In this document: positions 1 through 64,000 of the stretch, piece after piece
Layout: each line of letters starts with the position of its first letter
How positions within the stretch are numbered: the stretch's first letter is position 1
Assembly (NCBI RefSeq): GCF_030704535.1
Contig: NC_081811.1
Location: forward strand, 12,097,001 to 12,161,000
DNA length: 64,000 nt
Source of the DNA: Vitis vinifera
Taxonomy: Eukaryota; Streptophyta; Magnoliopsida; Vitales; Vitaceae
Reading direction: 5' to 3'
Position numbers and translations under genes: made by a program
Notes under the pieces: model-generated
Told to the model about the DNA's origin: nothing
The model's database searches: none
What the model saw: only the letters and a program-made list of their open reading frames with translations

Positions 1-100
1 TGAATGAGAAACACTTGCCTCATATCCTACTTTGCACTCCATTGCCAATTCTAAGGATTCTTAGGTGGTGAAGTTTGGAATCTTTGTTTTTTTCAAAAAT
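1..100. other. Flank left of outer LINE
   Basis: No gene is recognised in these bases. They appear to be the target DNA into which the outer LINE inserted, because the last bases reappear after that element's A-tail. The window starts inside this segment, so nothing more can be said. Confidence 0.4.
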
Positions 101-112
101 TTTCAAGGTTGG
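101..112. repeat. Target-site duplication of outer LINE, left copy
   Basis: TTTCAAGGTTGG is found here and again at 7282-7293, directly after an A-rich tail. LINEs make duplications of about this length. The match is 12 bp, with A/T-rich extension on its left. Confidence 0.6.
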
Positions 113-1542
113 ATGTCTATCCCATATTCCTAGCTATTTCCCCTCTCTGTTCAAGATCCCCTCTTCAGTGGCCAGAAAAATTGAGAAATTACAAAGGGAT
201 TTTCTTTGGTAAAGGGTTAGGGAGAGCAAGAGAGACCATCTTATTAGTTGGGATTTAGTGTGTAAGTCTAAGGTAGAAGGGGGTCTAGGGTTTGCAAAGA
301 TCTCCCTAAGGAATCATGCTCTATTAGGAAAATGGTTATGGAGGCTTTCCTAGGAAAATTTTGGTCTACAACATCAGGTTATTCTAAGCATTTATGGGAC
401 GCATACTAATGTTTGGGATGCCAACACTAATCAAGTGGTCACATCATTGCCCATGGAAGGCCATTGCATAGGTCTTTGGGATTTCACTAGGTACACTCGG
501 TTTGTGGTGGGAGATGAGGCGAGAATCAGTTTTTGGGAAGACTTATGGGCGGGGGGATCAACCTTAGGGTTCTCAATTTTCAGGTTTATTCAGAATTGTT
601 ACAATTAAAAAGCTTCCTATCTCATCAATTCTTGGATCTTCCTATCCTTTCTCTTGGAATTTTAATTTCCATCGTAACCTATTTGATTTTAAGATAGAAG
701 ATCTAAAAAGACTAATGTCCTCTCTTACTTGTTTGCTCTTATCTCCATCCACTCCAAATGCAAGAGCTTGGTCTTCGTCTTCGTCAGGTTTATTTATAGT
801 AAAGTTTTTCTTTGTAATTGTTCAGTCATTTTGACCCAGTTTCTTTCCTCCCTACTAATTTTGTTTGGAAATCTCAAGTCCTTCTTAAGGTCAAGTCCTT
901 TGCTTGTTTAGTGACGCACAAGAAAATAAACACCAATAAAATGTTACAGTTGAGAAGATCCTACAAAGCCTCAGTCTTGATGTTTGTATGTTGTGAATGG
1001 AGTATGGAGAATCTGTAGATCACTTTTGTTTACATTGTCCATTGACTTTGGGGTTGTGGCATAGATTATTTAGATTGACTAACCTGGATTGGGTTCTTCT
1101 TAGGAGTATTTGTGACATGATAACCATTGCATATAAGGGATTGAGAAGCTCTAATAGAAGCTTGGTACTGTGAGAAACTACTTGTCTGGTTTTGATCGGG
1201 GTTGTGTGGTTGGAAAGAAACACTAGGATTTTAAGGATAAGGCGAGAACTTTAGAGATTCTTTGGGATACCATTTATTTCCTTACTTCCTTTTGGGCTTC
1301 TTGCACCACAACTTTTAAGGGCATTCCCATTAATGTGGTTCAACTTGATTGGTTGTCAATGTGTAGATCCAAAGGTGTGGGCTAACAAGGCAAGGTTGTT
1401 ATGTGTACTTTACATATGGTTTATGGTACACCACAAGTGTTTTGATTTACTTAGTATTTTAGAGGTTCCAATTGTTTAGTTCTTTGTTTTTGGGAGGATT
1501 TCCCATTCTTCTTTTGTAATTTTAAAATCCTTATTTAATATA

Positions 1543-1806
1543 TGTGGAAATCTATAGAATCCTTTGATCTTAGGGCCTGGTCAGCTCTAAAGGACCTATA
1601 TCTAGTACATATTAGTTGTTAATATTAGCTAGTAGAATTAGTCAATCAATATACAAGTTAGGATAATTGTAACAGTCAACTTTTGACTTGGATAACTGTA
1701 AATTAGTGATTAGGACAGTTGTAAATTGGTCGTTAACCTCTTAGACACTATTTTATATGTGTATTACTTTTTAATCAAAAGTAAGAATTGTTTTTCCCAA
1801 CCAATA
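1543..1806 (+). repeat. Copia 5' LTR
   Basis: Begins TGTGGAAATCTATAGAATCC and matches 7011-7244, with an extra stretch of about 30 bp compared with the 3' copy. It ends just before the primer-binding site. Shared internal landmarks are CTTAGGGCCTG near the start and AATCAAAAGTAAGAATTG near the end. Confidence 0.85.
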
Positions 1807-1818
1807 TGGTATCAGTGG
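1807..1818 (+). other. Primer-binding site of Copia element
   Basis: TGGTATCAGTGG abuts the 5' LTR. Copia elements usually carry TGGTATCAGAGC, complementary to the 3' end of initiator tRNA-Met. The first nine bases match and the rest has drifted. Confidence 0.75.
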
Positions 1819-1859
1819 CTGGCTAAACAAACCTCCAATCAGACTTTCATAGTCCCTAA

Positions 1860-2680
1860 AGTCTCCAATCAACTCAATAATCCTACTCTCCAAATCACCA
1901 TCCAAAAACTCAATGATCATAATTTTCTTGAATGGTCTCAGTCAACCAAACTCTTTCTATTTAAGCCGAGGGAAGATGGGGTATCTATGTGAGACAATAA
2001 CAGAGCCAAAAACTTCAGATCTTAACTTAGAATCATGGGAAGCTGAAAACTCTTTAATAATATTCTGGTTGTTGAATTCAATGCAACCAGAAATGGCTAA
2101 GACTTTCTTATTTCTCTCTACGGCAAAGGAGATTTGGGATGATGTTACACATAACTATTCAAAGTAAGGAGATGCCACTCAAGCGTTTGAATTGATGAAC
2201 AAGATTCATGCAACCAAACAAAGAGACTTGACAGTCACAACATACTATAATACATTAAAGGCATGATGGCATGAGGTGGACATTTATCAACATATTGAAA
2301 TGGAATCACCAAAGGATGTTGCAAAGCTTGTTGATTTATTTGAAAGACAAAGGATCTTTGAATTCCTTGCTAGCTTGAATTCAGATCAAGTAAGAAGTTG
2401 AATCCTTGGAAAAGTTCCCCTTCCTTCCTTGAATGAAAGGTGTTCCCTTGTGCATAGTGAAGAATCCAGAATTAGCGTCATGATGAAAACACCATCTCAT
2501 GATAATTCTGCTCAAATGGTGGTTGTGGAGAACAATTCAAACACAATCAAGGGAGAGGAAAAAGATATAAGATGGTGTGACTATAGCAAAAGACCCAAAC
2601 ATACAAGAGAGACATGTTGGAAACTGCATGGAAGGCCACAACAAGGGAACAAGAATGTAAAATTATCCAAGCCCGACAGG
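1860..2680 (+). pseudogene. Copia gag remnant
   Basis: Broken frames read as Copia gag: the N-terminal part has NDHNFLEWSQSTKLFLF near 1905-1965, and the central part follows through several stops. The nucleocapsid zinc knuckle is at about 2575-2635, reading CDYSKRPKHTRETCWKLHG. The second cysteine of the CX2CX4HX4C knuckle is serine, so zinc binding would be impaired. An in-frame TAG and several frameshifts precede the segment from 2429. This is a dead structural-protein gene. Confidence 0.75.
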
Positions 2681-2859
2681 AGTTTTCAAGTTGAGATAGT
2701 ATCAGGCCTCACCTTTGTTGCTAATGGATCCATATCAGCTGATGAGAATCTACCTTTTATGAAGGAACAACTTGATCTTTTGTATAAGATCATGGGAAAA
2801 GCAGAGGTTACTCCCACTTCTACTTCTTGTGCTTTTGCACAATCAAGTACACTCCATAA

Positions 2860-3320
2860 AGCTCTTACAACCTGTATTGTATATAATTCTAACTCTTGGA
2901 TCATTGATTCAGGAGCTAGTGATCAAATGACCAAAGAATCCAATTTTTTCTTGTTGTATATACCCTGTTTTGGCAAACAAAAGGTGTAGGTTGCTTCTTA
3001 CTTCAGTTAGTGGTAAAGGAAATGTGCCTCTTTCACCAAAGATTACCCTCACTTCTATACTATATGTCCCAAAAATGTCTTGTAACCTTTTGTCAATTAG
3101 CAAACTTACAAAAACCTGCTTCAGTAACCTTTTTCCCAAATTATTGTGTTTCCCAGGACCTCACTTCAGGGAAGATGATTGGCTGTACTAAGGAGAGAAA
3201 TGGCCTATACTACCTAGACACTGAGGAAGGGGGAACAATTTGGGCTTATCAAATAAAGGGGACCACTGAAAGATTTCTTGAATGTTATTGGCTGATGCAT
3301 ACGAGAGATTAGGACGTCCA
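2860..3320 (+). pseudogene. Copia protease remnant and gag-pre-integrase
   Basis: WIIDSGASDQM at 2897-2929 keeps the D-S-G active-site triplet of the retroviral-type aspartic protease. Downstream, in another frame, SILYVPKMSCNLLSISKLT (about 3050-3110) is the usual end of the protease region. A zinc-binding pre-integrase trace follows to about 3420. Frameshifts near 2985 and 3120 break it. Confidence 0.75.
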
Positions 3321-3473
3321 AGTTTCACTTACCAACAACGGTTGTATCCTAAACTTTGTATCAACCTAGATAACTCTAAGTTCAAGTGTGAAGTGTGTGA
3401 ATTGGCAAAAAACCATTAGCTTCCCTGTCCTTTAAGTAATAATAGAAGTGAAGTTCCTTTCTCTATTATACAT

Positions 3474-4215
3474 ATGGATGTGTGGGGACCTTCAAAGGTA
3501 AATTGTCTTTCTGGAGCTAGGTGGTTTATTAGTTTTATCAACAATTGCAGCAGGACTACTTGGGTGTATCTATTAAAGGGGAAATCTGAAACTATTCCCA
3601 TCTTGCAAAAATTCTACAAAATGGTACAAACACAATTTGGTGTCCAAGTACGAGTGATTAGATCTAATAATGGAACTGAGTACTTCAATGAAAGTCTAAG
3701 TACGTTTTTCACTCAAAATGGCATTATCCACAAATCTACATGTGTGGATACCCCTCAACAAAATTTTGTGGTTGAACAAAAGAATAGACATCTCCTTGAA
3801 GTAGCTTGAGCACTTGTGTTTGCAAGAAATGTTCCAATGACTTTTTTGGGGGGTATTATCCTTACCACAACCTATTTAATAAATTGTATGCCTTCAAAAC
3901 TCCCATTGAAACCTTGAAAAATTATTTTTCCCATATACCATGGCTTGGGACTCTCTCTTCAAAAGTGTTTGGATGCACTGTTTTTGTTCATATCCCAAGT
4001 AAAGGCAGATCTAAACTTGATCCTAGAGCTACTAAATGTATCTTCTTAGGTTACTCTCCCACTCAAAAGGGTTATAAATGCTTCCATCCTCCTTCTCGAA
4101 AGAAATTCGTTACAATGGATGTTAACTTCTTTGAGGACCAGCCTTATTATCAAAAGACTAATCTTCAGGAGGAGAAATTGGAAATGGAAGATCATTCCCA
4201 AGACTGGTCCCTACC
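3474..4215 (+). pseudogene. Copia integrase remnant
   Basis: The DDE core is recognisable: MDVWGPS at 3474 supplies the first Asp. The segment VIRSNNGTEY near 3655 has Asn where the second catalytic Asp belongs. The segment around VVEQKNRHLLEVA near 3770-3808 keeps the Glu. A stop follows at 3808. The C-terminal part (FGCTVFVHIP, LDPRATKCIFLGYSPTQKGYKC) continues in another frame to about 4180. Loss of the second Asp alone would kill catalysis. Confidence 0.8.
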
Positions 4216-4458
4216 TTTGCAAATGCCTACTTAGGTGGGTGAGAGAAATGGAATTCAGGAGGTGCCTAAAAACTCAGATCTACGAAATCGGGGGAAACCT
4301 CAAGATTCAGAGTTGTTTGTTTACTCAAGAAACTAGGCTGGAACAAGGTCAAGATCCTCTTAAGCACAATCAATCATTGACCCTAGAAAAAGGTACGTCT
4401 ACTAATTCTCTTGATTCTATGATTTTAAATCCTCCCAATATTGTCCAAGCGGTTGATA

Positions 4459-4473
4459 CTTATCTAGACATTC
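4459..4473. repeat. Target-site duplication of inner LINE, left copy
   Basis: CTTATCTAGACATTC, matched with one mismatch by CTTATCTACACATTC at 5372-5386 just after the A-tail. Confidence 0.75.
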
Positions 4474-5371
4474 AGAAGCTTGGAAGGAGGGTGGGGAGAT
4501 GGGTTGTTGGAGTCCTCACTTCTCAAGACGCCTTAATGATTGGGAGATGAGAGAGGTGGAGTCCTCACTTCTTAAGACGCCTTAATGATTGGGAGATGAG
4601 AGAGGTGGATTTTTTGTTTCGGAAGCTTCAACCTTTGGTTGTTAGAAGATCTGTGGAGAACACTTTGAGCTAGAGAGAAAGTAGGAATGGTTGTTTTTTT
4701 GTTAGTTCCCTCTACCGTTCCTACACAGGGGCTTCTAGTGATTCTTTCCCTTGGTGCATTATTTGGAGGTCTTTGGCCTCCAGTGAGAGTGAATATTTTT
4801 GCTTGGAAAGCGTCTTGGAATAGAATTTTGACTATTGACCAATTGAAAGGAAGGGGATGGAATTTTTCAAATAGATGTTTCTTATGTAAAGAAGAAGATG
4901 AAATCAATGACCATCTTTTTCTGTTTTGTAACAAGGTTAGCATATTATGGAATCTAATATTCTCCCTTTTCGGTGTGCATTGGGTTTTGCATTCCACCAT
5001 GAGGGGAAACTTGCTTGGGTGGAATGGAGCTTTTGTGGGTAAAAGAAGGGAGAAGGCGTGGAGGGCTGCCCCTTTATGCCTAATGTGGACTTTATGGAAG
5101 GAAAGGAATGGGAGAGCATTCAACGATGTTAAATGGGCCAAACAAGCTATCAAATTTTCTTTTTTGTATAATTTTATGAATTGGGCTAGGGCATATATAG
5201 AGAATCACATTTTGTCTTTGGTTGACTTTATAGATTGGTTGTTTGTTAAGTAAGGGATTGGCTCTTTTGTCTTTGTGTTGTCTAGTTTTTTGGGCATTTA
5301 GTGTATACTTCGTGTGCATTGTTTTCTTCGTTTCTAATACATGCTCTTATTTACCTATCCAAAAAAAAACC
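4474..5371 (+). mobile_element. Second, 5'-truncated LINE nested in the Copia element
   Basis: About 900 bp of LINE 3' end lies between the Copia integrase and RT. An open segment at 4687-5253 encodes the zf-RVT domain: VNIFAWKASWNRILTIDQL, then the Cys/His cluster CFLCKEEDEINDHLFLFC, and the tail WTLWKERNGRAFND. The element ends with a short 3'UTR and a run of nine A at 5361-5369. Flanking direct repeats of 15 bp with one mismatch (4459-4473 and 5372-5386) are a LINE target-site duplication. The sequence is cleaner than the outer LINE, in keeping with a later insertion. Confidence 0.85.
4512..4609 (+). repeat. 49-bp tandem duplication
   Basis: Two adjacent 49-bp units (4512-4560 and 4561-4609) differ at one base. 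They lie about 40 bp inside the 5' truncation point of the inner LINE. Confidence 0.9.
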
Positions 5372-5386
5372 CTTATCTACACATTC
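5372..5386. repeat. Target-site duplication of inner LINE, right copy
   Basis: CTTATCTACACATTC directly follows the A-tail of the inner LINE. It pairs with 4459-4473. Confidence 0.75.
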
Positions 5387-5489
5387 CTATAGCCATCAGA
5401 AATGGTGTTAAGAATTGTTTCAAATATCCTTTGTCAAATTTTTCATCTTATCACAGGATGAACAACAGCTATAAGACCTTTACTACAAA

Positions 5490-6360
5490 CTTGGATTCAA
5501 GTTCAGTCCCAAAAAATATACAAGAAGCACTTGTTGACCCCAAGTGGAAGGAGGCAATAGATGAAGAAATGAAGGCCATGTATAAGAATGATATGTGGGA
5601 TATAGTTGATTTACCTAAAGGAAAGCATCCGATTGGATGTAAGTGGGTGTTATTATCAAGTACAAAGCGGATGGCTCTATAGAGAGGTATAAAGCAAGAT
5701 TGGTCGCCAAGGGGTACACTCAAACCTATAGGATTGACTACCAAGAGACCTTTGCACTTGTTGCAAAGGTGAACTCCATCAGAATCCTACTATCTCTTGC
5801 GGCAAATAGCGATTGGTCACTTCAACAATTCGATGTAAAAAATGCTTTTCTTCATGGGAACTAGGAAGAAGTCTTTATGGATGTACTTCATGGATTCAAG
5901 GGGCAGTTTAAGAATGGGAAGGTGTGTAAGTTGAGCAAGTCATTATATGGCTTGAAACAGTTCTCAAGGGCTTGGTTTAAAATATTTTCTTGGCCCTTGT
6001 GGGGTTTGGATATTAGCAAAGCCAAGGTTACTATGCTTATTGTCTATATGGATAACATTATGGTCATTGGGGATGATTTTGAGGAAATACAAAATTTGAA
6101 AGGTAAATTAGGCAAGGAATTTGAAATTAAAGACTTGGGAAATCTTAAATATTTCCTTGGTATTAAAGTTGTACGATTAAAAGAGGGAATATATGTGCCT
6201 CAAAGAAAGTACAATCTTGATCTTCTTCTAGAAGAAAGCAGAAAATCAGGGTGTAAGCCTTCAAATACACCTATAAATCATAATCATAAGCTAAGGATAA
6301 AGTTAGACGGAGTACCAGTTGATAAAAGAGATATTAAAGGCTTGCTGGCAAGTTGATATA
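5490..6360 (+). pseudogene. Copia reverse transcriptase remnant
   Basis: The RT starts with ALVDPKWKEAIDEEMKAM (about 5528-5580) and continues in another frame with [21 protein letters not shown] and [11 protein letters not shown] before a stop at 5862. Then come VCKLSKSLYGLKQFSRAWF and, after a loss of roughly 40 codons, VYMDNIMVIGDDFEEI near 6043. The Copia active-site YVDD box is therefore YMDN, with one catalytic Asp replaced. LGIKVVRLKEGIY and the connection domain follow. Confidence 0.82.
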
Positions 6361-7003
6361 CCTATCTCATACAAGGCTTGACATTGCATATGTTGTTGGT
6401 GTTGTGAGTCAATTCATACATGCTCCCTTAGAAGATCACTTAGAAGCTATAATAAGGATATTGAGATATCTGAAGGCTACTCCAAGCATGGGATTGTTAT
6501 TCTCTAAAAACAGTCACATACAAGTAGAGAGGCTCACATTGATGCTAATTATGTTGGATCTATAATTGGCAGGAGATCTACTTAAGGGTATTGCACCATT
6601 GTAGGAGGCAACTTGGTGACTTGGAGGAGTAAAAAAACTTGTAGTTGCTAAGTCAAATGTTAAGGCTAAATACCAAGCTATGGCCCTAGGTATTTGTAAA
6701 CTCATGTGGATCAAGACTTTACTAAAAGAATTACAAGTAGATGTTGAAGAACCCATGAGGCTATATTGCGACAATAAGGCAGCCATAAGCATCGCACATA
6801 ACCTAATTCAACACGACCGCACTAAACATGTTGAAGTAAATAGACGCTTCATCAAAGAAAAAATTGATGACGGTCTCATTTGCACTCCTTTTGTCTCATC
6901 TAAATTGCAGTTGGCTGACATATTCACAAAAGGAGTGTCTAATCCAAGCTTGAACTCAGTGACATGCAAGATAGGAATGAAGAATATCTTTGAACCAACT
7001 TGA
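6353..7003 (+). pseudogene. Copia RNase H remnant
   Basis: Fragments in several frames: YLSHTRLDIAYVVGVVSQF from 6356, LEAIIRILRYLKATPSMGLL, then 6680-7003 with LYCDNKAAISIAHN, HVEVNRRFIKEKI and LADIFTKG. These are the standard C-terminal Copia RNase H blocks, with Asp in YCDNKA retained. The frame ends at a TGA (7001-7003) in the polypurine tract, as in intact elements. Confidence 0.8.
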
Positions 7004-7010
7004 AGGGGAG

Positions 7011-7244
7011 TGTTGGAGATCAATAGAATCCTCTGATCTTAGGGCCTGATCAGCTCTAAGGACTTATATTTGGTATATATTAGTTTTTAATATTAGCTAG
7101 TAGAATTGGTCAATCAATGTACAAATTAGGATAACAGTCAACTATTGAATAAGACGCTATAAATTAGGTGTCAGCCTCTTAGACACAATTATATATGTAT
7201 ACTACTTTTTAATCAAAAGTAAGAATTGTTTTTCCCAACCAATA
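7011..7244 (+). repeat. Copia 3' LTR
   Basis: Starts TGTTGGAGATCAATAGAATCC right after the polypurine tract. It matches 1543-1806 with substitutions and a gap of about 30 bp. Divergence of well over 5% by eye makes this an old insertion. Confidence 0.85.
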
Positions 7245-7281
7245 ATATATTACATTGTTGCTTCTCATAAATAAAAAAAAA

Positions 7282-7293
7282 TTTCAAGGTTGG
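7282..7293. repeat. Target-site duplication of outer LINE, right copy
   Basis: TTTCAAGGTTGG follows the LINE A-tail directly and matches 101-112. Confidence 0.6.
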
Positions 7294-8208
7294 GAGGTAG
7301 AAATGGTGGAAGCATTCCTTAAGTTGGTTTGGAGATTGTTCTCAGTAAAAACCTAATTTTATTTTGGTATCAGCTTTTAGAGGTCCTTTTTCTAGTCAAA
7401 GTCGTTGTGAAAAACCGAAGAAAGGCTTAGAGGTTTGCCCCGTTTTGGATCACTTGTTAGGAGAGAAGTTGAAGATTTTTCGAAGGCTCAAAGCAGTGAC
7501 TCAATCATTAAAGGATTCTTTTAGACGAACATTGTTTCTTTGGTCCAGATTTTGTCTGGAAGCAGGCTGCTCATCCATTCTAGATTTGTGGATTGGGTGG
7601 GCTTGCATCGATGTATTCACTTTTCTTGTTTCTTATCCTTTGTGTACTTCCTATGTACTTGGGTTCCTCCCCCTTTTTGATCAGCCCTTCTTTATCAATT
7701 GTTCGTTTGCAAAAAACTTACAATTGCTTTAGGAAAGAAACCTCCTGCGATCTCCTGTCTTTTGAATGCAGCTAGTCATTATTTATTTCAATCTTTTGTT
7801 GGTTACCATGAAGAACATTTTCTGGTTGTGATCTTATGCAATGATCATTTTAGCAGCAATGAAGATGAGTCAAATGAGAAACGGATTCCTGCAAAAAAGA
7901 AAAAAAGAAAAAGAAAACAACCATGTGTGAACCCTAAGTAGCATCGAGATGCCCATGTTTTCTTTCCTTCCCTCTACTTTCTCGACTAGCAAACAGATCA
8001 TAACTAGACTTACATTCCAAGGTTCTAAGTTTCCGAGTCTGTAACCTGTCTCATCAAAACAAAACCAAACAGCAGAACCTTGAAAACTCAAAATGAACGT
8101 AGAAATCTAGACCCTTTCCAACTATAAAAAAAAAAATTATTGACGTCATTTCTCTTTTTGTAGGTGTTGAATTTGTGCTAATCCACTTCATTGTTTCTTT
8201 TGATCCAG
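7294..8208. other. Region without a recognised gene
   Basis: Ordinary unique-looking sequence. A frame over 7699-7941 ends in a lysine/arginine-rich tail (KKKKRKRK), and an open frame spans 7364-7732. Neither resembles a family I know. A candidate 3' splice site (TTTTGATCCAG) closes the stretch at 8208, so some of it may be exon or intron of the gene whose last exon follows. Confidence 0.3.
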
Positions 8209-8508
8209 GTTATCGTTTATGCAGCGCTGTATCTGAAACTGAAAAGGAATCCAAATTCACAAGAGAGAAACCCAGAGAAAAATGCAGCAAGAATATTGAA
8301 TATTTTGGAGCCTGAGAAAAGTGGAAAGATAACAAGAGAATCATGCATCCAGTTTCTGTCAAAATGGAATGAAGATGTGGAAGACCTCATCTTCATGAAG
8401 CCTCTGCATGTAAGAATAGGGTTGGAGTCTCTTAGCCACCCAAAAGCCGAAAACGCCAAAGAGACGGTGTTAACTGAAACCTCCATCCAGGTCAATGTAT
8501 TCCTTTAG
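8209..8508 (+). CDS. Possible last exon of an unknown gene
   Basis: An open frame of 99 codons follows a good acceptor (pyrimidine-rich tract, then TTTTGATCCAG) and ends in TAG at 8508. The product is hydrophilic with a short hydrophobic start (VIVYAALYLKL). It contains ILNILEPEKSGKITRESC, which faintly resembles a calcium-binding loop; that is not enough to assign an EF-hand. Composition is less AT-rich than the surroundings, and the opposite strand is also partly open (8217-8495). No upstream exons could be fixed, so this may be a gene end, a pseudogene or chance. Family not recognised. Confidence 0.35.
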   Translation, partial: VIVYAALYLKLKRNPNSQERNPEKNAARILNILEPEKSGKITRESCIQFLSKWNEDVEDLIFMKPLHVRIGLESLSHPKAENAKETVLTETSIQVNVFL

Positions 8509-10500
8509 CTCCTAATTGCAGCAGCTGCTCATCTTCAATTTTGGTGATATTCCTTTTTCTTGGTGTTGTAACTTATTCCTCCATAGGAGGCAGTGACTCC
8601 TTTCTTTTAGGGTTTAGATTTGGTATATGGGAATAAGCATAGGAATAGGGTAGGAATGAAGGTGAATTGTAATAGCATATAGAATAGATGAATCAAAATT
8701 CTAATGAGAGCAAGATTTGGTTTTCATCACAATGAATTTTTAATTATTATTCCCATTGTAAAAAACAAAACAATTCAAATGCATTAATAAATGAGAAATC
8801 AAATTGATTTTTTATTCTTATTAAAATTTTGATAGAATTGAGTTTTACTTCCTATGAGAATAAATTCTTGATTTGTTATTGTCATTTCTATTAAAGTAGT
8901 GATAAATAGAAAATTATACAAATTTTTCCTTATTTTTTATTTCATTTTTTATAAGAATATAAGAGTTTGTTTGGTAATTGTTTTTTAAAACTATTTGAAA
9001 AATAGTTTTTAAGAAAAAAATTTGAAAATTGTTCACTAAAATTTTGTAAAACAAAAATTTATTTAGAAATCTAAAATATTTTTAATCTATTTTTAATATT
9101 TTTAAATATGTCTTAAAAATAATTTTTATGTTTAATGTTTTATTTTAAATTATTCTATATGTTATATAATTATTTTTTAAAACAATTTTTAGAAAATAAA
9201 TGAAAAATAATTAAAAGATGTTCTTTAAAAAATTCTTAATGGTTTTATTTTTGCATTTGTAATTTTGATTATGCCAAGCGAAATAATACAAAGGAGTTGA
9301 GTTGTTGTCCTCCTTTTAATTAAATATTTTATTATTAATATATTGTTTGGATATTTATTATTATTATTATTAGTAACGAGGCAAATCCTATATCAAATGC
9401 AAAAGGGTTTTGAAATTTGCTTTAAAAAGATAATGGTTTTTAAAAATTTATTAAAAAATTTAGGTATTAAAATTTTATTATTATTTCAAATTTTAAAAGT
9501 AATTTTTAAGCAGGTAAAATAATAAAGTCTATCATTATTACATAAAAATTATTATATTTTATATAAAAGTTATTTTTCTATCTTTATTTTTTAAAAATAG
9601 AAAATAATAAATATATCTAAATAAATATTAAAATATTTATTTTTAAAAATTTTTAAATATGAAAATAAAATATTTTAATAATTTTAAAAAATATGATTAA
9701 TTTTCATAAAATGTTTTCCGGCCTTTTGAGAATTACTATTGAATATATTTGTATATTATTATTTTTTTTTCTAAAAATAATTCTCATTTTGGTTTCAAAC
9801 CCAATAACAGTGAATTAGTTGAGAAAATTATACTCTTTTTTTTTTTCTTTCATTCCAAAATCATTGAACAAACTCGTTGATGGCACAGAGATAACCTACG
9901 GAAGTAATGTCCTACTATTTTATTCATCAAACAAATCAATTATATGAAATTGATTTCCTGCGGCATTTTGTAAAATGAAATTAAAAAAAAACGAATATAA
10001 AATAGAATAATATAAAATATTAAAAATATAATAATAAAAAGGATATAAATAATACAAAATAAAAATGATTTAAAAATATTGGAATTTGATAAAAACAAAT
10101 TAATAGTAAATATGAGAAAAAAGGAAAACTCGCAAAAAAGAGTAAAAATTTTAAAATATCTTCAAATTTATGAAAACATAAAAATATTGAAATTTTTTAA
10201 AAACAAATTGATATCATAGATGTGGATAGAGGCTGTAACATAAGGGTTTTTCCTAAGAGGTGAATCATATACTTCTTTTGGGACAAATGTAGCCCATAAT
10301 TAGTGCGTTAGACTTCTATCCTAAGAAAATAGTTGATTTTGTCAAAATCCTTAAAGAGAGAAAATAACATTAAGGTGAGAAATCAAATGGGTTAATTTTG
10401 AACTATTACTTTCCGTTATAATAATATTATCCACATAGACTAAAGCAACGACACTAGACTTAAGATGTAAAACCAAGTTGAAGTAAAAAAGACTTTAACC
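8509..10500. other. AT-rich intergenic region
   Basis: No gene seen. From about 8640 the sequence is very AT-rich with long A and T runs. Segments such as GAGTTTGTTTGGTAATTG (near 8965) resemble ends of MITE-like elements, but no partner end was found. A dispersed repeat copy lies at about 9985-10225. Confidence 0.5.
9985..10225 (+). repeat. Dispersed AT-rich repeat, copy 1
   Basis: Matches 13290-13450 and 13630-13715 in the same order. Shared landmarks are ATTGGAATTTGAT, AAATTAATAGTAAATATGA, TAAAAATTTTAAAATAT and CTTCAAATTTATGAAAACAT. Unknown family. Confidence 0.5.
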
Positions 10501-10539
10501 TTTTAAACCAAGCTCGAAGGACTTGTTTCAAGTCATATC

Positions 10540-11420
10540 ATTTTTTATGTAGCTTGTACACTTGCTATGTATTTTGTTCAAAACCAGGTGGTTGCTGCAT
10601 AAACACATCATCCGACAAAACCCCATTGAGAAATACATTACTAACATCAACCAACCTAATCTCCTATCCTGTAGCTAAAGCAATTGTAAGAACTACTCTA
10701 ATTGTTATTGGTTTCACCACTAGGCTAAATATTTTAGTAAAATAAAAACCAACTTGTTGATCAAGTCCCTTAGCCAAAAAATTAGCTTTATATCTAGAAA
10801 TTGAACAATTGAGATTTCTTTTGATTTTGAAGATCCATTTGCAATCATCGACTTTCCTATTTGGAAGTAAATATACAAGAGACCAAGTTTTATTCTTAAG
10901 CGAGGCATCATATTTATTTGACATAGCAACCTTCCAATAATCACAACTTTTAAGGCCTTATTAATAGAGGTGGGTTCACTTGTAGATAGATCAATAGCAA
11001 CATAGGCTTTAGGCTTTAAAATTTCTCTTATATAACAAGTAACCACAGGTTCTAAGTTAGTAGGTAGTGGAACATTACTACAATCAAGAATAAACTAAGA
11101 CAAAACATGTGTAGGGGGTGATGAAGAATTAGGTTCAAGAGTTGGCACAAGTGACAAGAAAGCAATGAGTGTTGTAGTGGGAGACTCAACAAGATGGTGA
11201 CTAGGTGAGCCATTTTAGATAAAGGTTGCAAAATAGGAGATGGAAGAGGATGCATTGTGTTGTCAATGATATATGAGGAAAAAGTTTGGTTAGGTGGTTT
11301 TGAAGCAAAAGGTAATGTAAATTCATCAAACACATAATGTCATGAGATGTGAATTCTTCCATTAGAAGCCAAGCATCGGTAATCTTTGTGGACATCACTA
11401 TAGGCTATAGCTAAGAAATG
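10540..11420 (-). mobile_element. Copia pol fragment, antisense
   Basis: Read on the minus strand, the high-coordinate end carries the integrase C-terminus and linker (HISRH, then FDEFTLPFASKPP near 11290-11340). RT follows at 10664-10924 with LKNKTWSLVYLLPNRKVDDCKWIFKIK (split by substitutions), SRYKANFLAKG and VVKPITIRVVLTIALATG. It continues to about 10560 with VDVSNVFLNG and QQPPGFEQN. Stops and frameshifts occur between blocks. Neither LTR nor RNase H was found. A truncated dead copy. Confidence 0.75.
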
Positions 11421-11895
11421 TGCAGAGGAAAGAATGGTATTGTTATTTATGATTATGGTAAGGTCTTAAGTGAGGTTAACAAGTACAACCAAATACCTTT
11501 AAGAAGTTATAACTAGGTTTAGTGTAAACCAACACTTCCAACGGTGATCTCTAGCTTAGGATTCATCGCTTTGGTTTCAACTTAAGAAATTTTGAAGGGA
11601 ACCCGATTCTAAAATAAAATCTCCAAGTCAATAACCTTTGATTGCAACAAGAACTTTATGTTTTCAAGAAAGACAGTTTGTAACATCGTCCAACTTCATT
11701 GTAACTAGGTGATTGAGAGGATTAGCTATTTGAAGAATTCGAACAACTGGAGATAACTTTGGACGTGGTGATGGTGTTCATGGAAGAGATTTCTACCATG
11801 ATTGAGCTTAAGAACTATAATACAATATGAAAGCAAAAATAACAAAGAATTGAAAAGATAACAAAGAGTTGAAATAGAAATGTGAAAATGTGAAT
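11421..11895. other. Probable retroelement remains, no gene
   Basis: No intact gene. On the plus strand, near 11745-11810, a short Gly/Arg-rich stretch reads TTGDNFGRGDGVHGRDFYHD. This resembles the basic part of a Copia gag, opposite in direction to the RT fragment beside it. The rest is unassigned. Confidence 0.35.
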
Positions 11896-13000
11896 CTCAA
11901 TAATGGAATACACCTAGAGGGGGGTGAATAGGTGTTTTATAACAATTTTGAAATTCTCCCAACAAATATTACCTAACCTTAGACTATCTTAATGTCAAGA
12001 AACTTTTCTTCCAACAACTTTTCAACAAATCATAACATCCACAAGCAAGAATGTATGCATCAACACTCTCCCAACAATTTATCAAAGCAAAACACATACA
12101 AATGCTTCAACACTCCTAAAAATTAAATCAAAATGTAGAGTGAGAGAAAGAGACAATGAACACCGGATTTTAACATGGAAAACCTCCGAAGAGATAAAAA
12201 ACCACGGGCCTATCACCGATTGAAAAACTCCACTATGAAGAATAAAAACTGAGTACAAGGTTTTACCTAGTTCAAGCCAACCAATCCTTCCCCGACTACT
12301 TGACTAGTACCTTCATTTTCAGCTTCTCTCTTCTTCTTTCGGAGCACACTTGGAGTCCGCACCAAGCTCAATCCCAGCCTCTTCTTGAATCCACACAAGA
12401 AGAAAAATGGGTATGTACCCAAACCCAAATAGAATGAGAGATTGAGATGTGTATGAAGCAATGAATCAACCCATTTATTGCTCAAGAAAATCTATTAAAA
12501 GCTAGTTTGGAAAACATTAAGAGAAGTGGATTTTCTTTGCAATCAAAAACCCCAAATTAGGAAAGCAAAAATGAGAAAATGAGGAACACTTAGAGTGTGG
12601 CTGCTCTCCCCACGTTTTCAGCAGTCTCTCACACCAGAAAATGAGAGAAGATTGGTTTTTAAAGTGTAAAAAGAAACCCTTAATCTAATGACTGATATTT
12701 GATAAAAAAATAAAAAAAAACATTAGTTGGATAGATCCACCCCTACACTTGGATCGATCCAGAAACAGATGAATTTTCCCTTGCACCAAAAACCATTTTT
12801 CCCAACTTTCTAACACATTTAAAGATTAAAAACCGGGTTGATTCACATCCAATTACTCCACACTCGACTACATACCTCGGCCTCTTAGCAAAGTCTTAGT
12901 CTTCAAAGTCAAGTAGTATGAATAGGAATAGGAAAGCCGAGTTAGGGAACACTTAGGAATTTTGTCCGAAATTACCAACCTAGCTAAACACTCACAAAAT
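11896..13000. repeat. Probable dispersed plant repeat (retroelement-derived)
   Basis: Contains ACACCTAGAGGGGGGTGAAT at about 11909-11928 and, near 12165-12215, TTTTAACATGGAAAACCTCC followed by ACCACGGGCC. From memory, both motifs recur in repeats of many plant genomes, so I infer a retroelement remnant or LTR. No coding domain is visible; the small minus-strand frame at 12267-12485 looks incidental. Confidence 0.4.
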
Positions 13001-14194
13001 AATCTTTTAAAATCTTTCTCATATATTTTCATTCTAATTGAGTTATATAATAACTAGGTTATTTATATCTCTACAATAAGTTATTTCTAACATTTACAAC
13101 AACCCAAAATATTAGGAAAATACAAGTAGCTAAGTGGTTAGCTTCAACACTTTTTACCCTTTTTGTCATAATATTTGTACTCTTCTCACATTTTTTTTTT
13201 GTGTATCTTTTCTCCTATTATCCATATCATCTCTTGCAATCTTTGTACTTCCTCACATTTAAATATTATAATAGAAATATGATTTAAATTTTAAAAAAAT
13301 AATGTAGAAGTATTAAAAATATAATACTAAATAAAAATGACATAAATGATATACAAATATTGGAATTTGATACAATCAAATTGATAGTAAATATGACCAA
13401 GTTATTTGAAAGGGGTGAACTCACAAAAAAGTCTAAAAATTTTAAAATATAAATTCTATTAATTATTAAATATTCAAATATTATTTGACACAAAATTTCT
13501 AGTTGCATTTATATGAAAAAAATAACAAATATTACCTTAATACTTAATAATCTCTTGAAATCCTTCTTACAATATTTTCTTCAAAAAATGTAAATTCTTT
13601 GTTTCCTTTTTTTAAAAGATATAAAACTTTCTCTTCAAATTTATGAAAACATGAAAATAAAAAATATAAAAATATTGAAATTGTTTAAAAACAAATTGAT
13701 CACAAATATGCCTTAATGATCTCAATTTTGATCAATAATAAACTCATTTAAAAAATCTAAAATTAAATCCTACTAAGAATTAAATATTCAAATATTATTT
13801 AACATAATATTTCTACTCACAAAATTTACATTTACAAGAAAAAAAAAAATCAAATATTACTTTATCACTTGTAATTACTTTAAATCATTTTTACATTATC
13901 TTATTTAATTTTTGCATTTCTTTTTCAAGATATATTAAGCTAATCTTCAAAATTTTCAAATTTTGACCACCGCTCTTCACCTAGAATCATGAATTTTGAG
14001 TCAAAGTGGGTTGTTTGAATACAAAAATATAACTTTTAGGTTTCTTTTAAAACTTATATTCAAGTCTCTTATAATCACTTAAGTGTTACATCATTCTCCC
14101 ACGAAAAATAAAGCCTCAATTAAAAAAAAAATTAATGATATTCTTCGATAATAAAAGAACTACTTCAAAAATAATTTTGACAAAATGATTAAAC
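13001..14194. other. AT-rich intergenic region
   Basis: No gene seen. Dispersed repeat sequence matching 9985-10225 occurs at 13290-13450 and 13630-13715. The rest is A/T-rich with no clear structure. Confidence 0.5.
13290..13715 (+). repeat. Dispersed AT-rich repeat, copy 2 (split)
   Basis: Two blocks (13290-13450 and 13630-13715) align with 9985-10225. About 180 bp of other sequence lies between them. Function unknown. Confidence 0.5.
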
Positions 14195-14197
14195 TTA

Positions 14198-15245
14198 AGT
14201 GATATTTGTTTTTTTACTTAATTCTAAATAGAACCTTAATACTTAGAACCCGTTTGATAGTGATTCTAATGAAGTGTTTTTATTTGAAGTGTTTTCTGCT
14301 ATAGTGTTTCTGTGAAGAACACTTTTATGATAATCAGAAAAAATGATTCTAAAGTGTTTTTGATAATATATTGTATAAATATAAAAACACTTTTAATATT
14401 AATAAATTACCAAAAAGGACATACAATTTTAATTAAAAAAATGGTATGATAAACAAAAAAACTTTTTATTAATGAAAAAACATCTAAATCACTAAAAAAC
14501 ATAACATTGAATAAAAGATAATTTTAAAATTAAAACAATATATGATTACCTATTAATTCTAAAAAAAAAAAGACTTTTCTAATTAAAAATAATAATTTTT
14601 TTATCACTATACTAAAATTTTAAAAAATATTTACAAAAAAATGGAAAAGGAAAACAAAAAAAGAATAGAGGGTTACCTTCGATCCACGATCTCGAATGAA
14701 AATAGAGGTTTACTGTGTTGTCTCATATGGAGAGCGATGGAGGAGGAGAATAAAGGAGAGAGGTATGAACGAAAGGGAAGAAAGATATCGGGAATCACTG
14801 GGGGGCATTTTTGGAATATTTCAAAAAAATTGAAGTGTTTTTAAAAAAAAAACACCTGTCAAGTGATTCTCTAAAAATCACTTCAAGTGTTTTTCCAGAT
14901 TTTCAAAAGTGTTTTTTAAAATTTTCCAAACACTTTATTTTCATCCCAAAAACACTTAAAAGTGTTTTTAAGAGTAGAAACACTTTTAAAAATCACTACC
15001 AAACGGGCTCTTAATAATGTTAAATATTAAATTATTTATTTTTGTAGTATTTTATTTCTATTAAGTATTAAAAAATAAAGAAAAACTAATATGTTTTTTT
15101 TTTCTATTTAGAAAAAACTATATATTTTGGTTTTTTTCTATTTAATAAAAAGTTTATAATAAGTTATGAAAAAATAGAAAAACAAATAACCTAAATTCCA
15201 AAAACAAATTACTTTCAAGAAAAAGCCAAAAAAACAAACATCACT
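14198..15245. mobile_element. Host MITE copy 1, interrupted by another MITE
   Basis: Inverted ends AGTGATATTTGTTTTTTTAC (14198) and the complement of AAAAAAACAAACATCACT (ending 15245) are flanked by TTA at 14195-14197 and 15246-15248. A 3-bp TTA duplication is typical of PIF/Harbinger (Tourist-like) elements. The internal sequence right of the insertion (15014-15240) matches 19946-20175. It carries no coding capacity. Confidence 0.65.
14246..15010. mobile_element. MITE A nested in host MITE copy 1
   Basis: A 765-bp element. Ends GAACCCGTTTGATAGTGATT and the complement of AATCACTACCAAACGGGCTC agree at 18 of 20 positions. TTA flanks it at 14243-14245 and 15011-15013. Subterminal AAGTGTTTTT motifs recur many times in both directions. 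The 68-codon frame near 14641 lies inside a purine-rich segment and has no family likeness; I do not regard it as a gene. Non-autonomous, Tourist-like by its duplication length. Confidence 0.75.
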
Positions 15246-15248
15246 TTA

Positions 15249-15547
15249 GAGTCTGTTTTAGTTGTATGATTTAAAAATAATTTTTTTTTTTTAAAATAAA
15301 AAAAAACTGTTTTAAAAAATTTATAACACTATTTGTCATTATTCTGTTAAAACAATTTTTAAAAATAAAGCATAATTTTTAGAGAACAAGTAAAAGTTGC
15401 TTTTATTGATTTTTAAAATACAAAAGATTGTTTGCTTGTTTTCAAAAAATATTTTTAAGTTAAAAAATAAAAAATAATTTTTGATAACAAGTTTGAGAAA
15501 ACATAGGGAAAGGCAACCTTAATTTTTGTTTCCATAATGGGGCTTTT
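15249..15547. other. AT-rich spacer upstream of RPL13A
   Basis: No gene. A/T-rich with homopolymer runs. It grades into GC-richer promoter sequence near 15535. Confidence 0.5.
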
Positions 15548-15714
15548 GGCCCAAAACTCCCGCATCACTGCCTACACGTCGACGGGTGATGAAGCAAGCA
15601 CCCACTAAAGCTAATCCGGATCCAGGACATCCCGAACCGGTATTAGCACACATCTCCCTCGTGACCAAACAACCCCTTAACTCCCTCTCTCTTATAAACC
15701 CTCACAAACCCTAG
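15548..15714 (+). promoter_or_regulatory. RPL13A core promoter
   Basis: GGCCCA at 15548-15553 is a site II element (complement of TGGGCC), bound by TCP factors in plant ribosomal-protein promoters. TTATAAA at 15692-15698 may serve as a TATA box. AAACCCTAG at 15706-15714 is a telo-box, the usual partner of site II in translation-machinery genes. A pyrimidine-rich CTCCCTCTCTCTT lies at 15681-15693. The motifs are seen; their regulatory role is inferred from well-studied plant genes. Confidence 0.65.
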
Positions 15715-18870
<3,156 letters not shown>

Positions 18871-19581
18871 ATTTCTATAGACTACTTAGTTGATTACAAT
18901 TTTGTTGAGAGGATTATTTCCTGCTGAATTTGCTTTCAGTTTCGATGATTTCTTTTAAGACAATAGAGGGCTCTAGATATCTGGATAAATTATGAACGGC
19001 CATCTGTGTTTTCCTACTTTTTGGTTCTACTTGTGATTCAAAACAGGGAATACGTTTAATTTGGGTCCATGTTTATCTGCTGCCCATTCTTGCTTCTTCT
19101 GCTCAACACCAAGTATACCTTCAATGATGTCATGGAAACCTTTGTGGGTTTTACAAAGGTCTGCAACTTCTGTGGGTTGGATAAGGTTGAGTGTAACCCA
19201 AACCTAATCTGAATTAAGAAATAATCCTCCAGAGAGTTCAACTTAACATGACCTCTAAATAAAGGTATTTAATTCAAATATAATTTAACCTCATTTTTCT
19301 AAGTTTGAAGAGGTTGGTGAGGTTAAACTCTGATAGTTGGATTAGAATTGGTTGGTTGGTTATATGATTTTCAAAATACATGATCTATGTATTTATATCA
19401 AAATTAAAATAGTAAATATGATGAATTTTCTAGATGAAAATAAAAAGGGATGAATAGATTTATATATATTTCTAAAAAAGTATAATGTGATTGATATATA
19501 TTATAGAATAATATATACTATTTTAGGATCTCCAAACCTTGGTCAAATTTCAATCCAAATTGAATTGAGCTTGAAAAAACT
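18871..19581. other. RPL13A 3' flank, no other gene
   Basis: Contains the 3'UTR of RPL13A and unassigned sequence. A short minus frame at 19056-19241 has no family likeness. Confidence 0.5.
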
Positions 19582-20186
19582 AAGGTGTTTTTTTTTTTTT
19601 TTTTACTTAATTCTAGATATAATCTTAGGTTATGTTTGGTTCTAGACAATACCAAGGAAAGAAAAAAATGTAAAGAAAAATAATTTTTTCATATTTGGTT
19701 GTAAAAATATAAAAAAAAATAAAATATAATTAAAATTAATTAAAAATGTATGTATTTTTAAATTATTTAATTTTTATATTAATGAGTTAAAATAAATAAA
19801 ATGAGTTTGAAGTAACAAAAAAAATAATTTATCGACTTTTAATCTATTTTTTATTTTCCTTTATTTATTTTTTTTTTACTTTTCCTTTATATTTTCTTTC
19901 CCTTACATTTTTCCTCAAATTTTCTAGGAACCAAACATAGACTTAATGTTTAATAGTGTTAAATATTATATTATTTATTTTTATTGTATTTTATTTATAT
20001 TAAGTATTAAAAAGTAAATAAAAACTAATATATTATTTTTTCTATTTATAAAAAGTTATATATTTTTGTTTTTTTTATTTAATAAAAAATTTATAATAAA
20101 TCATGTAAAAATAAAAAAACAAATATCTTAAATTTTGAAAACAAATTATTTTCAGCAAAAAATAAAAAATACAAACACCATCTTAA
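19582..20186. mobile_element. Host MITE copy 2, interrupted by MITE B
   Basis: Left part (TTTTTACTTAATTCTAGATA, about 19600) and right part (19946-20180, TGTTAAATATTATATTATTT onward) match the two halves of the element at 14198-15245. Ends are less exact here: GGTGTTTTTTT on the left and AAACACC on the right. Confidence 0.55.
19628..19942. mobile_element. MITE B nested in host MITE copy 2
   Basis: A 315-bp AT-rich element. Ends GGTTATGTTTGGTTC and the complement of GAACCAAACATAGAC agree at 13 of 15 positions. TTA flanks it at 19625-19627 and 19943-19945. Its sequence is unrelated to MITE A. No coding capacity. Tourist/Harbinger-like by duplication length. Confidence 0.7.
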
Positions 20187-22606
20187 TCCAAGTTAAACCA
20201 AATGCGGGTTAGAGTGTTACAAGGTAGATACTATATAATGCTTATGGCTTTGCCGCTTTGTTGAAATTTGGCTAGCTACCTGAAACAATAGAGTGGCTTG
20301 TTTGAGAAATTAAAATGTAACTCTGTGTTTGTAATGTAATGATAGTAAGTTTCTCATATTTTCTCCCCTCCATTTCTCAAATTTTTTAACTCCTTGATTT
20401 GATTGGATGAGTCATAGCCTACCACTTCCCATTTTCTTGCTCACTTTTTTTGGATTTTGTTCATATCTTGTGTTCTAAACCCTTAAATAAGGATTAGATG
20501 TATGGTTAAGAGTAATGAATGATTAAATAACCTAGACACATTGGCTTTACTGTGCTAGAGCTACAAAGCCAGCGCAGCCATCAACTTGAGAACCTATTCA
20601 ACCATTCAAAATGGCTACTTTTATTTTGTGAATTATATTTTTAATATGTTTTTATTACGAATAACAATAACTTTAATGTTTTTCAAAATTTTAATTAAAT
20701 AAAAATCAGATTTGTGCATCATCATCAGTCATGGTCTTTTTTTTTTTTGAAAAGCTCTTTTAGAGAGAGATAAATTAGTAGGACTCACATTATTTATTTG
20801 AAACTTAATTCCCTTAAAAGTTACAAGATTTCACCTTCAAATGCTATAAGAGGTTCCCTGAAATGAAGCATTCCCTTAATGGGTTATGCAGTGGAAGAGA
20901 AAAGAAAAAAAAGGAAGAAGAAGAGAGAAGGCATAATGATTGATGCATAATGAATAGTATCAGTACGCGATAGGATAATCTTTGCGTGATTTGGGCTTCT
21001 TTCCTTTGTCGAAAAGATTTATAAGAAGATGATGGAGTTTGAATTTGCAAGCGAAGTTACCTAAAGGCTAACCTATCATATTCCCTTAATGGGTCCCTTC
21101 AGCATCCTGCCTTCCCCCCATATTTTGCCCATCTAAAAAATGGCCCAAGGATGTTCAATTTTATGCCCTGGGCTTAAAATAAGCCTCTAACAACTTGATT
21201 TCAGCTCCCAAGTTATTTTATACCACACAAGTTGTTTAATAAAATAACAAATGTACAGGACAAACCCACCTCCTTTTTTTTATTTCTTTCAATGGCTTCA
21301 CTTTCAAGCTTCTTAAGACAAAAAATTTGACTTTAAACCAGCCACCCAACAATTTATTAATTAAATAGTTTAAAAATTATTATGTTTTTTTAAAAGGGAA
21401 AACGAAAGAAGAAAATGGGTGTAAGTTCAATTAATCTCAAATGCACCAGTGAGCAACAATATATATACAATCCAAGCCATTATGAATAAGAAGAAAGAGC
21501 CATTTGGATTGCCCAATAAATTTATAAAGAATTGGATTCAAAAGAGTCAAGATTCCATTTTCTTTCTCTCCTGAAAAGGGCTTTGCATAACTAAAAAATC
21601 ATTCAGAGCTCCAAGGCAACAAATACTAACTTTTGAGTGCATATGTTTGAAACACATGGAGTTACTAATTATATGCATTCTGGGAACTGGTCCAACAACA
21701 ACAACTCCTTTTCAAAGACAGACATCAATTTATGAACAAAATTTTGTTCATATATATTCTTTTGCTAGTTGCAAATTTACAGCATAAAATATGATTCATC
21801 TGGGTATCTGATCAATTTCAACTAGTGATTACTTTTCAATATTATATAGAGAAGTAACTTTTTAAAAACATGGAAAGACCTTTCGTTATGGTAAAATTCA
21901 AAGAGGACATCCTTTTTCCCTACTTTTTTCCTACCCAACCTTACCTTTACTTTGATTGAAGAAAAAACTATCTGAGATAAACCTTTTGGTCAAAAGAATC
22001 CCAAGCCCTGTTGAGAGGGAGCCGTTTTAAATGGAGAAAAGGACAGGTTTGGCTTAGATTTATTAGCATTTAGTTGCATGTTAACGTCTCTCCCCATGAT
22101 GAAAAGTTCCATTTTCTTCTGTTTTTTTCAACCTCAATGATTTGGTCCACACAGAGACACTGTAGAAAATGGAGGGCTGTGATCTGGTTGTGTTGTTCAA
22201 CTTCATCTTCATCTTCTTCCTCATCAGTTGATATTCTACTGTAATTTTACACTAGAATTATACCATGCTTTAATATCCATCTTTGAGTAGTAGTAGTAGT
22301 AGTAGTAGTAGTCAAACACCAAAAGAAAAGAGGAAGGCCATAATCATTGCTCCTCTCAACACGCCTTAATCAACACCCTCTCCCCATTGCACCCGCCTCT
22401 TTACAGCTTCAATTTGTTCCTTTTACTCATTACTCTTCCCCCCACCAATTCACCATCCATTTCCCACATTCCCTGCTTCTTTTCTTTTCTCTCTTCTTCT
22501 TCTTCCGGGGAACTGGTTGAAGTTCAAAGCTTCATGTACACATGAGTATACTTCTCTCTTTGGGTGGTGGACAGAAATATTGAGGAGACATTGAAGGGTC
22601 TGATTC
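20187..22606. other. Intergenic region and upstream part of the receptor-kinase gene
   Basis: No gene seen. The last few hundred bases are pyrimidine-rich (CATCTTCATCTTCTTCCTC near 22203, more around 22460-22505) and probably include the promoter and 5'UTR of the kinase gene. A trinucleotide microsatellite lies at 22286-22312. I found no convincing TATA box. Confidence 0.5.
22286..22312. repeat. (AGT)n microsatellite
   Basis: Nine uninterrupted AGT/GTA units lie about 300 bp upstream of the kinase start codon. Likely length-polymorphic. Confidence 0.95.
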
Positions 22607-25600
22607 ATGGACACGGTTTGCTTCTGGGTTTGCTTCTTTTTGTTGTTTTGGCTTGGAAATGTGGGTTTCTGCTATCAAGATGGTATGTGGCTTCAAAACT
22701 TTTGACTTTTTTGGAGCATTTTTACTGATGAAATTTGAGGCATTTAGGACATTATGGGCCTGTAGAAAACAGTTTGGTTGCAGAGAAAGTTGTGGAGAAG
22801 TAGATGATAGATTCCAAAGGATTATATATTAAAAATTAATACATAATTAGAAATCCAATTTTCCTTTCACTTTCCCTGCAGTTCTCAGCAACCAAAAGTT
22901 AGTCCTTTATTCTCTTGAGGTCCTTTTTGGCACTTGTACTGATTTCTATCTTGAATTGAGCCTTGCATCAGCTTCAATTCTATAAGTTATGGATATATTT
23001 TCTGTATGGTTGATATTTAAGATCTCATTATGAGCTCAAAATCTCCAATGCAATGTGTATGGAACAGGGTTCTTGAGTTTATCTTGTGGCGCAACTGCAG
23101 ACTTCGTTGATTCAACCAACATATCATGGGTCTCGGATAGTACTTATGTTGATACAGGCAACACTACCACCATTGACTTCATCGAGGGAACCTCCTCCTC
23201 ACATGTACCGATTCGGTTTTTCCCAGATTCCAAAGGCCGCAAGTGTTACAGATTACCCGTGAAGAATGTGTCATCAGTGGTTCTTGTTAGAACCCAGTTT
23301 GTGTACAAGAACTATGATGGTCTGGCCAAACCCCCTGCATTCTCTGTTTCTCTAGGGACAGCTATTACCACCACTGCAAACCTCACTGTTTCTGATCCAT
23401 GGACAGAAGAGTTTGTATGGTCAGTTAATCAAGACATCCTCCCATTGTGTTTACATGCCCTTCCAGGAGGTGGAGTTCCGGTTATATCATCACTTGAAGT
23501 CCGGCCTCTCCCTCAGAGAGCTTACACAAGTGGCATGGAAGATTTCCCCAATAAGTCCCTCAGGAAGTGTTATAGAATCAATTGTGGCTATGCTAATGGA
23601 TCACTGAGGTAAGGGCTTTTCTCATCTGGTCTTCTTTGTGTTGCTTTGCAGGTCTGTTGTGAGTTTGTCTGATTGGTTTCTACAAAAACAGGTACCCTTT
23701 GGATTCATATGATCGTATATGGGATGCAGATCAAAGCTTTTCACCATTCCATTTGTCAACTGGGTTCAACATTCAGCTCAGCTTCAATTTATCAAGTATT
23801 GAGGAGAGCCCTCCTCTGGCTGTTCTTCAAACTGCAAGAGTTTTGGCCAGGAGGGATGCATTGGCTTATTACTTTCCCCTTGATAAGCTAGGGGACTACT
23901 ACATTGTCCTCTATTTTGCTGGAATTCTTCCTGTGTCTCCAACTTTTGATGTATTGATTAATGGAGATGTTGTATGGTCAAGTTACACTGTGAAAAACTC
24001 TGAAGCCACTGCTCTGTTCTTTACGCGAAAGGGAATCAAGAGCTTGAGCATCACATTGAAGAATATCAGCTTCAACCCTCTAATCAATGCAATTGAGGTG
24101 TATGAGATGGTTGATATTCCCTCAGAAACTTCCTCAACTACAGGTAATGTTCTCTATGCATTCTGCATACTTAATGAGGCTTTCCTGAAGGCTAAGATTA
24201 ACCCCATTTTACACTTGGCCTGTTGATATCTTCTTGCAGTTTCGGCACTTCAGGTTATTCAACAATCAACTGGTTTGGATCTTGGATGGCAAGATGATCC
24301 ATGCTCTCCTACACCATGGGATCATATCAGCTGCCAAGGAAGTCTGGTTACTTCATTGTATGTACATTTCTTGAAGCCATTTCCTTCTCCCTCTTCTTCT
24401 TTGCAAGCTGAACTGATATGGGGCTATGGCCTTATTTTAGGGGGCTTCCCAACATTAACTTGAGGTCAATCAGTCCTACATTTGGTGACTTATTGGATCT
24501 TAGAACACTGTAAGCTCTTTATATGAACAACAACATAGCTCTGATCTTGTTCATACATTCTTCCATACTCTGACCCTTACATTTCTTTCTGGTGGGGCTA
24601 CATCTTAGGGATTTGCACAACACATCACTTACAGGGAAGATACAGAACTTGGATAGCCTGCAACACCTTGAAAAACTGTAATGCCTTGCTAAAAACTTAT
24701 TCATAACCCAAATTTTGTTTCCCTGGATGGCATGAACCAAACATTGTGTGAACTGAAATCTGCAGGAATTTGAGTTTCAATCAGCTAACATCCTTTGGTT
24801 CTGATTTGGAGAATTTGATCAGCCTTCAAATTTTGTGAGTTCCAATAGCCTATATGGTTTTAGTACTATTAATTTAGCACAGTTAAGCCCGTATTGATTT
24901 TAGCTCTTTGCATTAAAATTGTTACTTATTTTTCTTGAGAAAGGGATGCTTATCCTACACTCATTTTATCTTGTATGAAGGGACTTGCAAAACAATAGTT
25001 TAGAGGGAACAGTTCCTGAGAGCTTGGGAGAGTTAAAGGACCTTCACCTATTGTAAGTGAGCATGAAAATGGGATCAGCCAGTAAAGTCCCTGACATTTA
25101 TCCTAGTTTTGGTAAATTGTATTCAAACTGTTGTTCAATCTGCAGGAATCTGGAAAACAATAAACTTCAAGGCACCCTCCCAGACTCTCTAAACCGAGAA
25201 AGTTTGGAAGTTAGGTATGGGACTGGTATATTTTTCATTAATGATACACATTCCATTATTCTGATGCAGCATTTTTGTGCAGATCATCAGGCAATTTGTG
25301 CCTTTCCTTCTCCATTTCAACATGTAGTGAGGTTCCATCCAATCCTTCAATTGAGACACCACAAGTTACCATCTTTAACAAAAAGCAGCATGATGATCAT
25401 AACCTGAGAACAATTATACTTGGAGCGGTTGGTGGAGTTTTGTTTGCAGTTATTGTTACATCCCTGTTAGTGTTCTTGTACATGAGGAGAAAGAGAACTG
25501 AAGTCACATACTCAGAAAGTAAGAAAAGTCCCCTAATCATTGCCATACTAGCTTGTTACTTCATTCTCATATGGCCATTGGTTTTACTTGTTCAGGGGCA

Positions 25601-27518
25601 GGAGTAGATATGAGAAACTGGAATGCAGCAGCAAGAATCTTTTCCCACAAAGAAATCAAAGCAGCTACAAACAACTTCAAGGAGGTTATAGGACGTGGTA
25701 GTTTCGGATCTGTTTACATTGGCAAGCTTCCAGATGGAAAACTAGTAGCTGTGAAGGTGCGGTTCGATAGAACACAACTTGGGGCTGATTCCTTTATCAA
25801 TGAGGTTTGTCATATGAATTCTCCCACATTTTTTTTTTGTACTTGATTTGTTCCCTCTAAGGTGAGGCCCAAACGAGTGATCTCTTGCGATAGTATAGAC
25901 CGGACTAATTGCAGTTGCTGGTTGATCATCCTAATGATCACAGTTATATGCTATTTAATTATACCTTATGCTTCTTGTTGGATCTAATATTTGGAAAGAT
26001 AAAGTTGCTGTATAGTTATTTTATCATTTTTTTTCATTTCATGGATTCCTTTTAGGTGCATCTTTTGTCACAAATTCGTCATCAAAATCTTGTCAGTTTG
26101 GAAGGATTTTGTCATGAATCAAAGCAGCAAATTCTAGTCTATGAGTATTTGCCTGGTGGATCATTGGCTGACAATCTTTATGGTATGTTATACATGGATG
26201 CAACTAATTTTTTTTCCCTTTATTTATGCTTCATTTTAATCCATTCTTGTACTTCTTCCATGAATTCTCCACTTTTTGTTGATATTTATTTGATAATTAG
26301 AATTACCCACCATCTCAGGTGCAAATGGTAGAAGGATAACTTTAAGCTGGGTTCGCAGACTGAAAATTGCTGTTGATGCTGCAAAAGGTATACTAGTTTC
26401 CCTATTTCCTTATTTCTCACTTAAGCAAAGTCTTATACTGAAAATTGTCACCAAAAAGGTCAATAAGAAGCTCTATGAAGTTTGAATCTCCTCTCTTTAC
26501 TTGTAATATATACATACTTGGATTATCATTCTTGTATTATAGCTCTTGTGCAAGCCTCAAATATAATGAATGGGAAATAGAATCAATATTCTATCGCAAA
26601 TCTGTTTATCGAGTTGTAGCCAAATTTAATTCAACTGGTAGTGTGCACATTGAACTACACAGTATCCAAATGTTCACTGATAAGCATATGAAGGGGCTAT
26701 AAATTTCTTCCTATAGCAGACTAGAAGATCTTAATTATCGGTCTTTTGACAGGGTTGGACTATTTACACAATGGGAGCAATCCAAGAATCATACACCGTG
26801 ATGTGAAGTGCAGTAATATCCTTTTGGACATGGAGATGAATGCCAAGGTCTGTGACTTTGGCCTTTCCAAGCAAGTAACACAGGCTGATGCAACTCATGT
26901 CACTACTGTTGTCAAGGGCACTGCTGGCTATCTTGATCCTGAGTAAGTCTTCTGAATTTGTCATCTCATCGGTTACTCCTTTTTACTTGTATAGGTGAAT
27001 GTTTTTCCACACAGCTGCTAACCTCACTTTCATGTGCAGATACTACTCCACCCAACAGCTTACCGAGAAAAGTGATGTCTACAGCTTTGGAGTTGTTCTT
27101 TTGGAGCTGATTTGTGGGCGAGAACCATTAAGTCACTCTGGAACTCCTGATTCCTTCAATTTGGTCTTATGGGTAATCCAATCTTTTCCTTCATTGCTTC
27201 TGCTCCTACTTGCTAATAGTTCACTGGCATTCTTCTCCATTGAAAAAACAGTCGAGAATCAAGTGAATGATGTTGATGAGTTCCCTTGGTGTTGTGCAGG
27301 CCAAGCCCTACCTGCAGGCAGGTGCATTTGAGATAGTGGATGAGAGCATAAAGGGAAATTTTGATGTGGAGAGCATGAGAAAGGCAGCCCTGATTGCATC
27401 AAGGAGTGTGGAGAGAGATGCAGCACAAAGGCCTGTGATGGCAGAGGTATTGGCAGAGCTCAAAGAGGCCTACAGCATTCAGCTTTCTTATCTAGCATCT
27501 TGTGGCCATCTGAATTAA
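22607..27518 (+). CDS. Malectin-like/LRR receptor kinase (At5g48740 type), 16 exons
   Basis: Plasma-membrane receptor-like Ser/Thr kinase; the ligand is unknown. Exons: 22607-22682, 23068-23608, 23692-24143, 24240-24357, 24441-24509, 24609-24677, 24766-24834, 24981-25052, 25146-25214, 25283-25518, 25596-25804, 26056-26182, 26319-26387, 26753-26942, 27040-27172, 27300-27518. Phases join throughout to 2718 bp, 905 aa. Domains: signal peptide (1 to about 23, [17 protein letters not shown]), malectin-like domain (about 26-350), LRR region (about 390-512) in exons of 69-72 bp, membrane span (about 555-578), kinase (about 615-880). Kinase motifs: glycine loop GRGSFG 623-628, Lys644 in VAVKV, HRD 740-742, DFG 760-762 and GTAGYLDPE, so it is an RD kinase with all catalytic residues. 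The match to Arabidopsis At5g48740, recalled from memory, is close along the whole length. No break seen. Part of exons 8-9 is copied at 60403-60566. Confidence 0.95.
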
Positions 27519-30118
27519 AAAGTTGAGCCAAGCTTTTGAATATGGAATGTGCAGAAAGAGAGGTACGAGTCTTGGCATGATTGGTTCCAAAACCTTATTT
27601 ATATGTCACAAGTATAGCAAGTGGTTTAGCTGAAGATGGTTTCTTAGTCTATTTATAAAAATGTATATGTATGTATCTATTCATTTCTCGGTATTTCTGA
27701 ATTCTTACATTGAGTTATTAATGAAGTAGACTGCATTTGGATCTGGGAAAGGATGAGAGAAGAGAAGGGAGAAGTTGTTGAACTACTTTTGGATTTCTTC
27801 TCCTTTCTCTTGTTCCTGAAAGAGAGATTCTGTTCAGTGGCATACACCAATTATGTGTGACTTGATTATGGTTATGAGTATGATTAGAACAATCACATTA
27901 TTTTCAATAATTTGCACCACAGAGGGAAGGCCTTTTTCTGCACATTGTCATTGTCTTTTCTTTCATAGTAGAAGCTCTTTTAATCCACGAAGTAGATGAA
28001 GAGTCCTTCTGAGAGTGATCTTAATTAAAGCGGTTCAAGTTAGATTGAAAACAATTTGGTTTAAAATAATTTGTGTTTCTAACGGTTTTTTTATTGAAAA
28101 TAATTTTTGTTTTTATTGAAAACAATTTGGTTTCACTGGAAATGTTTTTGAAAATCACTTTAATAGTATTTTTTTTTTGTAATGAGTTATATGATAAGAA
28201 GTGATTTACCTATTAAATAATTATCAATTGCTTTAATCGGGTCTTTAGATTTTTAAATATAATATTTTTGAAAATTACCAAATACTTAGAGTCTGTTTGG
28301 TTTATATTTTCAAGAACTGTTTTCTATTCTTGAAAACAAAAAACCTATTTGGGGAAGGGGGTGTGTTTTTGTTTTTTGTGTTTTCCGTGTTCTTAAAAAC
28401 CATTTTTTTGAAAATAATAAAAAAAGGTTTTCATTATTTTTTCATTGTTCAAACCATAGATTTTTTTTTGTGTGGTTTTTTTTTTTTAATGTTTTCCACA
28501 AAGATGAGCTCTACCCAACTACCACAAAGCATAGATTTTTAAACATAATATTTTTTAAAATTACCAAATACATAATTTTTGTAAGCATTAAAAGCATTAA
28601 AAGCATAAAACCATAAAACCATAAGAAATTTATGGTGCAAAGCTACAACATGGCAAACAAAGTCTAATTTTAAGAGAATGCGAAAAACTTTTGCTTTATT
28701 AGAAAGAATCCAATTGAGTTATTTTTTTAATTGCCTTAAAAGTATTATATATTTTATTGGGTTAAATGTATTTTTGCCTCCATCTTTCACGTGTTTTATA
28801 CTTTGTCATCTTATAATGAGAAACATTTTATGTATCTTATATTAAATTCTTTGAATATATTTTTATTATTACTTTATTTAAGTTACAGAATTTTTCATTC
28901 TTAAAAGGAAATTTTGAGCTACTTGTTAAAAGCAATTATTAAAATATTGCTATATTTCAATGAAATATCGTGTGTCGATAGATCTTGATACGATATATTG
29001 GAAAGAAATATCGGTATTTTGATATTTTGACAATTTATCAAAAATTTCACCTATTTTTCGCAATTTATTGATTTTTCGTTGAAGCGGGGTGGTCAAACTT
29101 CAAAATTTTTCAAATTTTTTACTACTTGCCAAAACGTTCCACTTAACCAAGCACGGGGACAAGCTTGCCCCTTGTTATATAGTTGGTACAAAATATATAT
29201 ATACTAAAAGTCATTATATAAACATAATATTAAAAGAATGTTTTAAAGAATAAATTAATTATAATTATTTCATAATTAAATGATTTTTTTAATTAATTAT
29301 TAAAAATATAAAATTTATCGTGATAATTTCTTCATAGTGTTTTTAATACCCTTAATATATTAATTAAATATTAAAAATCATACCTATATCATTATTTATT
29401 TTATATCATTTGATACAATTGAATTAAATGAATTATAAATTTAATTTTAATATTAAATATATTTTTTAATTAAATATATTATAATCAAATATCACAATAT
29501 TATATCGAATAATATTTGATATAATTTAATAATAAATGTACATTTATAAAATGCATATTTTTATTCATGTATATAATGTTATTATCAAATATGATAAATT
29601 GTATTATACATATATCAATTTTTTGAACAAACAATTTTAAAATACGTCTAATATTATTTTTAAGAGTTTTTTATTTTTTATTTTTACATTTTTATAAGTT
29701 CTAATCAATTTTAGGTCCATCGACATTTTATGTCAAAATATATCTACTAATATATCTTATATATCCGTAAAATGAAAGTATCGATATATCCGTAATTACT
29801 AGTACTTTCATCATTGATTAAAAGTTTGACACCCATAAAAAAAATTTATAGTAATAGCGTAACATGGTGTTCTACGGTAATATATGCCTATTTCTCAATT
29901 TGCTCCCCTTTTTTTTTAAATATTTAAATATATATATTTTTAACATTTTTTTTACTAATAACATACATATTTTTCATAAATTGTCCAATTTTTTGTCCTT
30001 CAAATTTTTTAAAAATATTTTTTGACTATGTTATTAATTTTGAAATAATAAATTTAAAACTTATTTTGGTAAAAATTTGTTATTTAGAACTTTTGTTTTC
30101 TATTTAATTTAAATTTTT
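27519..30118. other. Intergenic region, AT-rich
   Basis: Begins with the kinase 3'UTR (to about 27720). From 28020 on it is AT-rich repeat-like DNA. GAGTCTGTTTGGTTTATATT near 28288 resembles a MITE end, with no partner found. Around 28970-29800 there are many ATATCG and GATATATC motifs. No gene recognised. Confidence 0.5.
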
Positions 30119-31140
30119 GCAGGCTAAAAGAGAATGTTAAACTCAGGATTCTTGTGGCCTTAACGACATCCAAACACGTTCAAGAACGCAGCGCGCACTT
30201 GACGTGTGAATTAACGGTTTCAAAAAAACCTGTTCAAGAGCACAGTTGCCAGTTGGCTTCAAAAGTGATATCAATCCATAAAACCCATTCAAGAACGCAC
30301 AACTCAGCTCTCATTGTCTTTCTCTCTGAAGCTTCTCTCTAAAAGCTTCCTCATAGGTAAGTTCAAAACCCCAGTTCAAAACCGATTATGAGTTCTTCTC
30401 ACGGGTTTTCTCAACAACCAAATAACCATTGTTTTATGTTATTTTCATGATATCTCCGTCTGGTTTAGATTTGATCGTTTTTTCATATACATTTTTTTTT
30501 TCTTTTCAAGATTTTCCTTTCTTTTTCTTGGTTTTCTCGGCAACCAAACAGCTGTTCTTGTGGGGTTTCGATAAGGGGATTCAGTATAGATTGTGGTGTT
30601 TTCGATTTAATTATGTTAAATTTTTGTAGGGTAAAAGAGAATGTTAAACTCAGGATTTTAATGACATCCAAACACGTTAAAAAACGTAGCTCTCACCTGA
30701 CGTGTGAGACTAACGGCTTCAAAAGTGAGAGTAAAACCTGTTCAATAACACAGTTGCCAGTTAGCTTCAAAAGTGGGAGTATGGCGATATCAATCCATAA
30801 AACCCATTCAAGAACGCAGTACTCAGCTCTCATTGTCTTTCTCTCTAAAGCTCCTCTCTAAAAGCTTCCTCATAGATAAGTTCAAAACCCTAGTTCAAAA
30901 CCGATTATGAGTTCTTCTCATGGGTTTTCTCAACAACCAAATAACCATTGTTTAATGTTATTTTCGTGATATCTCCGTCTGGTTTAGATTTGATCGTTTT
31001 TTCATATACATTTTTTTTTTCTTTTCAAGAGTTTCATTTCCTTTCCTTTTCTTGGTTTTCTCGGCAACCAAACAGCTGTTCTTGTAGGGTTTCGATAAGG
31101 GGATTCAGTGAAGATTGTGGTGTTTTCGTTCTTCGGACAC
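30119..31140 (+). repeat. Tandem duplication resembling a promoter, 5'UTR exon and leader intron
   Basis: Two copies (about 30119-30625 and 30626-31140, offset 507-526 bp) share the order AAAGAGAATGTTAAACTCAG, ACATCCAAACACGTT, AATCCATAAAACCCATTCAA, CAGCTCTCATTGTCTTTCTC, AAAGCTTCCTCATAG and AACCGATTATGAGTTCTTCT. In copy 1 the last but one is followed by GTAAGTTC, a strong 5' splice site; in copy 2 it is GATAAGTTC, which abolishes the donor. That layout fits a duplicated leader exon and intron start of a housekeeping-type gene, but no coding exon follows. The inference is moderate. Confidence 0.6.
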
Positions 31141-31148
31141 TTAAATTT

Positions 31149-31830
31149 CTCAAACTGAATTATTCTTTCAGGTTATAACCACTTTGATTCATTTGTTTAT
31201 TTATGAAGATCTCAATTGTAGTTTCTCTGTTCTTATGGATTTTCGTTTAAATCAGATTGTTGTGGAATTTAGCTGAATTTTCCTTCATAACTCAAGGAAA
31301 ACTAAGGGCTCGGAGAGGAGAGGAGTGAAGATTCAGAGGGTTTCGATAAGGGGATTCGGTGAAGATTGTGGTGTTTTCGATCTTCAGACTGTTAAATTTG
31401 TCAAACTCGACAATTCTTTTAGGCTGTAACCTCTTTTATTCATTTGTTTATTTATGAAGATCTCAATTGTAGTTTCTCTGTTCTTATGGATTTTTGTTTA
31501 AATCGGATTATTGTGGAATTTGGCTGAATTTTTGTTCATATACTTTTGATTTCTATTGATCTGATCATTTCAGTTTCTGTTGATCTGATTATTTCCGTTT
31601 GTTTATTTTTGTAATTTTCAGATTGTGATGTTTTTGATCTTCGGACCGTTAAATTTCACATACTGAACTATTCTTTTAGGTTATATCCTCTTTAGTTCAG
31701 TTATTTATTTATGAAGATCTCAATTGTAGTTTCTCTGTTCTTATGGATTTTCATTTAAATCAGATTATTGTGGAATTTGGTTGAATTTTCGTTCATGTAC
31801 TTTTGATTTCTATTGATCTGCTTATTTCGG
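31149..31830 (+). repeat. Three tandem repeats of about 255 bp
   Basis: The block containing ATGAAGATCTCAATTGTAGT starts at 31203, 31454 and 31711 (spacing 251 and 257 bp). Each copy has TTCTCTGTTCTTATGGATTT, a GTGGAATTT segment and GAATTTT after it. The AAGGGGATTCGGTGAAGATT block near 31348 links these repeats to the duplication just upstream, so they look like one expanded leader-intron region. Confidence 0.8.
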
Positions 31831-32565
31831 AGAAATCAATTGTAATTATTTGAGATTCCTTTTATTGTGTGTTGATTTAGATTATAGAACCCTAATTAGT
31901 TTATTTTTGTAAATTTTGGATTGCTCTGTTGGAATCTCTTATTTTTATATCTGTTCATCCATTTTTGGATCATGTTGATTTTTGGCTGTTTCAAAATATT
32001 CGTTTGAGATTTTGTATTCTTTGTATATTATGTGTGGATTGAGATCATTTTTTTCTGGAGTCATAAGTTATTATTGAATGTAAATCCGTGATTGATCTTT
32101 CTTGATTAAAGCGTTGTATAATTATAGGTTGAATTTTTCTTAGGTTGCAATCATTAGAATTCGTTTGCCCAAGTCATAATTCTTTATTAGGTCTTTTTAA
32201 TCCACGTTAATTTGATCATTTTATGTAATCAGTTTATGACTTGTTTTAAGTTTCTGGAGATCCCTATTGATTTAATGAATTAGACTATGGTTTTGTTGAT
32301 TTAAATGAATTCAGTTCTTCCCGATCTTTGCTTCATAATTTTCCTTAAATTTCTTTCAATTTATAATGATTTGATCTAATTTGAAAATTTTAGTGGAATA
32401 TTTGATAATTTGATTAGATTTGTTTACTTAATAATTTTTAATCTACGGTTTTCTTCGTTTTTTTTTTCTATTTATCTTTGTTTTTAATTAATTCAATTGA
32501 GGGTTTGGATTAAGTTTCTGTTGGTCCAATTATGTTAATTCAATTAGAGTATAGAAGTGTTAACA
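31831..32565. other. T-rich intron-like sequence, no gene
   Basis: T-rich with many GATTT and TTTGATT words, resembling plant leader-intron sequence. It ends where decayed Copia RT begins. No acceptor joined to a coding exon was found. Confidence 0.4.
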
Positions 32566-33919
32566 GTTAAATTCAAGGTTGATGGATCCCTTGGACAATA
32601 TAAAGGAATGTTGGTTGCAAAGGAATGCACACAAAACATATGAAGTGGACTATCAAGAAAATTTTGCAGTCTTACTAAAGATGAATATAATGAGGATTTT
32701 ATTGTCTTTGATAACTCATTTTGATAGAGATTTACAATTATTTGATGTAAAGAATGTCTTTCTATGTCGTGAAATTGATGAAGAAATCTATATAAAAGTT
32801 TCTCTCAGGAAGTTTAGACAAGAATAAGGTGTTAGGTTGGAGGAAGAAGGTGTTTGCATGGATTGAAATAATCTCTTAGAGCGTGGTTTGGAAGATTTAA
32901 AAGGTTATATTAAGTATAGGGTTTTTAGACAAAGCTGGTGGTCATACTTTGTTCATTAAAATTTAATTCAGGGGGAGTTACAGGCTTATTGGTGTATGTT
33001 GATGACATAATTGTGATAGAAAATGATCTAAAAGAAAAATAGGCATTTTGATAATGACTTGCAAAGAAGTTTATGAGAGTTGCAGTCACACGGTAAAAAA
33101 AAGGTATATTTTGTATCACAACATAAATATGTCCCTTGACTTGCTCAAGGAGATGAAAAGATTGGATGTAAACCTGTAACAACTCTTATAAGGCAAACCA
33201 TAAGTTTGAGCAAGCATCATTGAAAGATAAAGGAGCGGATCAAGGTGTACATCAAATATTAGTGAGACGATTGATTTATTTGTTGCACACAAGACCGAAT
33301 ATTGCCTATGTCATGAGTATGGTGAGCCAATTTATGCATAATCCAAAGGAGGTATATTTACAAGTTGTCCATCAAATTTTACAATATCTTAAAGGAAGAT
33401 TAGGAATGAGAATTCTCTTGAGAAAATATATGAATTAGTTCTTTGAAGTCTACATGTATGTTGACTATATTGAATCAATGGTAGACATGAGATCCACATC
33501 AGTTACTATACCTTTCTTGGAGGAAACTTAGTGATTTAAAGGAGTAAAAAAAACCTAGTTATGTCAAGGTCTAGTGTGGAAGCAAAGTTTAGAGCTATGG
33601 CATAAAGAAGTTGTGAGTTACTATGACTTCAAATTATTCTTGAGGGTCTACAAATTAAATGAGAAGGACTAATGGGGTTGTACTATGATAACAAATTAGT
33701 CATAAACATTACTCTTAATTCAGAACAATATGACCGAAGAAAACATGTTGAAGTTGATAGACACTTCATAAAGAAAATGTTGGAAAGTGGTTTGATTTGC
33801 ACTCTATTTGTATCATCTAGAAGACAACTTACAAATGTTTTGATCAAGAGTTTGGTGAGCACAACATTTCAAACAATTATAAGTAAGGTGGAAATGGATA
33901 ATATCTATTCCCTAGCTTA
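32566..33919 (+). pseudogene. Copia RT and RNase H remnant
   Basis: From 32566 broken frames read VDGSL, YKGMLVAKECTQ, YEVDYQENFAV, LLKMNIMRILLSL and LFDVKNVFL, the fingers and palm of a Copia RT. LVYVDDIIVI near 32991-33021 retains the YVDD box. Later blocks are LLHTRPNIAYVMSMVSQFM (33277), then LYYDNKLVINIT (33675), HVEVDRHFIKK and a stop at 33918, the normal end of Copia RNase H. Stops and frameshifts are frequent. The 5' part of the element is missing. Confidence 0.8.
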
Positions 33920-33925
33920 AGGGAG

Positions 33926-34138
33926 AGTCTTAGAATTTTGAATTTTACTATTTGAGGTTTTTTGTATATATATATATGTATGTAAAATTATGCATACAAT
34001 TGTAAATTAGATTAGGAAGAATAATCCCTCATTTCTTGGGATTGTTTTGATTTATAGGGATTGCTAGTTTATTTATTTCCTTTAATATAGGATATAAATT
34101 ATCACAACTAATTAAATAAGAATTCAATACCATTTTTT
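33926..34138 (+). repeat. Probable Copia 3' LTR
   Basis: Directly follows the RNase H stop and a purine tract (AAGGGAGAG, 33920-33928). It contains a (TA)n stretch near 33966 and a short AT-rich tail. There is no second LTR to compare, so both ends are approximate. Confidence 0.5.
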
Positions 34139-34179
34139 GCCACAACTTGGAAATGTAAGTGTAAGAATCACAACTTTGA

Positions 34180-35095
34180 CAAGAAACCTAGAAGAACTAG
34201 AACGAAAGATAATCTATAAATGAATTGTTAGAAATGGCTCAGACTTGTGCCATATGCGAGTCTAGAGGACACATAACCAATAAGGGTCTTACCATTCCTA
34301 TAGTGAAAGATATTTTTAGTGAAAAAGCTGTTGTAATTGGAATCTTAGTTGGTTGAATGGTGGCAGGTTTAGACAAGAAAGGAATTACCCATTCTAGAAC
34401 ACCTATAATGCAAGCTAGAGAAATCATCTAAATTTTTCTTGGAGCAATCTAAACAATTTTCAAGAAAGATATGAAACCAAGGGATGATCTAAGGGAATAA
34501 AGGTGTCAATGTGATCAATTTAATCAACCTTAGTCTCAAACTACAAATCAACTCCAAAAGCATCAAATCGTAAACCTTCTTTATCATCCTCATTAGAAGC
34601 AAGATTTCATTGAAGATTAAGAAAAGTATAATGAAGAGCTTAGGAAATTTTCTGTTAAGTAAAAGAAATGGAATGAAGAACAATACAAATTCAATTCTTA
34701 AACACCCCAAGCCCTCACCAATATCCAAACAACCTTAAATAAGTTGAAAATATAGACTAATGGGGATAAAGGGAAATTTCCAGCCTAACCTCATCAGAAT
34801 GGAAGGGCTCTTTATAAAGCAAAGAAAGGTGAAAGTTATTCTCACAATCAATAAGAGGTGAAAGAAGTAGTTTCATTGAGAAGTAGAAATTTTTTTAAGG
34901 AAACTAAAAAAGAGAAAGAGGTTGATGTTGAGAAAAAACAAAACATAACTAAACTTCATGGTAAGGTAAAGGAGATGGAAGAAAACGAACCAAGAAAAGG
35001 GAGGAAGATATAAAAGGAAAGACCAGAACATCGTTGCTCAATTTCCTTGTACTTTAAAGGGTAAGAGATCTGAGAATAAATATGATGAATTTTTT
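34180..35095 (+). pseudogene. Gypsy gag C-terminal remnant
   Basis: AQTCAICESRGHITNKGLTIP, near 34230-34290, is the nucleocapsid knuckle, with Gly in place of its last Cys. ENHLNFSWSNLNNFQERY follows at about 34420-34470, a hallmark of this gag family. A lysine/glutamate-rich linker covers 34860-35050. Stops interrupt the frame. Confidence 0.7.
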
Positions 35096-35735
35096 TATGT
35101 GTTGAAGCAAGTGAAAGTCAACATACCTTTGCTTCATGTTGTCAAACAAGTGAGAGTGATAATTGAATGTAAAACCCTTGTAGAGTACAAGGATCGAGGA
35201 TGTCCAACAATCTCTATTACTATCGAAGATGAATTTATGGAAAAGACATTGTTAGATCTAAGGGCTAGAGACAATCTATTATTATACTCTTTGTACAAGA
35301 AATTGGATTCGGGGAACCCGAAAAAGACAAGCATCACTTAACCGTTGATAGATCTTTTAATCAAAATACCTAGAGGTTTGAGGGAGGATGTTTTGGCATA
35401 AATGGACAAATTCTTTTATCCTTGTATTGGATACCAAGCTAATTCAAATGAGATCTAATTTGGTGCTTCTTATTTTCAAAAGACCATTCTTGCTACTATT
35501 AATGTTATAATAAATTGTATGAATGGAATAATGAAATTAACTTTTAGTAATATGACTTTAGAGACAAACATATTGCACATGAGAAAGCAATTATTTGTAC
35601 AAAAAGAAGAAATAGAAGTCTTCTCGGTTAACACTCTTATCCAAGAACATGATGATTTTCTACTAGAGAGTAAAGTTGATGAAACATATGTTTGTTTCAA
35701 GGTATTGAGCAGTGATATGAGGTAGAGGAAACTTT
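35096..35735 (+). pseudogene. Gypsy protease remnant
   Basis: VKVNIPLLHVVKQ, YKDRGCPTISITI and TLLDLRARDNLLLYSLYKKL (about 35250-35308) are the pre-protease and active-site region. The family's D-x-G triplet reads D-L-R here, so the catalytic glycine is lost. IPRGLREDVL follows after a stop at 35339-35341. NGIMKLTFSNMTLETNI (35522 onward) continues the region toward RT. Confidence 0.75.
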
Positions 35736-37670
35736 TGTTGAGGTGCGGGTCTAAGAGTAAGGAAATCTTAGGTACTGAAAATGTTAAAAACACTAAGAAG
35801 TATTGAGGAGAAAAACAAAGAAAGACAACCCTTGTACAAAAGGGGTTGCAATGTGTCTTTTCAAAACATATCAGTGATTATCCCTACAGAGCTTAAGGTT
35901 AAACAAGAAAAGATGCTGATCAAAACTTTAAGAAGTTGTCAAAAAACCATAGGTTGGTCAATTGAAGACTTAAAAGGAATAAGCCCATTGATCTATACAC
36001 ATCATTGGACAAAGGAGCTAACATGGTTCACCAACCTTAAAGAACATTGAGTACTCATATGCAAGAAGTTGTGAGGGCTAAGGTGATTAAGCTCCTTGAT
36101 CCCAAAATTATTTACCTTATTTCTGATAACACTTAGGGTAGATTGAGTTATGTTGTGCCAAAGAAAAGTGGTATCACAATAGTTATTAATGAAAAAGAGG
36201 AAGTCATTCTTACAAGACTAACTTTTGGTTGGAGGTTATGGGTTGATTACATAAAGTAAAATATAGTAGCTATGGAAGACTATTGTTTTCTAGCATTCCT
36301 TGACCAAACTCTAAAAAAGGGTAGTTAGATGGTTCTTCTAGATATTTTCAAATTGACATAACTCCAATGGATTTGGTGAAACTTACCTTACATATATAGA
36401 AAGATGCCTTTAGGGTTTTGGAATGCTCTTACACCATTTAAAAGGTGCATGATCCATATATTTTCAAAATCGTGAGAAAGAGAAATGGAAGATTTCATAT
36501 GAAGGATATAATTTCAACAAGGTGAATTGAAGTAGGACAAGAAAAAATAGTTGATTATGAAACTACCCAATCGCTCTAGTATGAGATGGAATGTGTCTTT
36601 TTAAGACAAATCGGTGATTATCCCTATAGAGCTTAAGATTGAACAAGAAGAGAAGCGAATTAAAACATGAAGAAGTTATCAAAAAACCATGGGTTGGTCA
36701 ATTGAATACTTAAAAGGAATGAGCACGTTGATCTATAAGCATCTTTGGAGAAAGGAGCTAACATTGTTCACTAACCTTAAAGAACATTGAATCCTCATAT
36801 GCAAGAAGTTGTGATTACTAAGGTTATTAAACTCCTTGATCCCCAAATTATTTACTCTATTTCTGATAGCAATTGGATTAGTTCGAAATAAGTTGTGCCA
36901 AAGAAAAGTGGTATTAGAGTTGTTAAGAATGAAAAAGTGGAAGCCATTCTTACAATATTAACTATTGGTTGATTACAAAAAGTAAAAGATGGCAGCTAGG
37001 AAAGACTATTGTTTTCTACCATTCCTTGACCAAACACTAGAAAACGTAGTTGGATATCATTTCTATTACATTGATTGTTGATTTAGATATTGTCAAATTG
37101 GCATAACTCTAAAGGATTGGGCTAAAACTACTCTTACTGTTTTTGGGATATATGTATGTAGAAAGATGCCTTTAGGGTTATGGAATGCTCCTACAACTTT
37201 TAAAAGGTGTATGATCATTATATTTTCAAAATTGTTAGAAAGAGAAGTTGAAGTATTCATAGAAAGGATATAATTTCGAAAAGTGGAATTGAAGTTGGAC
37301 ATGTAAAAATTGAGTTTATTGTGAAATTTCCTAGTCTCTCTTGTATGAGTTGAAATTTACCTTTTTAAAACAACTTGGTGATTATGCCAATAGAGCTTAA
37401 GGTTGAATGAGAAGAGAAGCTGATAAAAAATTTAAGAAGTTAAAAAAACAATAGGTGGGTGACTTGATGACCTAAAAGGAATAAGCCCATTAATCTATAT
37501 ACATCATTGGACCAAGGAACTAGCATTGATAACCAACCTTAAAGAACATTGAATCCGCATATGCAAGAAGTTGTGAGGATTAAGATGATTAAGCTAGTTG
37601 ATCACAAAACTATTTACCCTATTTCTAATAGCACTTTTGTGAGTTTGAGTTAAGTTGTGCCAAAGAAAAA

Positions 37671-37675
37671 TGGTG
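37671..37675. repeat. 5-bp target-site duplication, left copy
   Basis: TGGTG precedes the LTR that starts TGATTCGTGCC; the same five bases follow the right LTR at 45199-45203. Confidence 0.85.
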
Positions 37676-38069
37676 TGATTCGTGCCCAATTGGTGTCTCA
37701 GCTGATTCGTGTCCAGCTGGTGTTCCTTGATTGAGGGAGTAATCAACAAAATTTATAACCTATTACACCATTTACTAGGATAGCAAAGACAAAGCTACTA
37801 TAGCATAGTGGCTCTAAGATCATTCACTGGGATGAGTTTTCACTTTGCAAATGATATTAATTCAAAGCTGAATTGGTGCCTTTTCATTTCAAGGTTAGCT
37901 TTAAAAGAAAACATAAATATGTTTGAATGAAAAAGGTTTGGTTTTAAACTAATCAAAAATAGTAATTGATTTTACTTACAAAGAAAAGTGTTTCTTGGAG
38001 TTTCAGATCACTAGGCTCAGATTCCTCATACAAAAAGGGAGTTCCGGTCACTTGTTTCTTTTCCTCGCA

Positions 38070-38100
38070 TTAGAGAATTAACATATAGTTAATTCTCTAA
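38070..38100. repeat. Perfect palindrome in LTR
   Basis: Arms TTAGAGAATTAAC and GTTAATTCTCTAA with loop ATATA. The second LTR has the same at 43771-43801. Confidence 0.95.
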
Positions 38101-38563
38101 CCGGTGTTGTACAGATGCTTCCCATTAATGGGTTCAAACACTAAATCCCTCTCACTGATGCACCTTGCAATGGCTCATACCTCTCACCTAGCACTTGCCA
38201 TTCAAGGCGATCTTTAACCTTGGATTACCCGTCAAAAGCTCGCAAGAGATAACTAATGGATGTCTCCGTGGAGTCCAAAAGCTTACCAAGTGTTGGCTAT
38301 TCTAGAAAATCCTACCTTCAAGTCACCTCCCAGAGGCTCGTAAGGGGTAAACTAGTGCATCTCCATGGACGGAGATCACTTGCCTTACCAAGTGTTGACC
38401 CAGGTGATTTAAAGGCGTTTTAAGTTAACTAAAAAAATAAAAACCATTAACGGGTCACACTTTCTCTTCATTAAAAACTAAAACAACAAAACTTCCAAAT
38501 TATGCATGTGGAAACTTACCCGGATTTCCTCACTCCAAGAGACGAAAAGCCTAGCCTCTCATC

Positions 38564-38585
38564 CTCTGAGGAAAAATCCTCAGAG
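38564..38585. repeat. Hairpin CTCTGAGGA-AAAA-TCCTCAGAG in LTR
   Basis: Perfect 9-bp arms around an AAAA loop. Repeated in the other LTR near 44265-44286. Confidence 0.93.
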
Positions 38586-39498
38586 TTTGGTTAGCAAGAA
38601 AATGAAAATGAAAGAGAAGGAAAAACAGAGCAAAGCTCTGTATATTCTATATATTTATATATCTATCTCCCGTTGGATTACATGATTCTATCTTACATGA
38701 TTTTTTGAGAACAAGCTCCCGAGAGCTATATATAAAGAAAATTACAAAACAAAATATCTGAGGTTATTCACCCCTTTTCCAAACTTAATAACTAAAGAAT
38801 CCTATAATTGGTGGGTTACAAGGAGAAAATGGAGATTTAGATATCAAAAAAATCTAAAGAAAAATATCTCACAATGTCGGTCGCAACTATCGGGAAGCTT
38901 TAGGAGAACACCCGTGCACTGTGCAAAATGGCTGCGAAATTCTCGCAGCAAAAGGCTGATTTCGCAGCCGTGCAAAAATCTTCCTTCAGCTTGGAGTGAT
39001 CGGCTTGCAATGGCTCTAACTCCTTCATTTCAACTCCGAATTGCACACCGTTTGAAGCATTGGATTCTTGACTTGCTGAGATTTGAAATGGTATATAACA
39101 TGTAGAAAATGGACTTCGGGAAGTTCTCCAAAAGTGCGAAAGAAGACTGCAGCTGCTGTCCTCTGTTTTCTTCACTCTGTTTTTCCTCTCTCCTTTGTTC
39201 TTTCCTTGCATACTTTGAACGACTTTGGAAAAGGGCTATGGAGCTCCAAAGCTTGGTTCTTCATGAATTTGAGCTTCCAAAAGCTTTGCCATGAAATATA
39301 TACAGCTCTCCCTCATTCTTGGATTGCTTTGGTGTAGCTAAAAGCTATCAAAAACACCAAAACTTAACACAATTTGATTAGAAACGATTGCAAGGGTCCT
39401 TAACATGTCAATTGGGTTAAAATGCAATAACTACTACTCAAAAGTGTTTAAAAGATTTAATTACAAGCTATCAAATAGCACTTTTTGAGTAGTAATCA

Positions 39499-39508
39499 CT
39501 CCCCCCAA
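39499..39508 (-). other. Polypurine tract
   Basis: Read on the minus strand, TTGGGGGGAG abuts the start of the 3' LTR (TGATTACTAC). This is where plus-strand DNA synthesis would start. Confidence 0.85.
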
Positions 39509-39974
39509 CCGACATATTGCTAGTCCCTTAGCAATGAAGAAGAGAAAAATAAAAATAAACAATACTATAATTTACAACATCATGCTGATCAAAAAAAAAT
39601 TTCAAGTGGCATGATGATCTAGCTCTCACATGGAACGTTAAAGAAATAAAACTCAAACTTCAACAAGAGTTATCAAATAACTTGTCTAATCACAATTCAT
39701 AAAGAGAAGGCATTATGCAAATTTAAGCTTTAAAAGAGTTTCCACTCCCAAAGGGTCAAACCTTACTCTTCCACAAAAACCTAAGTGTTAATTATTAGTT
39801 TCCGAATATAGTATGTTGAACTAATCTCTCTCCCCAACCTAGTTCTTTTTCAAAGCTTAGCAAACTGATCAACCTCTAATAGGTTAAGAACGCACCTTTT
39901 TTTTTTTTACAATTTTTTTCATTGTAAGAGTACAAGGCTTAAAGGTATTCTTTTCTAAATTGTCCATGTAACGG

Positions 39975-40230
39975 GGGTCCATCGATGACTCCCAACCAAT
40001 TAAGGTTTAGGGCATCAAGCTTTAAGGATCTTTCAACCACTAACTCCCCGGATTTTACCCCGGACTTTTGAGAATGAATTTTTAATACCCAAGCACCTAC
40101 AGTATGTTAAACTCCACCTATTCACCCTTGTAACGAGTATTGAGGTCGATGACTCCCAACCAATTAAGGCTTAGGGCACCAGGTTTTAAAGATTTTCACC
40201 ATATACCCCTCAGACCTTGCTCGGGTTTCA
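39975..40230 (-). repeat. Internal direct repeat, two copies
   Basis: CGATGACTCCCAACCAATTA starts at 39983 and 40147. Flanking TTAGGGCA(T/C)CA and CCC-rich text also recur, giving a period of 164 bp. Confidence 0.8.
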
Positions 40231-41199
40231 AGGCAAGCAAACATTTTTTTTTTCTTTTTCAAAGACTCATTGGCCTTTTATAAGGTGTCCCAACACTATT
40301 AAATGAGGTCAAAGGTACCAAGTCTAAAATTTTCCTAAGTCAAGAGGGAAATAGTTTTTCATCTTATAATCGGAACCTAGTGTGCACAGTGTGTGAATAG
40401 CTTAAAGTGGAAGAACTGAGGTTGAATTCAAAAGAAGTTTCAACAATTTATCAACTTTAGTAAGTATAATACAAACTCTAAGTCAAGTAAAAAGACAAAA
40501 ATTCAATTTCTCCCATTTCATTTTGAAAATTTTTCCTTAATAACCATGGGGAGTAGAATAAAAACTTTTAAAAATTTTAAAAATTAACCAAAAAGCAACT
40601 AAATTACCAAAATAACTTAGCATTATTAACAATACTTACTTCCTTAACTCTCCCCCCAACTAAGTTGAACATTGTCCTCAATGTGACAAAAGCGATTGAA
40701 AAATAGGGAGGAAGTGGTGCCTCCTGAGTGACATGGAGTCTGAGTCGTATAGGAGAAACCACATGTTTCAAAGAAAATATAAGAGTTAGTGAGTAGAGGA
40801 AATAGAAAAATGCCAAGTTTAAACAAAAATTGATGTCTATATATGATGCATCATCAGTAATACATCCAATCCCAGAATATAAGACATCAAAACATGGAAT
40901 TATCTATACTAATATAATATGTAAAGACAAAAAGTAAAGAGATGATCAAGTAATGATAAGGTCCTGTGGAGCTAAATGTGTCTATGGTGGCCTCTTGAAT
41001 GGGTTGGATCAGGACTTTGGCTTCTGTTCTGGTAGTCTCCTTAGGTGGCATAGTCTCCTTAACTGGAGCTCTCAGTTGGTAGCTATGGGCTCTGATGGTT
41101 TTAGGAGGTTAGAAATGGAGTGAAAGGCTTAGTGTGTGTGATCTCAAGGTGCGCAGGGCTCTCCTCATCAGATGCATGGTCGCGGGGCTCTGATGGCAT

Positions 41200-41830
41200 T
41201 TTAGCAACTTCCCTTGGCTTTGCAAGGTGTTTTTGCAAACCTTCCTCCATTTCGCAAGTCAATTTCGCAATTTGAAGGCCATTTCGACGCTTGGAGATGA
41301 TTTCGCAGCCATTTCAAAGCTTGGAGATGATTTCGTAGCCATTTCGAAGCTCAAAGGTGATTTCGCAGCCACGAAATGAGTGTATGGGGCTTCGAAATGG
41401 CATTCGTGTGCCAAAGGGTGGTTTCGCAGCTGCAAAACACCCTGCGAAATGGGGCTTTGGCTGCGAATTTTTTTTTTTTTTCTCAGAGCAAAGGCTTTGT
41501 TTTTTTTTTTTGGATTTCGCAGCCATTTCGCAGCTGTGAAATGAGATTCACTGTGCTGCGAAATGGCACTCGTGTGCCAAAAATGGTTTCGCAGTTGCGA
41601 AACTCCCTACGGAATGGAGCTTTGGCTGCGAAATTGAGAATTTTCACATTTTGGAGCTTCGTAGCCGTTTCGCAGCTGCGAAATGGGGGCTTCTGTGCTG
41701 TGAAGTGGCATTCGTGTGCCAAACTTGGTTTCGCAGCTGTGAAAATTTTTGCAGAGAGGGGCCTGAGGCTGCGAACTGGTTTTGCAGCAAAGTGTCGATT
41801 TCGCAGAGGTTGTGAAATCTCGCAGACTCC
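41200..41830 (-). repeat. Repeat field built on TTTCGCAGC/GCTGCGAAA
   Basis: Three main units centred on TCGTGTGCCAAA (41404, 41570, 41712), with many copies of TTTCGCAGC in both orientations. Similar words occur inside the LTRs (near 38932-38970 and 44632-44670). Many inverted pairs would allow stem-loops in the RNA. Confidence 0.85.
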
Positions 41831-42053
41831 TATTTTTGCCCTGTTTTTGACCCGTTTTTGCTCCAAAAGACTTCCTTTCAATTTCTTTGCAATTCCTCCT
41901 GATTTTGATCATCCAAAAACCTATATTACATCAAAACAAATTAGAATTAAAGCATTGAAATCAAAATTAAAGCATTGAAATCAAAATTAAAACAAGTAAA
42001 AAAAACAAAACAAAAAAATATGGACTAGCTAGTCTTTAAAAAGACTAAGTCCA

Positions 42054-43133
42054 TCAAAAAATTTGATCCTGATTTAGCTTGCCCGGATCCCATATGAAGT
42101 TTGCATCTCTCACTTGGGGCTTTCTCTGTATGATTTTGCCATACAAAGCTTGGAGAAAAGGTGGAGGCATGTGTTTCTTCATGAATTCTTCTTTGATGAC
42201 TATCCTCTGTGGTTCTCTTTGTACATTAACATCATAGCCATCATTCTCTATGCTTTTCCCCTTTTTCTTTCCTTTGATTTCCTCCCTCTTTTCTTTCTCT
42301 GTTTCACTCTCTACCTTATGCTCTAGCTTGCATGTGGGTAGATCAACCTCTTTACCACTCAAAGTGATAACCGTTTTAACTTCCTTCACCATTGAAGATT
42401 CTTCCTCTTGAGCCTCCACTACATGGATGCCCTTGGAATTTTGATAAGGTTGAGAAGGAGAGTTTTCTTTCTCTTGCATTGTGTTGAGGTTGGCAAACCT
42501 TGAGATTGAATCTTGGAGATTATCTATCTTCTGAGATAGATCATTTTGCATTTCATCCATCCTTTTAATCAATGAACTCTCTACACTGTCAATTCTTTGA
42601 CTGAGATGAGCATTGATGGATTTCTGAGCTCCAACAAAGTCTCCCACGACCTTGCTAAGATTCACCATAGCTTGTTCAAGGCTTGAGGCTTGCTGTGGTG
42701 CTTGAGCAGGTTGCTTGTACTGAGGCGGCTGTGGTTTCCAAGAGAAATTTGGATGGTCCCTCCAATTGGAATTGTAGGTGTTGCAATCACCAAACATTTC
42801 CCTCTCGGCTGGAATGGTAGGACACTCATCCACCAAGTGCTCATAAGATAGACAAATGGCACAAGGCATAGCTTGCAATGGTGTCTGAGAGATGGCTTGC
42901 ACTGGTTGCATATTCGTCATTTCTAGCTTTTCCAATCTCCTTTCCATAGCTGCAAACTTTGCTTTCATGTCTATGCCGTCATTCAAAATATACATCTCAC
43001 CCTTAACATCAGGTTGAGATGTCATTCTTCCCATATCTCTAGCATTTGGTTCATCCCATCCTCTTGAGACTTCAACCACATAACTCATGAAGTTCATGGC
43101 TTCCTCTGCTATGGTATTCAATATGGCATGCAC
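42054..43133 (-). CDS. Shortened Gypsy gag polyprotein (359 aa)
   Basis: The only intact long frame in the element. It begins inside the usual gag: MHAILNTIAEEAMNF is followed by SRGWDEPNARDMGRM, a motif found just before the nucleocapsid in this gag family. The core capsid-forming N-terminal domain is therefore absent. A CX2CX4HX4C zinc knuckle is at residues 91-104 (CAICLSYEHLVDEC), with all four ligands present, followed by NWRDHPNFSWKPQPPQ. A predicted coiled region (about 150-215, with LSQRIDSVESSLIKRMDEM) and a Lys/Glu-rich segment (about 260-300) come next. The C-terminus VRDANFIWDPGKLNQDQ has no protease after it. It may bind element RNA; particle assembly would need gag from another element. 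The start is the first ATG of the frame. Confidence 0.85.
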   Translation of the reverse strand: MHAILNTIAEEAMNFMSYVVEVSRGWDEPNARDMGRMTSQPDVKGEMYILNDGIDMKAKFAAMERRLEKLEMTNMQPVQAISQTPLQAMPCAICLSYEHLVDECPTIPAEREMFGDCNTYNSNWRDHPNFSWKPQPPQYKQPAQAPQQASSLEQAMVNLSKVVGDFVGAQKSINAHLSQRIDSVESSLIKRMDEMQNDLSQKIDNLQDSISRFANLNTMQEKENSPSQPYQNSKGIHVVEAQEEESSMVKEVKTVITLSGKEVDLPTCKLEHKVESETEKEKREEIKGKKKGKSIENDGYDVNVQREPQRIVIKEEFMKKHMPPPFLQALYGKIIQRKPQVRDANFIWDPGKLNQDQIF

Positions 43134-43360
43134 AACTTAGCAATTTGTGAATTAAAAACAGAGAACACAAAAGAAAAACAATTCAAAGAAAGAAAAAAAA
43201 ATTAAGGTAGACTAAAAACTAAAGAAAAGGTATACTAAAATATGAACAAAGAAAAATAAATAAATAAAAAGAGTTAGTAAAAGGAAAAGAAAAGTCACCA
43301 AACTTGTGATGAAGATCACAAGTACTCTGAAAAGGTGATATCACTGTAAAGTGGCACCGT

Positions 43361-43377
43361 CCCCGGCAACGGCGCCA
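43361..43377 (-). other. Primer-binding site of the gag-only element
   Basis: On the minus strand TGGCGCCGTTGCCGGGG lies two bases after the 5' LTR. This is the primer site typical of Athila/Tat-type plant Gypsy elements (tRNA-Asp by memory), and it fixes the element's sense as minus. Confidence 0.88.
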
Positions 43378-43379
43378 TT

Positions 43380-45198
43380 TGATTCGTGCCCAATTGGTGT
43401 CTCAACTGATTCATGTCCAGCTGGTGTTCCTTGATTGAGGGAGTAATCAACAAAATTTATAACCTATTACACTATTTACTAGGGTAACAAAGACAAAGCT
43501 ACTATAGCATAGTGACTCTAGGATCGTTCACTGGGATGGGTTTTCACTTTGCAAATGATATTAATTCAAAGCTGAATTGGTGCCTTTTCATTTCAAGGTT
43601 AGCTTTAAAAGAAAACATAAAGATGTTTGAATGAAAAAGGTTTGGTTTTAAACTAATAAAAAATAGTAACTGATTTTACTTACAAAGAAAAGTGTTTCTT
43701 GGAGTTTCAGATCACTAGGCTCAGATTCCTCATACAAAAAAGGAGTTCCGGTCACTTTCTTTTCCTCGCATTAGAGAATTAACATATAGTTAATTCTCTA
43801 ACCGGTGTTGTACAGATGCTTCCCATTAATGGGTTCAAACACTAAATCCTTCTCATTGATGCACCTTGCAATGACTCATACCTCTCACCTAGCACTTGCC
43901 ATTCAAGGTGATCTTTAACCTTGGATTACCCGTCAAAAGCTCGCAAGAGATAACTAATGGATGTCTCCGTGGAGTCCAAAAGCTTACCAAGTGTTGGCTA
44001 TTCTAGAAAATCCTACCTTCAAGTCACCTCCCAGAGGCTCGCAAGGGGTAAACTAGTGCATCTCCATGGACGGAGATTACTTGCCTTACCAAGTGTTGAC
44101 CCAGGTGATTTAAAGGCGTTTTAAGTTAACTAAAAAAATAAAAACCATTAACGGGTCACACTTTCTCTTCATTAAAAACTAAAACAACAAAACTTCCAAA
44201 TTATGCATGTGGAAACTTACCCGGATTTCCTCACTCCAAGAGACGAAAAGCCTAACCTTTCATCCTCTGAGGAAAAATCCTCAGAGTTTGGTTAGAAAGA
44301 AAATGAAAATGAAAGAGAAGGAAAAACAGAGCAAGGCTCTGTATATTCTATATATTTATATATCTATCTCCTGTCGGATTACATGATTCTATCTTACATG
44401 ATTTTTTGAGAACAAGCTCCCGAGAGCTATATATAAAGAAAATTACAAAACAAAATATCTGAGGTTATTCATCCCTTTTCCAAACTTAATAACTAATGAA
44501 TTCTATAATTGGTGGGTTACAAGGAGAAAATGGAGATTTAGATATCAAAAAATCTAAAGAAAAATATCTCACAATGTCAGTCGCAACTATCGGGAAGCTT
44601 CAGGAGAACACCCGTGCACTGTGCAAAATGGCTGCAAAATTCTCGCAGCAAAAGGCTGATTTCGCAGCCGTGCAAAAATCTTCCTTCAGCTTGGAGTGAT
44701 CGTCTTGCAATGACTGTAACTCCTTCATTTCAACTCCGAATTGCACACCGTTTGAAGCATTGGATTCTTGACTTCCTGAGCTTTGAAATGGTATATAGCA
44801 TGTAGAAAATGGACTTCAGTAAGTGCTCCAAAAGTGCGAAAGAAGACTGCAACTGCTGTCCTCTATTTTCTTCACTCTGTTTTTCCTCTCTCCTTTGTTC
44901 TTTCCTTGCATACTTTGAACGACTTTGGCAAAGGGCTATGGAGCTCCAAAGCTTGGTTCTTCATGAATTTGAGCTTCCAAAAGATTTGCCATGAAATATA
45001 TACAGCTCTCTCTCATTCTTGAATTGCTTTGGTATAGCTAAAAGCTATCAAAAACACCAAAACTTAGCACAATTTGATTAGAAACGATTGCAAGGGTCCT
45101 TAACATGTCAATTGGGTTAAAATGCAATAACTACTACTCAAAAGTGTTTAAAAGAGTTAATTACAAGCTATCAAATAACACTTTTTGAGTAGTAATCA
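43380..45198 (-). repeat. LTR (right in window; 5' LTR of the element)
   Basis: 1819 bp, nearly identical to 37676-39498. On the minus strand this copy would drive transcription. Confidence 0.92.
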
Positions 45199-45203
45199 TG
45201 GTG
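45199..45203. repeat. 5-bp target-site duplication, right copy
   Basis: TGGTG, matching 37671-37675. The RT unit resumes directly after it. Confidence 0.85.
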
Positions 45204-48200
45204 TCACACTAGTTAAGAATGAAAAAGAGGAATTCACTCTTGCAAGACTAACTATTGGTTGGAAAGTATGGATTGATTACAAAAAGATTAAAATATTGTA
45301 GCTAGGAAACACTATTGTTTGTACCATTCCTTAACCAAACACCAGAAAAAGAAGTTGGATATCTTTTCTATTACATAGATGGTTGTTCTAGATATTTTCA
45401 AATTAGCATAACTCTAAAGGATTGGGTGAGAACTACTCTCGCTTCGCTCGGGATATATGTGTATGGAAAGATGCCTTTAAGTTTATGAAATGCTACTACA
45501 ACTTTTTAAAGGTGCATGCTTAGTACATTCTCAAAATTGTTAGAAAGAGAAATGAAAGTTTTCATAGAAAGGATATAATTTCAATAAGAAGAATTGAAGT
45601 CGGACAAGTAAATCTTGAGTTGATTGTGAAACTTCCTAATTCATCTAGTATGAGTTGAAATGTGTCTTTTTAAATCAAATCGGTGATAATGACTATAGAG
45701 CTTAAGGTTGAATAAGAAGAGAAGCTGATCAAAACTTTCACAAGTTATCAAAAAACCATAGGTGGGTTAATTGATGACTTAAAAGGATTAAGCCCATTGA
45801 TCTATACACATCATTGGATAAATGAGCTAACTTTGTTAACCATCCTTGAAGAACATTGAATCCTTATATGCAAGAAGTTGTGAGGACTAAGGTGATGAAG
45901 CTGGTAGACTACAAAAATTTTTTTCCTATTTTTGATAGCATTCGTTAGTTTGACTTAAGTCGTGCCAAAGAAAAGTGGTATGATAGTAGTTAAGAATGAG
46001 AAAGAGGAAGTCATTCTTAAAAGACAAACTATTTGTTAGAGGTTGTGGCTTGATTACAAAAAGTGAAATATAGCAGGTAGGAAAGGCTATTGTTTTCTAC
46101 AATTTCTTAACCAAACACTAGAGAAGGTAGTTGAATATCTTTTCTTTTACTTAGTTGTTCTACATATTTTCAAATTGGCATAAAATCCAATGGATTGGGT
46201 GAAAGCTACTCTCTCTTCTTTTGGGATATATGTATATGGAAAGGTGCTTTTAGGGTTATGGAATGCTCCTGTAACTTTTAATAAGTGCATGATCAATATA
46301 TTTTCAAAATTGTTGGAAAGAAAAATGGATGATTTCATAGAAAGGATATAATTTCAAAAAGGAGAATTCAAGTAGGACAAACAAAATATAGTTGCTTATG
46401 AAACTACCTAATCCCTTTAGTATGAGTTGGAATTAGTTTGTTTCAAACAAAAGGTGATTATCCCTATAGATCTTAAGGTTGAACAAGAAGAGAAGCTGAT
46501 CAAAACTTTAAGAAGTTATAAAAAAACCATTGGTTGGTCAAGTGAAGACTTAAAAGGAATAAGCCTATTGATCTATACATATCATTGGAAAAGGAGCTAA
46601 CATTGTTCACCATGCATAAAGAACATTGAATTCTTATATGCAAGAAGTTGTAAGACTAAGGTGATTAAGCTCCTTGATCCCAAAATTATTTGCCTTATTT
46701 CTAATAGCATTTGTGTTAGTTTGACTTAAGTTGTCCTAATGAAAAGTGGTATCAGAGTAGTTAAGAATGAAAAAGAGGAAATGATTCTTACAAGACTAAC
46801 TATTGGTTGGAGGGTATGGGTTGATTACAAAAAGTAAAATATATTGGCTTGGAATGACCATTGTTTTCTAGCATTCCTATACCAAACACTAGAAAAGGTA
46901 TTTGGATATCCTTTCTATTACTTACATGGTTGTTCTTGATATTTTCAAATTGACACAACTCTAAAGGATTAGGGTTAAACTACTCTCACTCCTTCTGGTA
47001 TATATGTATATAAAAAGATGCCTTTTGGGTTATGAAATGCTCTTAAAACTTTTAAAAGGTGCTTAATCAATGTATTTTCAAAATTTTTAGAAAGAGATGG
47101 AAGTTTTCATAGAAAGGATATAATTTCAAAAGGGAGAATTGAAGTAGGACAAGAAAAAATTGAGTTGATTGTAAAGTTTCCTAATCTCTTTAGTATGAGT
47201 TGGAATGGGCATCTTTAAAACAAATCGGTGATTATCCCTATAGAGCTTAAGGTTTAACAAGAAGAGAAGTTGATCAAAACTTTAAGAAGCTATCAAAAAA
47301 CCATAGGTTGGTCAATTGAAGACGTAAAAGGAATAAGCTCATTGATCTATACACGTCATTGGACAAAGGAGCTAACATTGTTGACCAACCTTGAAGAACA
47401 CTGAATCCTCATATGCAAAGAGTTGTGAAGACTAAGGTGATTAAGCTCCTTGATCCCTAAATTATTTACCCTATTTGTGGTAGCACTTGGGTTAGTTTGA
47501 CTTAAGTTGTGCCAAAGAATAGTGGTATCATAGTGGTTGATAATGAAAAAGAGGAAGTCATTCTTACAAGACAAACTATTGGTTGGATGGTATGGGTGAT
47601 TACAAAAAGTAAAATACAGTAGCTTGGAAGGATTATTGTTGTCTACCATTCCTTTACCAAACACTAGAAAAGGTAGTTGGATATCCTTTTTATCACTTAG
47701 ATGGTTGTTCTAGATATTTTCAAATCAGGATAACTCTAAAGGATTAGGTGAAAACTACTCTCACTCTTTTTGGGATATATGTATATAGAAAGATGTTTTT
47801 ATGGTTATGGAATACTCCTACAACTTTTAAAAGGTGTATGATCGATATATTTTCACACTTGTTAGAAAGAGACATGAAAGATTTCATAGGAAAGATATAA
47901 TTTTAAAAAGGAGAATTGAAATAAGACTAGCTAAAATTGAGTTGATTATGAAACTACCTATGCCTTTAGTATGAGTTTGAATATGTCTTTTGAAAACTAA
48001 TCGATGATTATCCCTATAGAGCTTAAGGTTGATCAAGATGAAAAGTTGATCAAAACTTGAAGAAGTTAACAAAAAACCATAGGTTGGTCAATTGAATACT
48101 TAAAAGGAATAAGCCCATTGATCTTATACACATCATTGAACGAAGGAGCTAACATTGTTCACCAACCTTAAGGAACATTGAATCCTCATATGCAAGAAGT

Positions 48201-51200
48201 TGTGAGGACTAAGGTGATTATGCTCCTTGATCCCAAAATTATTTACCCTATTTTTGATAGCACTTGGGTTAGTTTGACTTAATTTGTGCCAAAGAAAAGT
48301 GGTATTAGAGTAGTTAAGAATGGAAAAGAGGAAGTCATTCTTACAAGACTAACTATTGATTAGAGGGTTTTGGTTGATTACAAAAATGTATAATACAGTA
48401 GCTTGGAAGGACTATTGTTGTCTACCATTCCTTTAGCAAACACTAGGAAAGGTAGTTGAATATCCTTTCTATCACTTCGATGGTTGTTCAAGATATTTTC
48501 AAATTTGCAAAACTCTAAAGGATTAGGTGAAAACTATTCTCACTCCTTTTGGAATATATGTATATAGAAAGATGCCTTTAGGGTTGTGGAATTGTCCTAC
48601 AACTTTTAAAAGGTCCATGGTTAATATATTTTCAAAATTATTTGAAAGAGAAATGGAAGATTTCATAGAAAGTATATAATTTTAAAAAGGAGCATTAAAG
48701 TAGCATAAGAAAAAATTGAGTTGATTATTAAACTACCTAATCCCTCTTGTATGAGTTGGAATATGTCTCTTTAAGACATATCGGTGATTGTCCCTATAGA
48801 GCTTCAGATTGAACAAGAAGAGAAGTTGATCAAAACTTAAATAAGTTATCAAAAAACCATAGGTTGGTCAATTGAAGAGTGAAAAGGAACATGCTCATTG
48901 ATCTATACACATCATTGGACAAATGAGCTAACATTGTCGATCACCCTTAAAGAGCATTGAATCCTCTTATGCAAGAAGTTGTGAGCAATAAGGTGATAAA
49001 GCTCCTTGATCCCAAAATTATTTACCATATTTGTGATAGCACTTGGGTTAGTTTCAGTTAAGTTGTGCCAAAGAAAAGTGGTATCGCAATATTTAAGAAT
49101 AGAAAGGAGGAAGTCATTCTTACAAGACTAACTATTGGTTAGCGTGTATGGGTTGATTACAAAAAGTAAAATATAGTGGTTAGGCATGACTATTGTCTTC
49201 TACCATTCCTTGACTAAACTCTACAGAAGAGTAGTTGGATATCCTTTCTATTACTTAGATGGTTGTTCAATATATTTTCAAGTTGGCATAATTTCAATGG
49301 ATTAAGTGAAAACTATTCTCACTCCTTTTGGGATATATGAATATAGAAAGATGCCTTTAGAATTAAGGAATGCTCCTACAACTTTTAAAAGGTGCATGAT
49401 CAGTATATTTTCAAAATTGTTAGAAAGATGAATAGAATTTTTCATACAAAGGATATATTTTCAAAAGAGAGAATTGAAGTAGGACAAGTAAAAATTGAGG
49501 GTATGTGTTGATTACAAAAAGTAAAATGTAGTAGCTTCGAAAGATTATTTACTTGGGTGATTATTTTAGATATTTTCAAATTGGCATAACTCTAAAGGAT
49601 TGGGTGAAAACTGCCCTCACTCCTTTTGGGATATATGAATATAGAAAGATGCCTTTAGGGTTAAGGAATGCTCCTACAATTTTTAAAAGGTGCATGATCA
49701 ATATATTTTCAAAATTGTTAGAAAGATGAATGGAAGTTTTCATATAAAGGATATATTTTCAAAAGAAAGAATTGAAGTAGGACAATAAAAAATTGAGTTT
49801 ATTGTGAAACTACCTAATCCCTTTAGTATGAGTTCAAATGTGTCTTTTTAAAACAAGTCGGTGATTATCTCTACAGAGCTTAAGGTTGAATAAGAAGAGA
49901 AGCTGATCAAAACTTTAAGAAGTTGTAAAAATACCATAGGTTGGTCAATTGAAGACTTAAAAAGAATAAGCTAATTGATCTATAGACATCATTGAACAAA
50001 GGAGCTAGCATTGTTCATCAACCTTAACTAACATTGAGTACTCATATGCAAGTTGTTATGAGGAATAAGTTGATTAAGCCCCTTGATTTGAAAATTATTT
50101 ATTTACTATATTTCTGATAGTACTTGGGTTAATTTGATGTAAGTTGTGTCAAAGAAAAGTGGTATCAAAGTAGTTAAGAATAGAAAAGAGGAAGTCATTC
50201 AACAAGACTATTGGATGGAGGGTATGGGTTGATTACAAAAAGTAAAGGATAGTAGCTAGAAAAGACTTTGTTTTCTACCATTCTTTTACCAAACACTAGA
50301 AAAGGTAGTTTGATATCATTTCCATTACTTATATGGTTGTTCTAGGTATTTTCAAATTGGCATAACTCTAAAGGATTAGGTGAAAACTACTCACTCCTTT
50401 TGGGATATATATACATAGAAAGATGCCTTTTAAGGTTTTGGAATGCTCTTACACCATTTAAAAGGTGCATGATCAATATATTTTCAAAATTGTTCGAAAG
50501 AGAAATGGAAGATTTCATAGAATGGATATAATTTCAAAAAGGAGAATTGAAATAGGACAAGCAAAAATTCAGAGCATTATGAAACTACCCAATCCCACTA
50601 GTATGAGTTGAAATGTGTCTTTAAGACAAATGGGTGAGTATCCTTATCGAGCTAAAGATCGATCAAGAAGAGAAACTGATCAAAACTTTAAGAAGTTATT
50701 AAAAGACCATAGGTTGGTCAATTGAATATTTAAAAGGAATAAGCACATTGATCTATAGACATCATTGGACAAAGAAGCAAACATCGTTCACCAACCTTAA
50801 AGATCATTGAATCTTCATATGCAAGTTGTGAGGATTAAGGTTATTAAACTCCTTGATCCCAAAATTATTTACCCTATTTCTGATAGCACTTGGGTTAGAT
50901 AGATTTAAGTTGTGCCAAATAAAAGTGGTATGAGAGTAGATAAGAATGAAAAAGAGGAAGTCATTCTTACAAGACTAACTATTGGTTGGAGGGCATGGGT
51001 TGATTACAAAAAGTAAAAGATAGTAGCTAGGAAAGACTATTGTTTTCTACCATTCCTGGACCAAACAGTAGAAAACATAGTTGGATATCCTTTCTATTGC
51101 ATAGATGGTTTTTCTAGATATTTTCATATTGGCATAACTCTCAAGGATTGGGCGAAGACTACTCTTACTCTTTTTGGGATATATGCATGTAGAAAGAGGC

Positions 51201-54200
51201 CTTTAGGGTTATGGAATGCTCCTACAACTTTTAAATGGTGCATGATCATTATAGTTTCAAAATTGTTTGAAAGAGAAATGGAGATTTTCTTGGAATGGAT
51301 ATAATTTCAAAAAGTAGAATTGAAGTTGGATATGTAAAAATCGACTTTATTGTGAAACTTCCTAATGCCTCTAGTATGAGTTGAAATTTGCCCTTTTAAA
51401 ACAACGCGGTGATTATGCATATAAAGCTTAAGGTTGAACAGGAAGAGAAGTTGATCGAAACTTTAAGAAGTTAAAAAAAACCATAGGTGGGTCAATTGAA
51501 GAGCTAAAAGGAATAAGCCCATTTTTTATACACATCATTAGACAAAGAAACTAACATTGTTAACCAACCTTAAAGAACATTGAAGATATCCAAGAAGTTG
51601 TGAGGACTAAGATGATTAAGCTCGTTGATCGCAAAACTATTTACCCATTTTTGATAGCACTTGTTTTAGTTTGAGTTTAGTTGTGCCAAAGAATAGTGGT
51701 GTCACATTAGTTATGAATGAAAAAGAGGAAGTCATTCTTACAAGACTAACTATTGGTTGTCAGGTATGGATTGATTACAAAAAGTAAAATATTTTAGTTA
51801 AGAAACACTATTGTTTGTTCCATTCCTTGACCAAACATTAGAAAAGGTAGTTGGATATCCTTCCTTTTACTTGATGGTTGTTCTAGATATTTTCAAATTA
51901 ACATAACACTAAAGGATTGAGTGAAAACAACTCTCGCTTTGTTCGGGATATATGTGTATAGAAAGATGTCTTTAGGTTTATGAAATGCTCCTACAACTTT
52001 TTAAAGGTGCATGATCAATATATTTTCAAAATTGTTAGAAAGAGAAATGGAAGTTTTCATAGAAATGATATAATTTCAATAAGGGGAATTGAAGTCGGAC
52101 AAGTAAATCTTGAGTTGATTGTGAAACTTCCTAATCCCTTTAGTGTGAGTTGAAATGTGTCTTTTTAAAACAAATCGGTGATTATGACTATAGAGGTTAA
52201 GGTTGAATAAGAAGAGAAGCTAATCAAAACTTTTAGAAGTTATCAAAAAAGCATAGGTGGGTCAATTGAAGACCTAAAAGGATTAAGCCCATTGATCTAT
52301 ACATATCATTGGACAAAGGAGCTATCATTGTTAACCAACCTTGAAGAACATTAAATCCTTATATGAAGGAAGTTGTAAGGACTAAGGTGATGAAGCTCGT
52401 TGATCACAAAATTATGTACCCTATTTCTAATAGCAGTGGTTAGTTTGACTTTGGTTGTGCCAAAGAAAAGTGGTATGATAGTAGTTAAGAATGAGAACGA
52501 GGAACTCATTCTTACAAGACAAACTATTTGTTGGAGTGTGTGTTGATTACAAAAAGTAAAATATAGCAGGTAGGAAAGGCTATTGTTTTCTACCATTTCT
52601 TAACCAAACATTAGAGAAGATAGTTGGATATCCTTTCTATTACTTAGATTGTTGTTCTAGATATTTTCAAATTGGCATAAATCTAAAAGATTGGGTGAAA
52701 GCTACTCTCACTCCTTTGGTGATATATGTATATGGAAAGAGGCCTTTAGTGTTATGGAATGCTCCTACAACTTTTAAAAGGTGTAACATCAATATATTTT
52801 CAAAATTTTTAGAAAGTGAAATGGAGTTGATTGTGAAACATTCCAATCTCTCTAGTATGAGTTGAAATGTGTCTATTTAAAACAAAACTGTTATTATGCA
52901 TATAGAGCTTAAGGTTGTATAGGAAGTGAAGCTAATGAAAATTTTAAGAAGCTATCAAAAAATCATAGGTCGATCAATTGAAGACTTGAAAGGAATAAGC
53001 CCATTGATCTATACATATTATTGGACAAAGGAGCGAACATTGCTCACCAACCTTAAAGAACATTGAATCCTCATATACAAGAAGTTGTGAGGATTAAGGT
53101 GATTAAGCTTTTTGATCCCAAAATTATTTACCCTATTTGTGATAGAAATTGGGTTTGTTTGAGTTAAGTTGTGCCCAAGAAAAGTGGTATCACAGTATTT
53201 AAGAATGGAAAAGAGGAAGTCATTCTTACAAGACCAACTATTGGTTAGAGGGTATGAGTTGATTACAAAAAGTTTAATATAGTGGTTAGGTATGACTATT
53301 ATTTTCTACCATTCCTTTACCAAAAAATAGAAACGGTAGTTGGATACCCTTTCTATTACCTAAATTGTTGTTCTAGATATTTTTAAATTGGCATAACTCT
53401 AAAGGATTAGGTGAAAACTACTCTCACTGCTTTTGGGATATATGTATATAGAAAGATGCCTTTAGCGTTATGAAATGCTCCTACAACTTTTGAATGGTGC
53501 ATGATCAATGTATTTTCAAAATTGTTGGAAAGAGAAATGGAAGTTTTCATAGTAAGGATATAATTTCAAAAAAGAGAATTGAAGTAGGACATGTAAAAAT
53601 TGAGTTGATTGTGAAGCTTCCTAATCTCTCTAGTATGAGTTGAAATGTGCCTTTTTAAATCCAATCTGTGATTATCCCTATAGAGCTTAAGGTTGAACAA
53701 GAAGAGAATTTGATCAAAACATTAAGAAGTTGTAAAAAAAACCATCGGTTGGTCAATTGAAAACTTGAAAGGAATAAGCCAATTGATCTACACACATAAT
53801 TGGAGAAAGGAGCTAACATTGTTCACTAACCATAAAGAACATTGAATCCTCATATGCAAGAAGTTGTAAGGACTAAGGTGATTAAGCTCCTTGATCCCAA
53901 AATTATTTGCCTTATTTCTGATAGCACTTAGGTTAGTTTGACTTAAGTTGTGCCAATGAACAGTGGTATCACTATAGTTAAGAACGAAAAAGAGGAAGTC
54001 ATTCTTACAAGACTAATTATTGGTTGAAGGGTATGGGTTGATTACAAAAAGTAAAATATATTGGCTAGTAATGACTATTGTTTTCTAGCATTCTTTTGCC
54101 AAACACTAGAAAAGGTAGTTGGATATCCTTTCTATTATTTAGATGGTTGTTCTAGATATATTCAAATTGGCACAACTTTAAACAATTGGGGTAAAAATAC

Positions 54201-56193
54201 TCTCACTCTTTTTAGTATTTATGTATATAGAAAGATGCCTCTTGGGTTATGGAATACTCCTAAAACATTTAAAAGGTACACGATCAATGTATTTTCAAAA
54301 TTGTTAGCAAGCAAAATGGAGGTTTTCATAGAATGGATATAATTTTGAAAAGGAGAATTGAAATAGGACAAGTGAAAATTGAGTTGATTGTGAAACTTCC
54401 TAATCTCTCTAGTAGTTAGGAAAGACTAGTGTTTTCTACCATTCCTTGACCAAACTCTAAAAAAGGGTAGTTAGATTTTCTATTACTTAGATGGTTGTTT
54501 TAGATATTTTCAAATTGGCATAGCTCCAATGGATTGGGTGAAAACCACTCTCACTCCTTTTTCGGTATATGTATATAGAAAGATTCCTTTAAGGTTTTGG
54601 AATGCTCCTTCAACTTTTAAAAGGTGCATGATCAATATATTTTCAAAATTGTTAAAAAGAGAAATGGAAGATTTCGTAGAAAGGATGTAATTTCAAAAAG
54701 GAGAATTGAAGTAGGGCAAACAAAAGTTGAGTTGATTATGAAGCTACCACATTCCTCTAGTATTAGTTGGAATGTGTCTTTTTAAGACAAATCGGTGATT
54801 GTCCCTATAAAGCTTAACATTGAACAAGAAGAGAAGCTAACCAAATTTTTCAGAAGTTATAAAAAAACCATAGGTTGGTCAATTGAAGACTAAAATGGAA
54901 TAAGCCCATTGATCTATACACATCATTAGACAAAGGAGCTATCATTGTTGACCAACCTTAAAGAACATTGAATCCTCATATGAAAGAAGTTGTGAGGACT
55001 AAGGTGATTAAGCTCCTTGATCCTAAAATTATATGCCTTATTTTTTAGAGCAGTTGGGTTAGCTTGACTTAAGTTTTGCCTAAGAAAAGTGATATCACAA
55101 TATTTAAGAATGAAAAAGAGGAAGTCATTCTTACAAGACTAACTATTGGTTAGAGGGTATGGGTTGATTACAAAAAGTAAAATATAGTAGCTAGGGAAGA
55201 ATATTGTTTTCTACCATTCTTTTACCAAACTCTAAAAAAGGGTAGTTGGATATCCTTTCTATTACTTAGATGGTTGTTCTAGATATTTTCAAATTGTCTA
55301 GCTCCAATGGATTGGGCAAAAACTACTCACTCCTTTTGGGATATATGTATATAGAAAGATGCCTTTAGGGTTTTGGAATGCACCTACAACTTTAAAAACA
55401 TGCATGATCAATATATTTCAAAATTGTGAGAAAGAGAAATGGAAGATTTCATAGAAAGGAGAATTGAAGTAGGACAAGCAAAAGTTGAGTTGATTATGAA
55501 GCTACCCAATCCTTCTAGTATGAATTGGAATGTGTCTTTTTAAGAAAAATCCATGATTATCCCTATAAAGCTTAAGATTGAACAAGAAGAAACTTTAAGG
55601 AGTTATAAAAAAACCATAGGTTGGTCAATTGAAGACAAAAGGAATAAGCCCATTGATCTATACGCATCATTGGACAAAGGAGCTAACAATGTTGACCAAC
55701 CAAAAAGAACATTGAATCCTCATATGCAAGAAGTTGTGAGTACTAAGGTGATTAAGCTCCTTGATCCCAAAATTATTTGCCCTATTTGTGATAGCACTTG
55801 GGTTAGTTTGACTCAAGTTATGGCATAGAGAAGTGGTATCATAGTAGTTATGAATGTAGAAGAGGACGTCATTCTTACAAGACTAACTATTAGTTGGAGG
55901 GTATGGGTTGATTTCAAAAAGTAAAATATAGTGGCTAGGAAAGTCTTTTGTTTTCTACCGTTCCTTGACCAAACACTTGAATTCTATTACTTATATGGTT
56001 GTTCTTGATATTTTCAAATTGGCATAACTCTAAAGGATTGGTTGAAAACTTCTCTCACTCATTTTAGGATATATATATATGGAAAGATGCCTTTAGGGTT
56101 ATGAAATGCTCCTACAACTTTTAAAAGGTGCATGATTGATGTAGGAGAAACAAAAATTGAGTTGATAACGAAACTACCTAATCCCTCAAGTAT

Positions 56194-56830
56194 GATTGTT
56201 GTTCACTAATTCCTTAGACATGAAAGATTCTATAAGAGATTCATTAAGGTGTTTTCTAAAATCGCTCAACGTCTTTTGCAGTAGCACTTCTACTTAAAGT
56301 TATTGAATTCAAGCGGTAAGAAGATTACCAGAAACCCTTTGATAAAGGAAAATGTCATTTCTGCACCCTATTGGAGGTTAGCTGTTGAACTTATGTCTGA
56401 TACTAGTGATGTTGCCATTAGAGCAGTTTTGGGATTGAGGATGGAAGGAAAACCATATGTGGTCTACTATGAAACATAAGGTTATATGAAATTCAAAGGA
56501 CTTATACCACTACGAATAAGGAACTTCTTGCTCTAGTATATACTAGGCAAATTCAGATGTTACCTTTTCAACACCATTATTGTTGTATTTATTGACCACT
56601 TTACACCAAGGTACACATTGGGGAAGAAGGACGTGAGGTCAAGATCAATCATATGGATTTTTCTCCTAGGACAATTCTATATAGAATGTGGTAGTTGATC
56701 ATTTGTTTAGAATAAATTAAATTTAAAGGAAAGGAGTAGATTAATGATGATTTTCATGATGTTGCACTCCTAGTTGAGAACAAAACTCTATAGTATGCTC
56801 AAATAGTACTAAATTTTTTTGTTACTCGTG
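56194..56830 (+). pseudogene. Gypsy RNase H remnant
   Basis: The frame that leaves the last RT unit reads FLRHERFYKRFIKVFSKIAQ (about 56212-56272), the normal link after RT. ELMSDTSDVAIRAVLGL (56390-56440) keeps the first RNase H Asp. VVFIDHFTPRYTLGKKD (near 56587) and TRWILLL-like text follow. Several stops interrupt it. Confidence 0.75.
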
Positions 56831-56869
56831 GATCTACCCTTAGAATGGAAGAACGAGGATAAGAAAGTT

Positions 56870-57310
56870 TCTCATCAAAGATGAAATATTACCTTTTGAC
56901 AATCCTTATCCATACAAGTATGGTTTAGATCAAATAATGAGAAGATTTATTTTTGAAGAGAAGATGGGAGATGTCTTGAAAATGTGCCATGATGATGCAT
57001 GTGGTGGGACTTTTCAAGAAAAATAGCTACAAATGTACTTTAGTCAAGGCTTTATAGGAATCACTACTAAAGGATGCTTGGAAATAAATGAAGAGTTGTG
57101 AGAAATTTCATTTAAGATCAATCAATAGAAAATTGGTCATGCCTTTGAACAACAACCTTGTTAAAGTATTTGACTATTGGTGAACTGACTTTGTGGGCCC
57201 TTTTCCAACTTTATTTGGACATAACCATATTCTGGTAGTTGTGCACTATATGTCTAAGTGGCTGGAAGCAACACCCAATAGGACAAACGACATAGCACGT
57301 GCAAGTGACT
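56870..57310 (+). pseudogene. Gypsy integrase N-terminal remnant
   Basis: YPYKYGLDQIMRRFI (about 56910-56955) leads into MCHDDACGGTF, the first half of the HHCC zinc domain, with His and a Cys visible. WTDFVGPF-like text near 57180-57205 marks the first catalytic Asp. The element is lost after about 57310. Confidence 0.7.
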
Positions 57311-58161
57311 TAAATTGATGAAAATTCCTGAAATTTGTTTTGAACTTGATGAAAGTTCTTGAAAATTCATGGTAAATAAATTTGTATGAATGAAGATTTT
57401 AAGGAAAAGATATTTCTATATCTCCATCATACCATTGAATCCATTTCAATACTAAGACTAATAATCTCCATATGTGTCTAGATAAAGATGATTTTGACAT
57501 TGGAATGCTTTACCAAAATATCAATACCTTTGTAACTTTGAGAATTGCAACCTTTTGAGCCTGATAGTATTTATTGATTCATTTTTACACTACATTATTG
57601 TGACACTAAAGAAAAATGTATGAAGAATAAGAGTTTATTTAATTTAATTTAATTCAATTCAATAAGACGAAGCCTAGTATTAGATTTTCAATACCTCTCT
57701 CTATCATTTTTGTAAAAATGTCCCATATCTAATGTTGAAAATTTTGGAAAAATTTTAGTTGAAACACACATTTTAGGATGTTTGGACATTGGAACTGCCA
57801 AATGGTAAGAGAAAAGTGAGGTATTGACAATTTTGATAGCATGGAGAGAAATTCGATGATAATTTTCACATTAGTTCAAAAGAAGAAGAAAAAAAGTCTT
57901 TTATCAATTATATTTTGATATGGAATGAATAAAGGGTTTAGTGTAAAAATTTCCCAAAATTGAAAAGCAACATCAATTTTTGATATGTATTCGAAAGCTT
58001 GGGTTCCTTCTTTATATAGAAAGATTGTGTGTATATGTATGAGGGTTTTACTTGTAAAAGAGTATGTTGGTTGAATTGTAGATGCCAACTTGTATATGTT
58101 AAAAAATAGAGGAATCATTGTAATCTATGCAGGTAGATTTCCCCTTTAATATACCAATAGG
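57311..58161. other. Region that probably includes a Copia 5' LTR
   Basis: No gene. Because a Copia primer site follows at 58162, the right part is presumably the 5' LTR, but no second LTR exists to define its start. GATGAAA and TCTTGAAAATTC words near 57317-57375 repeat locally. Confidence 0.45.
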
Positions 58162-60402
58162 TGGTATTAGAGCGAGCTTGTGGGAACTCGACATCCATGG
58201 TAAAACTTAACAATTCAAATTGGGTTATGTGGAAGTCCATATTGGAAGATTTTCTCACCATCAAAGATTTGTCCAATACTCTTGAGGGCGAAGAAGCCAA
58301 GCCTAAAAATATTTTTTATTTGGCATGGAATAAGTTGAACAAAAAGGCAATTATATATATTAGGCAATGGATTGATACATCCTTACGTCATCATGTGGCA
58401 AATGAAACAAATGACTATAATCTCTAAAAGAAATTAGAGATGGTGTTTGAACAAAAAACTACTAGGAATAAAGTTTTCTTATTAAAGAAGCTAGTAAACA
58501 TGAAGTTAAAGGAAGGAACACTACGACAGATCACTTAAATGCTTTTAAAAGTATTGTAAATCAGTTGGCTCCAAGGAAAATGGCTATAGATGATGAGATG
58601 TAAGCATTGTTGTTGCTTTGTTCATTGTTAGACAATTGGGAAACTTTTGTTGTGATTATTAGTAACTTTATTCCAAAAGGTCCATTATTTATAGAGCTTG
58701 TGAAGGGAAATTTGTTTAATGAAGAGATAAGAAGGAAGACTAGTGACATAGAAAATGAACAGGCCCTAATCATAGCAAGTAGAAGAAGAAACAAGAATAG
58801 AGGATAGAAAGATCATGACAAGTTCAAGGGAAGGTCCCAGTCCAAAGATAAAATAAAATATTTCCATTGTGGAAAAGGACATGAAAAGGAATTATAGCAT
58901 TTGGAAAAGGGAACAAAATAGGCCAAATTAGGAAAAAGAAAATGACAAAAATACCTAGCCTTTGTATCAAACAGTGATGATGTTTTAGTATTCCCATATG
59001 AGTGTTTGCAGGTAGATAAGCAAGAATTTTAGTGGATTATTGGTAATGCAGTCTCCTACCTTACTTCTCCTGACTTTGAGTTGTTTTTTCTACCTACAAA
59101 GTTGGGGTTGTTGGCATAGGCAAGATGCAAAACTCTAGTCACTCCAAAATTATAGGGATTGGTGATATTTGCTTTGAAACCAATATGGTGCAAGTTGACA
59201 TTGAAAGATGTAAGGCATGTTCAAAATTTACGCCTTAATCTAATGTCAAGTTTTTCCTTAGACAAGCAAGGTTATGAAAGCCACTTTGGCAAAGGCAAAT
59301 GAAAGCTCACTAAGGATTCATTGGTTGTTGCAAAATAAGAAGTATGTTGCACTTTGTACAAGTCCCAAGGGAAAGTTTTTAATGATGAGTTATACGTTAT
59401 AAAAGTCACTTCCTTGGAGTTGTGGCATAAGAGGTTGGAGCATATTAGTGAGAAAGGATTGCAAGATCTAGCAAGGAAGTTCTTAATTCCCATGGCTAAA
59501 AATGAATCATCGTCTTCTTACGATCATTGTTTGGTTGGAAAACAACATAAGGTTTCTTTTAGTAGCATATCTAAGAAAAAGTTAGAGAAGTAGGAGTTGG
59601 TATAGTCTAATGTTTGTTGCCTTATGTATGTGCAAACTCTTGGAGGAAACTGATACTTTGTCACCTTTATTGATGCTGCTACCAGGAAGGTATGGATTAT
59701 TTACTCAAATCAAAGGATCAAGTTGTTTAATTTTTTTTACAGTTTCATGCCATAGTTAAGTGAGAGACTAGAAAGAAGTTGAAGTGTCTTAGGTTTGATA
59801 ATGGTGGACAGTACAACTCAAGGGAGTTTGAAACATAGTGCATTAATAATGGTCTAAGGTATGAGAAAACAGTTCCTAGCACTCCACATTATAATGGTGT
59901 GGTTGAAAGGATGAATCACACCATCATTGAGAGAGTTAAGCATATGCTAAAGATTGCAGAGTTGTCTTTGGATGAAGTTGCTCAGACTGCCTACTATTTG
60001 ATAAATAGATCTCCATTAAGTCCATTGAACTTTGAGGTTCCAAGGAAGACGTGGACAGGAAAAGATGTTTCCTATTCCCACTTGTGGGTTTGTAGGTGTA
60101 AAACTTTTGTGCATATTACCAAAGAACAGAGATCCAAATTTGATGATAAGGCGGTTCCACATGTCTTTGTTAAGTATGGTGATGAAGAGTTTGGATTCAA
60201 GTTGTTGGATCCAACCAAGAAAAAATTGGTGAAAAGTAGAGATGTGGTATTCCAAGAAAAGCAAACCTTGAGGGATTTTGAAATAGCTAATCGGTCCAAG
60301 AGGTATAAGTGATGAATCCATTGAGTCGGTACCTATTCCTCCATCATTAGAGCAACCTAGAAATGAAGAGGAAATTGATGAGCTAGTAAGAGAGGGTGGA
60401 GC
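58162..60402 (+). mobile_element. Truncated Copia element (gag, protease region, integrase)
   Basis: TGGTATTAGAGC at 58162-58173 is a Copia primer site with one change. Gag: NNSNWVMWKSILEDFLTIKD (58207 onward), then DHLNAFKSIVNQL and LLCSLLDNWETFVV (58610). A zinc-knuckle relic YFHCGKGHEKEL lies at about 58859-58894. Integrase: LWHKRLEHISEKGLQDLA (59420), YDHCLVGKQHKVSF with one zinc Cys changed to Tyr, FVTFIDAATRKVW, LRFDNGGQY, and GVVERMNHTIIERVKHMLKI (59897-59958). LWVCRCKTFVHI through RDVVFQEKQTLRDFEIA (to about 60290) completes it. No RT or RNase H follows. The element breaks at a copy of the receptor-kinase gene. Confidence 0.82.
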
Positions 60403-60566
60403 AAGGGACTTGCAAAACAATAGTTTAGAGGGAACAACTAGTAAGGGACCTTGGCATTCTATTCTAGTTTTGGTGAATTGTATTCAAACTCTTGTTCAAT
60501 CTGTAGGAATCTGGAAAACAATAAACTACAAGGCACCCTCCCAGACTCTCGAAACCGAGAAAGTTT
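60403..60566 (+). pseudogene. Copied fragment of the receptor-kinase gene (exon 8, intron, exon 9)
   Basis: Matches 24978-25207. GACTTGCAAAACAATAGTTT and GAGGGAACA of exon 8, then CTAGTTTTGGTGAATTGTAT and CAAACTCTTGTTCAATCTG of the intron, then GGAATCTGGAAAACAATAAA and CAAGGCACCCTCCCAGACTC of exon 9. About 65 bp in the middle is deleted and the acceptor CAG is TAG. Intron sequence shows the copy came from genomic DNA or unspliced RNA. It has no coding value. Confidence 0.93.
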
Positions 60567-61621
60567 ATGAGTAATGAAGGAACTTATTATTTTAGAGGGT
60601 TCCTTCCACAACACTCCCCTAGGAAATATTAATGCAGGAACAAGTCATCCTTTGTCTTATTAAATGTCTAACCATCAAAAATCACTCTAAACTAAGTTTA
60701 GTATCAATTGCTTTATAGATGCGAGACATCCAAACCCACAATAAGATGGTAACAAGGATTCTTTCAGCTAAACAGAAAATACAGTCATTTGGCCAAATTG
60801 GTTTACAGGGTTGTTGAATTATCTAATAATTAGCTCATGATTATACATAAACATAGAAAATTGGGGATAAGTTTAAGCAACCAGACCATGTCATTACAAT
60901 ATTATCAACTGATTTAAACAGGTTATATGGAATAGCACAAACGATTTATGGAAGCATAAAGAAATTGTCAATAATATAACCTTAAAAAATAAAAATGTCA
61001 TTTACTATAGTTTTATATATATATAGGGAGGAGATAACACCTAACCTGGTAGTCAAATGAACCATGCATGCATTGGAAGCAGTCTTGATAACTTATCCCT
61101 TCTATTGTACCATAAAAAAGACATGACATAGCCTCAAAATCTATTATTCACTATTGATGACCAAGTTGAAGTTTAAATTTGAATGTATAGTTAAAAAATT
61201 GAATGAAATAAAACAAAAGAAATTAATTGTGAAGGTTACCCAATACTATTCTGCATCGTTGGTTGACCAAATATTAGCTGTAACCATTTCACCAATTTCG
61301 TTTTCGCTATCAAGAACCATGAGTTGCAAATTTCAATTTTTCAAGGCTCATGCATTCCTACACATTAAACTTATGTTAGACCCTACATCCCGGTAACATT
61401 TAACATGTACATTTGAAAATAAAAACATAACATCATATTTAACAACTTATAGAATTAATGGTTCTATTAAGACCACTTCCATCCCAATGTTGCATATAGA
61501 GAATACCATACATCCCAGTATGACATCTGCAATAACAAGTATGATTTGTGACATGTTATTAACATAGGACCCAATTAGGATTGAAAATGAATACATGAAA
61601 AAAAATATATATGTAACTAAC
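60567..61621. other. Region without a recognised gene
   Basis: No gene or element identified. The frame at 61154-61396 has no family likeness. Downstream exons of the minus-strand Ulp1-like gene would be expected here, but no D-C-G catalytic cysteine motif was found. Confidence 0.4.
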
Positions 61622-62459
61622 AATTTTGGATCGCCAACGATATCTGCATACTGTGGATGTAAATTATTTATATTCACATCATTCCGTTTGAAGGAATTTT
61701 TTAATAACTGCGACATAAATCCAACTACTTTGAAAGCTTCATTAACAAAGTGAACACGTTGAATGCTATTATAAGATGAAAGTAGATCCACCCTTTTAGC
61801 CTCCAAATTGATTACCATGATGACCCATTCATTAAATTGGAATAAGGGGATATAAAACTATAAAACATAAAATCATCATAACAATAATGAAGGCTTAAAT
61901 ATTTGAAATATAAATTCAAAATTATTAAAAAATTGTCATCAATCTATGTAATCAATACAATAGTCAAGCATTACCTAGTTGCAACATTCAAGATTAACAC
62001 AATAGCTACCTAATATTTTCTTGAGTGTTGATTTTGAGGTAGACTTGCTCATTGAACCACATATTTCCTGTAAAAAGTTATTGAGATCATAGTAACAATG
62101 AATGACTAAAACTATACATGCATCTTATATTAGGGACAAGATTTGGTGTACTCAAGAAAAAAACCTCACCCCAAAATATGGATTAAAAAAGTGTTTGCGA
62201 GAAGGATTCTCTTCTTTTGCATTCATGTATCGGTAAAACATGGAAATCACCTACATAATGCCTCTTCATTAGTTAAAATGATCAATGGAAAGATGAAGGT
62301 ATTTTTTCTTTTTTATCATAAACCTTACCGGAATATCAATGAAGCTCTCCCCTACTAAGCATTGAAGTTGTTCCCGTGTCACGCCATAGCCACCATATGC
62401 ACAAAGCATCTCACTATTAATCACATGAAACACAAGACGTGAGTAATTTTTTTTGTTTT
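61622..62459 (-). pseudogene. Ulp1-like (C48) protease domain exons, degenerate
   Basis: Minus-strand blocks bounded by splice-like signals: 62459-62329 (HVINSEMLCAYGGYG, REQLQCLVGESFIDIP), 62250-62170 (VISMFYRYMNAKEE, KHFFNPYFG), 62067-62010, and 61857-61622 (FYIPLFQFNEWVIMVINLEA, KRVDLLSSYNSIQRV). They resemble the fold of plant SUMO-protease-like proteins carried by Mutator-type elements. The usual catalytic His-Trp pair is Glu-Trp (NEW), and the Asp of the L-D-S motif is Ser (LSS). The Cys segment is missing. The frame does not join cleanly to the exon before it, beside a run of eight A. A dead enzyme, if ever expressed. Confidence 0.6.
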
Positions 62460-62525
62460 CTAGACAAATCCATAATCATAGTCTTTTAAGAACAATACTT
62501 GTTAAACGTGTGATTTAGGACTAAC

Positions 62526-63105
62526 CTAGGATCTTTTGACTCATCAAACACATAGTCGGCAACATGTGTCTCTTCCTCCGTCAACCTTTTATATTTTGAT
62601 ACACATAATTGTACAAAAGGTGACTTGCACGCAGCTGCTCGTTGCCTATGACGATGTACTTTCATTTTTACTCTTCGTGGTCGTATTTCTTCTGAGGCTT
62701 GTGGTGCTACATCCACATTGGTGTTCATGCACGATTGCACTAACACCAACATATTGTGTGGCCCAGGGTGAAGGGGATCCTCGTTTGAAAAGAACACACC
62801 ATCTTCTACGTTGGGTCTTTCTGACACCCCTTCATTTGTACATCCAAGGTCATCTTCAGAAGATCTTCTTTGACCACCAGAATGAATAGGTGAATGCTGT
62901 GGATTATTTGTATAAAATGGTGCACCACTTTCATTAACATGTTCATGAAAATTTGACGGTTGGCCTTCATCTGTGCAATAGTGTGAAGAGGTGAAACGAG
63001 TCCTCAACACTTTCACGTCACGGTTGTATGATGCAATAAGACTATTAAGATGACTTTGTGCATCGGTGATTTGACGTTGTGTTGCCTCCATGCGAGCACA
63101 AATAA
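62526..63105 (-). pseudogene. Linker exon of the PMD/Ulp1-like gene
   Basis: A large open exon read on the minus strand. It starts after an acceptor at VICARMEATQRQITDAQSHL, passes through a Ser/Asn/Asp-rich low-complexity middle and a basic patch (RPRRVKMKVHRHRQR), and ends YKRLTEEETHVADYVFDESK before the donor AG|GTTAGT. Such poorly conserved linkers join the N-terminal and protease domains in transposon-borne Ulp1 proteins. No domain of its own is recognised. Confidence 0.6.
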
Positions 63106-63202
63106 CCTAAGTCAAACATAATGAAGGAACATTAAATGACATATATTTAAACTAAGCCTTAATATAAGTTACTATTCATAGTCATTAGGTATGAAGGATT
63201 AC

Positions 63203-63493
63203 ATCAAAGTCTTCATTCTCATCTGGCTCAACTAGGTCATCAACTGCAGGAGCCTTATTTTTTTCTGTTTCATCTTGCTCCGCCGATTAACCAACTATCG
63301 TTGCAAAACATGTAAAATGTCATCCCAATAATCTAATTACAATGGTAATCAACTATCTTAATATAACTAAAAGCTAATTATACCTCAACTTTGCCAAATC
63401 CTCCAAGCATTTCTAACTCCAACTTGATGCGTTGCTTGACCAAAAAATCGTTCCATGCTGCAATGCGAGGAGTGGTAAGTTCCGCATACATGG
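63203..63493 (-). pseudogene. Two small exons of the PMD/Ulp1-like gene
   Basis: 63493-63384 reads MYAELTTPRIAAWNDF, then LELEMLGGFGKVE, between good AG and GT signals. The segment ending at 63203 reads AEQDETEKNKAPAVDDL, then VEPDENEDFD, followed by GTAATC; it joins in frame to the exon starting at 63105. The start of the second block (about 63290) is uncertain, with a stop just upstream. Confidence 0.5.
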
Positions 63494-63637
63494 CTGGAAA
63501 ATTAGATATTGAAAAGTAGAATATCTATTGCATTATATAAGACATAATTAGTGGTAACATCATGGCCAACATAGTGTATAACCATTATTGAATATCTAAT
63601 ACATGGACATATACTTATAAATAAGACAAAAAGTTAC

Positions 63638-64000
63638 CTGTAGAAACATCAAACACCTTTTAATCTAAACACTTTCCTTCCTCCTATGTTCATGTATAGC
63701 TTGAATAAAAAATTCTAGGACATATTCTCCCCAATTTATGTTCCCAAGTAACTGCTCTTGGGGTGTATACCATAACGAGTGACTACCTTCCAAACGAGAT
63801 GTGGGTGCCAATAAGGTTGCACAAGCGAAAATCAAGAAGACCCGCTTAAATTCCTCCATATCATCGATGCCAACCATCATTGACTCTATATCTTGCAAAC
63901 TCGACATTTGACTAGCTTTAACACTTGCCTTCTCAACAATTAACTTTCTTCCACCATGTGGAATGCCCATCGTCATCCCAACATCATGACATGTCAAAGA
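63638..64000 (-). pseudogene. Plant-mobile-domain-like exon, cut by the window edge
   Basis: Minus strand: VGMTMGIPHGGRK, DMEEFKRVFLIFACATLLAP, NINWGEYVLEFFIQAIHEHR, then KESV and a TAG, then IKRCLMFLQ before the donor CAG|GTAACT. The pattern (F-x-R-x-F-hydrophobic-A-x-L-L-A-P, then NW-E-hydrophobic) matches the PMD/DUF1985-type N-terminal domain of transposon-linked Ulp1 proteins. The in-frame TAG lies where related proteins read through, so this looks like a pseudogene. The gene continues beyond 64000. Confidence 0.6.

Follow-up and report, generated by a model that had tools for sequence, protein, structure and literature searches.

Tandem units from a broken reverse transcriptase within a Gypsy-type element of grapevine, and their segmental duplicate

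The window, a stretch of 64,000 nucleotides of Vitis vinifera DNA at C7:12097001-12161000 in the genome searched here (495.6 Mb, 21 contigs), contains a long tandem array derived from the reverse transcriptase (RT) of a Gypsy element. In a similarity search of the window, a 778-bp probe (47444-48221) matches 35850-37674 and 45199-56195, all on the plus strand; five base-shuffled windows gave no matches to it at E<=1e-5. The unit starts are mostly 740-780 bp apart with exceptions of 1077, 1126 and 712 bp, and cutting from junction to junction gives 16 units of 681-1126 bp with a modal length of 778 bp (Table 1). The array meets unique flanking DNA near 35844-35850 on the left and near 56189-56198 on the right. 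These values agree closely with a preliminary description of this DNA, in which about 16 head-to-tail units of about 770 bp were placed at 35850..56193 with a total of about 12.8 kb (the units sum to 12,818 bp). The array is not in the output of Tandem Repeats Finder, where the longest period listed is 500. The same description had called the array a satellite. Its monomers are indeed arranged head to tail in tandem, as in satellite DNA; however, the homogenisation by concerted evolution that also marks satellite DNA is not seen among these units, which are on average only 84% identical (pairwise mean 83.95%, range 80.5-88.8%) and form a star-like tree. Neighbouring units show no excess similarity (lag-1 mean 83.9% among the 16 window units), and the loci known so far are this array and a second one 23 kb away on the same contig.

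Table 1. The array, its units, its flanks and associated features. Positions are those of the window; u, window units; v, unit pieces of the second array.
Feature	Position	Strand	Remarks
Array of 16 RT-derived units	35850..56195	+	12,818 bp without later insertion; probe search and junction cutting
u01	35850..36589	+	740 bp; partner v04 in second array, 93.0%
u02	36590..37349	+	760 bp; partner v06, 93.4%
u03	37350..45659	+	782 bp, split by LTR insertion 37676-45198; partner v07 (fragment), 94.1%
LTR-element insertion in u03	37676..45198	-	LTRs 37676-39498 and 43380-45198; TSD TGGTG; 7.5 kb
u04	45660..46427	+	768 bp; partner v08, 94.4%
u05	46428..47203	+	776 bp; partner v09, 92.5%
u06	47204..47981	+	778 bp; partner v10 (truncated), 93.7%; segmental duplicate stops within u06, about 47779
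u07	47982..48759	+	778 bp
u08	48760..49836	+	1077 bp; out-of-register partial duplication
u09	49837..50606	+	770 bp
u10	50607..51378	+	772 bp
u11	51379..52153	+	775 bp
u12	52154..52865	+	712 bp; internal deletion
u13	52866..53644	+	779 bp
u14	53645..54770	+	1126 bp; out-of-register join about 54402/54411
u15	54771..55514	+	744 bp
u16	55515..56195	+	681 bp; last unit, adjoins unique right flank
Left unique flank of host element	34359..35771	+	common to C13 sister, 89.4%
Right unique flank	56207..57221	+	common to C13 sister, 87.7%; RNase H piece 56285-56476 (PF17919, E 0.02)
Stretch with segmental duplicate at C7:12165223-12182976	28619..47779	+	pieces 75-94% identical; 33558-35844 at 93.7%

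The RT expected in a Ty3/Gypsy remnant is recognisable in the units. Pfam RVT_1 (PF00078) matches three of the ten stop-to-stop array pieces scanned, all below the Pfam curated cut-off (49535-49726, E 6e-6; 37082-37270, E 6.5e-4; 46184-46348, E 0.034), and the other seven have no Pfam match at E<=1. One array piece weakly resembles the Ty3 RT structure 4ol8 (E 0.073). When five window pieces aligned with two homologs served as the query, a search gave 145 proteins; most of the best 120 carry PF00078, and two homologs named as Vitis vinifera RT domain are 53 and 49% identical. Viral contigs contained no relative of the array-type protein P0001. According to the preliminary description, protease lies to the left of the array and RNase H and integrase to the right. 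The RNase H is weakly supported (PF17919), while the protease and integrase pieces have no Pfam match; these two names, which we presume from order and motifs, would complete the order PR-RT-RH-IN. By its motifs, the host element would be Athila-like. A comparison of 27.0-35.85 kb with 56.2-64 kb revealed no LTR pair, and hence no LTRs with TSD, of the host element, which fits a truncated remnant. Fragments on either side of the host element match RVT_2 (32564-32824, E 4e-6, below cut-off) and SH3_retrovirus (59839-60309, E 8e-22); both are presumably Copia-like.

A sister element on contig C13 (87-89% identity) has the left flank (17533572-17535004), one RT (17542999-17543719) and the right flank (17543731-17544754) in the same order as around the array. 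About 8 kb of other DNA lies between its left flank and its RT, the RT begins at unit position 173, and further units are absent from the two C13 stretches fetched (17528501-17548499). The single RT, a piece of which corresponds to protein P0075 at 98.4%, has a mean identity of 88.2% to the array units. Because left flank, single RT and right flank follow each other in this order in the sister, our data support growth of the array in place, within the Gypsy element to which it belongs; the sister with both flanks is the best evidence for the local expansion of the RT segment proposed earlier. It likewise bears out the proposal that the units sit where the single RT should be, except that the unit is a damaged RT segment without the DD stretch.

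A different start would be a first duplication during reverse transcription, by strand transfer between co-packaged RNAs, so that the repeat arrived with the element, as with the 3'UTR repeats of Tat/Ogre elements. Such a route has been hypothesised for 3'UTR arrays (PMC7004042), and a broken element can be mobilised in trans. However, a search with the left flank, in which all 25 candidates were scored and 26 matches listed, gave only three places at >=88% identity, namely the array, its segmental duplicate and the single-RT sister, and no dispersed element carrying an array was seen in that search. We therefore regard a start during reverse transcription as improbable and growth in place as the preferred reading.

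The preliminary description pictured a single array. Instead, there are two, the second of which arose by segmental duplication. It consists of ten unit pieces (v01-v10) at C7:12176337-12182976, 23 kb downstream of the window array and on the same strand, inside a segmental duplicate of about 28.6-47.8 kb of the window. Ahead of it, several pieces correspond to window 28619-35844, one of them (33558-35844) at 93.7% and the rest at 75-91% identity. Six units of the window array have partners in the second array, one to one and in order, at 92.5-94.4% identity (Table 1), as against 75.8-89.1% for the other u-v comparisons. The duplicate stops inside the partner of u06, and there is no right flank there. 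The identity of v01, v02, v03 and v05 to any window unit is at most 86.6%. As these four are as old as the other units, their loss from the window array is the simplest reading; at least 20 units would then have existed when the segment was duplicated. At the point matching 31981/31984, where the window runs on without a break, the duplicate contains about 5 kb of other DNA (C7:12167550-12172632), with a 165-bp direct repeat (92%) at its ends. The window also holds at 30094-31855 a duplication of about 500 bp (30094-30604 / 30597-31128, 87%) that runs into about three copies of a repeat of about 251-257 bp, and this tandem structure is present in the duplicate.

The second array, together with 11 array-type proteins from other records, might suggest that the window array belongs to a satellite family spread more widely through the genome. 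The second array is, however, a segmental duplicate. Of the proteins, four fit the window array at 92-98% (P0001, P0121, P0123 and P0124) and four the second array at 94-98% (P0002, P0065, P0083 and P0090), two look like mosaics of known units (P0122 and P0082) and only P0003 has no place in either array (81%). A search of the full genome with the unit, as proposed in the preliminary description, brought up the second array and no third one among the best 39 of 171 candidates, which were those scored; most of the window array itself is absent from that listing. A genome-wide family is thus very improbable.

The proteins from independent records support that both arrays exist. This bears on the possibility of an assembly artefact, tandem arrays being often misassembled: single units of both arrays have matches of up to 98% among proteins from other records, no pair of window units exceeds 88.8% identity and a transposable element with its TSD splits one unit (u03), all of which makes an artefact highly unlikely. 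The LTRs of this element, 1.8 kb each, are 97.0% identical. It contains one ORF of 360 aa (42054-43136, minus strand) and no long pol ORF, and it looks non-autonomous. No gag model of Pfam matched the ORF, which we take to be gag-like by sequence features; on the same features, we assume that the element may share its lineage with the array it struck. A 30-bp tandem repeat lies within it at 41278-41371.

This insertion is absent from the second array. The units differ from one another by a K2P distance of 0.18, the partners in u-v pairs by 0.068 and the two LTRs by 0.028. These distances place the array first, the segmental duplication second and the LTR insertion last; since the RT on C13 is nearer to the units (88.2%) than these are among themselves (83.9%), the loci differ in rate, and no more than the order can be read from the distances.

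The RT appears to have been already broken when amplification began, because the units have a deletion join and stop codons in common and the sister keeps the missing stretch. At the join, the RT on C13 has 127 more alignment columns (177 vs 50), that is, the approximately 127 bp with the catalytic DD, and it encodes VFIDD. The join is readable in 13 of the 16 window units, larger deletions covering it in u12, u15 and u16, and in nine of the ten downstream pieces, the tenth being truncated; the DD region is seen in none of the 16 window units. The stop at the column of 50906 is common to 12 and that at 51014 to 14 of the 16 units. Where the two BLAST pieces of the C13 RT meet at the deletion, 14 bp of unit sequence (685-698) are covered by both, as would be expected if the deletion had occurred between short imperfect repeats. 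For homologs that continue past the DD (P0004, P0006, P0009 and P0075), three of 91 array matches run >=12 residues beyond it, at 31-51% identity; these fall in or across u08, u12 and u15, units with other joins or deletions, and we read them as chance extension.

After amplification, the units drifted neutrally. Pairwise differences at codon positions 1, 2 and 3 are 15.35, 16.6 and 15.25% (167 codons), the minority counts are 224, 253 and 217 (p 0.21), and of the roughly 259 codons in a unit the longest open stretch covers 49-101 aa. The array encodes nothing visible. The idea that the repeats form a functional gene with several RTs, or are kept by selection as a regulatory repeat, has nothing in its favour that we found and conflicts with the broken frames and with codon positions that all vary to the same extent; its probability is negligible.

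CpG loss was considered as proof of decay before amplification and was dropped. The observed/expected CpG ratio is 0.19 in the array, 0.32 in the window, 0.45 in the later insertion and 0.39 and 0.27 in the left and right flanks, but it is 0.05 in the C13 sister. Because this single-copy sister is also CpG-poor, the low ratio may reflect either a trait of the family or decay common to both, and it says little on timing. T>C changes at TG columns of the array (19/751) are about as frequent as elsewhere (65/2886). CHG columns are few, yet many transitions occur there (11 of 46 cells), a point that we counted against our best explanation.

As to the start of the tandem, the left flank (GGGGTTGCAATG), the units (AGTATGAGTTGGAATG) and the right flank (AGTATGATTGTTG) have TTG, about 3 bp, in common at the join, a match that could be chance. 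Units eight apart have a mean identity of 86.3%, compared to 83.4-83.9% at lags 1-7 (u01-u09, 86.4%; u02-u10, 87.4%; u03-u11, 88.8%; u04-u12, 86.7%), with p 0.00015 for lag 8 and p 0.002 for any of lags 1-11 in 20,000 permutations. High means also occur at lag 14 (86.4%, 2 pairs) and lag 15 (85.9%, 1 pair), which lie outside the any-lag permutation. In a tree of the 26 units and the C13 RT, all six u-v pairs have support of 100; u12 joins u04-v08, u11 joins u03-v07 and u14 joins u05-v09, each at 100, and u10 joins u02-v06 at 96. The pair u01-v04 groups with u08, u15 and v05 at 100, while its grouping with u09 reaches only 68, and support is low at several deeper nodes.

Further observations bear on exchange between units. 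The best partner switches along the length of several units, and u08 and u14 contain out-of-register joins. The u08 stretch 49549-49797 is 89.2% identical to 49251-49499 and 89.0% to 53368-53604. In u14, the first copy is nearest to u05 and the second to 50251-50572; both being nearest to other units, a local origin of the extra stretch is rejected. In P0122, residues 1-37 correspond to 47018-47128 and residues 38-66 to 45584-45670, neither part with more than one mismatch; an exchange shifted by two units would produce such a protein. P0082 begins like u04 (3 of 48 residues differ), yet is overall nearest to v08 (83.7%). Both mosaics could be chimeric contigs. The block relations, the units found in one array only and the out-of-register joins point to unequal exchange or conversion as the force behind growth.

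Based on these data, we suggest a local history of the array, which we consider quite probable. A Gypsy element would have been resident in the chromosome when a deletion of about 127 bp took out the DD stretch of its RT. An illegitimate recombination or a replication slip, with about 3 bp shared, would then have duplicated the broken RT stretch of 778 bp in tandem. By unequal exchange or non-allelic conversion, the tandem would have grown to at least 16 units, probably 20 or more, with a multi-unit block being copied on the way, and would later have undergone little homogenisation and the neutral drift of its units. By the segmental duplication, a copy of the left flank and of some array units would then have come to lie 20 to 30 kb downstream, with later losses of units in one array or gains in the other; the LTR insertion into u03 came last. 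The two arrays, the sister with one RT, the deletion common to the units, their neutrality, the block and pair relations and the order by distance are directly shown by the sequences, while the pathway of recombination and a seed event in chromosomal DNA are what we infer.

Retroelement-derived tandem repeats are already known, mostly from LTR or UTR sequence, while here the monomer is a coding piece of RT. Their nearest known kind are CRM1TR and CRM4TR of maize, which also derive from a Gypsy element and have long monomers, with locus averages of 696 and 819 nt and a segment of about 1370 nt (Sharma et al. 2013, PMC3648361). There, a start by illegitimate recombination at trinucleotide matches has been proposed, with growth mainly by non-allelic gene conversion and unequal exchange left possible; the arrays were dated by nested LTR elements, and CRM1TR comprises two neighbouring loci (PMC3648361). 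As in that kind, the grape monomer can be traced to one retroelement, here by the single-RT sister with both flanks. However, the maize monomers are LTR plus UTR and up to 97-98% like their parent, while the grape units are coding RT, 84% alike and still between their own pol flanks (PMC3648361). The Ogre/Tat 3'UTR repeats and derived satellites likewise occupy a fixed place inside an LTR element, but they lie downstream of gag-pol in many elements and a replication origin is hypothesised for them, whereas the grape array lies inside pol at one locus and its duplicate (PMC7004042).

Satellites related to LINE ORF2 or gag (PROsat, Pvc 20, chicken HinfI and rye E3900) and the Ty3/gypsy-related 250-bp repeat of wheat also have retroelement sequence, partly coding, as monomer (reviewed in PMC9659126 and PMC6947457). 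None of the satellites in the table rows of these reviews covered here is traced to an LTR-element RT; a figure legend names POL (reverse transcriptase) among the regions drawn (PMC9659126). That review holds that LTR, UTR and other non-coding origins prevail and that any part of an element may serve as monomer (PMC9659126). In grape, tandem repeats are known with monomers of 107 nt (VvSat1; PMC10845522; 107 bp also in PMC10199708) and 677, 964 and 994 nt (VvSat158, VvSat214 and VvSat67; PMC10845522); some are long, and by length none corresponds to the 778-nt unit. Titles and the beginnings of abstracts in the literature searched mention no RT-derived tandem array of grape.

Among the many satellites with similarity to retroelements, the birth step is usually wiped out by homogenisation. 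Here, the steps can be ordered because the array lies between its own flanks and has both a single-copy sister and a later segmental duplicate; the sister shows the single-copy state and the duplicate keeps an earlier state of the array. This suggests that LTR or UTR repeats are unnecessary for starting a tandem array. More generally, satellite-like DNA might start from dead RT coding DNA by a chance duplication at a few bases, with neither LTR/UTR repeats nor retrotransposition, and spread by segmental duplication, units being exchanged within and perhaps between arrays; to this broader proposal we give an even chance.

Elsewhere in the window, 23034-24226 holds a piece of a malectin-like receptor-type gene (PF12819, E 3.8e-34 for 23034-23612). 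A zf-RVT fragment at 4669-5253 (PF13966, E 2.6e-15) is presumably of LINE type. A 137-bp stretch is repeated at 25071-25205 and 60430-60566, 35 kb apart, with 89% identity.
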